Source of the DNA: Hyphomonas jannaschiana VP2
GTDB lineage: Bacteria; Pseudomonadota; Alphaproteobacteria; Caulobacterales; Hyphomonadaceae
DNA length: 64,000 nt
Assembly: GCF_000685215.1 (NCBI RefSeq)
Contig: NZ_ARYJ01000002.1
Span: forward strand, 62,001-126,000
Direction of reading: 5' to 3'
The notes below the pieces were generated by a model. It was given only the letters and a program-made list of their open reading frames with translations, searched no databases and was not told where the DNA came from. Below are positions 1-64,000 of the stretch, piece after piece. Every line of letters starts with the position of its first letter. Position 1 is the stretch's first letter. Both the position numbers and the translations under genes were made by a program.

Positions 1-240
1 GAGCTGGCGATTGCCTGGACTCTGGCCAAAGGGCCCAATGTGTTGCCCATCCCCGGCACGACCAATCTGAAACATCTGGAGGAAAACTTCCGCGCGGCGG
101 AGGTCACCCTGACATCGGACCAGGTAGCGCGTCTTGATGCGCATTTTGCCCCGGAACGAGCCGTCGGGCCGCGCTACAACGCGATGGGGCAGGCGTCTGT
201 CACAACCGAGATGTACGACTTCGAGCGGGCGGATGGCTGA
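1..240 (+). CDS. aldo/keto reductase, C-terminal part
   Basis: The reading frame is open from the first base of the window, so the gene is truncated at its 5' end. The visible 79 residues contain the typical aldo/keto reductase tail: LAIAWTLAKGPNVLPIPGT, the strand and loop that bind the NADP phosphate, then a helix with LEEN and LTSDQVARLD. The family reduces aldehydes and ketones with NADPH in the cytosol; the substrate cannot be read from this fragment. The stop overlaps the start of the next gene by 8 bases, so the two are probably co-transcribed. Confidence 0.85.
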   Translation, partial: ELAIAWTLAKGPNVLPIPGTTNLKHLEENFRAAEVTLTSDQVARLDAHFAPERAVGPRYNAMGQASVTTEMYDFERADG

Positions 241-886
241 CGAAAAGCCCGTAGCGCTGGAACCTCGTGCAGATAGAGGGGATGGCAGGCACTTTGCCCC
301 CTCAACTGCCCGCAATCGGGAACCGATCCGTGATGTGTTTGCTGAACAGGGGCTGACGGCGGGAAATGTACTGGAGATTGCCTCCGGTACGGGCGAGCAC
401 GGCGCATACCTGACGGAGGCCTTTTCTGGCCTGCACTGGACCTATTCCGACATAGATGCCGCCGGCCGTGCAAGCCAGCAGGCCTGGCGCGATGCGGCAG
501 AGCACGGCCGCTTGTCTGGTCCGCTGGTGATTGATGCTTCGACTGACAATTGGGGCGAGGTGGAAGGCCAAGCCTGGGACCTGATCGTGTCCGTGAACAT
601 GATCCACATCTCGCCCTTCGAGGCGACGGAAGGCCTGCTACGTGGGGCGGGACGCCTGCTGAAGCCTGGCGGGCATCTGTTCCTCTATGGGCCTTACGCC
701 CGCAATGGCGAGATTGCGCCCTCGAATGCAGCATTCAGCGAGAATCTGAAATCACGTGATCCGGCCTGGGGAGTGCGTGATCTCGATGCGCAGATCGTGC
801 CACTGGCGGAAGCCGCAGGGCTGAGCCTTAAGGCGGTGATCGACATGCCGGCGAATAATCTGTCAGTTATATTCAGGCGGTCGTGA
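233..886 (+). CDS. DUF938-family SAM-dependent methyltransferase
   Basis: 217 residues. The N-terminus (RHFAPSTARNREPI) and the glycine-rich loop LEIASGTGEHGAYL, followed by an acidic strand (YSDID), are characteristic of DUF938 proteins, a branch of class I methyltransferases. The post-loop motif SVNMIHISPF and LLKPGGHLFLYGPY complete the fold. Members are uncharacterised, so the methyl acceptor is unknown. The ATG at 233 is chosen because family members begin shortly before the RHFAPS motif; it overlaps the upstream reductase, suggesting translational coupling. Confidence 0.85.
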   Translation: MADEKPVALEPRADRGDGRHFAPSTARNREPIRDVFAEQGLTAGNVLEIASGTGEHGAYLTEAFSGLHWTYSDIDAAGRASQQAWRDAAEHGRLSGPLVIDASTDNWGEVEGQAWDLIVSVNMIHISPFEATEGLLRGAGRLLKPGGHLFLYGPYARNGEIAPSNAAFSENLKSRDPAWGVRDLDAQIVPLAEAAGLSLKAVIDMPANNLSVIFRRS

Positions 887-935
887 CCTGAGCGGGCCCG
901 ATCATAAACACCATCAGCTGGGAGCATCGGGAAGC

Positions 936-1571
936 ATGTCAGACCACACAGACCGGATACTTGGCAGGATCCATGAGCTTGAACTGGAGCTCGAAGCGGA
1001 ATTTGCCAAGAAGCGGGCAGGGTTCCGCTTCGGGATGGAGCGTGGCCGGGTCCTGTTCGATCAGGAAGTCATCCGTCGGCACCTCGAGCTGCGGAAGGCT
1101 CTGATCCCCTACCTGTTGAGCGCACGTTTCTGGGTCGTTGTGACGGCGCCGGTCATCTATTCCCTGATCGTGGCCTTCGTCGTGCTGGACCTCTGGGTGT
1201 CCTTGTACCAGGCCATTTGCTTTCGCGTGTACGGCATCCCGCAGGTCAAACGCCGGGATTATCTCGTGTTTGATCGCAAAAGCCTCGCTTACCTCAATGC
1301 GATGGAGAAGCTGAACTGCGCCTATTGCTCCTACGCGAACGGCGTCATCGCCTATGTACGCGAAGTGGCGGCACGCACGGAACAATACTGGTGCCCGATC
1401 AAGCAGGCACGCCGCGTGATCGGCACGCATGCGCGCTATGCCGGGTTCTCGGAATATGGCGATGCCGAACACTACCGGGAAAGGCTGCACGCCCTCAGGG
1501 CAGACCTGAAAGAAGAGACCGCATCGGAAGACGCGTCCGGTGACCAGACCGGCAACGCCTCTTCCGAATAG
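936..1571 (+). CDS. conserved two-TM protein with CxxC and WCPIK motifs
   Basis: 211 residues. A charged N-terminal helix (about 1-60) is followed by a long hydrophobic stretch at about 66-100 that could span the membrane twice. The cytosol-facing half then carries NCAYCSYANG and YWCPIK, which hold three conserved-looking cysteines and may bind a metal or react by redox chemistry. The acidic C-terminal tail is low complexity. I recognise this as a widespread uncharacterised membrane protein type but can assign no function. The gene ends 3 bases from the convergent metG stop. Confidence 0.65.
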   Translation: MSDHTDRILGRIHELELELEAEFAKKRAGFRFGMERGRVLFDQEVIRRHLELRKALIPYLLSARFWVVVTAPVIYSLIVAFVVLDLWVSLYQAICFRVYGIPQVKRRDYLVFDRKSLAYLNAMEKLNCAYCSYANGVIAYVREVAARTEQYWCPIKQARRVIGTHARYAGFSEYGDAEHYRERLHALRADLKEETASEDASGDQTGNASSE

Positions 1572-1573
1572 TC

Positions 1574-3310
1574 CTAGCTTTCGGTTCCGCCGCCGAAGCG
1601 CTCGGTCCACTCTTCGACCTGCGCATCCTCGATCTTCTGGAACAGGACGTCCGGCGGGGAGATCGCCATGCCGTGCGGCAGGGCATCCAGCAGGCCGGCA
1701 AAGTCCGCGTCTGCTGCCGGGAAATTCCGGTTCTCTTCCGGGATATTCAGGGCATCGAGAATCTTCTTCGCAGCGCCCGGTATGATGGGCTGGGCGATGA
1801 TACCGAACAGCGCCGCCAGGTTGAGGCCTGCGCGTACGCCAATGGCTGCCGCATCGACATCCGATTTGTACTTCACCCACGGCTCGGCCTTGGTGAGATA
1901 CTCGTTCCCGGCGGCCCAGATGGCGCGGGTCTCTGCGGCGGCTTTGCGGAACTCCATCGCCTCATAATGCTCGATCAGGCGGGGCAGGCGCTCCTTCAGC
2001 TCATTGACCATCCACGCTTCGGCGTCGCCCGGGGTGCCGGCATCCGGCACCTGACCGTCGAACTTGGACGCGGTGTACTTCGTGATCCGGTTCACGAAAT
2101 TGCCGAGGACGTTGGCGAGGTCTGAATTCACGGCCGACTGGAAGCCTTCCCAGGTGAAGGCGGCATCGGAGCCTTCCGGCGCGTTGGAGATCAGGTACCA
2201 GCGCCAGTAATCCGCCGGCAGCAGCTCCAGCGCCTGGTCCATAAAGACGCCGCGCTTCATCGATGTGGAGAACTTGCCGCCATACCAGGTGACCCAGTTG
2301 AAGGCTTTCAGCTTGTCGACGGTTTTCCATGGTTCGCCGCAGCCGAGCAGCGTGACCGGGAAGGACACGGTGTGGAAGGCGACATTGTCCTTGCCCATGA
2401 ACTGGACGTACTCGACCTCATCGGCGCCCTTGTCGGTTTTCCAGAGGGTTTCCCAGTCATTGCCCGTGGCCTCGGCCCATTCCTGCGTGGCGGAGATGTA
2501 GCCGATCGGGGCATCGAACCACACATAGAAGACCTTGTCCTCGTATCCGGGGCGAGGGTTGCCCTCTGCATCGGTGACTTTGACGCCCCAGCTGAGGTCG
2601 CGGGTGATGGAGCGGGCGATAAGGCCTTCGTCCAGCCACTTGTTGGCGATGGAAACCGCAAGGCTCGGCCACTGGGCGCCTTTGCTCTTCACCCATTCGC
2701 GGATCCGGTCCTGCATCTGCCCCTGCAGCAGGTAGAGATGGTTCGTGTCGCGGATCTCGATGTTCCGGCTGCCAGAAACCGACGAGTACGGATCGATCAG
2801 GTCGACCGGGTCCAGCAGGCGCCCGCAATTGTCGCACTGGTCGCCGCGGGCCTTTTCGAAGCCGCAGGTCGGGCAGGTGCCCTCGACATAGCGGTCCGGC
2901 AGGAAGCGCCCGTCATCGACGGAATAGACCTGTTTTGACGTCCGCTCCTCGATCAGGCCCTGCTTTTCCAGCGCCTGGGCGAGATGCTGGGTCACAGCGT
3001 GGTTTGCCGGACGTGACGTGCGGCCGAACCAGTCGAAGGACAGGCTGAAGCCTTCGCCGGCCGCACGCTGGATCTCATATTGCTCGTCGCAATATTCCTG
3101 CACGCTGATGCCCGCGGCCTGTGCGGCCAGCTCAGCCGGCGTGCCATGCTCGTCCGTGGCACAGATATAGGTCACCTCATGGCCCAGCAGGCGCATCACG
3201 CGGGAGTACACGTCAGCCGGAAGCATCGAGCCGGCAAGGTTGCCGAGATGCTTGACGCCGTTGATGTACGGCAGGGCAGAGGTGACGAGGATGCGCCGGG
3301 TTTGCGTCAT
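1574..3310 (-). CDS. metG: methionyl-tRNA synthetase
   Basis: 578 residues, charging tRNA-Met in the cytosol. The class I signature near residue 14 reads PYINGVKHLGN in place of HIGH, and the KMSKS loop reads KFSTSMKRG. This HLGN/FSTS combination is the archaeal/eukaryote-like form that I recall from Caulobacter-type bacteria. Four cysteines (CPTC and CDNC) form the zinc knuckle of the connective domain. The C-terminal anticodon-binding helices end without a Trbp111-like extension. Start is the ATG at 3310; the gene is monocistronic and convergent with the two-TM gene. Confidence 0.96.
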   Translation of the reverse strand: MTQTRRILVTSALPYINGVKHLGNLAGSMLPADVYSRVMRLLGHEVTYICATDEHGTPAELAAQAAGISVQEYCDEQYEIQRAAGEGFSLSFDWFGRTSRPANHAVTQHLAQALEKQGLIEERTSKQVYSVDDGRFLPDRYVEGTCPTCGFEKARGDQCDNCGRLLDPVDLIDPYSSVSGSRNIEIRDTNHLYLLQGQMQDRIREWVKSKGAQWPSLAVSIANKWLDEGLIARSITRDLSWGVKVTDAEGNPRPGYEDKVFYVWFDAPIGYISATQEWAEATGNDWETLWKTDKGADEVEYVQFMGKDNVAFHTVSFPVTLLGCGEPWKTVDKLKAFNWVTWYGGKFSTSMKRGVFMDQALELLPADYWRWYLISNAPEGSDAAFTWEGFQSAVNSDLANVLGNFVNRITKYTASKFDGQVPDAGTPGDAEAWMVNELKERLPRLIEHYEAMEFRKAAAETRAIWAAGNEYLTKAEPWVKYKSDVDAAAIGVRAGLNLAALFGIIAQPIIPGAAKKILDALNIPEENRNFPAADADFAGLLDALPHGMAISPPDVLFQKIEDAQVEEWTERFGGGTES

Positions 3311-3475
3311 TGGGTTCCAGTCTTTTCCGTTTTAGGGCCTTCAGGACCGCGATTCAGGCCTTGCGGCCCCGATTGAGCGTGTCTTTTAGCGCGGCGTGAC
3401 GGAAATGAAAGAATTCGAACAGACAAAAAACCTGTATTGCGTCAGGGCCTTTGCCCGCCCTGGCCGCAAAGAAAG

Positions 3476-3504
3476 GCCCCGGAACGGCGAGGCCGGTCCG
3501 GGGC
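3476..3504 (-). terminator. GC-rich hairpin, possible terminator of the OmpA-like gene
   Basis: An 8-bp perfect stem (GCCCCGGA with TCCGGGGC) lies 57 bases downstream of the OmpA-like gene stop on the minus strand and is followed there by the pyrimidine run CTTTCTTTG. A second, 6-bp hairpin (CAGGGC/GCCCTG) lies at about 3443-3462. Both are in the metG upstream region, so an attenuator role is also possible. Confidence 0.45.
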
Positions 3505-3560
3505 AGTCAGCGGTGCAGGCGCGGTGATCTGACCTGCACCGGTCTTTAGAGGAAACGGAA

Positions 3561-4040
3561 TCAGAGGCCGTAGAGCGGCTTCACATCGAGATTGATGTCG
3601 ACACGGCGGGCCATCGGCTCAGCCTGAACTTCAGCGGAAGCGGCATTGGCGTTCACCTGGCTGAAATTCGTTTCGATGCGCGGGGCGTAAATCCCCCGGT
3701 CGGAAAGTGCCTGCAGCACGGCGGCGGCGCGGGCTTCCGACAATTGCGCCATTTCGGAATCGGTGTGGGCCTCTTCAGACACCACGGCAACATCGATGTC
3801 GGTCACAGCGCAGCCGTCGAGGCTGTCAGTGGCAGCATTCAGTGCCCGGACTGAATAGGAAGACAGCATGGTCTCATAAGCCGGAAAATAGATGGACAGT
3901 TTCATGTCCTCGCAAACAGGTTTGCGGGCGACATAGACAGGCTCGGCCGGCGGCGGCTTGGGCGCGTCGGAAACGGCCGGCAGCGCAACGAGGGCGCCAA
4001 CAAGGCCCAGCCCGGCGGCAGCGAACAGCGTGCGTTTCAT
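3561..4040 (-). CDS. secreted OmpA-like domain protein
   Basis: 159 residues. Starts at the ATG at 4040, which has AAGGAGA 6 bases upstream; longer starts add only a non-signal-like leader. Residues 1-24 form a signal peptide (hydrophobic LFAAAGLGLVGALVALPAV). The rest contains an OmpA/MotB-like C-terminal pattern: a strand with YFPAYETMLSSYS, a helix, a TDIDVAVVSEEAHTD strand, the helix SEARAAAVLQAL, and a closing ARRVDINLDV strand. It probably sits in the periplasm, perhaps contacting peptidoglycan, although the canonical D and R ligands are only partly visible. Confidence 0.6.
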   Translation of the reverse strand: MKRTLFAAAGLGLVGALVALPAVSDAPKPPPAEPVYVARKPVCEDMKLSIYFPAYETMLSSYSVRALNAATDSLDGCAVTDIDVAVVSEEAHTDSEMAQLSEARAAAVLQALSDRGIYAPRIETNFSQVNANAASAEVQAEPMARRVDINLDVKPLYGL

Positions 4041-4410
4041 GATTGTCTCCTTCGTGCTCATTTCTTGCTCCATCAATCCCTGGGAACTCTTCCGGTTCCT
4101 GTGCCTCTTCATGAACTATGGGATAGGCGCGGTTTGAGGCCGAAATGTGCAGCCACCGGGGCGAATGAGGCGGTGCCAAGGAATTTGGATGAATTCTGAC
4201 GGGCGGAGGGAAAGCCTAAACATAACAGTGTTTTGGCTATGGGAGAGCGACCCTTGTCTCGCGCATCAGGGGAAATTTCCGCTCAAATGTGGCACCTCCG
4301 GGGCAAGAGGTGGCCTGTCACAAGGCCAGAAAGGCGTGCCTCGTGCATCCGGAGTGGAGCACCTGCTTGCATCCGGGCGGACTTCCCATTAGTGACGGGT
4401 TTCCTCATGG
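4041..4410. other. intergenic, no gene seen
   Basis: 370 bases between the OmpA-like gene and tRNA-Thr. Short open frames here show no family motif, codon pattern or ribosome site. The tRNA promoter should lie just upstream of 4411 but no clear -35/-10 pair could be assigned. Confidence 0.5.
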
Positions 4411-4486
4411 GCCGGCTTAGCTCAGCTGGTAGAGCATCTGATTTGTAATCAGAGGGTCGCGGGTTCGAGTCCTGCAGCCGGCACCA
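4411..4486 (+). tRNA. tRNA-Thr (anticodon TGT), CCA encoded
   Basis: A complete cloverleaf: acceptor GCCGGCT pairs with AGCCGGC, D arm GCTC/GAGC, anticodon stem TCTGA/TCAGA with loop TTTGTAA, T arm GCGGG/CCTGC with TTCGAGT, then discriminator A and encoded CCA. The anticodon is TGT (threonine). The next sequence on the 3' side is the dead C-terminal end of a tyrosine integrase, the usual arrangement at a tRNA used as an attachment site. Confidence 0.97.
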
Positions 4487-4510
4487 TAGGAAACAAGGGC
4501 TTAGACCTGA

Positions 4511-4702
4511 TCACACGTGAAAGTTGAGATCTAACTGGCGCGCAATTGGCGCGCACCCGAGAAAAAGCAAGCAGATCGCCTCTGCCGCCACGGTCCGATA
4601 TGCAGGATCAAAAGGCATACTGACCTTTGTGGTCGAGTAGGCCGGTGCGTTTTGACCAAGTTGCGCGGTGACTTTCTGCGCCGGAGCGCTTTGAGTAGCA
4701 TT
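4511..4702 (-). pseudogene. relic of tyrosine integrase C-terminus
   Basis: Read on the minus strand, this stretch encodes about 63 residues that align with the end of the intact integrase at 12118-13245: SAPAQKVTAQLGQNAPAYST and MPFDPAYR match SVPAWEVAAQLGHKAPDYST and APFDPAY, and both continue with ARQLD before a stop. The catalytic His (GHK becomes GQN) and the catalytic Tyr (EIYA becomes KVSM) are both lost. A stop lies just upstream and nothing of the N-terminal 310 residues is visible. The relic points into the 3' end of tRNA-Thr, the normal orientation for an integrase beside its attachment tRNA. Confidence 0.8.
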
Positions 4703-4863
4703 TCATTGGCTCAAGCTTTGAAATTTGGCGTCTGATTTTAGAGAGATCCGAAGACAAAGAACCGACTGACCTGATGGCGTGGTCTGGCCATCTTTCGCCG
4801 GAAAATCCCTATGCCTGTCCCAACCTAAAATAGGTGCGACAATTTCGACAACGCGCATTGCGA

Positions 4864-4878
4864 ATGAGAATGACTTGC
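4864..4878 (+). promoter_or_regulatory. candidate iron-responsive operator upstream of TonB receptor
   Basis: The 15-mer ATGAGAATGACTTGC resembles half of a Fur box (GAGAATGA core) and lies 45 bases before the receptor start. The identical 15-mer is present, in the gene-proximal orientation, upstream of the second siderophore receptor (54512-54526). Sharing by two iron-receptor promoters suggests a Fur-family site. Confidence 0.5.
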
Positions 4879-4923
4879 ACTATCAGGCGGTGACTAATGA
4901 TTTGGTCATGCGGGAAAGCGGTC

Positions 4924-7164
4924 ATGAGAAGAGTTTTGTTTGCGGGTGTGTGTTCAGCAGCCATGTTGTCAGGGGGCGCCATGGCCCAGGCGCCTCAGGA
5001 GGATGCAGAACGGGTTGAAGAGACAGTTGTCGTTGTCGCGACGGGACTGTCGAGCGCGACCTCCACGACAAAGACGGATTCCCCGATCATTGAGTCGCCG
5101 CAAAGCATCTCGGTGATCAGCCGCGAGGAAATCGATCTCCGCGCCGTCAGCACGATCGCCGACGCACTCTCCTACTCCGCGGGTGTTCAGGCCGAGCCCT
5201 CGGGCATCGACAGCCGGACCGATGAAATTTCGGTCCGTGGATTCGGGGCGGGGGGGTTCTCTTCAAACAACAATTTCGTCGACGGGCTTCGCCTGCCGGC
5301 CGGCGGCCAGTGGACGCGCTTTGGCTTTGACCCGTACGGTTTGCAGCAGATCGAAGTGTTGAAAGGCCCGTCGTCTGTACTGTACGGTCAGGCGGCACCG
5401 GGCGGCATTGTCAACATCGTCTCGAAGCGTCCGACCGAAGCGAAGCAGTTTAACGCCCAGCTCCAGGCGACTGGCTATACCGATCTTGAAAATTGGACCT
5501 GGCAGGCAGCTGCAGACGGAAGCGGCGCGCTGACCGATGATGGCAAACTACTCGGCCGCCTGGTCGGACTTGTCCGCTATGGCGACACGGCAATCAACGA
5601 TGTGGAGAACGGACGCTATTATATCAGCCCAAGCCTTACATGGGCGCCTACGGACGATACGCGCTGGACTTTCCTTGGCCAGTATCAGCGCGACGAGGGC
5701 GGGGCGACCTTCCAATTCCTTCCGGCCGTGGGCACCTATGAGTCGACGAATGGCGGCTACATCGAGAATGATGCCAATATCGGCGAGCCGGACTGGAACG
5801 CATTCGATCGCGACCAGCTGCTGCTGGCTTCCTTCTTCGAGCATGATTTCTCCGACAAGCTGACCCTTCGGAACAATCTGCGCTACACGCATGTGGAAAC
5901 CCTGTACCGTGTGGGTGTCCTCGCTGGCGGTACAGTGACTGATTGCTCCGTGTTCACAGATCCGGCGGAGAATGCGGCCTGTATTCCGGGGCAGACGATC
6001 CGCCGGCGCGCTGTTCAGGGCGATGGGGAAAGCGATGGCTTCGCGATCGACACGCAGCTGCAGTACAAATTCACGACGGGCGAGCTGGAGCACACGCTTC
6101 TGGGCGGCATCGACTATTTCCACACCGAATGGGAGCATTTCCGCGATCTGGTCAGCCTGCCGGGCCAGCCGGGTGGTCAGGTCAACCCTCTGTGGGACAT
6201 CTTCAATCCTGTGCCGCGCGGGTCTGAGGCGTATTACGAAAACCTCAATCCACAGATATACGGATCGGCGGTCAGCAAGCAAACCGGTCTCTACATTCAG
6301 GATCAGGCGAGCCTCGGGAACTGGCGCTTTACGCTGGGCGGACGTCAGGACTGGTCTGAAGACGAAAGCAGCAACCTTCTGAATGATTACCAGTATGATA
6401 CGGATGCGGACAAGTTTACCTGGCGCGCCGGAGCGGTGTACCTGTTCGACAATGGCTTTGCGCCTTATGTTAGCTATTCGGAATCCTTCCTGCCGCAAGT
6501 GGTTGACCCGTCGTCCACATTAGGCGGGGTGTTGTTCGATCCGACGACGGGGCAACAGTTCGAAGCTGGTGTCCGGTACCAAGGGGGACGCAACATCTAT
6601 CTGACGCTCGGCGCCTATGACATCATTCAGGAAAACGTGTCCACTTCTGATCCCGGCGGCACCTTGTGCGGCACCCGGGTCTGCCAGATCCAGACCGGTG
6701 AGGCTGAAGTCAAAGGGATCGAATTTGAAGGCCGCGCGTCACTTGATACCGGCACGACCTTCATTCTGTCTGCGTCCACGCAGGATGCAGAAGTCACGAA
6801 GTCGAATGATGGCATTGAAGGCAACACGCTGGCGCAAGTGCCGGAGGTGCTCGCCTCTTTCTTCATCAACCAGGAAGTCGAAAACGGGACATTCAAAGGC
6901 ACCGGCTTTGGGGGTGGCATCCGCTATACGGGCGAAAGCTTTGGCGATTCCAATAACGTGTTCGAGATCGAAGATTATACCTTGTTCGATCTGTTCGTCC
7001 GTTATGACCTGGGGGCACTCGGACCAGCTGCCGAAGGTGTCGACATTTCACTGAATGTCCGGAACGTCGCCAATGAGCGCTATGTGACGACGTGTTCCTC
7101 AGTTGCATCCTGCTTCTACGGTCAGGGCCGCGTTGTGACTGCCCGACTCCAGTACCGGTGGTAG
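4924..7164 (+). CDS. TonB-dependent siderophore receptor
   Basis: 746 residues, outer-membrane receptor importing ferric siderophores with energy from TonB-ExbBD. Start is the ATG at 4924: it gives a signal peptide (MRRVLFAGVCSAAMLSGGAMAQA) and has GGGAAAG upstream. A plug domain (about 55-180) includes SPQSISVISREEI, SIDVRGF-like ISVRGFGAGG and IEVLKGPSSVLYGQAAPGG. The 22-strand barrel ends in the terminal aromatic YRW. The acidic run after the signal peptide precedes a TonB-box-like VEETVVVVA. First gene of an operon with the esterase, two small membrane proteins and PepSY protein; a Fur-like motif lies in its promoter. Confidence 0.93.
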   Translation: MRRVLFAGVCSAAMLSGGAMAQAPQEDAERVEETVVVVATGLSSATSTTKTDSPIIESPQSISVISREEIDLRAVSTIADALSYSAGVQAEPSGIDSRTDEISVRGFGAGGFSSNNNFVDGLRLPAGGQWTRFGFDPYGLQQIEVLKGPSSVLYGQAAPGGIVNIVSKRPTEAKQFNAQLQATGYTDLENWTWQAAADGSGALTDDGKLLGRLVGLVRYGDTAINDVENGRYYISPSLTWAPTDDTRWTFLGQYQRDEGGATFQFLPAVGTYESTNGGYIENDANIGEPDWNAFDRDQLLLASFFEHDFSDKLTLRNNLRYTHVETLYRVGVLAGGTVTDCSVFTDPAENAACIPGQTIRRRAVQGDGESDGFAIDTQLQYKFTTGELEHTLLGGIDYFHTEWEHFRDLVSLPGQPGGQVNPLWDIFNPVPRGSEAYYENLNPQIYGSAVSKQTGLYIQDQASLGNWRFTLGGRQDWSEDESSNLLNDYQYDTDADKFTWRAGAVYLFDNGFAPYVSYSESFLPQVVDPSSTLGGVLFDPTTGQQFEAGVRYQGGRNIYLTLGAYDIIQENVSTSDPGGTLCGTRVCQIQTGEAEVKGIEFEGRASLDTGTTFILSASTQDAEVTKSNDGIEGNTLAQVPEVLASFFINQEVENGTFKGTGFGGGIRYTGESFGDSNNVFEIEDYTLFDLFVRYDLGALGPAAEGVDISLNVRNVANERYVTTCSSVASCFYGQGRVVTARLQYRW

Positions 7165-7171
7165 GATATCC

Positions 7172-8041
7172 ATGATCGCCAGGTTCCTTTTGATCCTGAC
7201 CTGTTTTGTCTGCGGCGCGGCTCCGGCCCTGCCGCAGACGCCATCTGCTGCCTACGTCATGGAACGGACGGAAGTGCGGGACATTGTGTCGGCCACCGGC
7301 GGCGCTTACCGGATTTTCATCCAGACGCCGGAAGGGCCCGCTCCGGAAGCAGGGTATCCCGTTCTCTACATACTCGATGGCGAGGATAATTTCGCTGTCG
7401 CTGCCGCAACGGCGGATCGTTATGCCAAATATGCGCGTGACCATGGTTTCGAAGCCGGCCTGATCGTTGGGATTGGTTATGCGGAAGAAAGCCGGCGGTC
7501 TTTGGATTACACGCCGGAGACGGACCTGACCGCCGATGCCCGCGGCCGCCCGGTGGGCGGGGCAGGTGCCTTCCGGGAGTTCATCGTCTCGGACCTGCGC
7601 CCGGCGATTGAGGCGGATTTCCCGGTAGATACTTCCCGGCAAACCTTGTTCGGGCACAGCTATGGCGGCCTGTTCGTGCTGGACACTTTTTTCGCAGATC
7701 CCTCCTTGTTTCAGACCTATGTCGCTGCGAGTCCCTCGATCTGGTTCGGCACTCGGGCGGTGTTACGAAATGAGGCTGAACTGTCTGGCAAGCTTGTGGG
7801 CCTGTCCCCGCGCACATTGGTGCTGACTGCCGGCGATGGTGAGGATCATATTCCTCCCGCACTCGCTGGCAGTGGCGTCGGCAGTCTCCGGGCGGAAGCA
7901 GAGGCGCTCGCATCACGGCTTACCGGTATTGAGGGTCTGACGGTTCACCACCGCACACTCACCGGCGAAACCCATGGGTCTGCACTTTTGCCTGCACTGG
8001 GCAGCGCCGTTGCCTATACCTTTGCTGGAGGCCCGTTGTGA
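7172..8041 (+). CDS. periplasmic siderophore esterase (IroE/Fes-like alpha/beta hydrolase)
   Basis: 289 residues with a signal peptide (about 1-21). It has the esterase D/IroE fold: YPVLYILDGEDNF forms the oxyanion region, GHSYGG holds the nucleophile Ser, and GETHGS near the C-terminus holds the catalytic His. IroE-type enzymes cut ester bonds of trilactone siderophores in the periplasm, which fits its place 7 bases after a siderophore receptor gene. The exact siderophore is not readable. The last codons overlap the next gene. Confidence 0.85.
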   Translation: MIARFLLILTCFVCGAAPALPQTPSAAYVMERTEVRDIVSATGGAYRIFIQTPEGPAPEAGYPVLYILDGEDNFAVAAATADRYAKYARDHGFEAGLIVGIGYAEESRRSLDYTPETDLTADARGRPVGGAGAFREFIVSDLRPAIEADFPVDTSRQTLFGHSYGGLFVLDTFFADPSLFQTYVAASPSIWFGTRAVLRNEAELSGKLVGLSPRTLVLTAGDGEDHIPPALAGSGVGSLRAEAEALASRLTGIEGLTVHHRTLTGETHGSALLPALGSAVAYTFAGGPL

Positions 8042-8319
8042 CCCTGTTTCTCATATTGTCTGCGACGGTCCTTGGCCTGGCGGCCTCTGTTGCCTTCTAT
8101 CTCGGCGCCCCGAGCCAGAGGCTGCTGGAGCGGCGGCTGGCCCTGCCGGTTTCTCTCGGTGCAGGCGGTGTGCTCACAGTGATCTCTCTTGTGCTGTATT
8201 TGCAGGTCTGCGGACCGGCGGCATCAGTCTTTATCCTGATGACCGTGATTATGGGGGCGTGGTCAGGCTTGCCCTTCCTGATGACGGTGGTGAAACCGGG
8301 CCGGAGTCGACGGACATGA
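8038..8319 (+). CDS. small three-TM membrane protein of the iron operon
   Basis: 93 residues starting with GTG inside the GTGA overlap with the esterase stop. It has three hydrophobic segments (about 3-22, 34-53, 60-80) and a basic C-terminus (KPGRSRRT). I do not recognise a named family; comparable small membrane proteins sit next to PepSY proteins in TonB-receptor operons. Coupled by ATGA overlap to the next gene. Confidence 0.7.
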   Translation: MTLFLILSATVLGLAASVAFYLGAPSQRLLERRLALPVSLGAGGVLTVISLVLYLQVCGPAASVFILMTVIMGAWSGLPFLMTVVKPGRSRRT

Positions 8320-8627
8320 GTAACGACACGTTCCGCTATTCCAGCCGGAGCTGGTTCGGCAAGGCTTCGGCCGGGCTGATCCTGGGGTTTGCGCTGGCCC
8401 TGTCGCTGACCGGGCTGTTTGCCTGGCTATGGCCGGGCGGGCTGATGCACTCCTCGGGCAAGACACAGCTGAATATGTGGTTGATGTCGCCCATCTGGGC
8501 GTTGGTGCTCGGCTTCTGTTTTTTGTTCCGGACGGGCCTGCGGGCCTGGCTGTGGCTGGGCGGCGCGACGCTCCTTTCCTTTGCCGTATTGTTCGCCGTT
8601 AAAGCTTTTCTCGGGGGGGCAGCATGA
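8316..8627 (+). CDS. small membrane protein of the iron operon
   Basis: 103 residues, ATG at 8316 in the ATGA overlap with the upstream stop. Three predicted membrane spans (about 18-38, 52-70, 78-98); the segment LALSLTGLFAWLWPGG followed by a short loop and NMWLMSPIWALVLGFCFLFRTG is typical of the uncharacterised protein that precedes iron-uptake PepSY proteins. It ends in ATGA overlap with the PepSY gene, so all five genes are tightly coupled. Confidence 0.72.
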   Translation: MSNDTFRYSSRSWFGKASAGLILGFALALSLTGLFAWLWPGGLMHSSGKTQLNMWLMSPIWALVLGFCFLFRTGLRAWLWLGGATLLSFAVLFAVKAFLGGAA

Positions 8628-10246
8628 TCCGCGCCGACATTGTGAAGATGTACAAGGATGTTCACACTTGGGTGGGCATCGTTTCGGGGCTTGCCTTGTT
8701 CATCGCCTTCTATGCCGGGGCGATCACCATGTTCGAAGGGCAGCTGAAGCGCTGGGCGTCTCCTCCGCCTGCGCTCTCCACGCCGGTGCCGCTGGAGCGG
8801 ACGGCTGAACTCGTCAGCAAGACGATTGAGCAGCATCCCGACGCCGGCAATGGCTATACCATTCATGTGGCGACCAGTGCGGATCGTCCGGCCCGGATGA
8901 GCTGGACGGTTTGGCCCGAAGGCCGCTCACGCGGTGCGCCGCAGGAGACCTGGTACTCCGCGCTGGATACCAATGGGGATCTGGAAGTGAGCAAGGATAC
9001 GACCAGCCCGGTCGCGCAGTTTGTGGACGTGCTGCACCAGCAAGTGGGGCTGCCGTTCGATCATGAGATCGCAATGCCCATCATGGGTGCTATCTGCTTG
9101 CTCTACGCCATCGCGCTCATCTCAGGGGTCATCGTATTTCTACCGGGGTTCGCAAAGGACCTCTTCGCCCTGAGAATCGGGAAGAATCTCAAACGGATGT
9201 GGCTCGACGTGCACAATGTGCTCGGCATTTTCAGTCTGCCTTTCCATATCATCATGGCTCTGACCGCAATTGTCTTTGCCTTCCATGACCAGTTTTACGG
9301 CGTGCAGAACAAAGTCGCCTATGACGGCCAGCTCAGTGCCATGTTCGAGGCGAATGAACCTGAGCACCATGTCCATCCGGAGGAGAGGAAGGTGTTCCTT
9401 TCACCGGACTTGCTGATGGCACGCCTTGGCGAACAGGCCCCAGGATTTCAGGTGAAAGATATCCGTTACATCTTCCAACGTGACGGAACCATCGAGACAA
9501 TGGTGAATGGCGTAGATCCACGCTACGGTCATCGCGGGCCTGATTTCGGGATCGTGGCTGTGAATGCCTATACGGGGGATGTCATGTCCAAGGACTACCT
9601 GCCTGGACATCAGGAACCCATCATCGCAACCGTCACCGGCTTTTTCGCGCTCCACTTCGGGAATTTTGGCGGCGTGCCGGTGCGGTGGGGGTATTTCTTC
9701 CTCGGTCTTGCTGGCGCTTTCCTGTTTTACTCCGGTAACCTGCTCTGGATCGAGTCACGGCGGAAGAAGGCGCGGAAAACCCAGACGGATCCTGTGCAGC
9801 CTCTGAAGACGAAAGTGCTCGGTGCCCTGACGGTCGGGGTATCGTTGGGCTGTATCGCAGGCATATCCGTCACGATCGCCGCTGCAAAAGTGCTTCCCTC
9901 TTTCACGAGCGACATCGCGCCTTTGCACAGTTGGATCTACTATCTGACGTTTCTCGGGGCAGTTGGATGGGCCTTCCTTCGCGGTACTGCCAGGGGCGCT
10001 GTAGAGCTCCAGCTGTTTGCTGCAGCTTGCACGCTGGCCATCCCGTACGTGAGCCTGGCATCCTTTGTCATTCCCGGATTCGGGTGGACGTCGGAAGGCG
10101 GGGGCTTTCTGATTGAGCTAACGGCTCTGGCAGGTGCGGCAGGCTTGCTCGTCTCCGCCCATAGAACCCGGATCCGCGTCCGGAGATCGCCTTCGGATAG
10201 TATCTGGCATGTAAGCGGCATCAATTCGCGGGAAGTGATGACGTGA
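8624..10246 (+). CDS. PepSY-associated TM protein, putative ferric-siderophore reductase
   Basis: 540 residues. The N-terminal HTWVGIVSGLALFIAFYAG is the first span of the PepSY-TM family, followed by a periplasmic PepSY region (about 45-145), further spans (about 140-170 and 195-215, with HNVLGIFSLPFHIIMALT), a second PepSY region and four more C-terminal spans. Histidines at the membrane edges (HTW, HNVLG, FHI, LHF) are the heme or metal ligands seen in members believed to reduce ferric siderophores. Last gene of the receptor-esterase operon. Confidence 0.85.
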   Translation: MIRADIVKMYKDVHTWVGIVSGLALFIAFYAGAITMFEGQLKRWASPPPALSTPVPLERTAELVSKTIEQHPDAGNGYTIHVATSADRPARMSWTVWPEGRSRGAPQETWYSALDTNGDLEVSKDTTSPVAQFVDVLHQQVGLPFDHEIAMPIMGAICLLYAIALISGVIVFLPGFAKDLFALRIGKNLKRMWLDVHNVLGIFSLPFHIIMALTAIVFAFHDQFYGVQNKVAYDGQLSAMFEANEPEHHVHPEERKVFLSPDLLMARLGEQAPGFQVKDIRYIFQRDGTIETMVNGVDPRYGHRGPDFGIVAVNAYTGDVMSKDYLPGHQEPIIATVTGFFALHFGNFGGVPVRWGYFFLGLAGAFLFYSGNLLWIESRRKKARKTQTDPVQPLKTKVLGALTVGVSLGCIAGISVTIAAAKVLPSFTSDIAPLHSWIYYLTFLGAVGWAFLRGTARGAVELQLFAAACTLAIPYVSLASFVIPGFGWTSEGGGFLIELTALAGAAGLLVSAHRTRIRVRRSPSDSIWHVSGINSREVMT

Positions 10247-10338
10247 CGAAATTTCGTTAGCCGTGTCCAGCAGATTTGCGGCATGTTATCGGGCTGGCTG
10301 ATGACGGAAAAACTATCAATATTCAGGCCTTAAGTCGC

Positions 10339-10908
10339 TCAGGAAAGAGAGAAGTCACAACACCAGTTGCCAACCATCTCGGGCGCCAAATCCTTCTGAT
10401 CGAACTTGCAATGCGACCGTTCCGGGGAGCCGGAATGGGTCGCGTAGTACGTGCAATGACTACAAGTGCCAAACGGGCGTTTGTTTCGTATCTGCCTGAC
10501 ATTTTCCAGAAGCGAGTAGCAGAGTTTCTGCAATTGTTCCCGGTTCTTAGGCCCCAAATAATCTACTGCCGAAACCAGTGACTGCAGCGGGTCCTGATCC
10601 AGCATCTTCAAGCCAAGTGTGGACAATTTGAATATGTGGCTTCGAGCATCCTGCTTAGAGCGGATTTTTGTCAGAAGTCCTTTATCGTGGAGGCTTTTGA
10701 TGATCTGGGAAGCCGTTCCGCGTGACGTTCCGTGAAAATCCGCAAAGGCGGAGGAAGTGTTCGCTTCCTTTCCAGCACGGGAAAAGAATCGAAGACAGGT
10801 CCATTGAGCCGCTGTGAGCGGTGACGCGCTGCTATCACTTCGCAAGACCCGTCCGACATGGACGAGAAGTTCTGCTAGCTCCGCGCTGTCTGCGTCAATT
10901 TCGCTCAT
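10339..10908 (-). CDS. MarR-family regulator with Cys-rich C-terminal tail
   Basis: 189 residues, ATG at 10908. Residues about 10-140 form a MarR-type winged helix: PLTAAQWTCLRFFSRAG, the recognition helix region HGTSRGTASQIIKSLHDKG and the wing LTKIRSKQDARSHIFKLS. The tail (about 150-189) adds CSHC, then HCKF and NWCC, a possible metal site. It is divergent from the RpoH-like gene and 92 bases from the end of the iron operon, so iron or redox sensing is a reasonable but unproved guess. Imperfect inverted repeats lie in the divergent promoter. Confidence 0.78.
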   Translation of the reverse strand: MSEIDADSAELAELLVHVGRVLRSDSSASPLTAAQWTCLRFFSRAGKEANTSSAFADFHGTSRGTASQIIKSLHDKGLLTKIRSKQDARSHIFKLSTLGLKMLDQDPLQSLVSAVDYLGPKNREQLQKLCYSLLENVRQIRNKRPFGTCSHCTYYATHSGSPERSHCKFDQKDLAPEMVGNWCCDFSLS

Positions 10909-10917
10909 GCCTTTTAC

Positions 10918-10970
10918 TATCGAAACGAAATCAAATTGACAATATACCGCCACCAGATAGTTTCGAATCG
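10918..10970. promoter_or_regulatory. inverted repeat in the marR/rpoH-like divergent promoter
   Basis: TATCGAAAC (10918-10926) and GTTTCGA (10960-10966) form complementary arms about 33 bases apart, in an AT-rich spacer that has to hold both promoters. Candidate binding sites for the MarR protein; not proven. Confidence 0.3.
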
Positions 10971-10996
10971 ATATTATATGTACGGAACCCCAGACG

Positions 10997-11857
10997 ATGA
11001 TCAGCGACTCCAGAACTCGTCCGAGATCCAAGAGTAAACGGACCGCAAACTGGCTAAGCGCCGAAGAAGAAAAGACCCTTGCTCGCGCCTGGCAGAATGA
11101 GCGTGACCTGAAAGCGAGAAACAAACTCGTCGTTGCGTATACGCCTCTGGCTGAAGCTATGGCGGCGCGGCTCCTGCAGGATCGAAACGAGAGCCAGAGG
11201 TCTGACTTCATTCAGGAAGCCCATATCGGACTTCTGAAGGCGATTGACCGGTTTGACCCGGAAAGGGGATTTCGACTTTCAACCTATGCCGCCTGGTGGG
11301 TCAGAGCCGAAATACAAACCTTCAAACTCAACAACTGGTCGTTGGTGCGGCGAGGAACGTCGACACATGCCCGCAAGGCATTCTTCCAGCTCGGGCGTGT
11401 CGAAACGGAAATGACCCGATTAAAGGATTCCGACCCGACTGAGATCGACAAGACAATCGCATCGAACCTTGGAATTACGCGGCAAAGACTGAATGTCCTG
11501 CGAACGCAGTTTTCCGGGGCGGACAAATCACTGGATATCCAACCGGGAGAAGGACAAGGCGCCTTTGGATCTCCTTATCTCATTGATAAATCGGAATTGG
11601 TTGAGCTTCGGGTCAGCCAGAAAATTGATCAGGAACGAATAAAGAGCGTTCTATCCAGTTCTCTGGCCAAACTGCCCTGTCGGGAACGAAAGATCGTTCT
11701 GCTGAACGTGATGATCGAGCCCCGGCGTACGCTTGAGAGTCTGGCAGCCGACTATGGCGTTTCAAAAGAACGTATTCGACAATTGCGCAACAAGGGCCTG
11801 GACCGGCTGCGCCGGGAGTTCTCTTTACAAGGCATTCAAGCTCAGGACTTTTTCTGA
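10997..11857 (+). CDS. RpoH-like sigma-70 family factor
   Basis: 286 residues, close to the length of sigma-32. Region 2 is clear: YTPLAEAMAARLL, the core-binding FIQEAHIGLLKAIDRFDPERGFRLSTYAAWWVRAEIQ and the RpoH-type box NNWSLVRRGT. Region 4 ends with TLESLAADYGVSKERIRQLRNKGLDRLR, a helix-turn-helix for the -35 box. The gene is less GC-rich than its neighbours and lies beside an island. Probably an accessory heat-shock-type sigma factor rather than the housekeeping RpoH. Divergent from the MarR gene. Confidence 0.85.
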   Translation: MISDSRTRPRSKSKRTANWLSAEEEKTLARAWQNERDLKARNKLVVAYTPLAEAMAARLLQDRNESQRSDFIQEAHIGLLKAIDRFDPERGFRLSTYAAWWVRAEIQTFKLNNWSLVRRGTSTHARKAFFQLGRVETEMTRLKDSDPTEIDKTIASNLGITRQRLNVLRTQFSGADKSLDIQPGEGQGAFGSPYLIDKSELVELRVSQKIDQERIKSVLSSSLAKLPCRERKIVLLNVMIEPRRTLESLAADYGVSKERIRQLRNKGLDRLRREFSLQGIQAQDFF

Positions 11858-12117
11858 ACTCGTACGCCACAGAAACAGGATTGATGAAGAATGGCAGCGG
11901 ACGCTGCACATCATGTGCGCTCTGAACCTGACAATTCGTCCGGATTCAGATCTTACCTGCGAGCGGCATTCAAGTGTTGTATATCAGGGAATAATCACAT
12001 CAAGAGTAACTCATTCAAAAGTGCCGGAAAATATGATCAGTGTAAGGTATCCGTCGATGCTGAATTGTCTACGACGACATATGAAACTCCCCATCGTAGC
12101 GGGGACAATAAGACAGT
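11858..12117. other. intergenic between sigma factor and integrase
   Basis: 260 bases, clearly AT-richer than the surroundings. As the integrase 3' end points here, an attachment core would be expected, but no copy of the tRNA-Thr 3' end or other tRNA fragment was found by eye. No gene seen. Confidence 0.4.
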
Positions 12118-13245
12118 TTAGATTGATTCCAGCAGGAACTCTGAGACCGTATCGGCGTCCAATTGGCGCGCGACCTGGCACAAAAAGAGGTCGATCGCAT
12201 CTGTGGCCTTCGTCAGGTATGCAGGATCGAAGGGTGCATAGATTTCCGTTGTCGAGTAATCCGGTGCCTTGTGGCCGAGTTGTGCCGCAACCTCCCATGC
12301 TGGAACGCTTTGCATTCGGAGCCAGCGGGCGATCGTATGCCGAAAGGAATAAGTCTGGACGTTTCCGGACAAGCCTGCAGCTGCGCGGGTTGACGCCCAG
12401 CTTCGTTTTACGCTTTCGACGGCGGAGCCTTCATAACGGACAAGCGCTTCGGTTCCGGACGCCTGCTTGCGCACCTCAATATAGGCCGCGAGTTGTTCCG
12501 GGAGCTTCACAGTGGGGCGGTATTTCTTGGTCTGTTCGCGGCCTTTGGGGTTCAAGTCGATCAGCCTGTGCTCCAGATCAATCTGTGACAGGTGCAAGTC
12601 AAGAATGGCGCCAGTGCGGGCGGCAGTTCCTATCAAGAAGGCGATCAAGACACGGACATGTTGTTCCCTGGCAGCTTTGAGGAGTTTGGCAACCTCCTCT
12701 ATTTCGAGGGGCCGGCCTTTGGGTTCCGGCTTGGGGGGATTGACCAGCTGGACATAAGGCACTGAAGCGATGTCACCTCGTTTCCAGGCCCAGTTGAGCG
12801 CAGACTTCCCGATCATGAGCGCATTGCGGACCGAGCTTTGCGAAAGCTTCTTTTCAGCTGACAGCCAATTTCGGAATTTCAGCTGCTGATCCTGGTGGAG
12901 CGCTTGCTTGATTGTCGCTTCACCGTGAAATTCCAGCCAGTAGCGAAGGGTTCGGCGGATATCGACGGCGGATCGCAGGTGCTGGCCATGGTGTTCGTAG
13001 AACCGGGCGAAAACTTCGGCCAGCGTGGTCTCGTCCGGAGCTTCCTGTGTCTTGGATTGGTTGAGAACGAACCAGTCGTTCAGGATGGCCTTTGCTTCTT
13101 CAAAATCCGTTGTGCCGAGGCTAGCGCGTCCGGTCCTGCGAGTCTTGGGGTCGATCCACATCCGGTACCAGGCCGGGCTGCCTGAGCGCTGGCCGAGCCA
13201 ATATTTGCCGACCTGGTATCTGACTCTGGCTGCGTATCTTGCCAT
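12118..13245 (-). CDS. tyrosine-type site-specific integrase
   Basis: 375 residues. An N-terminal arm-binding region (1-60), a SAM-like core-binding domain (about 70-165) and the catalytic domain (about 175-345). Catalytic residues visible: Arg210 in TAARTGAI, Arg302 in YSFRHT, His325 in LGHK and Tyr336 in EIYAPF. It should integrate and excise the surrounding conjugative element. It is the outermost gene of the minus-strand ICE cluster and resembles the dead integrase fragment beside tRNA-Thr at 4.5 kb. Its 5' end overlaps the HTH gene by 166 bases. Confidence 0.93.
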   Translation of the reverse strand: MARYAARVRYQVGKYWLGQRSGSPAWYRMWIDPKTRRTGRASLGTTDFEEAKAILNDWFVLNQSKTQEAPDETTLAEVFARFYEHHGQHLRSAVDIRRTLRYWLEFHGEATIKQALHQDQQLKFRNWLSAEKKLSQSSVRNALMIGKSALNWAWKRGDIASVPYVQLVNPPKPEPKGRPLEIEEVAKLLKAAREQHVRVLIAFLIGTAARTGAILDLHLSQIDLEHRLIDLNPKGREQTKKYRPTVKLPEQLAAYIEVRKQASGTEALVRYEGSAVESVKRSWASTRAAAGLSGNVQTYSFRHTIARWLRMQSVPAWEVAAQLGHKAPDYSTTEIYAPFDPAYLTKATDAIDLFLCQVARQLDADTVSEFLLESI

Positions 13246-13475
13246 GTCGTCTCCTCAATTGCGTTCAACAGGTATTCGGCAAGCTGAAACCCGAAGAAGG
13301 AGAGCTTGCGCTTCGAAATCCGTACGTATGCGATCCGGCCTGCATCCCTCAGCCTTTTCAGGGTCTGTTTCGACATGCCGAGATGCCGGGCAGCCTCTTC
13401 TTCTGAGTAGCGCTGGTAGACCGGCAACCCGATTTCACTGGACATCTGCCGGACGGTTTCGTCGACTTCGTGCAT
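13080..13475 (-). CDS. helix-turn-helix protein, excisionase-like
   Basis: 131 residues from the ATG at 13475, which has AGGA 10 bases upstream; a TTG start at 13493 would add six residues. Residues about 20-60 (YSEEEAARHLGMSKQTLKRLRDAGRI, then VRISKRKLSFF) form a MerR/AlpA-like winged HTH of the excisionase type. The C-terminal 55 residues are encoded in the overlap with the integrase gene in another frame and look unstructured. Position directly upstream of the integrase suggests control of excision. Confidence 0.65.
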   Translation of the reverse strand: MHEVDETVRQMSSEIGLPVYQRYSEEEAARHLGMSKQTLKRLRDAGRIAYVRISKRKLSFFGFQLAEYLLNAIEETTWQDTQPESDTRSANIGSASAQAARPGTGCGSTPRLAGPDALASAQRILKKQRPS

Positions 13476-13493
13476 GGTCTTGCGTCCTGCCAA

Positions 13494-13733
13494 TCAGCCC
13501 TTCTGACTGGCCTTCAGGACCTTGCGGGCTTTCCGGAACCCGGCATCGCTTGCCAGAAATGCTTCGAGCATATGCGGGACCAGAACTGCGATGTTCACCT
13601 CCTCTCCATGCAGCTGGCTATGAACCTGGGAATAATCTTCCAGTTCAGCAACAAGTGAGGGGTCGATCTGGACGGTCAGTTTCTGTGGAGTGCGGTCCGG
13701 CAGCGGCCCGATCTTCAGGCTGGTCTTGCTCAT
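13494..13733 (-). CDS. DUF2274 domain protein
   Basis: 79 residues. The family sits right after trbI in alphaproteobacterial conjugation clusters, as here, with ATGA-type overlap. Visible pattern: LKIGPLPDRTPQKLTVQIDP followed by two helices (LVAELEDYSQVHSQ, VAVLVPHMLEAFLASDAGF-like), similar to a ribbon-helix-helix DNA-binding fold. The role is not established; a regulator or relaxosome accessory is likely. Confidence 0.8.
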   Translation of the reverse strand: MSKTSLKIGPLPDRTPQKLTVQIDPSLVAELEDYSQVHSQLHGEEVNIAVLVPHMLEAFLASDAGFRKARKVLKASQKG

Positions 13734-14989
13734 TGTGGGTGTCCTTCTTCATAGGGTTTCAGAACGATGTCCTTGTTCGCGAGCACGCCGAGCCGCCAGC
13801 CGGGCCGGATCGTGATCGTGGGCTGGACGCCGAGGTTTCGGCGCACGATTTCCTGACCGGCTTCATTGGCGCCGGTCTGCGCCGAGCGGCGGAGCGCCCG
13901 GGCAATATCGCTTTCATCGTCAGTGCCGAGTTCGGCGCCGACGCCAAGCAATGTCGAGAGGGCGACGCCCTGCAGCAACTTCCAGGAGTGATAGTCGACC
14001 TTGTCCTCGAGTCCGGCATAGCCGCGCGCGTCGACGCCGGCGAGATTGTCGATCCGGATGGAAGATCCGTCGGGCATGACGATCCGGCTCCAGACAAGGA
14101 GGGCCCGTGATTGGCCAAATGCGATGACACTGTCATAGCGTCCGATCAGGCGCGCGCCCTGCGGCACGAGCACGGTCTCGCCGGTCACCGTGTCATAGAC
14201 CGGGCTCGTCACCTGCGCGATAACCTGGCCCGGAAGATCGGAGTTCACACCCGTCAAAAGCGTCGCCGGGATGATCGTGCCTGCCATCAACTGGTAAGGC
14301 GAAACAGGCGTCTCGAGCCGGTGCGGATTGTAGATCGAGGGATCGGGCTCTTCGCCCAGGAAATCCAGTTTCCGCACCTGCCGGTTCGGATCCTCGCTGA
14401 GAGACGATCCGAAAGCTCCTTCGCGAGATGGCGCAAAGGCCGACAGGTCCGGAAAACTCACCGAACTCGGCGCAGATGATGCACCACTCCCAAAAACAGT
14501 CTTCGACCCTGCACCTGAGCCCACTTGGAAAAACACGCCGCTCCCGCGCGCTGCATCCGTAAGTGCTGCCTCGCGTGCCCTGAGTTTCTCTTCCAGCGCC
14601 GCCAGCTGCTCCTTCATCGAGTCCACCTCTGGCGCATCTTCCTCCGGCAGGCCCATACGCCCTTCACGCTGCGCCTTCAGGATCGGCGGGCCAAGGTCGC
14701 CAGGCAGTGGCGGCCCGAGCATATCTTCCTTCGGCGGCAGTTCGCCATAAGATTTCGGAAGCGTGGCCAATCCGTCCGCTTCCGGATTATGCCCGGTATT
14801 GTAAAGCTCGCGCGCAGGACCACCATCGTCGTCCTTCGGGGTCTGCAGGGCAAACGCCAGAGAGCCGAGGACGATCGCGCTGCCTGTGCCGACAAGCACC
14901 ATCAGGGCCCGCTTGGAGAACCGTTTGACGGGCCGCGGTCGCCCGCGGATTTCCAATGGCTGGGGAGAAGAGGAGGCCGCTTCCGTCAT
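13730..14989 (-). CDS. trbI: conjugal transfer protein TrbI (VirB10-like)
   Basis: 419 residues. A cytoplasmic N-terminus is followed by one TM span (about 28-48), a proline-rich/coiled-coil periplasmic linker (about 60-150) and the VirB10 barrel domain (about 230-410) with SPYQLMAGTIIPATLLTGVNSDLPGQ, VLVPQGARLIGRYDS and the closing TITIRPGWRLGVLANKDI. It bridges inner and outer membranes in the mating channel core with TrbG and TrbF. Overlaps trbG by 4 bases and the DUF2274 gene by 4. Confidence 0.95.
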   Translation of the reverse strand: MTEAASSSPQPLEIRGRPRPVKRFSKRALMVLVGTGSAIVLGSLAFALQTPKDDDGGPARELYNTGHNPEADGLATLPKSYGELPPKEDMLGPPLPGDLGPPILKAQREGRMGLPEEDAPEVDSMKEQLAALEEKLRAREAALTDAARGSGVFFQVGSGAGSKTVFGSGASSAPSSVSFPDLSAFAPSREGAFGSSLSEDPNRQVRKLDFLGEEPDPSIYNPHRLETPVSPYQLMAGTIIPATLLTGVNSDLPGQVIAQVTSPVYDTVTGETVLVPQGARLIGRYDSVIAFGQSRALLVWSRIVMPDGSSIRIDNLAGVDARGYAGLEDKVDYHSWKLLQGVALSTLLGVGAELGTDDESDIARALRRSAQTGANEAGQEIVRRNLGVQPTITIRPGWRLGVLANKDIVLKPYEEGHPQ

Positions 14990-16014
14990 GGTTTTGTGCT
15001 GCCAAGATCATTGCGCGCGATCTTCACGACGTCCTGGCGCTTTTCGCCGAGGCGCAGTTCAGCGCGGGCGAACAGGCGGTCGACGACATAATAGTCGCCC
15101 GACATGCGATAGTTCACGAGCTGGGACTTGCCGTCCCGGCCGATGACGAACAGGGCAGGGGCCTCGCCCTGGTCGAGCCGGGCCGGGAACTGGATGTAGA
15201 CTTTGCGGCCATCGTCGAAGACGCGATCCGGCCGCCAGTGCGGCGCATCGCCGTCGATGTCGTACCGGAACTTCAGCCGGTCGAGCTGCAGTCCGGCGGG
15301 CGAGGAGGGTGCCGATGCGCGCGCCGTGCCTGAACTCGCCACCCGCGTCACCAATTGCTGGTCGGCATAGCGCCAGGAGACGGCCGCCATATAGGTTTCC
15401 TCGAACGCGCGGAGTTCCAGGTGGTAGGCTCTCAAGCTCGTCGTGATGATGAGGTTCGTCTTGAGGCCGGCCTGGGTCGGCTTGATCAGGATATGGGCCT
15501 GGGCCTCTGCGCCGGTGCCGGAGACCGTGTCTCCCAGGACCCAGCGGACCGTGTCGCCGGCCGAGACCGAGACGAGTTCCTCGCCGGGCTGGAGGACGAT
15601 ATCGGTGACCTGTTCCGGTGCGCAATAGACCTGGTAAAGCGCACCCACGGTGTAGGGATAGACCTGGATCGCGTTCATGTAGTTGTCGAGCGAGGGTTCG
15701 ATCGCCGCCTGGCCGTTCGCCGCCTCGATGGCCTGATAGGGTTTGAGGGAAGGCGCTTCCGTCTTCGTCGGCATGGGTTTCAGCTGGCCGGGCACCGCGC
15801 CTGACACGATGGTCGGCGTGTAGGTGCGGTAGACGACCGGTTCTGGGGCTGGCTCGGCGTCCGCGGCCTCTGTCTCCTCCACATCCGGTGCGAGATAGAG
15901 GTCTTCGACATAGTCTGGCTCATCGAGGGTGATGTCGGGACCGCGAGACGCCGGCAACGTCTCGCAGGCGGCAAGCGCCGAGGAGGCAAGCAGGATCGGG
16001 GCAAGGCGTTTCAT
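14986..16014 (-). CDS. trbG: conjugal transfer protein TrbG (VirB9-like)
   Basis: 342 residues with an N-terminal lipoprotein-like signal (LLASSALAAC). The CagX/VirB9 fold occupies about 115-335: VYPYTVGALYQVYCAPEQVTDI, the strand set with GDTVRWVLGDT, LIITTSLRAYHLEL and, at the end, GDYYVVDRLFARAELRLGEKRQDVV. It forms the outer-membrane layer of the type IV secretion core with TrbI. Its start overlaps nothing; it follows trbF by 12 bases. Confidence 0.95.
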   Translation of the reverse strand: MKRLAPILLASSALAACETLPASRGPDITLDEPDYVEDLYLAPDVEETEAADAEPAPEPVVYRTYTPTIVSGAVPGQLKPMPTKTEAPSLKPYQAIEAANGQAAIEPSLDNYMNAIQVYPYTVGALYQVYCAPEQVTDIVLQPGEELVSVSAGDTVRWVLGDTVSGTGAEAQAHILIKPTQAGLKTNLIITTSLRAYHLELRAFEETYMAAVSWRYADQQLVTRVASSGTARASAPSSPAGLQLDRLKFRYDIDGDAPHWRPDRVFDDGRKVYIQFPARLDQGEAPALFVIGRDGKSQLVNYRMSGDYYVVDRLFARAELRLGEKRQDVVKIARNDLGSTKP

Positions 16015-16026
16015 GGGGTTATGCTC

Positions 16027-16710
16027 CTATTGATGGTCTTTTGACCAGTTGAGACCGTGGACGTAGAGGCCGAGAGGATTGGCCCGCAGGGCCTCTTCGG
16101 TGCGGGGCGGGTCGATGACGATCGAGAAGATGCCCGTGTGGGTCGACTGGCCGGTCTCGGCCCCGTTCCGGAAGGCGGTTTCGCGCCAGCGGACGGTGAA
16201 ACTGTCATCCGAGGCGCGCACGACGCTCGTCACATCCACCGAAACAGAGCGCCTGCCGACCTCCGTAAACGGATCATTGTCGCGGGCATAATCGTTGAGT
16301 GTCGCCGCGGCCCGGTCGGTTGCATAGGCATAGGCCTTCAGCCAGTTCTGGCGGACGACGACCGGATCAATTGAGATGGAGCGCGTATTCTTCACGAACT
16401 CGGCGAGGTGATAGGCGATCTGCGCATCGGTCGGCTCATAGCGTCCGTCGGCAGGGCCGACGGCGCGTACCGCGCCTTCGCCGGTCAGTTCGACGACATA
16501 GGGCGTCACGATCGATTGGGTCGAGCGCCAGACAAGGCCGCCTGCGAGCACGAAGGACAGGGCCAGACTTCCTAGCGCTGCGAACCGCCAATTAGCTGCC
16601 TGGACGCGGGCCGATCCGATCCGGTCGTCCCAGGCCTGCGCCGCACGCTGGTAAGGCGTCACGGGCGCCGTGGTCTCGCCATAGCGGGTAGAATTGCGCT
16701 TCCAGAGCAT
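16027..16710 (-). CDS. trbF: conjugal transfer protein TrbF (VirB8-like)
   Basis: 227 residues: a short cytoplasmic tail, one TM helix (about 42-62, ALGSLALSFVLAGGLVW) and a periplasmic VirB8 domain with NTF2-like fold (ARDNDPFTEVGRRSVSVDVTSVVRASDDSF). TrbF is an inner-membrane assembly factor of the mating channel. It lies 3 bases after trbL. Confidence 0.94.
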   Translation of the reverse strand: MLWKRNSTRYGETTAPVTPYQRAAQAWDDRIGSARVQAANWRFAALGSLALSFVLAGGLVWRSTQSIVTPYVVELTGEGAVRAVGPADGRYEPTDAQIAYHLAEFVKNTRSISIDPVVVRQNWLKAYAYATDRAAATLNDYARDNDPFTEVGRRSVSVDVTSVVRASDDSFTVRWRETAFRNGAETGQSTHTGIFSIVIDPPRTEEALRANPLGLYVHGLNWSKDHQ

Positions 16711-16713
16711 TGC

Positions 16714-18039
16714 TTAGTCCTCGTCTTTCCTGAGTTCGATCGATGTGCCGCCACCCGGCCGGTCACTGTCGCGCACGGCGGAGGCGGCCATCATGCCGGC
16801 GTCGCGCACATGCTGGTCCCGCTTGATGCGCCGGGCCCAGTCCGGGGACGAGTCCGGTCCGCGGGGAGGCGGGGGACCCGCAGGACCTGTGCCGCCGGTT
16901 GCGGCGAAAGCAGCTTGCGCGCCGGCCTGATGGCTATCCCGGGGATTGCCAAACATGCGCCCGGCGAGGTTCCGTGCACCGGACGCCGCCGCGCGGACGC
17001 CTGCGCCTGCGACTCCGCTCATGCCCGCCGCAGCAGCACCGGTGCCAGTCTTGCCAGAAGCGGCCGCATTCATCTGGTAGGCCGTGCGGGCGCCGCCCGT
17101 CATGGACGCCGCCGCACCGACGGCGCTGCGCGCCCCGCCGGCCGCGGCGCCAACGGCCGATTTCGCAAGACTGCCACCCGCGACGGTGCCTGCGGTCACA
17201 CCGGCGGCCGTGCCGATGGCAGCCCCGGCGCCCAGCTGCGGCGCACCGGAAACAAGCCCTGTCGCGATGCCAGGCCCGAACAGGCCAAGCGCCAGCAGCG
17301 AAAGAGATCCGAGGATAACGGAAGCAGCCTGTTCGAGTGTCACCTCGTCAGGCTGGAACGTGGAGGTGATGGAGGAAAAGATGGTCGAGCCGATGCCGAC
17401 AATGATCGCCAGCACCATGAGCTTGATGCCGGAGGCGATGACATTGCCGAGGACTTTCTCGGCGAGGAACGAGGTCTTGTTCCAGAGCGCGAACGGAATC
17501 AGCACGAAGCCGGCGAGCGTCGTCAGCTTGAACTCGATGATGGTGACGAAGAGCTGGATCGCGAGGAAGAAGAACGCCAGCAGCGTGATGATCCAGGCAA
17601 GGAACAGGACCGCGATGATCACGAAATTCTCGAAGAAGGCGATGGGGCCGGTGAGCTTCTCGATCTCGTCGAGCAGGGGCAGGGCGGCGTCGAACCCGGT
17701 CGCCGCGACGAAGCCCGGCTTCATGATGTCCTCGGCCGTGATCGTGCCGCCGGTCGCATTGAGGCCAAGCTGCGCAAAGCTCGTGAACACAATGTCCGAC
17801 AGGAGCGCGAAATTGCCGAGGATCAGCGCGAACGCGCCGACATAGAGCACTTTCTTGAGGAACCGGCCGACAATGTCCGTGTCCGGACCCATGGCCCAGA
17901 AAAGACCCGCCAGCGTGATGTCGATGGCAATGAGCGCGGAGGTCAGGAAGGCGACATCCGGCTGCAGCAGGCCGAACCCGCTGTCGATATAAGCGGAGAA
18001 GGTTGCGACAAATTGGTCGATGACGCCGAGGTCTTCCAT
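16714..18039 (-). CDS. trbL: conjugal transfer protein TrbL (VirB6-like)
   Basis: 441 residues, starting at the ATG at 18039 (MEDLGVIDQF), 5 bases after trbJ. About six to seven membrane spans in residues 30-290, including the conserved LAFFFLAIQLFVTIIEFKLT and FVLIPFALWNK. The remaining 150 residues are Ala/Gly-rich and low complexity, typical of TrbL, ending in a charged tail. It is the polytopic inner-membrane channel component. Confidence 0.93.
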   Translation of the reverse strand: MEDLGVIDQFVATFSAYIDSGFGLLQPDVAFLTSALIAIDITLAGLFWAMGPDTDIVGRFLKKVLYVGAFALILGNFALLSDIVFTSFAQLGLNATGGTITAEDIMKPGFVAATGFDAALPLLDEIEKLTGPIAFFENFVIIAVLFLAWIITLLAFFFLAIQLFVTIIEFKLTTLAGFVLIPFALWNKTSFLAEKVLGNVIASGIKLMVLAIIVGIGSTIFSSITSTFQPDEVTLEQAASVILGSLSLLALGLFGPGIATGLVSGAPQLGAGAAIGTAAGVTAGTVAGGSLAKSAVGAAAGGARSAVGAAASMTGGARTAYQMNAAASGKTGTGAAAAGMSGVAGAGVRAAASGARNLAGRMFGNPRDSHQAGAQAAFAATGGTGPAGPPPPRGPDSSPDWARRIKRDQHVRDAGMMAASAVRDSDRPGGGTSIELRKDED

Positions 18040-18043
18040 TGCT

Positions 18044-18769
18044 CTAGTCCCTCGAATAGGCGACGCCGTCGCCGACAAAGCGCTTGTGACGGATGCGGGC
18101 CTGCTCCTCGATGGCCGCCCGGCGGGACGCCTCAAGCGTCACCATTCGGTATTGCGCCGCCATCAGCTGCTGCATCTGCATCTGTTGCTCGACCGAGAGG
18201 GCGACGAGCTGGTTGCCGGCCTGCGCTACTGACAGGTTCCCGGTCGCCGACTGGCTTTCGCCGACAAGGTCGGTCAAGGTTTCTCGTGCGTCCGCAATCG
18301 AGGTCACAATCCCCGACTGGACCTGGATCGAGGCGCGGAATGCGTCGCGGCTGATCCGCCACTGGTCGGCGGCTTCGGCGACGATTTCCTCATTGGAGAG
18401 GTCTTCATAGGTGTCAGGGAAGGCGTCGCGGTACTGGCGCTCGGATTGTTCGACTTCGTAAGTGACCTCGCCCGCTTCCCGCATCAGCGTGTCGATCCGT
18501 TCCAGCAGGCGTTTCAGATGCTCGATCGAGGCATAATCGAGGCGCTTCAGATCCTCGGCCTGGTTCACCAGCATCTGTGCTTCATGCTGGAGCTGCTGGA
18601 TCTGGTTGTTGATCTGCTCGAGCGTATGCGTGGCCGTCAGGATGTTCTGGACGAGATTGGTCGGGTCGAGCACGACGTCGCCGACGCCGAGCAGGGCATT
18701 GGCTGGAGGTGCGGCCAGTCCAAATGTAGAAACAGACCCCAGCAGAAGGGCAATCATTCGGCGGCGCAT
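18044..18769 (-). CDS. trbJ: conjugal transfer protein TrbJ (VirB5-like)
   Basis: 241 residues with signal peptide (about 1-24). The mature part starts with LLGVGDVVLDPTNLVQNI, a TrbJ signature, followed by a long helical hairpin (LEQINNQIQQLQHEAQML, EDLKRLDYASIEHLKRLLERI). TrbJ is thought to be a minor pilus or adhesin-like component and entry-exclusion neighbour. No trbK is visible next to it. Overlaps the trbE stop by 16 bases. Confidence 0.92.
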   Translation of the reverse strand: MRRRMIALLLGSVSTFGLAAPPANALLGVGDVVLDPTNLVQNILTATHTLEQINNQIQQLQHEAQMLVNQAEDLKRLDYASIEHLKRLLERIDTLMREAGEVTYEVEQSERQYRDAFPDTYEDLSNEEIVAEAADQWRISRDAFRASIQVQSGIVTSIADARETLTDLVGESQSATGNLSVAQAGNQLVALSVEQQMQMQQLMAAQYRMVTLEASRRAAIEEQARIRHKRFVGDGVAYSRD

Positions 18770-21183
18770 GGCATCTCTCCTTCGGTTCCGATGAGGTCTG
18801 CGGCCCAGTGAAGCCTGCGGGCTGCAAGCCAGGCCGGCGCAAAGCCCTCCGGACCGACTGAAGCAAGTATTTCGGAAATCAGTTTCTGGTCGGCCTTCGA
18901 CCCGGCAGCACAGAAGGCGAGCGCAACCGGACCAAGGTCGAGATCGAATAGCCGGTTGCCGTCCGGCGTCTGAACATAATAGTCCCGTTTCGGCGTGGCC
19001 CGCGCGATCAGTTCGACCTGTCGGGTATTGAGCCCGAACCCTTCATACGCTGCGCGCTGCGAAGGCTCCTCGGCCCGCGCATTGGCAAGGAAAATGCGGG
19101 TCGGTGCGCTTTCAATGAGGCTGGGCGCAATGGTACTTGCCGCAATGTCCGACAGGCTCTGCGTTGCGAACACGACGGACACATTCTTCTTGCGGAGTGT
19201 CTTAAGCCAGTCGCGCAGGCGCCCGGCAAACATCGGATGATCGAGAAACAGCCAGGCCTCGTCGAGGATGAGCATTGTCGGCCTTCCATCGAACCGGGCT
19301 TCCAGTTTCGCGAACAGGTGCGCCAGCACCGGCGCGGCGAGCCGCTTGTCCTGCATCAGCGCGTCCATCTCGAAACAGAGCATGTCGGCGGTTTCGAGAG
19401 TATCCTCATCGGCATCGAGCAGGGCGCCATAGGGCCCGGCAAGCGTATAAGGCTCCAGTGCCTGCCGAAGGTCCGGTATCTGGAGGAGTGCCGCGAGACC
19501 CGTCAGCGTGCGCTGCGCGACCGGTGCCGCGCCAAGGCTCTGCAGCGCTGTCCAGACGGCCTGCTTCACCTCCGGCGTCACCGCGACACCTTCCTGCTCG
19601 ATCAGTCCCTGTACCCAGGCCTGCGCCGCAGCGAGCCCGCCTTCGCTGTCGACATCCCTCAAGGGCTGGAACGCAAGATCGCCGTCGAGCCCAAGCTCAT
19701 ACCAGATGCCGCCCAGCGCGAGCGTCGCGCAGCGCGCCGAAGCGCCCTTGTCGAAAATGAAGACCTGCGCCTGATCATAGCGGCGGAACTGCAGCGCCAG
19801 GAGCGACAGCAAAACCGACTTTCCGGCCCCGGTCGGCCCCACGACCATCATGTGGCCGACATCGCCCTGATGCGTGACGAGCCGGAACGGCGTCGAACTC
19901 GCCGAGCGGGCCATGAGGAGCGGCGGGCCATCCAGATGCGTATTGCGCTCGGGTCCTGCCCAGAGCGAAGAGAGCGGCGCCATATGGGCAAGATTGATCG
20001 TGTTCAGCAGCGGCTGGCGGACATTGGCATAGGCTTCGCCCGGTAGCGTGCCGAGCCAGGCCTCGATGGCGTTCACGCTTTCAGTAACGCAGGTGAACCC
20101 GCGCCCGCGGATCACGCGTTCGACGGCGCGGATCTGGTCTTCGGCGATGCCGGCATCCTCATGCCGGACCACAATCGCCGTCGTGCAATATCCGAATGCG
20201 ACATGGCCGGCACCGAGCGCTTGTAAGGCCTCGTCCGCATCGGCGGCCTGGTTGTCTGCATCTGTGTTGAGCAGGGTTGCCGGCTCATTGGTGAGGATTT
20301 CTCGCAGGTAGGAGGTGAGGGACCGGCGCTTGGCAAACCAGTTGCGGACATATGCGTTCAGCGTCTGCTCGGCTTGCCCCTTGTCGAGCGGCAGGAAGCG
20401 CGTCACCCAGCGAGAGGCGAAGCCGAGCTGGTCGAGTTCTGACAGGAGTCCCGGCTCGCCCGACGACGGGAACCCGTTGATCGTCAGGACCTTCAGTGTC
20501 TCGTCACCAAGGCGGGGTGAGAGGCCACCGGTCAGCGGTGTGTCGACCAGGAGCGCATCGAGACACATCGGTATGGACGGCGCCCGCACCTCCTGCCGCG
20601 CTGTCGAAATACAGGCATGGAGATAGGTGAGGGTCTCATCGTCAGAGAGGAACCGCGCCTCCGGCATCAGGTCCGCCATCATGTCGCGGGCCCGGGACGT
20701 CTCGGTTTCAAAATAAGCGAGGTGCTCGCTCCAGAAGGCCGCCGGGGCGTCGGCCGGATCCTCGATGAAGAGCTGTTCGATCCTTGCGGTCCGGTCGGCG
20801 GGCGGCATCCAGGTGAGGGTGAGGTAGCAATCGGTCTCGAAATGCCGTCCAGCTTCCTCGAAGGCTGCGCGGCGTTCCTCGTCGACCAGCCAGGCAGCCG
20901 GATCGCGCCACGAACTTTCGGGATAGATGACGGACGGCCTGCGGTCGGCTTCGATATGCAGCGCCCATCCGGAGCCGAACCGGCGAAGGAGATTGTTCAT
21001 CCGCGCGGTGACGGCGACCAGTTCCTCTGCCGTCGAACTTTCAAGATCTGGCCCCCGATACGCAATCGTGCGCTGCAGGCTGCCTTCCTTGTTGAGGACA
21101 ATGCCGGGTGCGATCAGGCAGGCCCATTTGAGATGGTCTGCAAGCGAGGCCGGGCGGGCGCGGTATTCACGAAGGTTCAGCAT
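18754..21183 (-). CDS. trbE: conjugal transfer ATPase TrbE (VirB4-like)
   Basis: 809 residues. The N-terminal domain starts LNLREYRARPASLADHLKWA as in TrbE. The ATPase half carries Walker A GPTGAGKS at 449-456 and Walker B MLILDEAWLFLD near 650, followed by the FATQSLSDIA motif. It energises pilus assembly and substrate transfer at the inner membrane. Start overlaps the trbD stop by 7 bases. Confidence 0.96.
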   Translation of the reverse strand: MLNLREYRARPASLADHLKWACLIAPGIVLNKEGSLQRTIAYRGPDLESSTAEELVAVTARMNNLLRRFGSGWALHIEADRRPSVIYPESSWRDPAAWLVDEERRAAFEEAGRHFETDCYLTLTWMPPADRTARIEQLFIEDPADAPAAFWSEHLAYFETETSRARDMMADLMPEARFLSDDETLTYLHACISTARQEVRAPSIPMCLDALLVDTPLTGGLSPRLGDETLKVLTINGFPSSGEPGLLSELDQLGFASRWVTRFLPLDKGQAEQTLNAYVRNWFAKRRSLTSYLREILTNEPATLLNTDADNQAADADEALQALGAGHVAFGYCTTAIVVRHEDAGIAEDQIRAVERVIRGRGFTCVTESVNAIEAWLGTLPGEAYANVRQPLLNTINLAHMAPLSSLWAGPERNTHLDGPPLLMARSASSTPFRLVTHQGDVGHMMVVGPTGAGKSVLLSLLALQFRRYDQAQVFIFDKGASARCATLALGGIWYELGLDGDLAFQPLRDVDSEGGLAAAQAWVQGLIEQEGVAVTPEVKQAVWTALQSLGAAPVAQRTLTGLAALLQIPDLRQALEPYTLAGPYGALLDADEDTLETADMLCFEMDALMQDKRLAAPVLAHLFAKLEARFDGRPTMLILDEAWLFLDHPMFAGRLRDWLKTLRKKNVSVVFATQSLSDIAASTIAPSLIESAPTRIFLANARAEEPSQRAAYEGFGLNTRQVELIARATPKRDYYVQTPDGNRLFDLDLGPVALAFCAAGSKADQKLISEILASVGPEGFAPAWLAARRLHWAADLIGTEGEMPCAAE

Positions 21184-21449
21184 GCGTAATACGCCTTCTG
21201 GCGGATGTGCCGGATCAGCACGTCTGTGAATTGCGGATCGCGCCTTGCAGCGAAGACGCAGATCCCCTGCGCGACGATCCAGAAAACGAGCCCCACGACC
21301 CAGAGCTGGAGGCCCAGCCCGAGCGCGCCTGCCAGCGTGCCGTTTGTAATGGTCGCAAGCCTTGGCGCACCGGCGAGCAGGATCGGCGCCGTCAGCGAAC
21401 GATGCACCGGCACGCTGTAGCCGGGCGGGAGGGGCGTTGCCTCAGCCAT
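21177..21449 (-). CDS. trbD: conjugal transfer protein TrbD (VirB3-like)
   Basis: 90 residues, ATG at 21449 overlapping the trbC stop by ATGA. Begins with GYSVPVHRSLTAPILLAGAPR, a VirB3/TrbD signature, then two closely spaced membrane spans (about 33-70) and the CVFAARRDPQFTDVL tail. Inner-membrane partner of TrbE. Confidence 0.93.
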   Translation of the reverse strand: MAEATPLPPGYSVPVHRSLTAPILLAGAPRLATITNGTLAGALGLGLQLWVVGLVFWIVAQGICVFAARRDPQFTDVLIRHIRQKAYYAC

Positions 21450-21760
21450 CAGAGCGTTGCCCCGCCGCCGAAGGAGAAGAAGGAGAGGAAGAATGAGGTC
21501 GCAGCAAAGGCGATCGACAGGCCGAACACGATCTGCAGGAGCTTCCGCATGCCGCCGCCGCTCTCGCCGAAGGCGAGGCCAAGGCCGGTCAGGATGATGA
21601 CGATGGTCGCAAGGATCTTGGCGACCGGGCCCTCGATGGATTCGAGGATCGATTGCAGCGGGGCTTCCCAGGGCATGCCGGACCCGGCCGCATGGGCGGG
21701 GAAGGCAATTGCCGCGACTAGCAAACTCAGGCTGATGCCCTTGATCATGTCTCTGTTCAT
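21449..21760 (-). CDS. trbC: conjugal transfer pilin TrbC (VirB2-like)
   Basis: 103 residues. A signal peptide (to about 24, ending AHAAGSG) is followed by a short polar part with MPWEAPLQSILESIEGPVAK and two hydrophobic helices (about 48-64 and 76-96) as in VirB2/TrbC pilins, which are often cyclised. ATGA overlap with trbB upstream and trbD downstream. Confidence 0.93.
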   Translation of the reverse strand: MNRDMIKGISLSLLVAAIAFPAHAAGSGMPWEAPLQSILESIEGPVAKILATIVIILTGLGLAFGESGGGMRKLLQIVFGLSIAFAATSFFLSFFSFGGGATL

Positions 21761-22779
21761 TGGGTTGGTGTCCTTTCAGGTGCGGTTGAGAGAAGCGGTT
21801 CAGAAAAAGGCAGGCTCGGCAGGACGAGCTGCAGGTCCGGCTGGACGGGCATGAGGTCGTAGCCGCCCCGTCCGAGGCCATTCATGCGCGCGACCGTCTC
21901 GACGCGGTGCCGGCCGGCGCTCCGCGAGATGTAGACGACGCAGTCGATCGTCTCGGCGATCAGGTCGTGCGGCACCTGGGCGGAGGTCTCGCCGATCAGC
22001 TGTTCGAGCCGGGAGAGACCGCCCAGGGCAGAGTTTGCATGCAGGGTGGCGATCCCGCCCGGATGTCCGGTATTCCAGGCCTTCAGCATGTCGAGCGCTT
22101 CTGCGCCCCGCACTTCGCCGATGATGATCCGGTCGGGGCGGAGACGCAGCGTCGAGCGGACAAGGTCGGCAAGCGAGACCGATCCCGGCTGTGTGCGCAG
22201 CTGCACGGAATCCTCAGCTGCCGAGACAAGCTCGCGTGTATCTTCAAGAATGACGAGCCGGTCGCCCGTCCGGGCGATTTCCGCAAGGAGCGCATTGGCA
22301 AGTGTCGTCTTGCCGGAGCCCGTGCCTCCCACGACGAGGATGTTCTCGCGGTCCAATACGGCGCGCCGCAGGGCCTCGGCATGATGAGCTGCCATGACGC
22401 CAGAGGTGACATAGTCATCCAAAGCGATAACCCGGCCTGCAGGCTTGCGGATCGAGAAACACGGTCCCGGCGATACCGGCGGCAACACACCTTCGAACCG
22501 TTCTCCACCCATCGGCAGTTCAGCCGACACGATGGGAGAGGCCGCATCCGCGCGCCGTCCCATATGGCTGGCAACCAGGCGGATGACGCGCTCGGTGTCG
22601 GCGGGAGAAACCAAACCAAGTTCAACGCGCCCGCTGCCGTGCCGTTCGACCCAGAGCTTTCCATCGGGATTGATCATGATCTCGACCACGGACGGATCAT
22701 CCAGCGCCGCGACAATCTCGTTCCCGAGCGCCGTCACCAGCATGGCGCGGGTCCGCCCAAGGCTTGCGGCGTCACGCAT
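21757..22779 (-). CDS. trbB: conjugal transfer ATPase TrbB (VirB11-like)
   Basis: 340 residues. The N-terminal domain includes VVEIMINPDGKLWVER; the RecA-like domain has Walker A GGTGSGKT at 151-158, Asp box ILEDTRE, Walker B-type LRLRPDRIIIGEVRG and the His box NTGHPGGIATLHAN. It forms hexameric rings driving pilus biogenesis. Starts 8 bases inside the CopG-type gene, so the whole cluster from traG to DUF2274 is coupled. Confidence 0.96.
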   Translation of the reverse strand: MRDAASLGRTRAMLVTALGNEIVAALDDPSVVEIMINPDGKLWVERHGSGRVELGLVSPADTERVIRLVASHMGRRADAASPIVSAELPMGGERFEGVLPPVSPGPCFSIRKPAGRVIALDDYVTSGVMAAHHAEALRRAVLDRENILVVGGTGSGKTTLANALLAEIARTGDRLVILEDTRELVSAAEDSVQLRTQPGSVSLADLVRSTLRLRPDRIIIGEVRGAEALDMLKAWNTGHPGGIATLHANSALGGLSRLEQLIGETSAQVPHDLIAETIDCVVYISRSAGRHRVETVARMNGLGRGGYDLMPVQPDLQLVLPSLPFSEPLLSTAPERTPTQ

Positions 22780-23233
22780 CGGCCCGCTCCCCGCTCAAAT
22801 GCTCGGGATCGCTTTCGAAGCTCGTCGCTTCGGCCGTCACATCCTCGACCGCGTTCTGGAGAATGCGCTGCCCTGACCGGAGCGCCTCGGCGACCTGACG
22901 TACGAATAGATCGAATCGGAGATCGCCCTTGGCGCGCGCCGCTTCCACCTGGTTCGCCGGCACCGGCGGCGTCACCGTCAGGAAATAATGCACGAAGGTC
23001 GCGAGCGTTTCGGCAAGCACGAGATTGTCCCGTTCGATCCGTCCGAACTGCCGCGTCAGCCGGTCGAGCCGGCGATTGATGGCAGCCTCGCGCTGATTGT
23101 CTGCCTCGCCGGAGAAATATGCCACCAGCGCCCGGTCGACGATCGCGCTTTCGGAGAGGCCCGGGCGTTTCGCCATGGCCTGGAGCCGGTGATGGGTCTC
23201 GGGCGAGATATAGGGCTGGATACGGGGTTTCAT
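22772..23233 (-). CDS. CopG-type ribbon-helix-helix protein of the tra cluster
   Basis: 153 residues. The N-terminal ribbon-helix-helix (PRIQPYISPETHHRLQAMAKRPGLSESAIVDRAL is the pattern, residues 3-37) is followed by a long helical region (about 45-110). This protein always lies between traG and trbB in this ICE type; it likely regulates the operon or helps the relaxosome. It overlaps traG by 4 bases. Confidence 0.88.
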   Translation of the reverse strand: MKPRIQPYISPETHHRLQAMAKRPGLSESAIVDRALVAYFSGEADNQREAAINRRLDRLTRQFGRIERDNLVLAETLATFVHYFLTVTPPVPANQVEAARAKGDLRFDLFVRQVAEALRSGQRILQNAVEDVTAEATSFESDPEHLSGERADA

Positions 23234-25293
23234 TGGCCATTCCCCGTCAGGTCAATGCCGGTTGCCTGTTCGAGGCTGTCAGCCTGCACGAGCGCCTCGA
23301 AGAGGCTGGGCTGAGGAGCGCCGTGCGACGCAGCTCGAGACCTGCCTGTCCTGGTGGGCGCGGAGACCTGCGCACGATCCCTCGCGGCATCCCGCGCCTT
23401 CTGGGGACCGAGGCCCTCGCCATCGGGCTCGATCTCCAAAGCCTGCATCAGGCCTTCATGGATCGACCGGATTTCCGTGCCCCAATCATCCGCCCGGGCG
23501 TCTGGAATGCAGGTCGCAAAGTCGGGTGCAGCTTTCAGCCGTTCGGTGAAGTTCCGGTCTTCATAGTAGCGCAGCTTCATTGCGCGCACGGGCGGAGAGC
23601 CTGCAACGAGGACAAGTTCCTGATCCGCGGGTAGCTGCATCACTTCGCCGGGCGTCAGGAGCTGGCGGGCGGTTTCCTGACGGGACACCATCTTGTGCGA
23701 GAGCCAGGGTGCGAGCCTGTGGCCGGCATAGTTCTTCATCGCCCGCTGTTCGGTCTTGGTCCCGAGCGCATCGGATATCCGCTTGGCCGTCCGCTCGTCA
23801 TTGGTTGCGAACGCCACCCGCACATGACAATTGTCGAGGATCGCGTTGGAAGGGCCGTAGGCCTTTTCGATCTGGTTGAGGGACTGCGCGATCAGGAAGG
23901 CTTTCAGCCCATAGCCGGCCATATAAGCGAGGGCGCTCTCGAAGAAGTCGAGCCGGCCAAGGGCAGGGAACTCATCCAACATGAACAGGACACGGCGCCG
24001 GGTCTTCGGTTCAGCAGAAGACAGCTGCGGCGCCAGCAGTCCGCAAGCTCCGAGGATGTTCAGCGCCAGCGACCTACCGCGCGCCAACACAGATGGACGA
24101 GCATCAAGGTGTTCCGTCAGCCGCCTTCCGACCTGGTTCAGGATGAGGCGCATAAGAGGTTTCGTGCGCGAGAGGTCCGACGGCGGTACGACCAGATAGA
24201 GCGAGAGCGGTCGATCGCCCGACACCAAATCCTCGATCCGGAAATCGCTGCGCGAGGTCACTTCTGCAATCACTGGATCTCGATAGAGCGACAGGAAGCG
24301 CAGCGCAGTCGACAGCACGCCGGAAAGTTCATTCTCCGACTGGTTCATCAGTTCGCGGGCCGTCTCGGCGACCACGGGGTGAACCTTCGGTGCCTCGCCC
24401 GTGCCGAGATGATTGGTGCGGAGCATGATTGACAGCGTCGTGCGGAACGTCCGGTCCGGATCGGCCAGGAAACTCGCCACCCGCGCCAGCGTCTTCTCCC
24501 GTTCGGCATAGAGGACGTGCAGGATGACCCCGACCAGCAGCGAGTTCGCCTTGTCGACCCAGTGCCCGAGATCGCCCAGCTTGCCCTGCGGATCCACGAG
24601 AATGTCAGCAATGTTCTGGACATCGCGCACTTCGCAATGTCCCCGCCGGACCTCCATCAGGGGATTGAAATGAGCCGACGCAATGTCAGTCGGATCGAAC
24701 CGCAGGCAGTGCGAGAATTCTGAACGCCAACCGGAAGTCAGCTGCCAGTTCTCGCCCTTGATGTCATGCACGAGCACCGAATGCGGCCAGGAGAGTAGGG
24801 TTGGGACGACAAGCCCCACACCTTTGCCCGAGCGCGTCGGCGCAAAGGCCATGACATGATCGGGGCCGTCATGGCGGAGATAGGAGCCATGTGCCTGGCC
24901 AAGGAACACTCCGGTGGGCTTCAATAGGCCGGACTTGCGCAGATCCTTGCCTTCCGCCCACCGCGCCGAACCAAAGGTCGAGACCCGCTTGTCCCACCGT
25001 GCCCGGAGGATCGATCCCGTCACCGCGATCACGATAGCGGCAACGCCGCCAGAGCCGGCAATCAGCCCGCCCCGGTCGAACACATCCGGCGCATAGGCAT
25101 CGTATGAATACCACCAGCCGAAGAAGGCCCACGGCACATAGACCGGCATGTCCAGGATGACGAAGAGCGGCTCGCCAAGGCGCGGCGACCAGCCAAGCGA
25201 CCAGGCCGTCCATTCCGTCGCGCACCAGAGCGCCACCAGGACGACAAGCAAGACGAGGATGATCTGCCAGAAGAGGTTCGTGCCATGTTTCAT
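23230..25293 (-). CDS. traG: type IV coupling protein TraG (VirD4-like)
   Basis: 687 residues from the ATG at 25293, which matches the usual TraG N-terminus; a TTG at 25311 would add six residues and has GAGGGG just upstream. Two to three N-terminal spans (about 8-28, 52-64, 80-96) anchor the cytoplasmic ATPase. Walker A is APTRSGKG near 152-159 and Walker B VLFMLDEFPALG near 440. TraG docks the relaxase-DNA complex at the secretion channel. The C-terminal 90 residues are variable. CBASS cargo lies immediately upstream. Confidence 0.95.
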   Translation of the reverse strand: MKHGTNLFWQIILVLLVVLVALWCATEWTAWSLGWSPRLGEPLFVILDMPVYVPWAFFGWWYSYDAYAPDVFDRGGLIAGSGGVAAIVIAVTGSILRARWDKRVSTFGSARWAEGKDLRKSGLLKPTGVFLGQAHGSYLRHDGPDHVMAFAPTRSGKGVGLVVPTLLSWPHSVLVHDIKGENWQLTSGWRSEFSHCLRFDPTDIASAHFNPLMEVRRGHCEVRDVQNIADILVDPQGKLGDLGHWVDKANSLLVGVILHVLYAEREKTLARVASFLADPDRTFRTTLSIMLRTNHLGTGEAPKVHPVVAETARELMNQSENELSGVLSTALRFLSLYRDPVIAEVTSRSDFRIEDLVSGDRPLSLYLVVPPSDLSRTKPLMRLILNQVGRRLTEHLDARPSVLARGRSLALNILGACGLLAPQLSSAEPKTRRRVLFMLDEFPALGRLDFFESALAYMAGYGLKAFLIAQSLNQIEKAYGPSNAILDNCHVRVAFATNDERTAKRISDALGTKTEQRAMKNYAGHRLAPWLSHKMVSRQETARQLLTPGEVMQLPADQELVLVAGSPPVRAMKLRYYEDRNFTERLKAAPDFATCIPDARADDWGTEIRSIHEGLMQALEIEPDGEGLGPQKARDAARDRAQVSAPTRTGRSRAASHGAPQPSLFEALVQADSLEQATGIDLTGNGQ

Positions 25294-25628
25294 GACACTG
25301 AACCTGACCAATCAACCCCTCAGTCTCCAGAGAGGGAATTGGGGGGAATCTGTGGAGTGTTCTGAAGCATCAGGAAGAAAGGGGAGGCGCAGGTGAAGTT
25401 CCGGGAAAATTCCGTAGGGTCAATAAGATCCCGGAAGCGGACATTGGCAGGGAGGTTTCTGAAAGGCAGAACGTCGCCGATAGGCGTCATATGACCTTTG
25501 GCACCTGACGTCTGCCATGGGCGAAAAAGAAGACGAAAAAAAGGTTCGAGCCTTCGAGCACGCCAGTCTTCAGTAAGCCGGATTTCCCAAGACAAATACT
25601 AGATGGAGATCCCGTGAAACCGGACACA
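25294..25628. other. gap between traG and cap3
   Basis: 335 bases without a confident gene. A 91-codon open frame on the minus strand (25320-25595) has no recognisable motif and ends just before traG; it could be a short leader gene but I would not call it. The stretch should contain the traG promoter, since CBASS has separated traG from the relaxase operon. Confidence 0.4.
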
Positions 25629-26123
25629 TCAGCTCCTTGCAAAAACGCAATCATGTTCGGTTTCTTCAATTGGAAGGAGTTCTGAAGCCATCTTATGTTT
25701 TACGAGGGCAGTGAGGAAAAAGATACGAACGCCTTGCGCGGTTGCAATAAGGGCGACCCCGTCACCATGCATCGAGCGGATTAGCCGTGCCCATGCCCGC
25801 CTGTCGGTCCAGGAGGGGGCGCCCTGGCCTGCTGGATGCGAATGCCAGTCGCCGACCAGTGAAATCAGGCCAGATGACCGGCGCCAAGAAGCCAGCAGAT
25901 GCTGCTGGTGATGGAGAGAGCAGCGTTCAAAACTGACCGGCGATGCGCGATCATGCGAGCTGGCCACCGTCAAGCCCGTAATCTCAATGTCGCGTCCGCG
26001 CCTGTATCCTTCCAGAAAGCCGCCCGTTTCAAGCGGGTGGGCGGTGCGGCGCTCTTGTTCAATCCGTTCAAGGATGGCCCGCTGAACCAACACGCGCGAC
26101 TCCGTCAAGGGGCATTCCCGCAT
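25629..26123 (-). CDS. cap3: CBASS JAB/JAMM deconjugating protease Cap3
   Basis: 164 residues. A JAMM zinc protease: Glu32 in ETGGFLEG, then His94-Ser-His96 with Ser104 and Asp107 (HSHP, seven residues, SWTD). Cap3 enzymes cleave the bond that Cap2 forms between the CD-NTase C-terminus and a target. The start overlaps the cap2 stop by 19 bases. Third gene of the cdn-cap2-cap3 operon and the one nearest traG. Confidence 0.92.
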   Translation of the reverse strand: MRECPLTESRVLVQRAILERIEQERRTAHPLETGGFLEGYRRGRDIEITGLTVASSHDRASPVSFERCSLHHQQHLLASWRRSSGLISLVGDWHSHPAGQGAPSWTDRRAWARLIRSMHGDGVALIATAQGVRIFFLTALVKHKMASELLPIEETEHDCVFARS

Positions 26124-27730
26124 GCTGGACAGGTCTCAAGCCTGGTCGGCGTCGCGGGCTTCACCTGACGGGTCACCTCAAAATCAAGCTGTTGGGTCAG
26201 CAGGTGCTTGACGGGCTTTCCTGATGCCCAGTCCGTAACATGGGCGCTCAGGAGGGCTGCCGCAGCCATAGGGGCGGAGGGACCGTAGGGTATAAAAGCA
26301 TCGTCCCCGCAAGGCTGGACCGTTTCGACCACGGCTTCTGGTTTCAGGACCCAGTAGCGGCTCTTGCCGGATTCAAGGTCTGTTTGGAGGCACCGGAAGC
26401 AACCCAATCCTGGTGCCGCGTTCAAAAAGGAGCGTACCGCAGCACCCTGACCTTCGATCCAGGCATGAAACAGCTTTGGCTGGCTTCCATCGCCTTGCTT
26501 CAGGGCATGGCGGTTCAGCCATTCGCCCACATGATGTTCACCCGTCGCATCCACAATCAGGTCATAAGACAGGATGTGATCCTCAAGCGTCTCCACAGCC
26601 CGCGAAACTGCAACGGTGTTGAGGCCTGGCAGATGCTCATCAATATGCTTCTTTATGCTGTCAGCCTTCCAGCGGCCGACTTCATTGGCACCGAGAATGT
26701 GCCGTGACGTATTGGTTGCGCGCAGTATGTCTGGATCGACAAGCGTCAGGCTGCCAATGCCGGCGCCAGCCCCAAGCTGGGACAGCGACAATGCTACATA
26801 TCCGCCGATCGCGCCGCATCCAACAAGCAGCACGTTTCGCCCACTCAGGGGGCCCATGTCGCCTCCATTCCGCGACAGGATATAAGCGAGGTCGCTCCGT
26901 CGTCCCTGGAGCCGCTTAATTGGCCAACCGCGAATCTGCTGCAGGGCGGCGAGCTTGCCCCAGGACATTTGCGCGTAAACCTGCTTTTGGGCCGGGGGCA
27001 GGGCTTCCGGTTGTATTTGGAACCCGACCTGTCCATTCGCTGCGCAGACCATGCCGATCAGATCGAGTTTCCCAGTCACGCTTTTTGAGAGCTGGGTCAG
27101 GATTCTTGCAGCCAGTCCGGGGTCCCAATAGTCCACCCAGTCCAGAAACTCCCCGAGCGTTGAAGGGCGATCCTGGTCCGAGGTAAAACTCAGCTCAGAC
27201 GAGGAAGACATTGCGAAAGCGCCTGCGCGTGCAGGTTTTCCCGACAGCGGTTCGAGTCTTGTGTCCACGCGCGTACGATCGGTAATCACCGAGAGCGGAC
27301 CTTCATGCGTGCCGAACGACGTGGAGACGGTTTTGCCGCCGAAATGCTGCGGCAGCTCCCGGGCAATTTCGGCTTCGGCCGCCTCGCCGCAATTCTTTTC
27401 AAGATCAGTGGCGGCCTTCTGCAGGATGCCGAGACAGCATGCCGCCGCGCGGTAGGGATCAAACAGGTATCGGCGCCGATCGAAAACGCACAATTCACCT
27501 TTCTCGTCGAGATGGGGAACGACAAATCGTCCGAGCAGGGACGGATTGGGCAGAAGGAGTTGGGGCGCTTCGGTAAAGTCGGCATTGTCGAAGCGCAAAA
27601 CAGCGTCCAAAATCTGGCCACGAACTTTCAGGGTGCCGGTAAAATCGATATGAGACGGGGTGGGGCGGGCGACGAAACCAGCGCGCCTCAAGCAATTGAC
27701 AAGATCCTGCCGCGCCGTTTCGGCGCTCAT
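26105..27730 (-). CDS. cap2: CBASS E2-E1 fusion conjugation enzyme Cap2
   Basis: 541 residues. Residues about 1-130 form an E2-like domain with the catalytic Cys81 in GELCVFD. The E1/ThiF domain (about 280-520) has the nucleotide loop VGCGAIGG at 303-310, VDPD at 331-334 and a zinc site from CFRC (444/447) and CPAC (534/537); Cys474 in VQPCGDD is the likely E1 thioester residue. In type II CBASS this enzyme attaches the C-terminal glycine of the cyclase to cell targets and primes it. Overlaps the cyclase gene by 4 bases (ATGA). Confidence 0.95.
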   Translation of the reverse strand: MSAETARQDLVNCLRRAGFVARPTPSHIDFTGTLKVRGQILDAVLRFDNADFTEAPQLLLPNPSLLGRFVVPHLDEKGELCVFDRRRYLFDPYRAAACCLGILQKAATDLEKNCGEAAEAEIARELPQHFGGKTVSTSFGTHEGPLSVITDRTRVDTRLEPLSGKPARAGAFAMSSSSELSFTSDQDRPSTLGEFLDWVDYWDPGLAARILTQLSKSVTGKLDLIGMVCAANGQVGFQIQPEALPPAQKQVYAQMSWGKLAALQQIRGWPIKRLQGRRSDLAYILSRNGGDMGPLSGRNVLLVGCGAIGGYVALSLSQLGAGAGIGSLTLVDPDILRATNTSRHILGANEVGRWKADSIKKHIDEHLPGLNTVAVSRAVETLEDHILSYDLIVDATGEHHVGEWLNRHALKQGDGSQPKLFHAWIEGQGAAVRSFLNAAPGLGCFRCLQTDLESGKSRYWVLKPEAVVETVQPCGDDAFIPYGPSAPMAAAALLSAHVTDWASGKPVKHLLTQQLDFEVTRQVKPATPTRLETCPACGNAP

Positions 27731-28941
27731 CCTGAACGCGTGCGCGGTGCCAGGGGAGCCGGCTGACGTCTCGGCTCCTGGCTGCGGATGAGCGCGGCTT
27801 GACCGACCTGCTTGATCAGTGAAACGTCATCGGGAACACGGTCTCCGAACGCGAGCCGGGCGCGGTGCAATGCCATGCTTTTGTCTGTGGTTCCCGTCGT
27901 CGCATAGTCGAGGTGATCGGCCGCCTCTGCGAATAGGGTGCAAATCCGCTGCCGCGTATCGGCATCCCAGTCGATGCATAGGCAGTGTTCATCATCACCC
28001 GGGAACGCCGGATTGTAGACCGGGTTCTGAAACAGGTGGGACATTTCCCGGGCGACATCGCGGAGGGCGATATCTTCACGTCCCTGCGGCGGCTTGCCAA
28101 TATTCCCATACGCCTCAACCGCACCCACCATGATGCAGATGGAGCCGAGCTCGTCGTCCATTTCATGCGCGTCGCGCATGCCTTTGTACGCGCGGGAGAG
28201 CCGGCGCAGGATTGATCCGTGCACGCCAATTGCATTTGCAAACCAGTTTTCCAGGGTACGCGGATCAGAAGACATCCAGCGCTTCTTGCGGTGAGCCAGC
28301 AAGATCTGATCCTCGGATAGACCTCGATAAACGGCCTCGGCCAATTCAGTCTCATGGCGCAGGCTTGCTTCGTCGAGGAATCTTGCTTGGGCATCGGCCT
28401 TGGCCAGATGCGTAAACGCGCTATCCTGGATCACATACAGCGGCAGGTCCATATGCAGGCGCTTTGATAGTCTGATGCGAACACAGGTGTCCTTGCTCGT
28501 ATCCAGGCTCCAGCCTTCGCGCTCGACAAGCGGCTGGAGGGCTTTTTCGACAAGTAGGAAATAGGCCTCTGACGCAATGACGGGCCGGTCTCCAAACTGG
28601 GTTCGAAAGAAACTGATGGGCAGGAAAACGCCGTCATCCTGATCGATTTCCTGCGGCGGGGTGATCTGGCAGTCGTTTGCGGTGCCGTATTGGAAACTGC
28701 CCTGAAGCCGGAACTTCGGAGCTCTCAGCTTGGCACTTTCGGTATCGACTGGCGCGCGATCTTCAAAGAGAGCGCGTTTTGCCACGAAATTCGAAGGTTG
28801 CCGGAATGCGTCGCGCAAGGTGGAGCGTATTTTCTCCCGCGCCAAAGAAAGGGCCCGCTCGTCTGCATCAGGCACACGCAAGGCGTCAAGATATCCGGAA
28901 GAATCACCCAGCAAGGCATGGAGGTTTAGCAGTTCGGTCAT
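27727..28941 (-). CDS. cdnA: CBASS nucleotidyltransferase, DncV-like (CD-NTase)
   Basis: 404 residues. The nucleotidyltransferase core shows GSFQYGT at 81-87 and the metal triad Asp100 and Asp102 (QEIDQDDG) with Asp165 (HMDLPLY). The order of blocks, KRWMSSDPRTLENWF and a C-terminus ending in Ser-Gly strongly resemble Vibrio DncV, which makes 3',3'-cGAMP. The product here is inferred, not shown. The terminal glycine fits conjugation by Cap2. Divergent from the Cap15-type effector gene, with 104 bases between the starts. Confidence 0.93.
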   Translation of the reverse strand: MTELLNLHALLGDSSGYLDALRVPDADERALSLAREKIRSTLRDAFRQPSNFVAKRALFEDRAPVDTESAKLRAPKFRLQGSFQYGTANDCQITPPQEIDQDDGVFLPISFFRTQFGDRPVIASEAYFLLVEKALQPLVEREGWSLDTSKDTCVRIRLSKRLHMDLPLYVIQDSAFTHLAKADAQARFLDEASLRHETELAEAVYRGLSEDQILLAHRKKRWMSSDPRTLENWFANAIGVHGSILRRLSRAYKGMRDAHEMDDELGSICIMVGAVEAYGNIGKPPQGREDIALRDVAREMSHLFQNPVYNPAFPGDDEHCLCIDWDADTRQRICTLFAEAADHLDYATTGTTDKSMALHRARLAFGDRVPDDVSLIKQVGQAALIRSQEPRRQPAPLAPRTRSG

Positions 28942-29045
28942 GGCCGTGGCCCTTCATAAATTGTCTGCACATACCTCCCTCGCTTTCCCTCTACATCGAG
29001 TCGGGCTACAGAACAAGTCATGAACTTCCAGACGGAGTGAACGGC

Positions 29046-29747
29046 ATGCTGTCGGTCCTGAAATTCGAAACTTCGGTCCGGCTGATCGCCAGCCTGTCGG
29101 TCATAGTCTGCGCGCTTGTGCTGCTGACGGGCTGGGTGAAGGGACCCTTCGGGCTTGTAATGAAGGCCGGTGTCATCACGCTGATAGTCACTCTACTTCT
29201 TCTGCCTCTGTACAATAAGAAATGGTTCCATGGACTCTATCGGTTGATCAGAGCCGAGAAGTACGTTTTTCCAGTTTTGGATGGCGAGTGGCGCGGAGAG
29301 ATAAGATCCAACTGGCCCCTTGTCAGAAAAATGCTCGCTATTTCCAGAGGCGAGCAGTCTGGACCGTTCGACCCATTGAATGACGATCTGGGACAGTTCG
29401 ATTGGGACCCACCAATTGAGGTAACGGCCATCATCGAGTCCGGATTTCTGGACTTCAAGATGACGATGTGCATGGACGGCACGACCCGTCGAAGTGAAAC
29501 ACTCAACGCAAAATTGGATCGCACAGAAACCGGGTCGCCAAGGCTGCGCTATATCTATCGCCAGTTTGATGAGGGCCTGGACATAGCTCCCACGGATAGG
29601 GAGTCGCATCTCGGCTCGGCGGAGCTTACACTTAGTGATGACGGGAAAACGCTCAACGGTAGATACTGGACTGACCGTGTAAGTGATAAGGGGCTCAACA
29701 CCGCAGGCCGGTTGGTACTTCGCCGGGTAGAAGCACCGGCGAAGTAA
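29046..29747 (+). CDS. cap15: CBASS effector, two-TM beta-barrel type (Cap15-like)
   Basis: 233 residues from the ATG at 29046 (CGGAGTG upstream). Two membrane helices (about 11-30 and 34-54) are followed by a beta-rich domain beginning FPVLDGEWRGEI, a pattern of SMODS-associated 2TM effectors (Cap15). Later strands (IIESGFLDFKMTMCMDG, AELTLSDDGKTLNGRYWTD) fit the eight-strand barrel that binds the cyclic nucleotide. Activation causes oligomerisation in the inner membrane and loss of membrane integrity. It is transcribed away from the cyclase operon, an uncommon layout. Confidence 0.87.
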   Translation: MLSVLKFETSVRLIASLSVIVCALVLLTGWVKGPFGLVMKAGVITLIVTLLLLPLYNKKWFHGLYRLIRAEKYVFPVLDGEWRGEIRSNWPLVRKMLAISRGEQSGPFDPLNDDLGQFDWDPPIEVTAIIESGFLDFKMTMCMDGTTRRSETLNAKLDRTETGSPRLRYIYRQFDEGLDIAPTDRESHLGSAELTLSDDGKTLNGRYWTDRVSDKGLNTAGRLVLRRVEAPAK

Positions 29748-29958
29748 CATTGATGCCAAACTATCCCAGCGCAACAAGCGGCGTTGTTGATCTGCTTTTT
29801 TATTGGTTAGTACTCAAACAATCTATGCCAGGACGCGCCCTTGATTGCGTTCCGCAGTATGAACAGGCGACCGCTTTTTGGGGAGGGCTGTATTATGATG
29901 CGGTCGGGCGGTTGCTTTGCTGAGTTCCCGGCATGGCAGCCTTCGTGTGCTTCCGGGA

Positions 29959-31863
29959 TCATTCAGGCGTCCCAATCCCGCGCCCCAACGCCCACGAAAT
30001 CCTTCCCCCGCGCACGACGCCGGACACTGCCATCCCGCGCCTCTGTTCCAGCACCTGTCGCCAGGGTACAATCGTAAAATCCCTCTGCCGTTCAATGACC
30101 GCAAACTTCCCGCTCACACGCGAGACCGGCTCGCGGTAGGTACCGTCCACATGGCCCCGATCCGGTGCTGGTGAAAAGGGCTTTCCAATCTCGTCACTCA
30201 GAGACCGTCCTGCCTGGGCCAGGTCGCGCTTCAACAGCTCAGATTTCTGTGCCGCAGATAGCCCTGTGCCTGAGTCCATCCTCATTCCCAAACTCGCCAG
30301 AAACGCGCGCCGTTTCACCTGCGCCTCAGCAACCTCCCGGCCGAACCCAAGCGGCACACCGGATGGAAGAGGCGCCTCGTCCAGCCAGGTAACGCCCAGC
30401 GCTGCTTCCTGATCCTTCAGCCCAAGCTCAGATCGCACGAGCAATTGCGCCGACCTGAACCGTGCTTGCACCCGTTCGTAGTCCTTCGCGCGATCCAGAT
30501 AGTCCGGTGGGATTTTCCAGTCCGCCTCAGCCGTCCGCTCCACATGACCAGCGCGCCGCAAGGCTTCCAGCCTTCTCACATGCGCCGCGACAAATTCCGG
30601 TGCCGATCGAGGATCATTCGCCTGATGCAGGCTCGCGGAATAGGTCCCGCCATTCGCGCGTGCGATCCGGTCGATCGTGATGTCTGAAGGTTTCGGCTCG
30701 AGGTTCGGCGGTGACACGGTGACGATCGCTCCGCGCTTCAACTCCTCGACCTCGCCAGCAACGCCGAGTTCGACAAAGACAGCGCGGCCTTCCAGACTGT
30801 CGATGATGGCGTAGGCCCGGTCATGTGCTTCGCCCGTGAGGCCTGTCTGCAGCACGGCGCCGGTCACACTCCGCCCATCCGAATCGGATTTGTCGAAGAT
30901 CGCATCCGCATCCAGCCGCCGGTCTCCTCGTCCGGCGAGGGCGCGGTTCATCGTTTTGATGATGTCATGGCGCTCGGACAGGTCACGCAGGACGTTCCGG
31001 AAACTCTCCCGCATCTGCCAACGTCCGGCGCCGAGTTTCTGGGCAAGCCCGAGCCGTTCCAGTGTCCTGAGCCGGGCGGCATGCAAGGTGCGATAATGCG
31101 AGGGACTGTCTTTCAACAGGAACTCCCCCTCAAGATTGATCTGCCGTGCGATGAAATGGTCGATCCGGGTCACGCGTTCAGCCGCGACTTCGGCACCCAG
31201 CTTTCGCTCCTGTTCAAGCCGGGTTTCCGGACCAAGTTCCAGCGTGACCAAATCCTCCGCACGCTCGCGGATCCCATGCGAAATGTACGCCCGCGGCATG
31301 ATAAGATCAGAACCATCGTCACGGCGTCCCCGGATGACCAAGTGAGCATGCGGCCGACCCGTGTCATGGTGGACTGCGCCGACCCATTCCAGCCGTGTGC
31401 CGAGGTCAGTTTCCATCTGCGAAACGAGATCGCGGACAAAGGGCTTGAGGTCTGCCATTTCCGCGCCGTCCTCCGGCGAAACGATGAACCGGAAATGATG
31501 CCGGTCATCGGCAATGGACTTGGTGAGATCGAAGACGTTGGCATCTTCGCTCATGGCGTCGAAGAGCTTGCCGCGATCCTTTTCTTCAAGCGCGGCGTCC
31601 CGGCGGATGTATCCGATATGCGCGGCGAGCGCTGCCGCGCTGGATGCCGACATGCGCACAATCCGCGCCTTGACGATGACGCGCCTCTGTCCGCCACGCG
31701 GGGCAGGACGTGGCCGAGCGGGCAGGGCAGTGCGGCGAATGCCGCCGGCGGAGGACAGGGCTTTCGTCATCCGCGTGAGATAAGTCTTCACACGTCCCCC
31801 TGATCCGGCGGACCGAATCCTGCCAGGTCTGGGCGTGAACGGATTGTCCGGCGGCGTGCTCAT
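29959..31863 (-). CDS. relaxase, VirD2-like with DUF3363
   Basis: 634 residues from the ATG at 31863 that overlaps the traF stop (ATGA). The relaxase domain contains HIGYIRRD (candidate catalytic Tyr85), HHFRFIVSPEDG and the three-His metal motif HHDTGRPHAHL (His165, His172, His174). The C-terminal half (about 300-630) is the DUF3363 region. It should nick the element at oriT and lead the strand into the recipient. In related ICEs it lies directly upstream of traG; here CBASS separates them. Confidence 0.93.
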   Translation of the reverse strand: MSTPPDNPFTPRPGRIRSAGSGGRVKTYLTRMTKALSSAGGIRRTALPARPRPAPRGGQRRVIVKARIVRMSASSAAALAAHIGYIRRDAALEEKDRGKLFDAMSEDANVFDLTKSIADDRHHFRFIVSPEDGAEMADLKPFVRDLVSQMETDLGTRLEWVGAVHHDTGRPHAHLVIRGRRDDGSDLIMPRAYISHGIRERAEDLVTLELGPETRLEQERKLGAEVAAERVTRIDHFIARQINLEGEFLLKDSPSHYRTLHAARLRTLERLGLAQKLGAGRWQMRESFRNVLRDLSERHDIIKTMNRALAGRGDRRLDADAIFDKSDSDGRSVTGAVLQTGLTGEAHDRAYAIIDSLEGRAVFVELGVAGEVEELKRGAIVTVSPPNLEPKPSDITIDRIARANGGTYSASLHQANDPRSAPEFVAAHVRRLEALRRAGHVERTAEADWKIPPDYLDRAKDYERVQARFRSAQLLVRSELGLKDQEAALGVTWLDEAPLPSGVPLGFGREVAEAQVKRRAFLASLGMRMDSGTGLSAAQKSELLKRDLAQAGRSLSDEIGKPFSPAPDRGHVDGTYREPVSRVSGKFAVIERQRDFTIVPWRQVLEQRRGMAVSGVVRGGRISWALGRGIGTPE

Positions 31864-32636
31864 TCCGGCTGCTCCGGCGGGAAACAGGCCAGTTCTCCTG
31901 AATGGAGCCACCCGATTCTGTAGTTTTCATTGAACATTCGCTCAGTCGACGGAGCTATGTTTTCAGGGATAGAGCCATAAAAATCGATGTGCAGACAAGG
32001 CGATGACCCCTCATTGGCTCCATGAGCTTTTATCTTGCATTCCGTTCTGCCCCCTACTTGCCCTCTCATTCCCCCTGATCGCGCTTGGTCTGCGGAGCCC
32101 ATCCAGACAGCCCGGCCGATGATGTCGGTCTTCCGTACGGCACCAAAATACCGCCCATCGAAGGAGTCCTGCGTTCGGTTCGACAGGAGCAGGACTTCGT
32201 CAGGAAGGAGGCGCCGGCAAGTCCGCCAGGGCGAAGGGAGCGGTCGTCCTGTCTTGTCTGCAGCGTGCATGCGGACGATTGGCGCGTCATTAATCGCCAG
32301 GACACCGCCGGTATTACAGACTATATCGCCTTCGAGCGCGGCAACCGTCTTGATGACGGGGATTCCAAGCGGCAAGTAGCGCCGCTGCGATGCAAACTCT
32401 GCTGCTTCCTGGGGCAGGTTCGAGACAACCTGATCACCGCGCGAAACGTGTTCAAGGGCCTCGATCCGATACCACCCCTGCGGTGCGCTTTCGCTCGGAT
32501 TATAGAGCAAAATGGATGGTAGGAGCCCTGTTGCAGGAAACGCAATCAGTACCAATCCGAGGACTGAAAGCGTGCACCAGTACACTTGCCGAAACCCTCG
32601 GTTCGTACGTTTGGAATTGACCCGGTTATGATCCAT
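31860..32636 (-). CDS. traF: conjugation signal peptidase TraF (S26 family)
   Basis: 258 residues, ATG at 32636. One N-terminal span (about 20-44) and the S26 catalytic dyad: Ser50 in NPSESAPQGWYRI and Lys96 in IPVIKTVAA, followed by GDIV and LLLSNRTQDSFDGRYFG. TraF matures or cyclises the TrbC pilin. The C-terminal 60 residues are unusual for the family and look poorly conserved. Overlaps the upstream HTH gene by 11 bases. Confidence 0.92.
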   Translation of the reverse strand: MDHNRVNSKRTNRGFRQVYWCTLSVLGLVLIAFPATGLLPSILLYNPSESAPQGWYRIEALEHVSRGDQVVSNLPQEAAEFASQRRYLPLGIPVIKTVAALEGDIVCNTGGVLAINDAPIVRMHAADKTGRPLPSPWRTCRRLLPDEVLLLSNRTQDSFDGRYFGAVRKTDIIGRAVWMGSADQARSGGMRGQVGGRTECKIKAHGANEGSSPCLHIDFYGSIPENIAPSTERMFNENYRIGWLHSGELACFPPEQPE

Positions 32637-32841
32637 GGCGAGGCTTCCGCGACTTGTTCCAGACCGTCGAAAACGCGTTGAGATCGTCCAGGTGATAGAC
32701 GACGGTTCCGCCATGCTTGCGGTATTCCGGACCATCATTCGACCAGCGCCAGTTCTCCATCGTGCGCGTGGATATACGAAGATATTCGGCGGCTTCCTGT
32801 GTCGTCAGGAACGGGCTCTGCGGAGTATTCGGTTCGCTCAT
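32626..32841 (-). CDS. AlpA/excisionase-like HTH protein
   Basis: 71 residues. A MerR-superfamily winged HTH of the HTH_17 type: FLTTQEAAEYLRISTRTMENW followed by the wing YRKHGGTVVYHLDDL. Such proteins precede traF in this ICE family and may act as excisionase or as transcription factor for the relaxase operon. Its stop overlaps the traF start. Confidence 0.85.
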   Translation of the reverse strand: MSEPNTPQSPFLTTQEAAEYLRISTRTMENWRWSNDGPEYRKHGGTVVYHLDDLNAFSTVWNKSRKPRHGS

Positions 32842-32950
32842 TGCTTTGCTCCCGGTACATCCGGAGGGAAGCAGAGGCAGATATTAATTGGCAGGGTCGA
32901 AGTCGCTGTGAACCCGAAGTCACTCTGCAGGTAACCAAGATTTTCGATGT

Positions 32951-32971
32951 CCCGCTGCCCATGGCAGCGGG
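32951..32971. repeat. perfect 9-bp hairpin
   Basis: CCCGCTGCC and GGCAGCGGG flank a 3-base loop in the gap between the AlpA-like gene start and DUF736. No T-run follows on either strand, so it may be a protein site or an attenuator for the traF operon. Confidence 0.35.
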
Positions 32972-33010
32972 TCCATACTTCCTGGTGTTTTGAGAACTTC
33001 AAACAGGGAT

Positions 33011-33042
33011 AAGCCACCCCGGAGGAGTTCTCCGGAGCGGCT
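33011..33042 (-). terminator. hairpin downstream of the DUF736 gene
   Basis: Nested stems AAGCC/GGCTT and CCGGAG/CTCCGG begin 24 bases after the DUF736 stop on the minus strand. Probable terminator although only a short T stretch follows. Confidence 0.45.
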
Positions 33043-33065
33043 TCGATGGGATGTGATGCCGGAAC

Positions 33066-33389
33066 CTAGTCCCTGGGGTTCCAGAGGATCACGTGGCGGC
33101 CTTTCTTGCCCTTGACCGGGGCAAGGTTCGCATAGATCCGGCGGGGACCGATTTGCGGGTCCGCGAGGGTCAGCGAGACATATTCGCGTCCCGAAGACTT
33201 CGCCTTGCGCATCCAGCCGCCGCCGATTTCGGTCGAGGTGTCTCCGGCGAAGATGCGGTAGTCCGGTTGGCCTTCAGAGGCTTTCTCGCCATTCTTCTCG
33301 ATGCGGATGGCCGCATTGAGGTTCATCATTGCGAGGGTGCCTTCGAAGCCGGCCTTGGTCTCGCTGACATATCCGAGTGCGTTTGCCAT
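33066..33389 (-). CDS. DUF736 domain protein
   Basis: 107 residues, typical full length. Begins MANALGYVSE and contains GTLAMMNLNAAIRI, PDYRIFAGDTSTEIGGGWMRK and YVSLTLADPQIG, the DUF736 consensus. This beta-rich protein is found in almost every ICE of this type upstream of the traF/relaxase block. Function unknown; single-stranded DNA or relaxosome binding is guesswork. A strong GGAG-type site precedes the ATG. Confidence 0.9.
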   Translation of the reverse strand: MANALGYVSETKAGFEGTLAMMNLNAAIRIEKNGEKASEGQPDYRIFAGDTSTEIGGGWMRKAKSSGREYVSLTLADPQIGPRRIYANLAPVKGKKGRHVILWNPRD

Positions 33390-33508
33390 TGGGGTTCTCC
33401 TTTTCGTTCCTTTGGCTCTGTCTCCGGGGACCCCTTGTCCCCGTCGACGCCGGACCGTGAGGACGGGCTGACACGGGCCTGAACCCGCTCTCTTGCGCGC
33501 TCACTTAT

Positions 33509-33533
33509 CCGAAAAGTGGGGACCACTTTTCGG
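33509..33533. repeat. 25-bp palindrome CCGAAAAGTGG-N3-CCACTTTTCGG
   Basis: Perfect 11-bp arms around a 3-base centre, upstream of DUF736. Similar AAAGTGG/CCACTTT palindromes occur repeatedly in alphaproteobacterial intergenic DNA. Could be an operator or a terminator. Confidence 0.6.
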
Positions 33534-33568
33534 GCGAGACGCGAGGCGGGGCGCAACGCAGTGGAGCA

Positions 33569-33640
33569 CCGGACGGGCGGGGAATTTTGCTTCGCGGTGA
33601 ATGCGTGGAACACGCAGAGGAAAATTCTTCGTTCGTCCGG
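33569..33640. repeat. 72-base interrupted stem-loop
   Basis: Outer arms CCGGACG/CGTCCGG, then symmetrical 6-base internal loops, then GAATTTT/AAAATTC, and an inner GCGTG-GAA-CACGC hairpin. The nesting is too regular to be chance. Possible oriT or RNA element. Confidence 0.55.
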
Positions 33641-33910
33641 TTTCAAGGCCGGGTCGGCGCGTCCAGGTCATACGGCAAGAGACGGGAACAAGGGGGCCGA
33701 AGACCGCTGCCAATGGAAGGGAGTAACCCACTCCCGCATGCGCTCTGATATGCCTCACGAGACCTTGAGACGGGCGATTTTTCGGGAGGCATTTTCGCCA
33801 TGACGAACCGCAATTGCACTGCTGTTTGCATTGCTAAACTCGAATGCGAAAAGCCGCCCGATGCCAGGCACCGGACGGCTCGCACATTGCCTGAGAGGTG
33901 GAGACAAACT

Positions 33911-35680
33911 TCAGGCAGCGGCGTCTTCGCAAGGCTCCGCTTCGGGCTGGGACATGTCTTCATCCTCACCCTTGAACACGCCCGCAATCCGTTCCCACGC
34001 TTCGACAGTCGCGCAGCCTGCGCCCTCGACTAGGCGTGTCGGTGGCACCTGCATCCAGCCGGGACGCCAGCCGGGATTGGCAGTGCAATCCACACCCTCG
34101 ATCCGGTTCCGGATCAGCGCCTTCTGCACCTTGCCGGTCTCCTTGACGACGCTCTCCGCTACGCTCGGAGACGCAATGTTCGCGACCATCGCATGGATCG
34201 CCCGCTTGTCGCGGAGCAGCTCGAAGAAGGCATCGTCCGGCGACCAGTATCTGCCAAGGTTGGTGCCGCAGACATGCAGCACGGCTTCGACCACTGGCCC
34301 TCCCGCTTCGAGTGTTTCGGCCATCGTGAGCGCAAGGACCTGCATGACTTCTTCGTCCGACATGGCGAGCAGAGCGGAGAAGGTTTCGCAGAGCGAATAG
34401 GCATCGCCATTGGCGCGCGGCGCCATGGTTCCGAGCGCGGTGAACAGCGTCTCGACCTGTTCAGAGGCCGCCGCGATTTCAGCCCGTGCAACAGAGGTCG
34501 CCACACTCTCATGCGTCTCGTTCTTGCGCGCCCCGCATACATGCGGGCGAACGTTCCAGAGCGACGACCCCGTTGTCGCGTGGGCCACCATCAGGCGGAG
34601 CGCAATGGCGGGCGCGCCAATCAGGCTGGCGGCGGCTGCGCCGTGCCGGTGAAGGCCGACATATTCTGCCATCGGGCCGGACATTTCGGGCTTGATGTCG
34701 GCAGGTGTGGGCGCATCTCCGTCCTCTGTCTGGCGCTTCGTCCGTCGCGCTTCCGAAGCCTTCAGCCAGCCTTCATGGAACGTCACCGTCCCGTCATGGC
34801 GCTGCTCCACATAGACCTTTCCACCCTTCTTCTTCGTGGTCTGGACGTATTCCCAGCGCTGGAAGTAGGCCCCCCGCTCGAGACCGATGACATCGGCCCA
34901 GCCGCGGGCCAGGTATTGCTCGATCCGGGCGGAAACTTCCGCTGCCTGAGCGGCCCAGAAAGCCTCAGCGTCCGCAAAGACAGCGCGCTCTCCGAAGAGG
35001 TCCGCCGTCACCGCGCCAGTGTACTGGTCAAGGTCAAACAGGGCCTTGTCGGTGGTGATCGCGGTGCCGCCTGTCACCCATGCCTTGCAGGCCCGCCCGA
35101 ACGGCGCCCGTTCAGTTTCACTCTCCCAGAGTTTCAGCCACTCGGCCTGTTGGGCTGGTGTCGCAAGCGTCAGCGCGCGGATTGTTTCCCGGTCGATTTC
35201 ATCGTCGGCATAGAGCTTGCGGATCGGCGCGGCGAGGCCCGCAAGGGCGAGGACGCGGCGCACAAGAAGCTCTGTCACGCCGAAGAAAGTTGCGATGTCT
35301 TCCGGGGCTTTGCCTTCGTCTGCGAGCTTCCTGAACGCCACATATTGTTCCATTTCCGTCGCAGGCAGCCGGGCGACATTCTCGATGATGGACGCCTCGA
35401 TAGCGGAGGCCGCATCCTCCTCGCTCATCACGGCGCACGGGACGAGCGGATTGGTGCCGGTTTCCTTGGCGAGTTCGAGCAGCGCAAAGTAACGGCGGCG
35501 GCCTGCGATGACGCCGTAGCCTTCGCCTTCGCGGCGGACGAGGAGCGTCTGGCGGATGCCCTTTTCGCGGATCGACGGCAGGATGTCGGACACGTCCGGC
35601 TTCTTGCGCCCGTGCCGCATGTTGAGTTTGGAAACGTTCAGCTGGTCGAGCGGAATGTGGGTGAGTTCGGGCTGTGCCAT
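33911..35680 (-). CDS. ParB-like nuclease-domain protein of the ICE
   Basis: 589 residues from the ATG at 35680, which has AAAAGGAGA 5 bases upstream. The ParB N-terminal domain (about 5-120) shows IPLDQLNVSKLNMR, ILPSIREKGIRQTLLVR, GVIAGRRRYFALLEL and ENVARLPATEMEQYVAFRKL, then an HTH (PEDIATFFGVTELLVRRVLALAGL). The remaining 350 residues are typical of the ICE ParB proteins that may stabilise the circular form. The frame stays open upstream for 86 more codons with an apparently real protein (next entry), so a longer fused product is possible. Confidence 0.9.
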   Translation of the reverse strand: MAQPELTHIPLDQLNVSKLNMRHGRKKPDVSDILPSIREKGIRQTLLVRREGEGYGVIAGRRRYFALLELAKETGTNPLVPCAVMSEEDAASAIEASIIENVARLPATEMEQYVAFRKLADEGKAPEDIATFFGVTELLVRRVLALAGLAAPIRKLYADDEIDRETIRALTLATPAQQAEWLKLWESETERAPFGRACKAWVTGGTAITTDKALFDLDQYTGAVTADLFGERAVFADAEAFWAAQAAEVSARIEQYLARGWADVIGLERGAYFQRWEYVQTTKKKGGKVYVEQRHDGTVTFHEGWLKASEARRTKRQTEDGDAPTPADIKPEMSGPMAEYVGLHRHGAAAASLIGAPAIALRLMVAHATTGSSLWNVRPHVCGARKNETHESVATSVARAEIAAASEQVETLFTALGTMAPRANGDAYSLCETFSALLAMSDEEVMQVLALTMAETLEAGGPVVEAVLHVCGTNLGRYWSPDDAFFELLRDKRAIHAMVANIASPSVAESVVKETGKVQKALIRNRIEGVDCTANPGWRPGWMQVPPTRLVEGAGCATVEAWERIAGVFKGEDEDMSQPEAEPCEDAAA

Positions 35681-35938
35681 CGGGGTCTCCTTTTCTGGCG
35701 GGTAAAGGGAGAGGCCCAGCGCCCATGCCGGGCCGCTCCAGTGAATGTCGCAATAGGGAAAGCCGTCCCGGTCGAAGGCCGGGACCGGGTCAGTCCGGCC
35801 CCAGTCATAGTCGCGGACGCGGATGCGCGGCGCGCGGCCTGCGACCCAGATTTCGACGATGCGCGCGTCTTCGACGACTAGCGTCATCTGAGGTCGCGGA
35901 CCCAGAACCCGCTCGGCTTCGGTAAGGGCGCGGCTCAT
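35681..35938 (-). CDS. 86-residue leader protein in frame with parB-like gene
   Basis: Begins ATG at 35938, overlapping the stop of the upstream gene by 4 bases, and reads MSRALTEAERVLGPRPQMTL, IVEIWVAGRAPRIRVRDYDWG and FPYCDIHWSGPAWALG. It looks like a small folded beta-rich protein. There is no stop before the parB ATG, so translation from here gives a 675-residue fusion. The strong internal ribosome site suggests that both the fusion and the shorter ParB are made, or that an ancestral stop was lost. Confidence 0.55.
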
Positions 35939-36408
35939 GTCTGCGCCTCACCCGCCGGGGCTGCACGGAGGCGCGCCAGCACGGCGCGGGCGGTGTCCAA
36001 GGCCTCCGGCAGAAGTTCGTCTGCCACTTCAGTCAGGTAGGCATTATCCGATCCCGGATAGTTCGCTTCGACGCCCCAGAGGCTGGCGGCGTGAGAGTCC
36101 AGCGTGACGCCTTCGAGTGTGACGGAGAGCACAATCCCGCAATAGAACCAGTCGCCCTTTCGCCATCCTTCCATGACAGCTTCGGCCTCGGCCTGCGCCT
36201 TGGCGAAGCGCTCCCGGAATCCGTTTCCGGGGCCAATAAATCCGGGGGCGTCCTTATAGAGCGACGGCCAGAATCCATCGTTGCGCTGGTCGGGGGCATC
36301 CGGACAATCGTCCTGGACAATGGCTGCCATGATTGTGAACCCGTCCACTTCGCAGGTGATCGTGTCACCTGCACAGACGAAGGTGGCAAAGCGTTCGGAA
36401 AAGCTCAT
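35935..36408 (-). CDS. conserved ICE protein of unknown function
   Basis: 157 residues. Starts MSFSERFATFVCAGDTITCEV and contains YKDAPGFIGPGNGFRERFAKAQ and FYCGIVLSVTLEGV. I know similar proteins only as hypothetical genes next to parB-like genes in alphaproteobacterial ICEs. No membrane segment or catalytic motif seen. Coupled by ATGA overlaps to both neighbours. Confidence 0.7.
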   Translation of the reverse strand: MSFSERFATFVCAGDTITCEVDGFTIMAAIVQDDCPDAPDQRNDGFWPSLYKDAPGFIGPGNGFRERFAKAQAEAEAVMEGWRKGDWFYCGIVLSVTLEGVTLDSHAASLWGVEANYPGSDNAYLTEVADELLPEALDTARAVLARLRAAPAGEAQT

Positions 36409-36599
36409 GACACCCTCCGAAGCTCGAAGCCATTCTGATCGCAGATGCCACGCAGCTTGAGCGCCTCGCTGTCATCAAGTTCGTCACCTGCCTGCCGATA
36501 GATGCTGCCCTGCGCGAACCCTGCCGGGGTCTTCACGACATGTGCCCAGCGATACTGGCCACGGCCATCTTCGCGCGGTCTGGTCTGGTATCTGGCCAT
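36405..36599 (-). CDS. small ICE protein, hypothetical
   Basis: 64 residues, ATG at 36599 (MARYQTRPREDGRGQYRW). Basic N-terminus, no TM segment. Position between ardA and the 157-residue gene, with tight overlaps (4 bases downstream, 5-base gap upstream), supports it as a real gene. Function unknown. Confidence 0.6.
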   Translation of the reverse strand: MARYQTRPREDGRGQYRWAHVVKTPAGFAQGSIYRQAGDELDDSEALKLRGICDQNGFELRRVS

Positions 36600-36604
36600 G
36601 ACGA

Positions 36605-37171
36605 TCACCGCGACCAGAAGATGTGGACCTGATCGAATCCGGTCTCGACGGTGAAGATGTCGCCGTTCAGCGCCATATCCCGGCCCATCGCGTCCCAATC
36701 AATGTAGTATTGGAGGGAGGCCGGGATTTCGGTGCCGCACTCGCGGGTCAGTTCTTCGGCAAATTCTGCGATCGAGCGGTATTCGCCCGCATAGTCATCG
36801 AAGGCAGCGCGGGCCTGCTCTAGGTCGTCGTCGTAGTGGCGGTGGACTTTCGCCCCGAGGCGTCCGTGTTCGGAGATGAAGTCCGCCAATGCGCACACGG
36901 TCTCGAACGAGGCGTATTCCGACAGGCTCGCGCCTTCGAAGCCCTCATAATCGTGGATCGCCCATTCCTCTGCGCCGGGCAGCGGCGATGCCGCCAGCAT
37001 GGCGCGTACCTGGCCCATGATTTCGTCAGGTGTGGTGGCGTCGATCCAGCGCCCATGCAGGCAGCCATTATTGTAGGCCGCAAGGCAGGCCACATAGATG
37101 CGGGGGGCATCTTCAGATGGGGGTGCGGTAGCTGTTCCAAGGGGTGGAGGGGTTGCGGTGTTGCAGGGCAT
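36605..37171 (-). CDS. ardA: antirestriction protein ArdA
   Basis: 188 residues. After a 24-residue lead come IYVACLAAYNNGCLHGRWIDA, the ArdA hallmark, and a very acidic body (AEEWAIHDYEGFEG, RHYDDDLEQARAAFDDYAGEY). ArdA is an elongated dimer that mimics DNA and blocks type I restriction enzymes, protecting the transferred DNA on arrival. First gene of the minus-strand block that runs through parB; a long folded region lies upstream. Confidence 0.94.
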   Translation of the reverse strand: MPCNTATPPPLGTATAPPSEDAPRIYVACLAAYNNGCLHGRWIDATTPDEIMGQVRAMLAASPLPGAEEWAIHDYEGFEGASLSEYASFETVCALADFISEHGRLGAKVHRHYDDDLEQARAAFDDYAGEYRSIAEFAEELTRECGTEIPASLQYYIDWDAMGRDMALNGDIFTVETGFDQVHIFWSR

Positions 37172-37502
37172 GTCGGGTCTCCTTCTTCAGCCGCGTCCTT
37201 CCCGCGACAGGCGGGGGTGGGCGGCGGAAAAGGCCGGCAGGCCGGGCGGACAAGCGGCATGCGCAAGGCGGGAAGGTAGGAGACCTTTAGACGCAAAATA
37301 CGATTGATCTCCGTCGCCTTGCGCGTGCGGCGCGCCCGGCCAGACGTGCCGTCCGCCCACACCCGCCGTGCGATGAGCCTTCGAGGCGTCAGGGGGAGAG
37401 CCGGGCTCTCAGACCCGCTTGTAATGCCGGAACTTGCTGCCCGGCCCGAATCGGAGATTCCTTCCCATCGAATTCGGAGTATTCCTGATTGGAGGACAGC
37501 CC
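37172..37502. promoter_or_regulatory. folded upstream region of ardA
   Basis: 331 GC-rich bases with no gene. Complementary blocks: GCGCAAGGCG (37261-37270) with CGCCTTGCGC (37315-37324), GGGCGGAC (37244-37251) with GTCCGCCC (37351-37358), and a third outer block near 37210-37224 with 37353-37367. An inner AAGGT/ACCTT hairpin sits between. A promoter that works on folded single strand is one explanation. Confidence 0.4.
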
Positions 37503-37715
37503 ATGTCTGTCTGGTTCCCATTCGGTTTCGAACAGAGCCGGGCCGCCCATGATGCGGCTATCCGGCTGAGGCAGGCCTTTCCCGCTCTGAACATCCGCCT
37601 TCATGAGGGCCGGATCGAGATTTCGGCGATCCCTCCTCAAGACGAAGCTTTGGTTCTGAACGCGGCAGCTGAAACGCTGATTTCCTGCCGTGATGGCAGA
37701 GCCGAAGCCGCCTGA
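37503..37715 (+). CDS. small conserved protein, hypothetical
   Basis: 70 residues from ATG 37503 with GGAGGA 7 bases upstream. Sequence MSVWFPFGFEQSRAAHDAAI then an alpha-beta pattern ending ETLISCRDG. Resembles a small BON- or ACT-like alpha/beta unit but not recognised. Located between ardA (divergent) and hipB. Confidence 0.5.
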   Translation: MSVWFPFGFEQSRAAHDAAIRLRQAFPALNIRLHEGRIEISAIPPQDEALVLNAAAETLISCRDGRAEAA

Positions 37716-37792
37716 CTCGCATCAGCAGGCATTTGCCGAGATTGCGGGCTGTACGGTCCGGTGAGAAACGATGAACCGATCAGACCCGCTAT

Positions 37793-37864
37793 TATACGGG
37801 AAAGCGTATTAACTTGAATTATACGAGTTTGCGTATATATTGAGTTCATGCGCGAATGCGTATA
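37793..37864 (+). promoter_or_regulatory. three regularly spaced hipBA operators
   Basis: TATACG-N6-CGTATT (37793-37810), TATACG-N6-CGTATA (37820-37837) and CATGCG-N6-CGTATA (37847-37864). Each starts exactly 27 bases after the previous. The third touches the ribosome site of hipB. Probable autoregulation by HipB dimers. Confidence 0.7.
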
Positions 37865-37877
37865 AGGAGTTGGTGCA

Positions 37878-38123
37878 TTGTCTGATCTTGTCCGGAGCCC
37901 GCGCATGGCGGGGGAATTGGTACGAAAGGCGCGCCTGGCGGCTGGCTTGTCGCAGGCTGAGCTTGCCGAACGGATGCGTGTGCGCCAAGCCACGGTCTCC
38001 AAGCTGGAATCCGGAGAGCCTGCGACCCGAATGGCGGTTTTCTTTGATGCGTTGACGGCCCTGGGGCTCGAGCTCGTTGTTGCAAAGCGTGGCAGCAAGG
38101 CAGACTTTGGAGATCTCTTCTAA
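37878..38123 (+). CDS. hipB: HipB-like antitoxin, XRE family
   Basis: 81 residues starting at TTG 37878, with AAGGAG 8 bases upstream. A compact XRE helix-turn-helix covers about 12-65: LVRKARLAAGLSQAELAERMRV and QATVSKLESGEPA. HipB dimers bind palindromic operators and neutralise HipA; three candidate operators lie upstream. The stop TAA shares its last base with the hipA ATG. Confidence 0.9.
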   Translation: MSDLVRSPRMAGELVRKARLAAGLSQAELAERMRVRQATVSKLESGEPATRMAVFFDALTALGLELVVAKRGSKADFGDLF

Positions 38124-39430
38124 TGGCACGCCGGCCCCGGACGCAGCGGCTGAACGTCTATCTCAATGCGCGGCTTGTCGGACGGCTCGAAAAAGCGGGC
38201 ACCGGGGCGGTGTCCTTTCGCTATGATCCGGACTGGCTAGGCTGGCCGGGCGCGATGCCCGTGTCGATCTCGATGCCGATGTCGACACAGGTGTACCGCG
38301 GCGCGCAGGTTATCAATGTCTTTGAAAACCTGCTACCGGACGCCGAACGGGTCCGGCGAAATGTTGCCGAACGGCTGGGCGCCGATGGGACGGACGCTTT
38401 TTCCCTATTGGCCGTGACGGGGCGAGACTGTGTCGGCGCGCTGCAATTCCTGCCGCCCGAAGATGTACCCGGCACGGCTGGCGAGGTGAACGGAACTGCA
38501 ATGAATGAGGCAGAGATTGCGGGCCTCATCCGGCAATTGCGGATCAATCCTCTGGGGCTTGATCCGGACAATGGCGATTTCCGGATTTCCATTGCCGGCG
38601 CCCAGGACAAGACCGCCTTGTTGAAAAAGGACGGTGTCTGGCATCGTCCCATCGGTACGACGGCAACAACGCATATCCTGAAACCGGCAATCGGGGTTGT
38701 CCAGAACGGCATCGACCTGACGGACAGTGTACAGAATGAATATGCTTGCCTGAGACTCTGCGCCTTGCTCGGCCTCGATGTGGCGGAGGCAGAAATCGTC
38801 ACATTCGAAGACCAGATGGCTTTGAGCGTGACGCGGTTTGACCGGATGTGGACCGGAGATGGCAGGTTGCTGCGCCTGCCGCAGGAGGATTTCTGCCAGG
38901 CCTTGTCCGTACCGTCGACGCGCAAATACCAGAAGGAAGATGGCCCGGGCATGCTGCAAATTCTGGAACGTCTGAAGGAGAGCGACCGGGCCAATGAAGA
39001 CCGGTATGCCTTCTTCAAGGCGCAAGTCATATACTGGCTGCTGGGAGCGACGGACGGACATGCGAAGAATTTCTCGATCGCACTCCAGCCCGGCGGCGGT
39101 TTCTGGATGACGAAACTCTACGATGTCCTGACCGTGCAGCTTGTCGTGGATGATCGGCGGATAGGCCAGAACCGGTTCAAGCTGGCCATGTCGGTGGGTG
39201 ACAACAACCGCTACCAGGTCAACCAGATCGCCCGTAGGCATTTCGAGCAGACAGCGGCTGCTGCCGGCTTGCCCAAAGGCACATTAGACATGGTCCAGGC
39301 CGAACTGAACGCGGCGATCCCACCTGCGTTGGACACGCTGGGTGAACTTGCCGGAAACACTATTCCTGAGGCGCTGATCAACAGTATTGCAGGGGGTGTG
39401 CGGTCCCGGCTGGCTATATTGAACCTCTGA
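38123..39430 (+). CDS. hipA: HipA-type serine/threonine kinase toxin
   Basis: 435 residues, full HipA length. The N-terminal HipA_N domain (about 8-110) is followed by SIAGAQDKTALL at 156-167, with Ser156 at the position of the autophosphorylated serine, and the kinase core GATDGHAKNFS with Asp311 and Asn316, then KLYDVLT with Asp334 as metal ligand. HipA of E. coli phosphorylates GltX and causes persistence. The target here is inferred by family only. Translationally coupled to hipB. Confidence 0.93.
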   Translation: MARRPRTQRLNVYLNARLVGRLEKAGTGAVSFRYDPDWLGWPGAMPVSISMPMSTQVYRGAQVINVFENLLPDAERVRRNVAERLGADGTDAFSLLAVTGRDCVGALQFLPPEDVPGTAGEVNGTAMNEAEIAGLIRQLRINPLGLDPDNGDFRISIAGAQDKTALLKKDGVWHRPIGTTATTHILKPAIGVVQNGIDLTDSVQNEYACLRLCALLGLDVAEAEIVTFEDQMALSVTRFDRMWTGDGRLLRLPQEDFCQALSVPSTRKYQKEDGPGMLQILERLKESDRANEDRYAFFKAQVIYWLLGATDGHAKNFSIALQPGGGFWMTKLYDVLTVQLVVDDRRIGQNRFKLAMSVGDNNRYQVNQIARRHFEQTAAAAGLPKGTLDMVQAELNAAIPPALDTLGELAGNTIPEALINSIAGGVRSRLAILNL

Positions 39431-39501
39431 AGCAAGTGATTCCGACGGCCTGACTGCCGGGGCTGGTATCGGTCCGCCGAATCTTCCAGTCTCGAACCGT
39501 C

Positions 39502-39951
39502 ATGACGATGCATGTAAGAGATTTCCGCGAAACCGACCGGCCCGCGCTGACCGCGCTCTGGGAGGCCTGCGGGCTGACCCGGCCCTGGAACGACCCGAAT
39601 GACGACATCGACCGGGCTGTCTCAGCCCGGGAAGCGACCATTCTTGTTGGCTATCGCGGAGACCAGCTGATCGGAAGCGTGATGGCAGGGCATGATGGCC
39701 ACCGCGGATGGGTCTATTACCTTGCGCTCGATCCGGCGCATCAGGGACGCGGCGCAGGCCGGGAGCTGATGGAAGAGGCAGGCCTCTGGCTTACGTCGCG
39801 CGGCGCCCCGAAACTCGAACTCATGGTACGTGATGGCAACGACCGCGCCGCCAAATTCTATGAATCCATTGGCTTCGAGCGCCAACAGGTGACTGTCTAT
39901 GGCAAATGGCTGAAAGCCCCGTCAGAGTCATCAGCCCGGAAAGCTTCTTGA
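39502..39951 (+). CDS. GNAT acetyltransferase (YpeA-like)
   Basis: 149 residues. GNAT fold with YYLALDPAHQGRGAGRELM, the acetyl-CoA pyrophosphate loop, and the C-terminal LELMVRDGNDRAAKFYESIGF. Starts MTMHVRDFRETDRPALTALW. YpeA-type enzymes acetylate unknown amines. Lies 71 bases after hipA on the same strand. Confidence 0.88.
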   Translation: MTMHVRDFRETDRPALTALWEACGLTRPWNDPNDDIDRAVSAREATILVGYRGDQLIGSVMAGHDGHRGWVYYLALDPAHQGRGAGRELMEEAGLWLTSRGAPKLELMVRDGNDRAAKFYESIGFERQQVTVYGKWLKAPSESSARKAS

Positions 39952-40231
39952 TACAATAGAGATATCACGCACCCGCGACCCCTCTGGCTGTAAGGCCAGT
40001 GGGAAGCGCGCGGTGCGGCCCCGGCCGGCGAGCCCCCGCAGCGCCGGACCGTCCGGCCGGGCGGTCCGGGGACCGGAGACGAGCCGGGCCAGCAAGACCA
40101 TCCATTTACCAAATGGGCTCTCGCCACCTGGACAGCCCCGCGCAAGCGGGCCGGGGGAGGGCGATGCCTGAAGCGAAGGATTCCTGCGGCTGGTCAGTAC
40201 CAGTTTAAAGAGGCAACATGCGGCGATGAGC
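39952..40231. other. convergent intergenic region with GC-rich hairpins
   Basis: 280 bases between two convergent genes. Visible stems: CTGGC/GCCAG near 39983-39998, CCGGACCG/CGGTCCGG at 40044-40051 and 40062-40069, CCCGC-GCAA-GCGGG near 40135-40150, and CTGGT/ACCAG near 40190-40204 followed by TTTAAA. Could be a bidirectional terminator or a structured RNA; I could not match it to a known RNA family. Confidence 0.4.
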
Positions 40232-42901
40232 CTATCCCGATTTTAGCTGGGCGAGCAGGTTCTTCGCTTGCTGAAGGAGCAGGTTGATCTGCTCCGTCGT
40301 CTGGGTGTTGCCTGTGTCATCATAGTACTCCAGCGTTTCATTCCAGAGACGGATGGCGTGCTCCAGATGCGCGCTGTCGTTTTGGAGCCGCCCGAGTGTC
40401 ATCAAGGCCGCGCCGAGACCGACCTGGGTGTCAGCCCAGTTCTCCGGCGTGGCATCGCGTGTTCGCACTTCCAGTGCTGTCTGGAGCACCTCGATCCCTG
40501 TCCGCACTCGTGCGGGATCGCCAGTCATGCCTCCGAGCGTCACCAGGGCTGTGCCGAGCCCGGCCTGGGTCGTCGCCCAGGTAACGGGCATTGCTTGGCG
40601 AGTATGCACCTGAAGGATTTTCTCAAATCCATTGATCGCTCTCTCGATTTGCTGGGCGTTCCCGGTCATCCCGCCGAGCCTGGTCAGAGCAAAGCCGAGA
40701 TTGATCCGGGTTGCAGCCCAGTCGGCGGGCATAGCCTCGCGTGTCCGCACTTCCAGCGCAGAAGTAAAGGCGTCGACGGCCTCCTGCATGTGCGCGGTAT
40801 TCCCGGTCATCCCGCCGAGCGTCTCAAGCACGCCGCCGAGATTGTTCAGGGTTGTGGCCCAAGCTGCGGGCATGGCCTTGCGGGTATGTACTTCCAGCGC
40901 GCCGCGGTAGGTCTCGATCGCCTCCTCAAGGCGCGGCACGTCTCCGGTGGTCTCGCCCAGCCTTGCCAGCACGAGCGCGAGATTGTTCTGGGTCGCGGCC
41001 CAGTCAGCGGGGGTGGTCTTACGTGACCGCACTTCCAATGCGGCTTTATAGGCCTCGACCGCTTCTTCCATGTGCTGGATATTTCCGGTGATTGCGCCAA
41101 GTGTTTCAAGGGCTGCACCGAGATTGTTCTGCGTCATGGCCCAGTCTGCGGGCACAGCTTCGCGAGTCCGCACCTCCAGTGCGTTCGTATGGGCGCAGAT
41201 TGCCTCTTCGAGATACGTGACTTTCTCTGTGATCGACCCGAGCGTTGCCAGTACAAGTCCGAGATTGTTCTGGACTTCGGCCCAGGCAGCCGGCATGGCC
41301 TCGCGTGTGCGCACATCCAGCGCGGCCCGGTAGGCTTCGACCGCCTCCTCAAGGCGAGGCGGGTCGCCGGCGATTTCACCGAGACTCATCAGCGCGGCGC
41401 CGAGACCGGCCTGGGTTGTGGCCCATTCGGCGGGGGAGGACGCGCGGCTGAACACCGAGAGGGCGGCTTTGTAGGCTTGGACCGCATTTTCCAGACGCGG
41501 GACATCACCGGTGACCCTCCCGAGCGTTTCCAGCGCAAGCCCGAGATCACTCTGGGACCCGGCCCAGTCGGACGGCATAGCCTCGCGCGACCGCACTTTC
41601 AGGGCGGCTTTGAAGGCCTCGACCGCTTCCTCAAGGCAGGGGACATTTCCGGTGATCCTGCCAATCTTCTCAAGTGAACTGCCCAAATTGGCCTGGGTCA
41701 GGGCCCAGCCAGCGGGGGTTGCCTCGCGTGTACGGACCTCCAGCAGGGTCCGAAAGGCATCGGCCGCCTCCTGAAGGCGCGGGACATCCCCGGAAATCCC
41801 TCCGAGAGTCGCCAGAGCGGTGCCGAGATTGTTCTGGGCCAGCCCCCAGTCTTCGGGCGCGGTCTCGCGTGGAGTGGCTTCCAGTGCGGCCTTGTAGGCC
41901 TCGACTGCCGGAAGCAGGAATTTCATGCCGCCAAACTTGTCTGACAGGTCCTGCAGCATGTCGCCCGCACGAAGCAGGATCTTCGGGTCCTTCAAGGCCG
42001 GGACATCTCTTTCCCTCAGCGCGATCCGTTCGATTTCGACCTGGGCGTTGAGGCCACCGCGCAGGGCGAATTCCAGGAGCTGGTCCAATGCCGCATTGAT
42101 CCTCCCAGCATCCGAACTTGCATACTGGGCGCGGACATCCCGCAGGTCCTGACCTGCCGCCCTGCGATTTATGATGGTCACCAGGCGCAGCAAGCTGGCA
42201 ATCAAGACCAGGTCGAGGAATACGCGGAAAACGAATGTCAGCCCACGGCCCAACCCTCCGTCTGCCTCCAGGCCGCTCACATTTCCGAGGCCGTAGACTT
42301 CAGAGGCGTCGACGAGCGGGACACCCTTCAGGATTTCGCCCCAGACGAAGGCAGCCGTGGTGGCAATCGGTACTACGGCCTGGCCGCGATAGATGGTCTC
42401 CTGTTCGGACAATCTGACAAAGCCGAGGGTGAAAAAGACGATCAGGAACAGCAGACCTGCCAGAATTTCATTACCGTAATCGTTTTCTTGTTGGTGATCC
42501 CGGCCGTTGTCTTCTGCAACCTGCCGCTCCAGCTCATCCTGTTCCCAGGCGCGATAGATCGATAGCACGGTGACGATGCCGGCGAATACGGCGCCGATGG
42601 CGACGAAAACGGGCGCGAAGACAGCGACGCCTGCAAGCGCTAGGAAGACGCCGATAAAGCACATCCATCGATAAACCGGCCGCCCAAACTTGATGCCGGT
42701 TAGGGGAGCTATGATGCGCACCAGGACATGATCAACGGCTCTCAAGAGAGGCAGGAGAACCAGGTTGAGAAGGGGCTGTCCAACGAGACGGAACAGGGCG
42801 AAGATGACCAGCCCGGCAACAACCGCAATGAAAGCAGAGGCAATGCCATTCACAATTGGATTCATTGCGTGGTCCACTGCGGCCTGAAGCCAGCTCGGCA
42901 T
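40232..42901 (-). CDS. polytopic membrane protein with 47-residue TPR-like repeats
   Basis: 889 residues. The N-terminal 260 residues hold about five to seven membrane spans (near 17-40, 78-96, 98-115, 145-163, 215-240). From about 345 on come ten tandem copies, plus half units at both ends, of a 47-residue repeat with consensus NLGLALETLGGMTGD, then LEEAVEAYKAALEVRTREAMP, then ADWAATQN. These are TPR-like helical pairs. At DNA level this is a 141-bp tandem repeat. Function is unknown; a signalling scaffold is plausible. Lies 94 bases after the DUF2285 regulator gene on the same strand. Confidence 0.8.
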   Translation of the reverse strand: MPSWLQAAVDHAMNPIVNGIASAFIAVVAGLVIFALFRLVGQPLLNLVLLPLLRAVDHVLVRIIAPLTGIKFGRPVYRWMCFIGVFLALAGVAVFAPVFVAIGAVFAGIVTVLSIYRAWEQDELERQVAEDNGRDHQQENDYGNEILAGLLFLIVFFTLGFVRLSEQETIYRGQAVVPIATTAAFVWGEILKGVPLVDASEVYGLGNVSGLEADGGLGRGLTFVFRVFLDLVLIASLLRLVTIINRRAAGQDLRDVRAQYASSDAGRINAALDQLLEFALRGGLNAQVEIERIALRERDVPALKDPKILLRAGDMLQDLSDKFGGMKFLLPAVEAYKAALEATPRETAPEDWGLAQNNLGTALATLGGISGDVPRLQEAADAFRTLLEVRTREATPAGWALTQANLGSSLEKIGRITGNVPCLEEAVEAFKAALKVRSREAMPSDWAGSQSDLGLALETLGRVTGDVPRLENAVQAYKAALSVFSRASSPAEWATTQAGLGAALMSLGEIAGDPPRLEEAVEAYRAALDVRTREAMPAAWAEVQNNLGLVLATLGSITEKVTYLEEAICAHTNALEVRTREAVPADWAMTQNNLGAALETLGAITGNIQHMEEAVEAYKAALEVRSRKTTPADWAATQNNLALVLARLGETTGDVPRLEEAIETYRGALEVHTRKAMPAAWATTLNNLGGVLETLGGMTGNTAHMQEAVDAFTSALEVRTREAMPADWAATRINLGFALTRLGGMTGNAQQIERAINGFEKILQVHTRQAMPVTWATTQAGLGTALVTLGGMTGDPARVRTGIEVLQTALEVRTRDATPENWADTQVGLGAALMTLGRLQNDSAHLEHAIRLWNETLEYYDDTGNTQTTEQINLLLQQAKNLLAQLKSG

Positions 42902-42995
42902 AATCGCTTACTCCCACACGTTTCCCGGTTGGTTAGCATTCATATGCTGTCGATTATTTCAACCCGAATACGGCCTGGGCCCAGGGCGATCAGGG

Positions 42996-43811
42996 TCAGG
43001 ACAAGAGCGTCCGGTAGCCGCCTGAAACCAAGTCCCGGCCACGTGCCCGCGCCCGGCGGATTTCATCCTTCATCGACCGGCCGGGGCCTGCCCAGGCGTC
43101 ATCTACCCGTGCCTTGCCATAAATGATCTCGGCAGTCTCCCGGATGGACAGGCCAGCTGTTTCGCAATCATGGGCAATCAGCGCATTGCGGAACGCGAGG
43201 CTGGTCCGGCTCCAGACGGCGGGTTTGCTATCGCCTGTATCCCGTTCGTACACCTTCTGCGCTTGCTTCAGCATGCGCCAGCGCGCGTTGATGTTGGCCG
43301 TTCCCCGTATCAGGAAGCCGAGACGAACCGGTTCGGGCGACAGCATGGACATGCCCGTACACTGAACCTGCACAACGTGTCCGTTGCCCTTGATCAGCAT
43401 GTGCTCCCGTCCGGCGGTATCGACCAGATGGACGATCTCGCACTGTTTCACCGTTTTGTCGTAGATGGGGCAGGCGAGATCCGAACCGGCCGGGCTGACC
43501 TGGACTTGAACCTGCCGCGGAAACAGCGCCGAAGACCAGAACGCGTTTGCGGTAAATCCGTCATGGCGCGGGTCCGGGAAGAAGGCGAGCCCCCAGCGCT
43601 CGGCCGCCATCTGGTCGATCCGCGGCCGGATCAGCGTAATCCCATGGCAGGCGGTCCGGACCGAGATCTCGCCGGTCCCATGAAGCGCGGCCTCCGCCAC
43701 GAAATCCTCATTGCGCCGGAGGAATTCCCAAGCCCACCGGCTCCGGGACAGTGCCCGTGCGTAATCATAGCGATCAAGCACAGATTGTAACAAAACAGGG
43801 CAATTCGTCAT
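42996..43811 (-). CDS. DUF6499-DUF2285 fusion regulator (FseA-like)
   Basis: 271 residues from the ATG at 43811 (GGGGGA upstream). The N-terminus SRSRWAWEFLRRNEDFVAEA is a DUF6499 pattern; the C-terminal half ends with RRARARGRDLVSGGYRTLL, a DUF2285 DNA-binding pattern. In Mesorhizobium ICEMlSym these two domains are separate genes joined by ribosomal frameshifting into FseA, which activates excision. Here they are one continuous frame. This suggests that it controls excision of the ICE. Divergent from an XRE gene. Confidence 0.75.
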   Translation of the reverse strand: MTNCPVLLQSVLDRYDYARALSRSRWAWEFLRRNEDFVAEAALHGTGEISVRTACHGITLIRPRIDQMAAERWGLAFFPDPRHDGFTANAFWSSALFPRQVQVQVSPAGSDLACPIYDKTVKQCEIVHLVDTAGREHMLIKGNGHVVQVQCTGMSMLSPEPVRLGFLIRGTANINARWRMLKQAQKVYERDTGDSKPAVWSRTSLAFRNALIAHDCETAGLSIRETAEIIYGKARVDDAWAGPGRSMKDEIRRARARGRDLVSGGYRTLLS

Positions 43812-44022
43812 GGTTTGGTCCCCCTTGCGAAAATCCCTGCAAGATGGATTCCAAAAACAACCAAAAAGAGAATTGCGGTTGTCAGAGTATGGGTGACTGA
43901 TTCTCTGCATCGAACAGACCCTCGGCACCGGTAAGCCGATTACGAGCCAGATTCCGACGATTCCACCTCTATCCTTGTTTTCAACTTGTTGGCAGAACTA
44001 CTGTCAAAAAGAGGTGGGGGGA
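43812..44022. promoter_or_regulatory. divergent promoter of the FseA-like and XRE genes
   Basis: 211 AT-richer bases between divergent starts. Inverted repeat ACAACC (43857-43862) and GGTTGT (43877-43882) brackets AAAAAGAGAATTGC. Candidate site for the XRE repressor. Confidence 0.35.
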
Positions 44023-44415
44023 ATGACAAGGAAGCGACAGGCGGTGCCCCGGAAAAATTCAAGGTCAGCGACAGAGGTCGACAAGCAGGTCGGACGCAAT
44101 GTCCGGCGCTACCGGAAAGACATGCACATGACGCTGAACGAGCTGGCAGATCAGCTAGGCGTCAGCCAGCAGCAGGTCCAGAAGTATGAAACCGGTGACA
44201 GCCGGATCAGCGCCTCCATGGTCCTGGCCATCACCGAAGTCCTCAATATCGGTATTGAGGATCTCTTCATTGGCACAAGCAACCAGAAAACACCAAAAAA
44301 AAACCCGCTCGAAACCGCCCGCCGCGAATGCCAGATGTGGATAGACCGCGCCAGTTCCAAGGAAACCCTCCGACAGATGGCACGGGTCCTCAAGGCAATG
44401 TCACAGCAGGAGTAG
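44023..44415 (+). CDS. XRE-family regulator
   Basis: 130 residues, ATG at 44023 with GAGGTGGGGGG upstream. The HTH spans about 22-80: VGRNVRRYRKDMHMTLNELADQLGVSQQQVQKYETG then ISASMVLAITEVLNI. The C-terminal part is helical (ETARRECQMWIDRASSKETLRQM). Same fold as many alphaproteobacterial phage- and ICE-type repressors. Divergent from the FseA-like gene, so it is a good candidate for the repressor of excision and transfer. Confidence 0.88.
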   Translation: MTRKRQAVPRKNSRSATEVDKQVGRNVRRYRKDMHMTLNELADQLGVSQQQVQKYETGDSRISASMVLAITEVLNIGIEDLFIGTSNQKTPKKNPLETARRECQMWIDRASSKETLRQMARVLKAMSQQE

Positions 44416-44488
44416 CGGCCTTTGCTGTGGTTTGGACCGCTAGATTAGGCTGGGAGAAAGTCTTCTAATCAGTGTGGAGATTGCTCGA

Positions 44489-44833
44489 TCATTTCTTCAG
44501 CGATTTGAGAGCTTCAATTTGCATTCGAGCAATTCGCAACTGTTCTGCCGACAAAGAACGGATCAGGTCGACGATTTCGGACTCTTCGCGGATCCGGGAT
44601 CGTGACTTGCGTCCGACAGTAGCGAATTCCAAGAAATCCGTGACCGGGACGCTAAGAGCTTCAGCGATTAACAATAGCGTATCCAATGATGGAATTGCTT
44701 GCGCTCGTTCGAGGTTGCTCAAGCTCGCCGGCGTTCTGTTGATGCGGTCTGCCAATGCCTCTTGAGTGAGCCCTTTCGAGCGACGTGCGGCTCTTATTGC
44801 CGCCGCGATCTGTTCTCTCTGGGCATCGGTCAT
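44489..44833 (-). CDS. XRE-family regulator, second copy type
   Basis: 114 residues. HTH at about 8-62: [37 protein letters not shown], then SLDTLLLIAEALSVPVTDF. The tail is charged and ends LEALKSLKK-like, perhaps for dimerisation. Upstream of its start lie three AAGT/ACTT palindromes that fit autoregulation. Not closely similar to the regulator at 44.0 kb. Confidence 0.85.
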   Translation of the reverse strand: MTDAQREQIAAAIRAARRSKGLTQEALADRINRTPASLSNLERAQAIPSLDTLLLIAEALSVPVTDFLEFATVGRKSRSRIREESEIVDLIRSLSAEQLRIARMQIEALKSLKK

Positions 44834-44838
44834 GCCCC

Positions 44839-44908
44839 AAGTTCACTTTAGCAAACCAAAACACCATAAAGTGGACTTTATGTTTTGACTGAGAAGTGAA
44901 CTCCACTT
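44839..44908. promoter_or_regulatory. AAGT-N2-ACTT operator cluster
   Basis: AAGTTCACTT (44839-44848), AAAGTGGACTTT (44868-44879) and AAGTG-N5-CACTT (44894-44908), with a weaker CTAAAGTCCAC near 44938. They occupy the promoter of the XRE gene and reach towards the fecI-like gene. Confidence 0.55.
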
Positions 44909-45029
44909 AAAGTTGGCAGCGAAATATCGAAAAAACCTAAAGTCCACAGCGAATCAAAAGTGATGAATCGCTCGTGTTGGTAGCGAAATGTGGGAGCGGC
45001 TGTCGCATTAGCAACGCCCCAACAAGAGA

Positions 45030-45722
45030 GTGTCCAAATTGCCAGATCAGACTCAGCCACTCTCGATTCCACCACACCCGAAGTCCGGGATCGGTGACCG
45101 CGACTGGTCCAAGCAAGTCCGGCCTGAGCCAAAACCCTCCCGCCTTGTCCCCAAGGTGGACAATGCCAGCGAACCCATCCCCCTCCGCAGCCCAGACCCC
45201 CTCAGCCATGTCTTCCGCCACCAGTACGACCAGCTCGTCCGTTTCTGCCGCGCCAGGATCACCAATCCGGCCGATGCCGAAGATCTCGTCCAGGACGCAT
45301 TCCTCTCAATCCGCCGCGCCTATGCCGACAAGCCCGAAGAGGACCTCCGCGCGCTCCTCTTCACCACGGTCCGCAACCTCAGTGTCAATTATCTCAAATC
45401 CGGCCGCATCCGGCAGGCCAGGCAGTCGGACGAGATCGGAGAGGTCGCGGGCCGGCTTGCCTGCCAGCGCACACCGACCCCGGAGCAAATGGTCATGGAC
45501 GCACAAAGACTCGCCATTGCAGAGCAAACCATCGCCGCCATGAAACCCCGCAAGCGGAACGCGCTCCGCCTCCACCGCTATGAGGGCCTCACCTATGACG
45601 AGATTGCCCGGCGCTTGTCAGTTTCGGCCACAACGGTCAAAACGGATATCGCAGAGGCGGTCGCCGAGATCGCCGAAAGCCTTTCCGGAGCTGCAAAACG
45701 CACTCCGGGACGGGATGAGTGA
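45030..45722 (+). CDS. ECF sigma factor, FecI-like
   Basis: 230 residues from a GTG start at 45030. A 60-residue poorly conserved leader precedes region 2 (LVRFCRARITNPADAEDLVQDAFLSIRRAY) and region 4 (NALRLHRYEGLTYDEIARRLSVSATTVKTDI). The family directs transcription of outer-membrane receptor genes on a signal relayed by FecR. It overlaps fecR by 4 bases when fecR begins at its GTG. The cognate receptor is not next to it. Confidence 0.9.
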   Translation: MSKLPDQTQPLSIPPHPKSGIGDRDWSKQVRPEPKPSRLVPKVDNASEPIPLRSPDPLSHVFRHQYDQLVRFCRARITNPADAEDLVQDAFLSIRRAYADKPEEDLRALLFTTVRNLSVNYLKSGRIRQARQSDEIGEVAGRLACQRTPTPEQMVMDAQRLAIAEQTIAAMKPRKRNALRLHRYEGLTYDEIARRLSVSATTVKTDIAEAVAEIAESLSGAAKRTPGRDE

Positions 45723-46732
45723 GCGGGAAAATGACCGACAGAGAGGACGAGGCAACCCGGCGGGAAACCGCCGCGTTCTGGTATACAGAGCTGCAGGCGC
45801 CTGATGTCAGCCCCGCCATGTGGGAGTCCTTCCTCGAATGGGAATCGGATCCTGCCAATGCGGCCGCCTATCGCGAGATCGAGGCCGCGATCGGCGTCAT
45901 TGACCGGACAAGTCTTTCCCGGCCGGATAAAAATCACCGATCCGAGCCGGGCAGGAGCCGCAAACCCGTTGTCCTGGCGCTTGCCGCCGCAGCCGCCGCA
46001 TTCCTCATCGGCGCCGTTGCCCTGACCCTTCAGGCCCCGAAACCCGATCCTGTCCTGCGGATCTATGCCACGGCGATCGGTGAGCAGGAGACCGTCACGC
46101 TGGAGGACGGGTCCATCCTCACGCTCAACACGAACACGAAGCTCAGCGTCCGCTATTCCGAAACGGAACGTCTCATACGCCTCGAACAGGGCGAAGCCCT
46201 GTTCGACGTCGAACATGCTGACCGTCCTTTCCTCGTCAAAGCCGGCGGCACGGTCACGCGCGCTCTCGGCACGGAATTCGACGTGCATGCGGAACGGGAC
46301 ACGGTCTCCGTCACGATCATCAAGGGCTCGGTCCGCGTGACCACAAGCGACCGAGGCCCCAGCGCAGGGCAGGCGGGCGCGATACCTGAAGAGAGCCAAC
46401 AGGAGAGCATCGTCCTCAAGCCCGGCGAACGGCTGAAGATCACACCCGGCACCAAGCCCATCCTCTCCACCATCGACCCCGCCCGCGCCGCGCAATGGCG
46501 CGAAGGCCTCCTCCAGTTCGACAATGTGACGCTCGCCGAGGCCATGGCCGAAATGAACCGCTATTCGATCACAAAACTACACATCGATGACGAGATGCTC
46601 GCAGCGGAACGCATCAGCGGAACCTTTCCTGCCGGCAAGCAGGAGGAGTTCGCCGAGACCCTGAAGCTTTATCTGCCCGTGGACGTCGACAATCGGGCAG
46701 ACGCTCTCCTCATCACAACAAGGAAAGAATAG
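45719..46732 (+). CDS. FecR-like anti-sigma/sigma regulator
   Basis: 337 residues from GTG 45719; an ATG at 45731 is an alternative start. A cytoplasmic DUF4880-type domain (ETAAFWYTELQAPDVSPAMWESFLEW) is followed by one TM helix (about 82-102) and the periplasmic FecR beta domain (RIYATAIGEQETVTLEDGSILTLNTNTKLSV, RLEQGEALFDVEHADRPFLV) and a C-terminal STN-like fold (VTLAEAMAEMNRYS). It transmits receptor state to the ECF factor. Lacks an adjacent receptor gene. Confidence 0.92.
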   Translation: MSGKMTDREDEATRRETAAFWYTELQAPDVSPAMWESFLEWESDPANAAAYREIEAAIGVIDRTSLSRPDKNHRSEPGRSRKPVVLALAAAAAAFLIGAVALTLQAPKPDPVLRIYATAIGEQETVTLEDGSILTLNTNTKLSVRYSETERLIRLEQGEALFDVEHADRPFLVKAGGTVTRALGTEFDVHAERDTVSVTIIKGSVRVTTSDRGPSAGQAGAIPEESQQESIVLKPGERLKITPGTKPILSTIDPARAAQWREGLLQFDNVTLAEAMAEMNRYSITKLHIDDEMLAAERISGTFPAGKQEEFAETLKLYLPVDVDNRADALLITTRKE

Positions 46733-46734
46733 GC

Positions 46735-46959
46735 ATGGCAGGCGGCCAAAGATTTTCACTCAGAATCTCAAGGTCGCTCAAGAAGGAAGTGGCGCGCCTG
46801 GCACAAGCCGATGGGGTCTCCATCAATACGTGGATCCATGCGGCGATTGCCCGCCGTGTCGGAGGGGAGGTGACCGCGGAAGCTTTCTTCAAGCGCCTGC
46901 GAGAGACCAGCCTCCCGTCCGCCATGCTGACCCTGCTGAAACAATCCCAGGAGGATTGA
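46735..46959 (+). CDS. ribbon-helix-helix protein
   Basis: 74 residues starting 3 bases after the fecR stop. RFSLRISRSLKKEVARLAQADGVSINTWIHAAIARRV is a HicB/Arc-type RHH fold; the remainder is helical and short. Usually such proteins are antitoxins or plasmid-type repressors; no toxin partner is visible beside it. Not normally part of fecIR operons. Confidence 0.75.
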   Translation: MAGGQRFSLRISRSLKKEVARLAQADGVSINTWIHAAIARRVGGEVTAEAFFKRLRETSLPSAMLTLLKQSQED

Positions 46960-47248
46960 AGGACAGGCCGGACGAGGTGCGGGCTTCATAGCGCCAGACT
47001 GCAACTCTTCATGATGAGGCGGTGCGCCAATCCCGGTCTGGAAAGTGGCGGACGGCGAGCGTACATTATGCAGGTCGAGCGTTTTTCCGGTCCACGGACG
47101 CGGGATGCGATTCGGCAGCACATGGTAGAGTCGCGCGCCCTGCGTACAAATTATTCAGAAACAAAAACAAGGCAAAGAAGGGCGGGTATACCAATTCTTA
47201 GGGCAATCAACTAAACGTTGCCCGAGAGGCGAGCGATACGGAACCGGG
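46960..47248. other. intergenic, no gene seen
   Basis: 289 bases between the RHH gene and ietA. The last 100 bases are AT-rich (around GTACAAATTATTCAGAAAC) and probably hold the ietA promoter. A 67-codon frame at 47011 has no homology that I recognise. Confidence 0.4.
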
Positions 47249-48247
47249 ATGTCCAACACGAAACAAATTCTGGCGATGCTGAAGAGCCAGGCGGCTGGGG
47301 ATGATGAGCAATTCTACTCCATCGCCCTGCAAGTCGCCGCTGCAGAAGCGCGCCGCGGACATCGATCCACTGCCGAAGAGCTCCGCAGTGCCGTCGACCA
47401 GGCACGAAGCACGAAATCACGCGGGGCTGCCGTCCCGATACAGTTCTCACAGCCGCGCGGCGAACTTGAAGCCCTGATCGATCTTCGCGAACCGAAGCTG
47501 AAACTCAAGGACGTCGTGCTTCACGACGGCGTGCGGGAGAAACTCGAAGACCTCATCCGCCAGCAAAGGAAGCGGGACTGGCTGCGGGAACACGGAAAAA
47601 CGCCAAACCGTTGCGTGCTGTTTATCGGTCCTCCGGGATCCGGAAAGACGATGTCGGCTGAAGCGCTCGCGGGCGAGCTTCATCTGCCCTTGTTCGTGAT
47701 CCGCCTGGAATCCCTGATCACGAGGTTCATGGGCGAAACGGCCGCCAAGCTCCGCCTGGTTTTCGATGAAACCCTGAAGCGCCGCGGCGTCTACCTGTTT
47801 GACGAGTTCGACGCGATCGGCGGTCAGCGGGCGGCAACCAATGATGTTGCCGAAATGCGGCGTGTGCTGAATTCGTTCCTGCAGCTGATGGAAGAACCGA
47901 ATGCCACGGACAGCGTGCTTCTCGGCGCGACCAACCATCCGGAAATCCTGGACCGGGCCTTGTTGCGGCGGTTTGACCTCGTCCTGCAATTCGACCCGCC
48001 TTCCGATGACCAGATCAGGGACCTGATCTCGAAAAATTTGCACCCTCTGAAATTCCCGAGGCTCGGCTGGCAGAAAATCATCAAGGCGGCCCATGGCCTC
48101 AGCCAGTCTGAAATCGTGAGAGCCGCAGAAGACGCTGTGAAATGCGCCATCCTGGACGAGCGGGACACGCTGAAGACGGATGATGTGCTTCGCTACCTGG
48201 ATGGCCGAAGGGAAATGCGGGAAGTCTTTTCGCAGGCGGCGAAATAG
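47249..48247 (+). CDS. ietA: AAA+ ATPase IetA-like
   Basis: 332 residues. AAA domain with Walker A GPPGSGKT near 131-138, Walker B VYLFDEFDAIGG near 178-189, a sensor-type LLGATNHPEILD and an arginine-finger LLRRFD. The N-terminal 110 residues are helical. It precedes a subtilase gene by 12 bases, the arrangement of ietA-ietS of Agrobacterium pTiC58, where the ATPase is the antitoxin of the protease and the pair stabilises the plasmid. IetAS pairs have also been reported as anti-phage systems. Confidence 0.9.
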   Translation: MSNTKQILAMLKSQAAGDDEQFYSIALQVAAAEARRGHRSTAEELRSAVDQARSTKSRGAAVPIQFSQPRGELEALIDLREPKLKLKDVVLHDGVREKLEDLIRQQRKRDWLREHGKTPNRCVLFIGPPGSGKTMSAEALAGELHLPLFVIRLESLITRFMGETAAKLRLVFDETLKRRGVYLFDEFDAIGGQRAATNDVAEMRRVLNSFLQLMEEPNATDSVLLGATNHPEILDRALLRRFDLVLQFDPPSDDQIRDLISKNLHPLKFPRLGWQKIIKAAHGLSQSEIVRAAEDAVKCAILDERDTLKTDDVLRYLDGRREMREVFSQAAK

Positions 48248-48259
48248 GGTTGATCCGCA

Positions 48260-50749
48260 ATGCCTGAATTCGACAAGCCGCATATCGACATCAGCGCGCG
48301 TGTAAACAGAACCCAGTACCAGGCCCCAAGACAGAATATCGGAGGGGGCGGCGCGCCCCGGATCCGTGCCGAACACGGTGCCATGATTGCGGCGCAATTC
48401 GAGGCAGCCTTCAGGGACGCCGATGAAAACCGCCCGGAAGACGACCGTGTCGATGCGGCTGAGGGCGTCTACATCGAGGTCGATCTCAGGAGAGGCAGCA
48501 ATCCCGAAAAGGTGCTGCAGCGGAAACGGGACGGCGTCCTGCCGGGAGCGGCAAAACCGCAGGAAAATGGCGACCTCCGGATCGCCCTCTATGTTCCCGA
48601 TGAGGCACGGCCGGTCCTCGAGGAAATCGTTCGCGATTACCGCGAAGGCAATCTCAACAACAATGGCGCGGCGCCCAACCATAAAAAGATTGAACCGATC
48701 GAGGCCATTCGCCGGGCGCGCCTCGAGACGTTCTGGACCGACAATGCGGAGGCCATGCCGCAGGGAGCCCAGGACACAATCTGGTGGGAGGTCTGGTGCT
48801 TCCCTGGCATGGACAACCGGGTCGCAGACGCAGCCGGCAGGCTCGGTTGCCTGATTGCGGAGGCGCATTACTGGCTGAGCTTTCCGGAAGCCGTCGTCAT
48901 CCCGGTCAAAACCACGCGCGCGACGATTGAACTCCTCCTGTTCGCGACAGCGGGGGTTTCAGAACTCAGGCGAGCAAGCACGACGCCCGCCTTTTTCCTG
49001 GACCAGGACACAGAAGAACAATTGCAGTGGACTGAAGACCTGGCGGAGCGCGTACGCTGGCCGGCGGGCGACGCGCCCGCCGTCTGCCTGCTGGATACGG
49101 GTGTCAACCGGGCGCATATGCTCATCGAGCCGTCGCTCTCGGCCGGAGACCTCCTGATGATCAATCCGGATTGGGGCGGTGATGATCATCACGGGCACGG
49201 GACCGGCATGGCCGGACTGGCGCTGTTCGGAGACCTCACACCCAGGCTCGAAGATGCGGGCGAGATTGACCTGTCGCACCGCCTGGAGTCGGTCAAGATC
49301 CTTCCTCCGAATGGCTTTCCCGCAAACCAGCCGGAATCATATGGTTCCATTACGCAGTCCGGCGTCGCCATCAGCGAGATCAATAATTCCGAGCGCGACC
49401 GCTTCTTCTGCCTGGCCGTCACCAATGAGAATGTATCGGGGGCGCGGGCCACGACCTGGAGCGCCGCCATCGACCAAGCGGCCATCGGCAAGATGGCTGG
49501 CGACGAGAACGATGCACCTCGCCGGTTGTTTGTGATCTCTGCGGGGAATGCACCGCCTGAAATCGAGCCTGCCAATATTCTGGACGCCGATGAGCTGCCC
49601 GTCGAGGATCCGGCCCAGGCATGGAACGCCCTGACGGTCGGGGGCTACACCAACAAGACAGCTATCGGTGACGTGGGATATGAGGACTGGACGCCGCTCA
49701 AGGCAGCCGGAGATATCAGCCCGTTCACGCGGACTTCGGTGACCTGGCCTCAGGGGCGGGCACCGATCAAGCCAGACATTGTGATGGAGGCTGGAAACAG
49801 GGCGTCCAGCCCGTTGGGGACCGAAGTCCTGAGCCTCGATTCGCTTGCCCCCCTTTCTACCGGAGATGACGTGGCAACGCACCCCCTGGTGCCATTTGCG
49901 GCGACGAGCGCTGCGGCCGCCCAGGCTGCGCGGCTTGCGGCGCAGATAGGCGCTGCCCATTCCGGTCTCTGGCCCGAAACAATTCGCGCACTCATTGTCC
50001 ATAGTGCCGAATGGACCCCGCACATGAAAGCACAGTTGCAGGCGGCCAATGGGAAAACGGCCCGGTATCCTCTCCTGAGGCGGTTCGGACACGGGGTCCC
50101 GGATTTTGCGCGCGCCTCTGCGTCTGCCACCAATCACCTGGCGCTGATTGCCGAGAATGAAATTCAACCATTTCGAATGGTCAGGGATGAAAACGGGAAG
50201 AAGCACAAGAAGTTCGGCGATTGCCACTATTACAAGCTGCCCTGGCCGACAGATGTCCTTGAAGGACTGGGCGAGCAGGATGTGCGGCTCAAGCTCACGT
50301 TGTCATACTTCATCGAGCCAAATCCGGGCCGGTTCGCCGCGATCGACCCACAGCGATACCAGTCTTTCGGCCTGAGGTTCGATCTGAAGCGCCGTGCGGA
50401 GACCGAACAGAATTTCGTGGAGCGTGTGAATGCCCTGGAGCGGGACGATCCATTAGCCGGCGGACCCGATGGGGGTGACAATTTTGGCTGGACGTTCGGA
50501 TCCAACAGCATGTCTTCCGGGTCCCTGCATTGCGACGAATGGGTTGGGCCGGCCGTCCAGCTTGCCGCGCGGAATGTCGTCTGTGTAAAGCCGGTCATGG
50601 GCTGGTGGAGAGATTCTGCGAAGAATTGCAGCAGGACGGGGCGTTATGCGCTGGTCGTCACGCTGAGCGCACCAGACGTGGAGGTCGACCTTCACACACC
50701 GATCCAGACCAGCGTCGAAGCAGGCATTGGCATTGAGATCGCCGTGTAG
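48260..50749 (+). CDS. ietS: subtilisin-like serine protease IetS-like
   Basis: 829 residues. No signal peptide, so it is probably cytosolic. The S8 catalytic triad is intact: Asp279 (LLDTG), His313 (HGTGMAG) and Ser550 (ATSAAAAQ), with oxyanion Asn430 (SAGN). A 270-residue N-terminal region with no known domain may be the sensor or the ATPase-binding part. The C-terminal part (about 640-829) is beta-rich. Toxin or executor component of the IetAS pair. Confidence 0.9.
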   Translation: MPEFDKPHIDISARVNRTQYQAPRQNIGGGGAPRIRAEHGAMIAAQFEAAFRDADENRPEDDRVDAAEGVYIEVDLRRGSNPEKVLQRKRDGVLPGAAKPQENGDLRIALYVPDEARPVLEEIVRDYREGNLNNNGAAPNHKKIEPIEAIRRARLETFWTDNAEAMPQGAQDTIWWEVWCFPGMDNRVADAAGRLGCLIAEAHYWLSFPEAVVIPVKTTRATIELLLFATAGVSELRRASTTPAFFLDQDTEEQLQWTEDLAERVRWPAGDAPAVCLLDTGVNRAHMLIEPSLSAGDLLMINPDWGGDDHHGHGTGMAGLALFGDLTPRLEDAGEIDLSHRLESVKILPPNGFPANQPESYGSITQSGVAISEINNSERDRFFCLAVTNENVSGARATTWSAAIDQAAIGKMAGDENDAPRRLFVISAGNAPPEIEPANILDADELPVEDPAQAWNALTVGGYTNKTAIGDVGYEDWTPLKAAGDISPFTRTSVTWPQGRAPIKPDIVMEAGNRASSPLGTEVLSLDSLAPLSTGDDVATHPLVPFAATSAAAAQAARLAAQIGAAHSGLWPETIRALIVHSAEWTPHMKAQLQAANGKTARYPLLRRFGHGVPDFARASASATNHLALIAENEIQPFRMVRDENGKKHKKFGDCHYYKLPWPTDVLEGLGEQDVRLKLTLSYFIEPNPGRFAAIDPQRYQSFGLRFDLKRRAETEQNFVERVNALERDDPLAGGPDGGDNFGWTFGSNSMSSGSLHCDEWVGPAVQLAARNVVCVKPVMGWWRDSAKNCSRTGRYALVVTLSAPDVEVDLHTPIQTSVEAGIGIEIAV

Positions 50750-50785
50750 CCCACCGGTGTCTTCCTGCGTTGTCTGATGCCCGAA

Positions 50786-50938
50786 AACAAATTCCGTCTG
50801 GTCCGGCTACTGACTTGTTGACCCCTTAGAGCACCGCGGCGTTGAAGTCTCGGCGAGGCTCGGGGGCAACCCCAGAGGGGATCATGTAAATCAGCAATAC
50901 GTGCAAACGCGCGCTGTTCAGCGCCGTGGCACTCACGC
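50786..50938 (+). pseudogene. relic of an STN TonB-receptor leader and signal peptide
   Basis: The stretch aligns with 62085-62239 upstream of and inside the intact TonB receptor: both have ACTGACTTGTTGA, then AGAGGGGATCATG, and CAAACGCGCGCT 18 bases later. By eye about 75% identical over the coding part. In this copy the second codon is TAA where the intact gene has CAA, and similarity ends at about 50938, where the stop of the convergent 66-residue gene begins. The relic sits on the same strand as fecI-fecR-ietA-ietS. Confidence 0.8.
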
Positions 50939-51139
50939 TCAGTTGCGTTTCCCGAAAAAGGCCCATGCGAGCGCCAGAATTCCGGAGCCGGCTGCCAGTG
51001 CGAACAGGGTATCCAGTCCGCCATCCAGCAGGAGCGCCGCGATCAGGCCCGTGAGACTGACCGCAAAGAGCGCTGCAGGCACGGCGAACATGGCGGCAAG
51101 GCCGCGCTGCCTCTCCCTGTTTGCGCCACGTCCGGTCAT
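50939..51139 (-). CDS. small two-TM protein of the second iron operon
   Basis: 66 residues, ATG at 51139 in ATGA overlap with the PepSY stop. Basic N-terminus (TGRGANRERQRG) followed by two hydrophobic segments (about 17-37 and 42-60). Such proteins accompany PepSY genes in TonB-receptor operons. Its stop lies exactly at the border of the receptor relic, so the end may have been changed by rearrangement. Confidence 0.65.
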   Translation of the reverse strand: MTGRGANRERQRGLAAMFAVPAALFAVSLTGLIAALLLDGGLDTLFALAAGSGILALAWAFFGKRN

Positions 51140-52275
51140 ACCGAACCTGCTCCGGATGCATGAGACAGGGCTGTCCGGCGGCGCGGCGATTCCCGCTTGG
51201 TGAGCCAGAGATAGAGCCCGCTTGCCAGAACGATGATCGTGACGAGATCGAGGACCAGCCAGACGAGTTTCAGGAGCAGACCTCCATAGTCCCCGAAATG
51301 CAATGGCCGGGAGAGGGAGAGGGCTTTTGTATACCACGGCATCTGCCGGAGTCCGGTGACCTCGCCCGTGCCGGCATGGATCAGAACAGGCGTGATGATG
51401 TTCTCCGTCAGGGGCGTGTCACCATGAAGGAACACGGCATAGTGCGCGCCTGTCGAAAAGCCGCTGCCGGGAAAGGCCACAAACTGGAGTTCCATATCCG
51501 GCGCCAGTCTGACCGCTTCCCGGACAGCGTCATCAAGTGAGGCGCGCGGTCCTGCAAGCAAAGCCGCTTCGTTGCCGGCAACAAGGTCTGCCAGTTCGTT
51601 CGTGCGCCACGTATCTATAATGGGTGTTTCCAGCGTGTTGATGACACCCGTTATGCCCACGACCAGGACCCAGGCGAGCGTCACGATGCCGAGGAGATTG
51701 TGGTAGTCGAGCCATTTCAGGCGCGGGGACTGGCGCCGGCGCACCGTGCCAAAATCGAGTTTGCGCATGAAGGGCGCATAAAGGACGATGCCCGAGACGA
51801 TCGCGGCAATGAAAAGACATCCCATTGCGCCAAGGAACAACATGCCCGGTAATCCGAGGAACATGTCCGTGTGCAGCTGGAGAATGAATTCCATGACGCT
51901 CTCGCCACGATCTGCGGGCGGCACGAGATCGCCGCTCGTCAAATCGAAGGAGGCAAAGTGCATGTCATGCCCCGGCGCGTCTCCGGCTGGGCCTGTGGTG
52001 ACGTTCACGACCGGCCGGTCAATGTCGAAACTCATGAAGATCGGCACCTCGCCCGGACGGTGTTCGAGCGAAATGTCGAGGATTTCGTCAAGCGTAAGGG
52101 GCGCCCCGCCGGGATGTGCCGGCTGCCAGCTTTCCGGATTGAGCGCGCTGTCGATCTCGTCATGGAAGATGAGCGGCAGCCCGGTCAGGCAGAGCATGAG
52201 CAGCAACAAGGTCGAGATGAGGCTTGTCCATTTATGGACCCAGCTCCACGCCCTGATTGTTCCTGCCTGCATCAT
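51136..52275 (-). CDS. PepSY-associated TM protein, putative ferric-siderophore reductase
   Basis: 379 residues, shorter than the 540-residue relative at 8.6 kb. IRAWSWVHKWTSLISTLLLLMLCLTGLPLIFHDEI forms the first span with the His ligand; further spans near 145-165, 195-215 and 340-360. The block HNLLGIVTLAWVLVVGITG matches the second conserved His-containing span. Expected at the inner membrane, releasing iron from siderophore. Lies 14 bases after the receptor gene. Confidence 0.87.
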   Translation of the reverse strand: MMQAGTIRAWSWVHKWTSLISTLLLLMLCLTGLPLIFHDEIDSALNPESWQPAHPGGAPLTLDEILDISLEHRPGEVPIFMSFDIDRPVVNVTTGPAGDAPGHDMHFASFDLTSGDLVPPADRGESVMEFILQLHTDMFLGLPGMLFLGAMGCLFIAAIVSGIVLYAPFMRKLDFGTVRRRQSPRLKWLDYHNLLGIVTLAWVLVVGITGVINTLETPIIDTWRTNELADLVAGNEAALLAGPRASLDDAVREAVRLAPDMELQFVAFPGSGFSTGAHYAVFLHGDTPLTENIITPVLIHAGTGEVTGLRQMPWYTKALSLSRPLHFGDYGGLLLKLVWLVLDLVTIIVLASGLYLWLTKRESPRRRTALSHASGAGSV

Positions 52276-52289
52276 CTTGCGCCGGGTTC

Positions 52290-54467
52290 CTAGAAGTCGA
52301 TCGAGGCCGAGACGCTGAACGTCCGGGGATTGCCAAGGATCAGATAGTTAGCCCCCGGGAAGCCGCCTGTCGAAGCCCAGTAGGATTCATCGGTGAGGTT
52401 TTCGATCCGTGCCCGCAGGGTGACGGGGCGGTCGGAAATATCGAGCGAGTAGCGGGCGCCAATATCGAGACGCGTCCAGCTGTCGAGCTCGGTCGTGTTG
52501 GCCGTGTTCACATATTGCTCGCCCGTATAGACAATCCGTCCGTCGAGGGTCAGTCCGTCGATCGCTGCGACATCCCATTCCGCGTTGAGATTGGCCTGGA
52601 TCTCGGGCACGCCGATCGGAGTGTTGCCTTGGTCAAGACCGCCCTCTGTCCTGGCAAGTTCTGAATCGAGGAAGGTTGCGCCGCCGATCAGGCGCAGGCC
52701 ATCCATGGGTTCTCCGAAGAGAGTGAGTTCGAGACCGGTATTTTCCTGCTCGCCGGAGGCGGAAAACACCTGTTCTGCAACAATCGCATTCGGGCGGGTC
52801 AGGCGGAAGATTGCGGCCGTAGCGCCAAAATCGCCGCCATCATATTTGACACCGGCCTCGACCTGTTCACCGGTGAAGGGTTCGAGCACCTCGCCTGAAT
52901 TGAGGATGGTCACGCCGCCGCTGGTCGCCGGGGCGATCTGGCCCGGCTGGAGGCTTTCGGCATAATTGGCATAGAGGGAGACCTCGTCCGTCGCCTTGTA
53001 GACGAGGCCGAAGGCCGGGGTGATCTTGTCGTCTTCATATCCGGAGAGTTTCGCGCCGGTATTATAGTCGAAGCTTGCCGTGTCGATCTCCTGCTGGCGA
53101 AGGCCGATCGTTGCCAGCAGGCGTCCGTCGATGAAGGACAATGTGTCGGCAATGGCAAAAGAGGTGTTGGTGACCTCTTCGGTCTTCAGCGGGCTGGCGA
53201 GGTTGCCGCCAACAAAGAAATCCGCCGCCGGGGCGGCCACGGCGACCGGGCTATAAAGATCTGTCGCGAAGGGGGTGAAGAAGCTTGAGAAGGCGTAGGC
53301 ATTCTTCGATTCCAGGCTGACGGAAGAGGCCGACACGACGACTCGGTGACCGACCGGCCCGGTCCGGAATTCGGCGCTGAGGCCGGTATCGAACGAGACG
53401 ACATCGTCTTCGCGCGTATTGTCGAAGCGATAAGCGGTCAGGCTGCCGTCTGCGGCCGCGCTGGGATTGGCGAGAACATTGGCTTCTTCACCATTGCGCG
53501 CGCCCGCGCCAAGCCAGACGGTCACGGCATCACTGATGTCGTATTCACCGCGAACCACGCCGAAGAGCTGCTTTTCGTCGGTATAGGTCCAGGGCTGGGC
53601 AAAGTTTGTATCGGTATCCGGTGTTGCGGGCACGCCGGCGAGCGGCGTCACCTGTGGGCGGGGCGCATCGATCCGGTTGTCCTGGTAGCCGGCATCGGCA
53701 GAGAAGCGGAACCGTTCGCCGGCATAGTCCGTTCCGAGTGAGAACACCGACAAGGCGCGGTCCTGGTCCTCGACAGCCGTCTCGCCATCGCGGAGCACGG
53801 CATTGAAGCGGACACCCCATTCCTGTGCCGGACCGAACCGGTCTCCGATATCCAGTGCGCCATAGGCCTGGCCGGAAGTTTCATAGCCGAGAGTCGCGCG
53901 GCGTACGCCGTCTGCAGGGGCGCGTTTCGGAACCAGGTTGATCGTGCCGCCGACGCCGCTTCCGCCGGGTGCGGCGCCGTTGATGAAGGCGTTTGCGCCC
54001 CGGAAGACTTCGACTCGCTCAAGCAGTTCGGCCGCGACAAACTGGCGGGGCAGGATGCCGTAGACCCCGTTGAGCGTGATGTCGTCGGAATAGACGGGAA
54101 ATCCGCGCAGGACATAGACTTCCTGGAAGTTTCCGAATCCCTTGGCCACACGAACCACCGGGTCGTTCTGCAGGACATCGCCGACGCTGTCGGATTGCTG
54201 GGTGAGGATCAGGTCCGATGTATAGGCCGTGCCAGAGAACGGTGCATCCAGGAAGTCGAGATTACCGAGCAGGCCCGCCCGTCCGCCCCGCGCCACCTGG
54301 CCGCCCGCATATTCGCGGGTGAGCTCAACCTGGGAGGAATCCTTGACGATGACCGTGTCGAGGACGCGTTCTTCCTCGCCGGGGGGAGGTGTCTGGGCGA
54401 GGGCGCAGGGGGTGGCCATACCGGCGGTCAGTCCGGCAGCGAGAAACAGGCGGGTCGAAGTCTTCAA
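52290..54467 (-). CDS. TonB-dependent siderophore receptor, second
   Basis: 725 residues from a TTG start at 54467 with AAGGA upstream; that start yields a signal peptide (KTSTRLFLAAGLTAGMATPCALA). A TonB-box-like DTVIVKDS precedes the plug domain (VLQNDPVVRVAKGFGNFQEVYVLRGF, LERVEVFRGANAFINGAAPGGSG). The barrel ends with the aromatic SASIDF. Similar to FhuE/FpvA-type receptors. A near-consensus Fur box lies directly upstream. Divergent promoter with no gene on the other side. Confidence 0.92.
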   Translation of the reverse strand: MKTSTRLFLAAGLTAGMATPCALAQTPPPGEEERVLDTVIVKDSSQVELTREYAGGQVARGGRAGLLGNLDFLDAPFSGTAYTSDLILTQQSDSVGDVLQNDPVVRVAKGFGNFQEVYVLRGFPVYSDDITLNGVYGILPRQFVAAELLERVEVFRGANAFINGAAPGGSGVGGTINLVPKRAPADGVRRATLGYETSGQAYGALDIGDRFGPAQEWGVRFNAVLRDGETAVEDQDRALSVFSLGTDYAGERFRFSADAGYQDNRIDAPRPQVTPLAGVPATPDTDTNFAQPWTYTDEKQLFGVVRGEYDISDAVTVWLGAGARNGEEANVLANPSAAADGSLTAYRFDNTREDDVVSFDTGLSAEFRTGPVGHRVVVSASSVSLESKNAYAFSSFFTPFATDLYSPVAVAAPAADFFVGGNLASPLKTEEVTNTSFAIADTLSFIDGRLLATIGLRQQEIDTASFDYNTGAKLSGYEDDKITPAFGLVYKATDEVSLYANYAESLQPGQIAPATSGGVTILNSGEVLEPFTGEQVEAGVKYDGGDFGATAAIFRLTRPNAIVAEQVFSASGEQENTGLELTLFGEPMDGLRLIGGATFLDSELARTEGGLDQGNTPIGVPEIQANLNAEWDVAAIDGLTLDGRIVYTGEQYVNTANTTELDSWTRLDIGARYSLDISDRPVTLRARIENLTDESYWASTGGFPGANYLILGNPRTFSVSASIDF

Positions 54468-54482
54468 GGCTCTGTCCTTGTT

Positions 54483-54526
54483 GAGAATGATTATCAATCG
54501 TGCGTGTAACTGCAAGTCATTCTCAT
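54483..54526 (-). promoter_or_regulatory. Fur-type box and second iron motif
   Basis: GAGAATGATTATCAATCGT (54483-54501) is close to the Fur consensus GATAATGATTATCATTATC. A second site, GCAAGTCATTCTCAT (54512-54526), is the exact reverse complement of the motif before the receptor at 4.9 kb. Iron repression of this operon is likely. Confidence 0.75.
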
Positions 54527-54628
54527 AACAAGCGGCAAGTTTCCACGCCGCTGCATTTTCGACTGGTTCCGTGCCCGAAGGGGCGGCGGGCAATTTTCCA
54601 TCTGTTCCGGAGGGTTGGTCAGGTGTGA

Positions 54629-56059
54629 TCAACCTGCACAACACGAGAGCTTTGCAACATCCTTGTCGAAGGTTTGTGCCGCTAGCTTCAGCCCTTCGAC
54701 CGTTGTCAGGTAGGGAAAAATGGTTTCGCCGAGTGCCTTGGTGGTCATGCCGAATTTGAGCGCCATGGCCAGTGTCTGGATGCTGTCCGCGCCCTCCGGT
54801 GCGAGTATCTGGCCGCCGAGTAGGCGGTCGGTGCTGGCGTCGGCCACCAGCTTGATCAGCCCCCGCGTGTCGCGGGCAGCCAGCGCTCGTGGTACGGCAT
54901 CAAGCAGCAGGACGGAGGTCTTGACCGTATGACCGGCAGCCTTCGCCGCCGCTTCGGTCAGGCCCACGCCCGCCACCTGCGGGTCGGTGAACACGACCCA
55001 CGGCATGGCGCTGTTGTCGTAGGCGAGACTGTCGCCATTGAGCGCATTGAGGGCGGCGAGTTTGGCCCCATAGGCCGCCATGTAGACGAATTGGTCGCGG
55101 TCGGTCACGTCACCGGCGGCGTAGACGCCGGACATCGACGTGCGCATCCGGTCATCGATGACGATGGCGCCGCGACTGTCCTGTTCGATGCCGGCGTCGG
55201 CGAGGCCCAGCGCTTCGGTATTGGGCGTGCGCCCTGTTGCGACCAGCAGCCGCTCGGCCTTCAGCTCGATCAGTCTGCCCTCTTCCCTGACGCAGACGGT
55301 TACACCCGTCTCATCTTCACGGCAGGCATCATAGGCGATGCCGCAATGGAGGGTGATGCCCTCGTTGCGGAACACTTCCGCCAGGGCTGCTGAAACTTCC
55401 GGCTCGATCTGCGGCAATAACCGGGAGCGGCAGACCACCGTCACCCTGACACCCATGCGGGCCATCATCTGCGCGAGCTCGGCCCCTATATAACCGCCAC
55501 CGATGACGATCAGACTTTCGGGCAGGTCTTCCAGTTCCAGAAGCGTTGTGCTCGTCAGGTAGTGCACGCTATCGATTCCGGGAATCGGCGTCACGGCGGG
55601 CCGCCCGCCCGTGGCGATGATGGTCTTGCCGGCGGCGATGGCGGTGCCATTCACGATGACACCCGCCCCGTTTAGTCGGGCCTCACCTTCCAGATAGGCG
55701 ACGGTGTCGTATTCGGGCAGGAGATTCGCGTATTTCTTCTGCCTGAGCGTCGAGACAAGGTCATCCTTGGCGGCGCTCAGGCGCCGCCAGTCGTTCACTT
55801 GCGCTTCGCCCGTCAGACCCGGGAAGCGATCAGCTGCGCGAGCACCATGTAGTGCCTCGGCGGCCCGGATCATGGTCTTGGACGGCACGCAGCCGACATT
55901 GACGCAAGTGCCGCCAATGGTCCCATGGCCGATCAGCGCCACGTTTGCGCCTTGTTCGGCGGCCGTGATGGCGGCGGAGAAGCCCGCCGAGCCAGCGCCA
56001 ATAACGGCGACGTCGAAGGTCGTTTTCGATGATTTGGTCGGGGCGCAGCAGTCCGCCAT
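54629..56059 (-). CDS. merA: mercuric reductase
   Basis: 476 residues, short form without the N-terminal HMA domain. FAD-binding VIGAGSAGFSAAI, redox disulfide GGTCVNVGCVPSK, NAD-binding VIGGGYIGAELAQ and YAAGDVTD. The C-terminus ends SCCAG with the two cysteines that bind Hg(II) and hand it to the active site. N-terminus MADCC adds another Cys pair. It reduces Hg(II) to volatile Hg(0) with NADPH in the cytosol. Last gene of merT-P-F-A. Confidence 0.96.
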   Translation of the reverse strand: MADCCAPTKSSKTTFDVAVIGAGSAGFSAAITAAEQGANVALIGHGTIGGTCVNVGCVPSKTMIRAAEALHGARAADRFPGLTGEAQVNDWRRLSAAKDDLVSTLRQKKYANLLPEYDTVAYLEGEARLNGAGVIVNGTAIAAGKTIIATGGRPAVTPIPGIDSVHYLTSTTLLELEDLPESLIVIGGGYIGAELAQMMARMGVRVTVVCRSRLLPQIEPEVSAALAEVFRNEGITLHCGIAYDACREDETGVTVCVREEGRLIELKAERLLVATGRTPNTEALGLADAGIEQDSRGAIVIDDRMRTSMSGVYAAGDVTDRDQFVYMAAYGAKLAALNALNGDSLAYDNSAMPWVVFTDPQVAGVGLTEAAAKAAGHTVKTSVLLLDAVPRALAARDTRGLIKLVADASTDRLLGGQILAPEGADSIQTLAMALKFGMTTKALGETIFPYLTTVEGLKLAAQTFDKDVAKLSCCAG

Positions 56060-56060
56060 G

Positions 56061-56298
56061 TCAGTCTCTTTCCTTGTTTGTCTGAATGCTCATACCGCAA
56101 CAGGCCACCGCGCGGTTCCGCCGCCACAAGGCGTAGTCTGTCAGGCCGAGGAAGACGGCGAGCCCGCGCAGCAGCACGTAGTCCAGCCCATCGACCCAGG
56201 CCGACAGGCCGGGCGTACCGAGGGCAATGACCAGCACGGGCGGCGCGCAGCATACGGCAGCGAACGGTGCCGGTCTTCAGGATCGTGCCGTCCTTCGT
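56061..56298 (-). pseudogene. merF: merF, frameshifted
   Basis: The minus strand encodes a typical MerF in two frames. KDGTILKTGTV is in one frame (56298 down to about 56265); then AAVCCAPPVLVIALGTPGLSAW, LDYVLLRGLAVFLGL and a tail with CCGMSIQTNK follow one frame away, to a TGA at 56061. The usual ATG is ACG here. One extra base, or a two-base loss, explains the shift. MerF is a two-TM mercury transporter; MerT is intact and may make it dispensable. Confidence 0.75.
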
Positions 56299-56303
56299 CT
56301 GGC

Positions 56304-56636
56304 TCAGCCTTTAACCGAGGCCGGATAACCCGCATTGGTGGAGGCCGCGGCAACGGCGTCCGCATTCGTCACCGCCGGATCGAAGATAACCGTCGCCGTC
56401 TTGGCGTCGAAATTCACCGCCACCGATGTGACGCCCGCAACGCCTTCCATCGCTTTCTTCACCGTGACGGGGCACAAGGCGCAGGTCATGTTCTGGATGA
56501 CGAAGGTCCGGGTCTGGGCGGATGCCACCTGTTGAGAAGCGGACTGCGCGACGGCCGGGGTCACAGCGGGTGCGATTGCCCAGCCGAGTCCACTGAGTGC
56601 CAGCAGGGCAGCGGCGAGGATAAGGGGTCGTTTCAT
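56304..56636 (-). CDS. merP: periplasmic mercury-binding protein MerP
   Basis: 110 residues, ATG at 56636. Signal peptide (about 1-31, ending VAQSA) then a heavy-metal-associated domain with MTCALCPVTVKKAM, in which the CxxC pair binds Hg(II), and a C-terminal ASTNAGYPASVKG. MerP passes mercury to MerT. Confidence 0.95.
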   Translation of the reverse strand: MKRPLILAAALLALSGLGWAIAPAVTPAVAQSASQQVASAQTRTFVIQNMTCALCPVTVKKAMEGVAGVTSVAVNFDAKTATVIFDPAVTNADAVAAASTNAGYPASVKG

Positions 56637-56659
56637 AACGGTTGCTCCTGTGTTCGGGT

Positions 56660-57058
56660 TCAATAGAAAAGCGGCGCCCACCAGCTGATGGTCAGCGCGA
56701 GCAGGACGATGACAGTGGAAAGCCAAAGCGCAGTTTTGGCGATGACGGCCGACTGCGGCTTGGCGCAGTAGCTGCCCTCCACGCAGGCGGGCTTGGCCTT
56801 GAAGTAGACCTGCCGGAAGCCGAGGCCGATGAAGATGAGCGCAATGCCTGTGAAATACGGCTTGTAGGGCTCAAGGGCGGTCAGGTTGCCGATCCACGCC
56901 CCTGAAATCCCGAGCGTGACGAACAGCAGCGGCACCACGCAGCAGGTCGAGGCCAGAATGGCGCCGATCACGCCGCCTGCCGCAAAGAGTTTCCGCTTCC
57001 GGTCGTCCGCGCCGTCCACGGCCTGCATTGGCTGGGTTTCTGCTTCGGTTGGGCTCAT
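56660..57058 (-). CDS. merT: mercury transporter MerT
   Basis: 132 residues, three TM helices (about 25-42, 62-82, 108-126). First-helix Cys pair STCCVVPLLF and the cytoplasmic loop with CVEGSYC match MerT. It takes Hg(II) from MerP across the inner membrane to MerA. First gene of the operon; MerR-type promoter just upstream. Confidence 0.94.
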   Translation of the reverse strand: MSPTEAETQPMQAVDGADDRKRKLFAAGGVIGAILASTCCVVPLLFVTLGISGAWIGNLTALEPYKPYFTGIALIFIGLGFRQVYFKAKPACVEGSYCAKPQSAVIAKTALWLSTVIVLLALTISWWAPLFY

Positions 57059-57090
57059 ACGCCATCATCCTCGATTTCGTTCTCACCTTG

Positions 57091-57121
57091 TGATAAGGTC
57101 TGTAGTAACTACAGACTCAAA
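57091..57121 (-). promoter_or_regulatory. MerR-controlled merT promoter and operator
   Basis: On the minus strand: -35 TTGAGT (57116-57121), a 19-base spacer and -10 TATCAC (57091-57096). The spacer holds the perfect palindrome GTCTGTAGT-A-ACTACAGAC (57099-57117). The overlong spacer with a dyad is the hallmark of MerR-family promoters. Confidence 0.85.
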
Positions 57122-57135
57122 GGATTTATGACGTT

Positions 57136-57549
57136 ATGGGCGATCACGTTTCCGGGAAGGGATTGAAGCGCGCGGACCTGGCGCGGCGGACGGGCTGCAA
57201 TCTGGAAACCATCCGTTACTACGAAAAGATCGGCATCATGCCGGAGCCGCCGCGCACCGCGTCCCGCTATCGCGTCTATGACGAGCGGCACGTCGCCCGC
57301 TTGCGCTTCATCCTGCGTGGCCGGGAACTCGGCTTTTCCCTCGACGAGCTGCGCGAATTGCTGCGTCTCGTTGATCGGGGCACCCAGACCTGCGCGGAAG
57401 TCAAAACCATGACGGAGCAGCATCTTGCGGAGGTGCGGACCAAGATCGCAGATCTCAAGCAAATCGAGAAGGTGCTTGCCGCCACGGCAGCACAGTGCTC
57501 GGGCGGAGAGGTGCCGGAGTGCCCCGTGCTGGAGACGCTGGCATCGTGA
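57136..57549 (+). CDS. merR: mercury-responsive regulator MerR
   Basis: 137 residues. N-terminal winged HTH ([64 protein letters not shown] pattern at about 14-78), dimerisation helix, and three metal-ligand cysteines (QTCAEV near 84, then QCSGG and ECPVL near the end), the arrangement of Hg(II)-responsive MerR. Divergent from merT. Its stop overlaps the ynfA start (GTGA). Confidence 0.93.
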
Positions 57550-57875
57550 TCTCTACGGTCGCGGTATACATCGGTGCGGCTATCGCCGAGATCGGCGGTT
57601 GCTTTGCGTTCTGGGCGTATTTCCGTCTTGGCCGCAGTATATTTTGGTTCGTCCCCGGAATTGTCAGCCTGATGGTATTCGCCTATCTGTTAACCCGAGT
57701 TGATAGCGACTACGCGGGCAGGGCCTATGCGGCTTATGGCGGCATTTATATTGCGTCATCAATTCTGTGGCTTTGGGGAGTGGAAGGCCGGACACCTGAC
57801 AGATGGGATGTGATTGGTGCCGCGCTCTGTTTGAGCGGAGCTTCTATTCTGCTTTGGGGACCGCGCGAGGCATAG
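57546..57875 (+). CDS. YnfA family small membrane protein
   Basis: 109 residues, GTG at 57546. Four TM helices with [13 protein letters not shown] near the start and [20 protein letters not shown] in the second half, the YnfA consensus; ends [13 protein letters not shown]. YnfA resembles SMR drug transporters. Coupled to merR, an association also found in other mer loci. Confidence 0.93.
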
Positions 57876-58199
57876 CTAGTGCATGAAATTGAAATGTCAG
57901 CTCAAAGACTTGCTACGCCTTCTTTGCGAGTCAGGGCGGAATAGGATCCCCTGTTCCGGGTAACGCTGTCGGCTCCTGAAGTGTGCCGATCCTCAAATTC
58001 TGGAAACAGCCAGCAGGTCTTGTGTGTTTACCTTTCATCCTTGGCTATGGGTAATAGCCAGCGCACACTCGGACTTCACGCTTGCTCGGCAGGCAATACG
58101 AACCGGCTGGGCCTGAATCCCTGCCGTGAAGAGGGGCCTCATTCGCCGGGGTCACTGCTCCGGCGAACGAGGAGAGCGGGGGCTCAACACCCTGGCGGG
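57876..58199. other. intergenic with hairpins, no gene seen
   Basis: 324 bases between convergent ynfA and copZ. Stems seen: TGGCTA/TAGCCA at 58042-58060 and TTCGCCGG/CCGGCGAA at 58142-58167; the second lies 33 bases after the copZ stop and may end its transcript. Confidence 0.5.
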
Positions 58200-58400
58200 T
58201 CAGGGGGTTTCGCGAGCTGCAGGATAGCCGGCAGCTGCGAGCGCTGCCTCAATTCCTGCCCGCGGCGCAGACGTCCCGACCTCGACCGTGTGGTGTTCGG
58301 GGTCGGCATTGACCGTCGCGCCGGGGTCAACCGAGTGGATCGCCCGGGTCACGGTCCGGACGCAGCCGGAGCAGGTCATGTTTTCGATGTGCAATTGCAT
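58200..58400 (-). CDS. copZ: copper chaperone CopZ (HMA domain)
   Basis: 66 residues, ATG at 58400 with GGAGGG upstream. HMA fold with MTCSGCVRTV carrying the CxxC copper ligands, and the closing AALAAAGYPA. It shuttles Cu(I) to the ATPase or to the regulator. Divergent from copA, with a separate CueR-type promoter. Confidence 0.9.
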   Translation of the reverse strand: MQLHIENMTCSGCVRTVTRAIHSVDPGATVNADPEHHTVEVGTSAPRAGIEAALAAAGYPAARETP

Positions 58401-58431
58401 TCTGCCCTCCTTTTCATGTGTGGCAGTCAGA

Positions 58432-58462
58432 GAGATGGTCTCTCCCAGCGTTGGAGGGTCAA
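58432..58462 (-). promoter_or_regulatory. CueR-type promoter of copZ
   Basis: Minus strand -35 TTGACC (58457-58462), 19-base spacer with CTCCAACGCTGGGAG, -10 CATCTC. Same design as the copA and cueR promoters. Confidence 0.75.
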
Positions 58463-58578
58463 GTGTGCCAGAAATCAAATCTTCCGCGCGCCAATCTGAA
58501 CGACCGGAAATTACCGGTCTTTGCCGGCAGGTATCTAAAAGGGAAGAAAGCCTTACTGATGTTTCGGAACAGCAGCGC

Positions 58579-58609
58579 TTGACCCTCCCATCATGGGAGA
58601 TCCCATATT
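58579..58609 (+). promoter_or_regulatory. CueR-type promoter of copA
   Basis: -35 TTGACC (58579-58584), 19-base spacer containing the dyad CTCCCATCATGGGAG (58585-58599), -10 CATATT (58604-58609). Start of copA lies 36 bases further. Confidence 0.85.
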
Positions 58610-58644
58610 CTGGCGCATCAGACCGATTTTGAAGGATTCCTGCC

Positions 58645-61131
58645 ATGACTGCGCACCCCGGACCCATCCCTGAAACCCTCTCTCTTCCGATTGAGGGCAT
58701 GAGCTGTGCCTCCTGCGTCGGACGCGTGGAACGTGCGCTGAAGCAGGTTCGCGGCGTTCTCGACGCCAGCGTCAACCTGGCGACTGAGCGCGCCGAGATC
58801 CGCATTTCCGATCCTGACGTCCGGGCCGAAGCGATCCGCGCGATCGAGGATGCCGGCTATGCCGTCTCGTCGCCGGCTGTCGAACTCGCGATCGAGGGTA
58901 TGAGCTGTGCGTCCTGTGTCGGCCGCGTTAAGCGTGCTCTGAAAGCGGTCCCGGGCGTGACCGGCGCGTCTGTCAACCTTGCCACCGAGCGCGCGACCAT
59001 AACCGGCCGCGCCGACATTGCGGACCTGGTCGCGGCTGTCAGCGAGGCAGGTTATCAGGCCCATGCGGTAGATCCGGGCCGTCATGCATCGGCCGGGGCC
59101 GATCTGCGCAAGGAACAGGAACGCCGCGTCCTCATCCGTGACCTGCTGCTGGCGGCCGGCCTTACATTGCCGGTTTTCGGGCTCGAAATGGGAAGCCATC
59201 TCATTCCGGGATTTCATGAGCTGATCGCATCGACCATCGGCATGACTGCGAGCTGGCTTCTCCAGTTCGTATTAACAACGCTGGTTCTGGTCATCCCCGG
59301 GGCAAGGTTTTACCGGAAGGGCATACCCGCGCTCCTGCGCGGGGCACCTGACATGAACAGTCTTGTCGCGGTGGGCACGCTTGCAGCCTATACTTATTCC
59401 CTGGTCGCGACATTCGCCCCGGCCCTGTTGCCGGAGGGCGCTGTCAACGTCTATTACGAGGCGGCGGCTGTCATCATTACCCTGATCATTCTCGGACGCG
59501 TGCTCGAAGCCCGGGCCAAGGGCAGGACCTCGGAGGCGATTCAGCGTCTCATTGGCCTGCGGCCGAAGACAGCCCGTGTGCGGCGCGGCGCCGCCCTTGC
59601 CGAGATCGACGTTGCGAATGTCATTGAAGGCGACATTGTCGAGGTCCGGCCGGGCGAGCGCATTCCGGTGGATGGCGAGGTCATCGAGGGTGAAAGCTGG
59701 ATCGATGAGAGCATGATCACCGGCGAACCGCTGCCGGTCGCGAAAGCAATCGGCGCAACCGTCACAGGCGGCACGATCAACCAGACGGGCGCCTTTGCCT
59801 TCCGCGCCACTGCGGTCGGCAGCGATACGATGCTCTCGCAGATCATCCGGATGGTCGAGGAGGCGCAGGGATCGAAACTGCCAATCCAGGGGCTCGTGGA
59901 CCGGATCACCATGTGGTTCGTACCGGTCGTGATGATACTGGCCGCTCTGACGTTCGGAGTGTGGTTCCTGTTCGGGCCGGACCCGGCCCTGACATTCGGC
60001 CTGGTCAACGCCGTGGCGGTCCTGATCATCGCCTGTCCCTGCGCGATGGGGCTCGCGACGCCAACCTCGATCATGGTGGGAACGGGACGGGGCGCAGAAC
60101 TCGGCGTCCTGTTCCGCAAGGGCGATGCGCTCCAGGCCCTGCAGGATGCCCGCGTCGTTGCGCTGGACAAGACCGGCACCCTGACGGAAGGACGGCCGCG
60201 CCTGACCGACCTGGTGACCGTTCCCGGTTACGAACGGGACGAAGTCCTTGCCCGGGTCGCCGCTGTCGAGGCGAAGTCCGAACACCCGGTCGCCCGCGCG
60301 ATCGTTGCGGCGGCTGAGGCTGAAGGCCTGGTCCTGCCCGAGGTTCGCGATTTCGGAAGCGTCACCGGCTTTGGCGTGAGCGCGGTGGCGGGCGGCGATC
60401 TTGTTCAGATCGGGGCCGATCGGTTCATGGCGCAGCTTGGCCATGACCTGGAAGCCCTGAGCGGCACGGCCGAACGTCTCGCCGGTGAAGGAAAATCCCC
60501 GATCTATGCGGCCGTCGGTGGCAGGCTTGCCGCCATCATCGCCGTGGCGGATCCGGTCAAGGAGACGACGCCGGAGGCCATCGCCGCCCTGCATCGCCTG
60601 GGGCTGAAGGTGGCGATGATCACGGGAGACAACCGGCGCACAGCCGAGGCGATTGCCCGGCCTCTGGGGATCGATGAGGTGATTGCGGAAGTGTTGCCGG
60701 ACGGCAAGGTGGCTGCGGTCCGGCGCCTGAAGGAGATCGGTCCGGTCGCCTTTGTCGGAGATGGTATCAATGATGCGCCGGCGCTGGCGGAGGCGGATGT
60801 CGGCCTGGCGATCGGCACCGGCACGGACGTGGCGATCGAGGCGGCGGATGTGGTCCTCATGTCTGGCAACCTGAAAGCGGTGCCGAACGCGATTGCGCTC
60901 AGCCGGGCCACCATGCGGAACATCCGCCAGAATCTCTTCTGGGCCTTTGCCTACAATGCGGCCCTCATCCCGGTTGCCGCCGGTGTGCTCTGGCCGGTGT
61001 CGGGGGTTCTGCTCTCTCCAGTCTTTGCGGCCGGCGCGATGGCGCTTTCCTCTGTCTTCGTGCTCGGCAATGCACTGAGGCTGCGCCGCTTCGCGGCCCC
61101 AATGACCGAGCGCGCCGGTCCGGCGACCTGA
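58645..61131 (+). CDS. copA: copper-exporting P1B-type ATPase
   Basis: 828 residues. Two N-terminal HMA domains, each with [11 protein letters not shown] (near 18 and 85). Eight TM helices; the sixth contains CPC in [13 protein letters not shown]. Also TGEPLPV (actuator), DKTGTLTEG (phosphorylated Asp near 511), SEHPVARAI (nucleotide binding) and [11 protein letters not shown]. Pumps Cu(I) out of the cytosol. Under the CueR-type promoter upstream; a terminator-like hairpin follows. Confidence 0.97.
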
Positions 61132-61153
61132 TCCCTGCCGCAGGTCCGGCTAC

Positions 61154-61177
61154 GCCGGGCCTCCCGGCCCTTTTCTT
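61154..61177 (+). terminator. intrinsic terminator after copA
   Basis: GCCGGG-CCT-CCCGGC followed by CCTTTTCTT, 22 bases after the copA stop and before the glutaredoxin gene. Some read-through is possible. Confidence 0.65.
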
Positions 61178-61199
61178 CATCTGACCAGGGAGTGCTTAA

Positions 61200-61460
61200 A
61201 TGAAAGCGGCGGTCACCATCTATTCGACGCCGACCTGCCCGGATTGCCGCAGCCTGAAGTCATGGCTGAAGCGGGAGGGCATCGCCTATACCGAACGGGA
61301 CCTGACTGATGAGGCGGTCATGGAAGACGCGCGCCGGCGTTTCGGCGTCCGCATCGCCCCCATCACCGAGATCGGCGACTGGTTTGCCTATGGGACGTTC
61401 GAGGATCAGAAGCCTCGCATCGAAGCGAAGCTGCGGGAGATGGGACTCTGGCCGGGGTGA
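61200..61460 (+). CDS. glutaredoxin-like protein
   Basis: 86 residues. Thioredoxin-fold glutaredoxin with VTIYSTPTCPDCRSLKSWL (CPDC redox pair near residue 14) and a cis-proline region IAPITEIG. Ends with GLWPG. Located between copA and cueR, as in many copper clusters. Probably protects thiols or carries Cu(I). Confidence 0.88.
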   Translation: MKAAVTIYSTPTCPDCRSLKSWLKREGIAYTERDLTDEAVMEDARRRFGVRIAPITEIGDWFAYGTFEDQKPRIEAKLREMGLWPG

Positions 61461-61495
61461 GCGCGGTGCCCGGCTGCCGGGAGCGCCCGCCGGGC

Positions 61496-61951
61496 CTACC
61501 TCGCTGAGGCAAATCCCTTCCGGGACCGCTTTTTGCGCGGGGTGCGGGGCGCCGGAGCATCGCTGTCCGCGCCGAGGCTGGTCAGGATCGGACAGTCCGG
61601 GCGGTCATCCCCATGGCAGTTCCGCGCCAGATGGTTCAGTGTGGCGATCATCTCATCAAGTTCACGCCGGCGCTGTTCGAGTTCGCTGACATGGGCAAGC
61701 GCCAGCGATTTCACGTCCGCGCTTGCCCGGCTGCCGTTTTCCCAGAGATCGAGCAGCGCGCCGATCTGTTTGACCTGGAAACCGAGATCGCGGGCGCGCC
61801 GCACGAAGCGGAGCGTTGCAATATTCTTGTCTGAATAGATGCGGTAGCCCGATTCTGTCCGTTGCGCGGGCTGGACGAGGCCGATCTCTTCATAGTAGCG
61901 CAGCATCTTGACGGAAATGCCGGTGGCTTTCGAGGCTTCGCCAATATTCAT
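61496..61951 (-). CDS. cueR: copper-responsive regulator CueR
   Basis: 151 residues, ATG at 61951 with AGGAG upstream. Winged HTH (MNIGEASKATGISVKMLRYYEEIGLV is the opening pattern) and the metal loop CHGDDRPDC, the pair of Cys ligands that bind Cu(I) in CueR. A basic 20-residue tail follows. It has its own TTGACC promoter with 19-base spacer, so it is likely autoregulated and controls copA and copZ. Confidence 0.94.
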   Translation of the reverse strand: MNIGEASKATGISVKMLRYYEEIGLVQPAQRTESGYRIYSDKNIATLRFVRRARDLGFQVKQIGALLDLWENGSRASADVKSLALAHVSELEQRRRELDEMIATLNHLARNCHGDDRPDCPILTSLGADSDAPAPRTPRKKRSRKGFASAR

Positions 61952-61983
61952 GGCCTGGCTCCTTTCCTGGTCTGACGCATTCC

Positions 61984-62014
61984 TTCTAAACCTTCCCATT
62001 GCTGGAGGGTCAAG
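61984..62014 (-). promoter_or_regulatory. CueR-type promoter of cueR
   Basis: Minus strand -35 TTGACC (62009-62014), 19-base spacer with CTCCAGCAATGGGAAG, -10 TAGAAG (61984-61989). Confidence 0.7.
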
Positions 62015-62183
62015 AGCTGGCTCATCACAACCCGGATCGGGATGCCCATGTAAGTCGGCAGGCTTCGTTTACGGGGCATCTCCGGATAATTTCCACCCGA
62101 TCCGACAACTGACTTGTTGATCCTGTTGAGCCGCGCGGACTTCACGGTCGCGGCCGGACTCACGGTCAATTCCAGAGGGGATC

Positions 62184-64000
62184 ATGCAAATCAAGGAATC
62201 TTTCAAACGCGCGCTACTCAGCGCAGCGGCACTTTCATTCGCGCCAGTTCTGGCTCCGTATACAGCATTTGCGGATCCGCAATCCGAAGAACAGGTCAGT
62301 CAGTTCGCCATCCCTTCGCAGGGTATGGGAGATGCGTTGCGTCTGTTCAGCAGGCAGTCCGGAACGCCGATCCTGTTCTCCGAGGATGTCGTTTCCGGAA
62401 AGCCAGCGCCCGGCCTGGAGGGTGTGTTCAGCCCGGATGCCGGACTCAAGCAACTTCTCAATGGCAGTGGGCTGGAGGCGGTCGCTGCGCCGGGCGGTGC
62501 GCGTATCATACGCGAGGTGCCTGCAAGCTCCGGGAGCTCCAGCCGGCAGCCTCCGCTTAGCAAGGAACAAAGCGAGAAGGCAGCGCCCTCACAGGTCAAG
62601 CCGCTGAAAGAAGATAGCCCTGACAGCGTGTTGCGCGCAGACAAGGTGACTGTCACGGGGACCAGTCTGCGTGGTCTTGCCCCGGAGAGTTCGCCCTTGC
62701 AGGTCTATGGCAGGGACGAAGTGCTGGGCTCCGGCGCCACTTCGCTCGACCAGTTCATCCGCACCCTGCCGCAGAATTTCGGCGGCGGCTCGACCGAGTT
62801 CACGACAATCGGCCTGCCGAATGACAGCAATTCCAGACAGAACAACACATCCGGGGCGAGCGCGAACCTTCGCGGCCTGGGCTCGCGCGGTACGCTTGTT
62901 CTGATCAATGGCAACCGTATGGCGCCGACGTCTGAGATCGGCGATTTTGTCGACCTGTCCCTGATCCCCATGGCGGCGATCGAGCGGGTCGAGGTCCTCA
63001 CGGACGGGGCGTCCTCCATCTATGGCGGCGATGCTGTGGCCGGGGTCATCAACTTCATCCTGCGTGACGATTTCGAAGGCGCAGAGACCACGGCTAGCTA
63101 TGGCAGTGTGACCGAAGGCGGGATGGAAGAATACCGGTTCAGCCAGACGCTGGGGTCTGCCTGGGAAAGCGGTAATCTGCTCGGCACTTATGAATATGCT
63201 AGCCGGGACAATCTGACCCTGGCTGACCGTCCGGAGATAGGCCTGTTCGCGCCTCGGGTGGAAGGGGACATCCTGCCGGACGCGCGTTTCCTGGACCTGC
63301 TTCCGGCGCAGGAGCGTCACAGCCTCCTCCTCTCAGGCAGCCAGCAGGTGAACCCGAAGCTCAGCCTGTCGGCTTCGGCGCTCTATTCGAAGCGCGATAC
63401 CGAGCGGACCCGGTTCAACCGGAACACGTCGATCGATGTCTATGAGACTGAATCTGAAGGCCTGACGCTCGCCTTTGGGGTCGATTATGAACTCGGCGCC
63501 TCCTGGGCTGCGAGCTTCGATGCCTCTTATGGCCAGATTCGGAACAAGGAAGGGCGCTTCAGGATTGAGGACGGTATCCGGCCGGATGATCCGGTAGATG
63601 ATGTCCGGACGGAGTCCGACCTCTGGTCTCTCGACCTGAAGCTGGACGGAGACCTTTTCCGACTTCCCGGCGGACCGGTGAAGGCCGCGATCGGCGGACA
63701 CCTGCGAAAAGAGGCGTTTACCAATGATATTCTTGGTCAGCAGATCACGGCCGATGGCGACCGGGACGTCTCTGCCCTCTATGCCGAGATGCAGGTGCCA
63801 CTGATCGGCGAAGAAAATGCGCTACCGGGTGTCCGGCGGCTCGAACTCAACCTTTCCGGCCGGGTGGACGATTATTCCGACTTCGGAACAAGTTCCAATC
63901 CGAAAGTAGGACTTCTCTGGTCTCCGGCGGATGGGGTCAATGTCCGAGGTTCCTACAGCACGAGCTTTGCGCCGCCACCGCTCGGGCGGGCCTTTTCCCT
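62184..64000 (+). CDS. TonB-dependent receptor with STN domain, truncated by window end
   Basis: The frame is open from the ATG at 62184 (AGAGGGG upstream) to the last base, about 605 residues without a stop. Signal peptide (1-31, ending TAFADP), then an STN signalling domain (about 37-112: AIPSQGMGDALRLFSRQSG), a linker, and the plug (KVTVTGTSLRG, SIYGGDAVAGVINFI) and start of the barrel. STN receptors signal through FecR/FecI systems. No fecIR lies next to it; the closest pair is at 45.0-46.7 kb, and this gene's leader also occurs as a relic there. Confidence 0.93.
   Translation, partial: MQIKESFKRALLSAAALSFAPVLAPYTAFADPQSEEQVSQFAIPSQGMGDALRLFSRQSGTPILFSEDVVSGKPAPGLEGVFSPDAGLKQLLNGSGLEAVAAPGGARIIREVPASSGSSSRQPPLSKEQSEKAAPSQVKPLKEDSPDSVLRADKVTVTGTSLRGLAPESSPLQVYGRDEVLGSGATSLDQFIRTLPQNFGGGSTEFTTIGLPNDSNSRQNNTSGASANLRGLGSRGTLVLINGNRMAPTSEIGDFVDLSLIPMAAIERVEVLTDGASSIYGGDAVAGVINFILRDDFEGAETTASYGSVTEGGMEEYRFSQTLGSAWESGNLLGTYEYASRDNLTLADRPEIGLFAPRVEGDILPDARFLDLLPAQERHSLLLSGSQQVNPKLSLSASALYSKRDTERTRFNRNTSIDVYETESEGLTLAFGVDYELGASWAASFDASYGQIRNKEGRFRIEDGIRPDDPVDDVRTESDLWSLDLKLDGDLFRLPGGPVKAAIGGHLRKEAFTNDILGQQITADGDRDVSALYAEMQVPLIGEENALPGVRRLELNLSGRVDDYSDFGTSSNPKVGLLWSPADGVNVRGSYSTSFAPPPLGRAFS

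Follow-up and report, generated by a model that had tools for sequence, protein, structure and literature searches.

The presence of a broken integrase gene end immediately beside a tRNA gene raises the question of whether the remnant is a fossil, as integrase remnants beside tRNAs are usually filed, or whether it remains a working part of the element that occupies the site. The case considered here lies in a 64,000-nucleotide stretch of the Hyphomonas jannaschiana VP2 genome (the window, G000:C2:62001-126000, where G000 denotes the source genome), in which a tRNA-Thr(TGT) gene called by ARAGORN, the integration target (4411-4486, plus strand), is followed on the minus strand at 4501-4702 by the frameshifted 3' end of an integrase gene. 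A sequence-only reading had attributed this end to an older island at the same locus and had suggested that the neighbouring iron operon may be left-over cargo. The best reading of the comparisons described below is that a composite conjugative island has kept its attL arm site in the remnant, which thus looks like more than a fossil, namely an attachment site that has been preserved; it is probably a truncated integrase 3' end which still serves, or until recently served, as attL of a 217-kb composite island at tRNA-Thr.

The remnant and the ends of the island

The remnant covers codons ~312-375 of its relative. Residues 312-363 of the intact 375-aa integrase encoded at 12118-13245 are matched by 4529-4693 on the minus strand, with 31/55 positions identical (58% identity over roughly the last 55 residues) and an E-value of 1e-11 in a search of the window; in the whole genome the same match, which contains one TGA, has an E-value of 3.9e-11. 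The frame of the remnant runs to a stop at 4511-4513, about 25 bases beyond the CCA of the tRNA, and a TTA at 4501-4503, one frameshift away from that frame, aligns with the stop codon of the intact copies. Both H325 and Y336, which are invariant in eight aligned intact relatives, have been lost, LGQ replacing LGH (His325 to Gln) and VSMPFDP replacing IYAPFDP (Tyr336 to Ser). The place, strand and parentage of the fragment and the loss of its active-site His and Tyr had been described correctly in the sequence-only reading, and the integrase similarity for which it had proposed a translated search is confirmed by the E-values given above. The remnant has no Pfam match and, with H325 and Y336 lost, does not qualify as a tyrosine recombinase (Phage_integrase); it is a pseudogene fragment and not an open gene. 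Chance similarity was considered and is ruled out, both because the next-best matches to the integrase in the window have E-values above 1 and because a nucleotide profile built from the ends of five intact integrase genes, run against 30 tRNA-Thr loci, found window positions 4519-4693 at an E-value of 4e-30. A minus-strand ORF at 4531-4701 was also ruled out as a gene, since its frame differs from that of the integrase match.

The 3' end of the tRNA-Thr gene recurs exactly at a distance of 217,075 bp: the attL core at 4442-4487 (plus strand) is identical at 46/46 positions to C2:283517-283562 (51/52 over 4442-4493), which is the attR core and lies outside the window. A 26-base piece of the core has its only other genome copy at C2:283536 when up to three mismatches are allowed, and no second tRNA core of 14 bases or more is found inside the window. 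The distant core copy is followed by a lysR gene, and in the relative G007 the tRNA-Thr and lysR genes are direct neighbours and constitute an empty site, the flanks of the source genome being syntenic on either side of the single G007 core (83.7% over 4.5 kb and 81.1% over 6.2 kb). The core repeat, the lysR gene and the synteny with the empty site together establish that the DNA from 4442 to the distant core copy, of which 4442-64000 falls within the window, is an insertion; its GC content is 0.584, compared to 0.612 and 0.646 in the flanks. The insertion thus shows both marks by which tRNA-integrated genomic islands are recognized, namely a directly repeated tRNA 3' end at either extremity and an empty site in a relative, and the remnant lies inside this 217-kb island, exactly at its left edge.

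The comparison of the tRNA-Thr locus across related genomes that the sequence-only reading had recommended also supports its claim that an element with a related integrase has used this target, since intact relatives of the integrase at 12118-13245 (88-89% identical to it) directly adjoin tRNA-Thr in G006 and G063. In G009, G013 and G017, tRNA-Thr is followed by a more distant lysR gene (52-53% identity), and the fragment is absent from these three empty-site genomes as well as from G007, as that claim requires. The attribution to an older island is not sustained. When a new element enters the att site on the tRNA side, the newest piece ends up adjoining the tRNA, so that a remnant beside the tRNA is not thereby older than what lies behind it; the exact core copy at C2:283517 and the unoccupied locus of G007 identify the remnant as the left end (attL) of the island now present. 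A separate observation concerns G019:C1, in which a tRNA-Thr att copy lies 50 kb off but the lysR gene is 2.4 Mb away, the right flank having seemingly moved.

A repeat pair shared by the remnant and attR

Within the remnant, at 4535-4555, lies a candidate arm-type site, CTGGCGCGCAATTGGCGCGCA, in which the 9-mer TGGCGCGCA is present in two direct copies 11 bp apart. The same pair, letter for letter, is found at C2:283392-283412, 105 bp before the attR core on its island side. When one mismatch is tolerated, only two places in the 3.64 Mb of the source genome carry the pair, the attL remnant and attR, and a search of 12 genomes yields 12 places in 7 genomes, all of which are tRNA-Thr att ends or 3' ends of genes of this integrase family; in G004, G006, G025 and G035 the pair also precedes the att copies. 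Short repeats common to attL and attR therefore lie on both sides of the core, which is the arrangement expected of arm-type sites (PMC11963761), and the pair is likely to be bound by the integrase, presumably through its N-terminal domain, as predicted from its placement. In all of the examples examined, related integrases beside tRNA-Thr, -Met, -Phe, -Val and -Ala carry at their 3' end a similar pair with the same 11-bp spacing, the letters of which differ by target. The recurrence of the pair also bears on the possibility that the remnant marks no island boundary, the distant tRNA-like copy being a coincidence and the remnant being unrelated to the 217 kb. That possibility is scarcely credible in view of the 46/46 identity of the core copies, the same arm pair at 105 bp and the lower GC content inside, and it is contradicted outright by the lysR synteny with the empty site of G007.

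If the pair serves as an attachment arm, it should matter how well it has survived in genes that are otherwise dead. When the stubs of G000, G004 and G025 are compared with the ends of four intact integrase genes, agreement is 19-20 of 20 within the pair and 61-76% in the rest of the stub; one-sided Fisher tests of the pair against the rest give values from 1.2e-4 to 0.041 in 12 comparisons, which are non-independent, use a 20-bp element that the intact genes conserve too, and involve stubs that may differ in their age of death. In the intact internal integrase of G000 the pair has decayed to 15-16/20 and the rest stands at 79-84%. This contrast between a living gene with a decayed pair and a dead one with a kept pair is limited to G000, because in both G004 and G025 the internal integrase has retained the pair. 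Among themselves the three stubs are less similar (76/145 to 98/147) than they are to intact genes, which indicates that they decayed separately.

The same type of remnant recurs beyond these genomes. A survey of 398 genomes of the order, supplemented by searches within the genus, found ten C-terminal stubs that adjoin tRNA genes: tRNA-Thr in G000, G004, G025 and G026, tRNA-Met in G012, G018 and G022, tRNA-Gly in G090 and G282, and tRNA-Val in G106. All ten break off between approximately residues 295 and 336, before the arms, and the pair is kept in 9/10 (at 8 or 9 of 9 letters), one copy having been deleted in G026; among random 150-bp island stretches, 8/9 matches were obtained in 19/5000. 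A weak eleventh stub beside tRNA-Thr in G003 (E-value 1e-4) is without the pair, and two additional C-terminal remnants are without a tRNA in the stretch fetched (G380:C33, and G027:C265, which is near a contig end). In the 398 genomes there is just one N-terminal remnant (G380:C93) that is not truncated by a contig end. Intact relatives end 21-30 bp from a tRNA-Thr, -Phe, -Met, -Ala or -Val gene at 10/14 loci; of the remaining 4/14, one copy is internal, one has no tRNA next to it and two are truncated by contig ends. No relatives of the integrase were found in viral contigs, and the matches in the plasmid collection were all below 60% identity.

These counts bear most directly on the alternative that the remnant is an inert scar, a functionless piece of an earlier element's integrase kept by chance beside the tRNA. 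Such a scar would be expected to have a broken frame and a lost active site, as the remnant does, and the losses in G026 (one arm copy) and G003 (the pair) demonstrate that stubs can simply decay; the scar is nevertheless unlikely, because the remnant sits exactly at the attL end of the present island, because the pair has been kept amid a decayed rest, with the reverse in the intact internal gene of G000, and because ten C-terminal remnants lie beside tRNAs compared to the single uncut N-terminal one. A second alternative involves no second element, only a local duplication of the internal integrase's 3' end and the insertion of cargo between the two copies. Such a duplication fits the presence of both a stub and an internal integrase in each of G000, G004 and G025, with matching arms. 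Outside the pair, however, the G004 stub agrees with the G063 integrase at 112/147 positions and with its own at 101/147, and the lowest agreement of the G025 stub is with its own integrase (90/147, compared to 106/147 for those of G006 and G063), which makes a duplication quite improbable.

If the remnant is a kept arm site, as the preferred reading holds, then the persistence of C-terminal but rarely N-terminal remnants would be explained, the exact ends would be fixed for a 217-kb conjugative island, found in a marine alphaproteobacterium, whose genes include ones for iron, metals and defence, and a sequence signature would be available for islands that can be mobilised without an integrase of their own. 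A broader proposal, which is offered tentatively and is open to considerable doubt, is that the tRNA-side integrase stubs of this order might be recurrent, selected attachment sites, movable by a related integrase located in the stack or in an incoming element. If this were true, cargo would travel by means of a dead integrase's recognisable end, and islands that are integrase-less yet mobilisable would be found by scanning for C-terminal stubs with an 11-bp-spaced repeat beside a tRNA.

Composition and likely history of the island

The integrase that could act on these ends lies inside the island, with no tRNA core beside it (12118-13245, minus strand). It matches PF00589 at 2.7e-14, and R210, R302, H303, H325 and Y336, which are invariant across eight sequences, are all in place, as is required of a member of the Phage_integrase family. 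The genome contains three Phage_integrase matches, and because the other two are on other contigs (C5 and C1), this integrase is the only one of its kind available for the island ends. Its start is overlapped by an HTH_17 protein (13080-13493, minus strand), a candidate excisionase by inferred role, which is followed by a conjugation module at 13494-31911 on the minus strand (DUF2274, TrbI, CagX/TrbG, VirB8, TrbL, TrbE, VirB3, the TraG coupling protein and DUF3363/relaxase). The relaxase call rests on DUF3363 (1e-110) in combination with a sub-threshold Relaxase match (7.8e-5). An integrase, conjugation machinery, a coupling protein and a relaxase are thus all present between the att sites, which is the gene content of an ICE, with excision as a circle and transfer being putative. 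Two genes between the coupling protein and the relaxase (25629-28941, an interval that also holds a small ORF at 25629-26123), encoding a DncV-like nucleotidyltransferase and a ThiF-type protein, look like a CBASS defence system carried inside the ICE.

The integrase and conjugation module is collinear in G004 (87.6% over 9.1 kb), G025 (87.9% over 11.1 kb) and G063 (85.6% over 7.2 kb), but its position relative to the tRNA differs: the integrase touches tRNA-Thr in G063 and G006, and a stub touches it instead in G000, G004 and G025. In the assemblies of G006, G025 and G063 the right ends of the islands fall on other contigs. The DNA between stub and integrase also differs, amounting to 7.4 kb in G000, ~26 kb in G004 and ~1.3 kb in G025, and in G004 and G025 the integrase stop codon is where the module homology begins. 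A profile match that begins 12 bases inside the core had hinted at a decayed core next to the internal integrase, but this was not upheld; no significant core trace was found beside the internal integrases of G000, G004 and G025 (shuffle P of 0.16, 0.83 and 0.21, respectively, for the local alignments). In the source genome the intervening segment, 4487-12117, resembles a CIME in that it has kept attL with the stub and that integration and transfer genes are absent from the ORFs searched, which comprise only a TonB receptor, an esterase, a PepSY protein, a MarR-family regulator (10339-11211, minus strand) and a sigma-70 (sigma-32-like) factor (10997-11857, plus strand), the last two being cargo with overlapping ORF calls. 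An attR of its own, as a CIME would have, is not among its features, there being no core before 12118 and only the copy at C2:283536 in the genome.

The iron-uptake module of this segment (4832-10207, plus strand), which encodes a TonB-dependent siderophore receptor, an esterase and a PepSY_TM protein, was acquired. A copy of the 5.4-kb module with 92.6% DNA identity occurs in G004 at C2:697-703 kb, at a locus with no tRNA, no integrase and no link to the tRNA-Thr att site, and the other 40/42 genomes of the genus contain no match at an E-value of 1e-30. The suggestion that the operon is left-over cargo is consequently right only in part: the operon, located between attL and the internal integrase, is cargo, but of the present composite island, and, with a copy at an unrelated locus and absence from the other 40/42 genomes, nothing ties it to the dead integrase. 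In G004 the first genes behind the stub (G004:C2:1180000-1183500, L052 4013-7432) also look by eye like a PepSY-type gene and a TonB receptor gene; they have no nucleotide similarity to those in the window.

A mechanism that would account for these features can be outlined as follows. In this family the integrase gene is oriented towards the tRNA, and the 9-bp direct repeats, one helical turn apart, lie within its last ~20 codons; these repeats are likely to be the arm sites to which the integrase binds. On this proposal, loss of the gene would leave behind the 40-80 codons containing the arm pair, because attL needs them. The intact integrase 7.4 kb further in would then move the island by acting on the stub attL and on attR, and excision of the island may still be occurring. 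The island would have grown by the joining of two or more elements, for which the simplest history is that two elements were stacked at one att site, in either order of arrival, and that the inner att site was subsequently lost, an event that would link the cargo with the conjugative portion. Against such a joining stands the absence of any second core trace beside the internal integrase in G000, G004 and G025. Sequences that flank attR in other genomes are nonetheless found in the middle of the island here, at G000:C2:130-149 kb (67986-86408 of the joined stretch): positions 67,986-74,829 are similar to the final 7 kb that lead up to attR in G004, and a 65-bp stretch at 86,344 is similar to attR-proximal sequence in G006, G025 and G035. 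The resemblance suggests that these may be lost inner right ends, and neither core nor pair is present at them.

Further cargo was noted on the far side of the conjugation module. A HipA-type kinase (HipA_C, Couple_hipA) at 38123-39430 is likely a toxin-antitoxin gene of the island, and metal cargo at 51136-61131 comprises a PepSY_TM protein, a TonB receptor, a pyridine nucleotide-disulphide oxidoreductase and a heavy-metal P-type ATPase.

Described systems and other tRNA-Thr loci

Accretion at one att site of ICEs, IMEs and CIMEs, the last of which are integrase-less with their att ends kept, is known (PMC5704250). The present island resembles tandem accretion in the stacking of elements at one tRNA end, in the combination of decayed att-keeping pieces with integrase pieces and in the formation of complex islands with transfer genes, but differs from it in that no att core separates the stub segment from the integrase segment, so that both segments would be mobilised jointly. 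The kept part of the att site is recognisable here because it lies within integrase coding sequence. In the ssrA islands of Dehalococcoides, the 3' end of the gene for the serine integrase DsiB likewise runs into attL, and tandem islands without an integration module have been proposed to be cis-mobilizable (PMC3146451); the recombinase here is a tyrosine recombinase and the target a tRNA, in contrast to DsiB and ssrA, and the available portion of the DsiB account describes no retained integrase ends as arm sites. A parallel for the arms themselves in an alphaproteobacterial tyrosine integrase is IntS of ICEMlSymR7A, the 283-bp attP of which has short arm motifs flanking the core on either side, shared between attL and attR once integration has taken place (PMC11963761), but that attP lies upstream of intS, whereas here attP is at the 3' end of the gene and overlaps its coding sequence. 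The conjugation genes are like those of trb-type (IncP-like) ICEs, with TrbE (NF010447) and TraG (NF010450) both above cut-off and TrbI, TrbL, CagX, VirB8, VirB3 and a relaxase-like protein next to the integrase; unlike in such ICEs, the target is the 3' end of tRNA-Thr and the integrase is not at the island edge. A limited literature search found no report of a C-terminal stub of a tyrosine integrase acting as a kept arm site.

Repeat pairs of other types were noticed at additional tRNA-Thr loci, and none of these types occurs at the empty-site loci. In G035, G036 and G019 (L006, L007 and L008), where elements of other types occupy tRNA-Thr, GGGGTTCCA is present twice, 12 bp apart; the neighbouring ORFs in G036 look metabolic and no relative of the present integrase is found there, and the three loci are possibly integrase-less islands of a third type. 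In G028 (L048), CGGTTTGCA is present twice, 11 bp apart, beside tRNA-Thr, and the pair is held by an ORF at 4295-4957 of the reversed stretch, integrase-like as judged by eye only, the 3' end of which reaches the tRNA; this ORF perhaps represents the same design in another integrase family.
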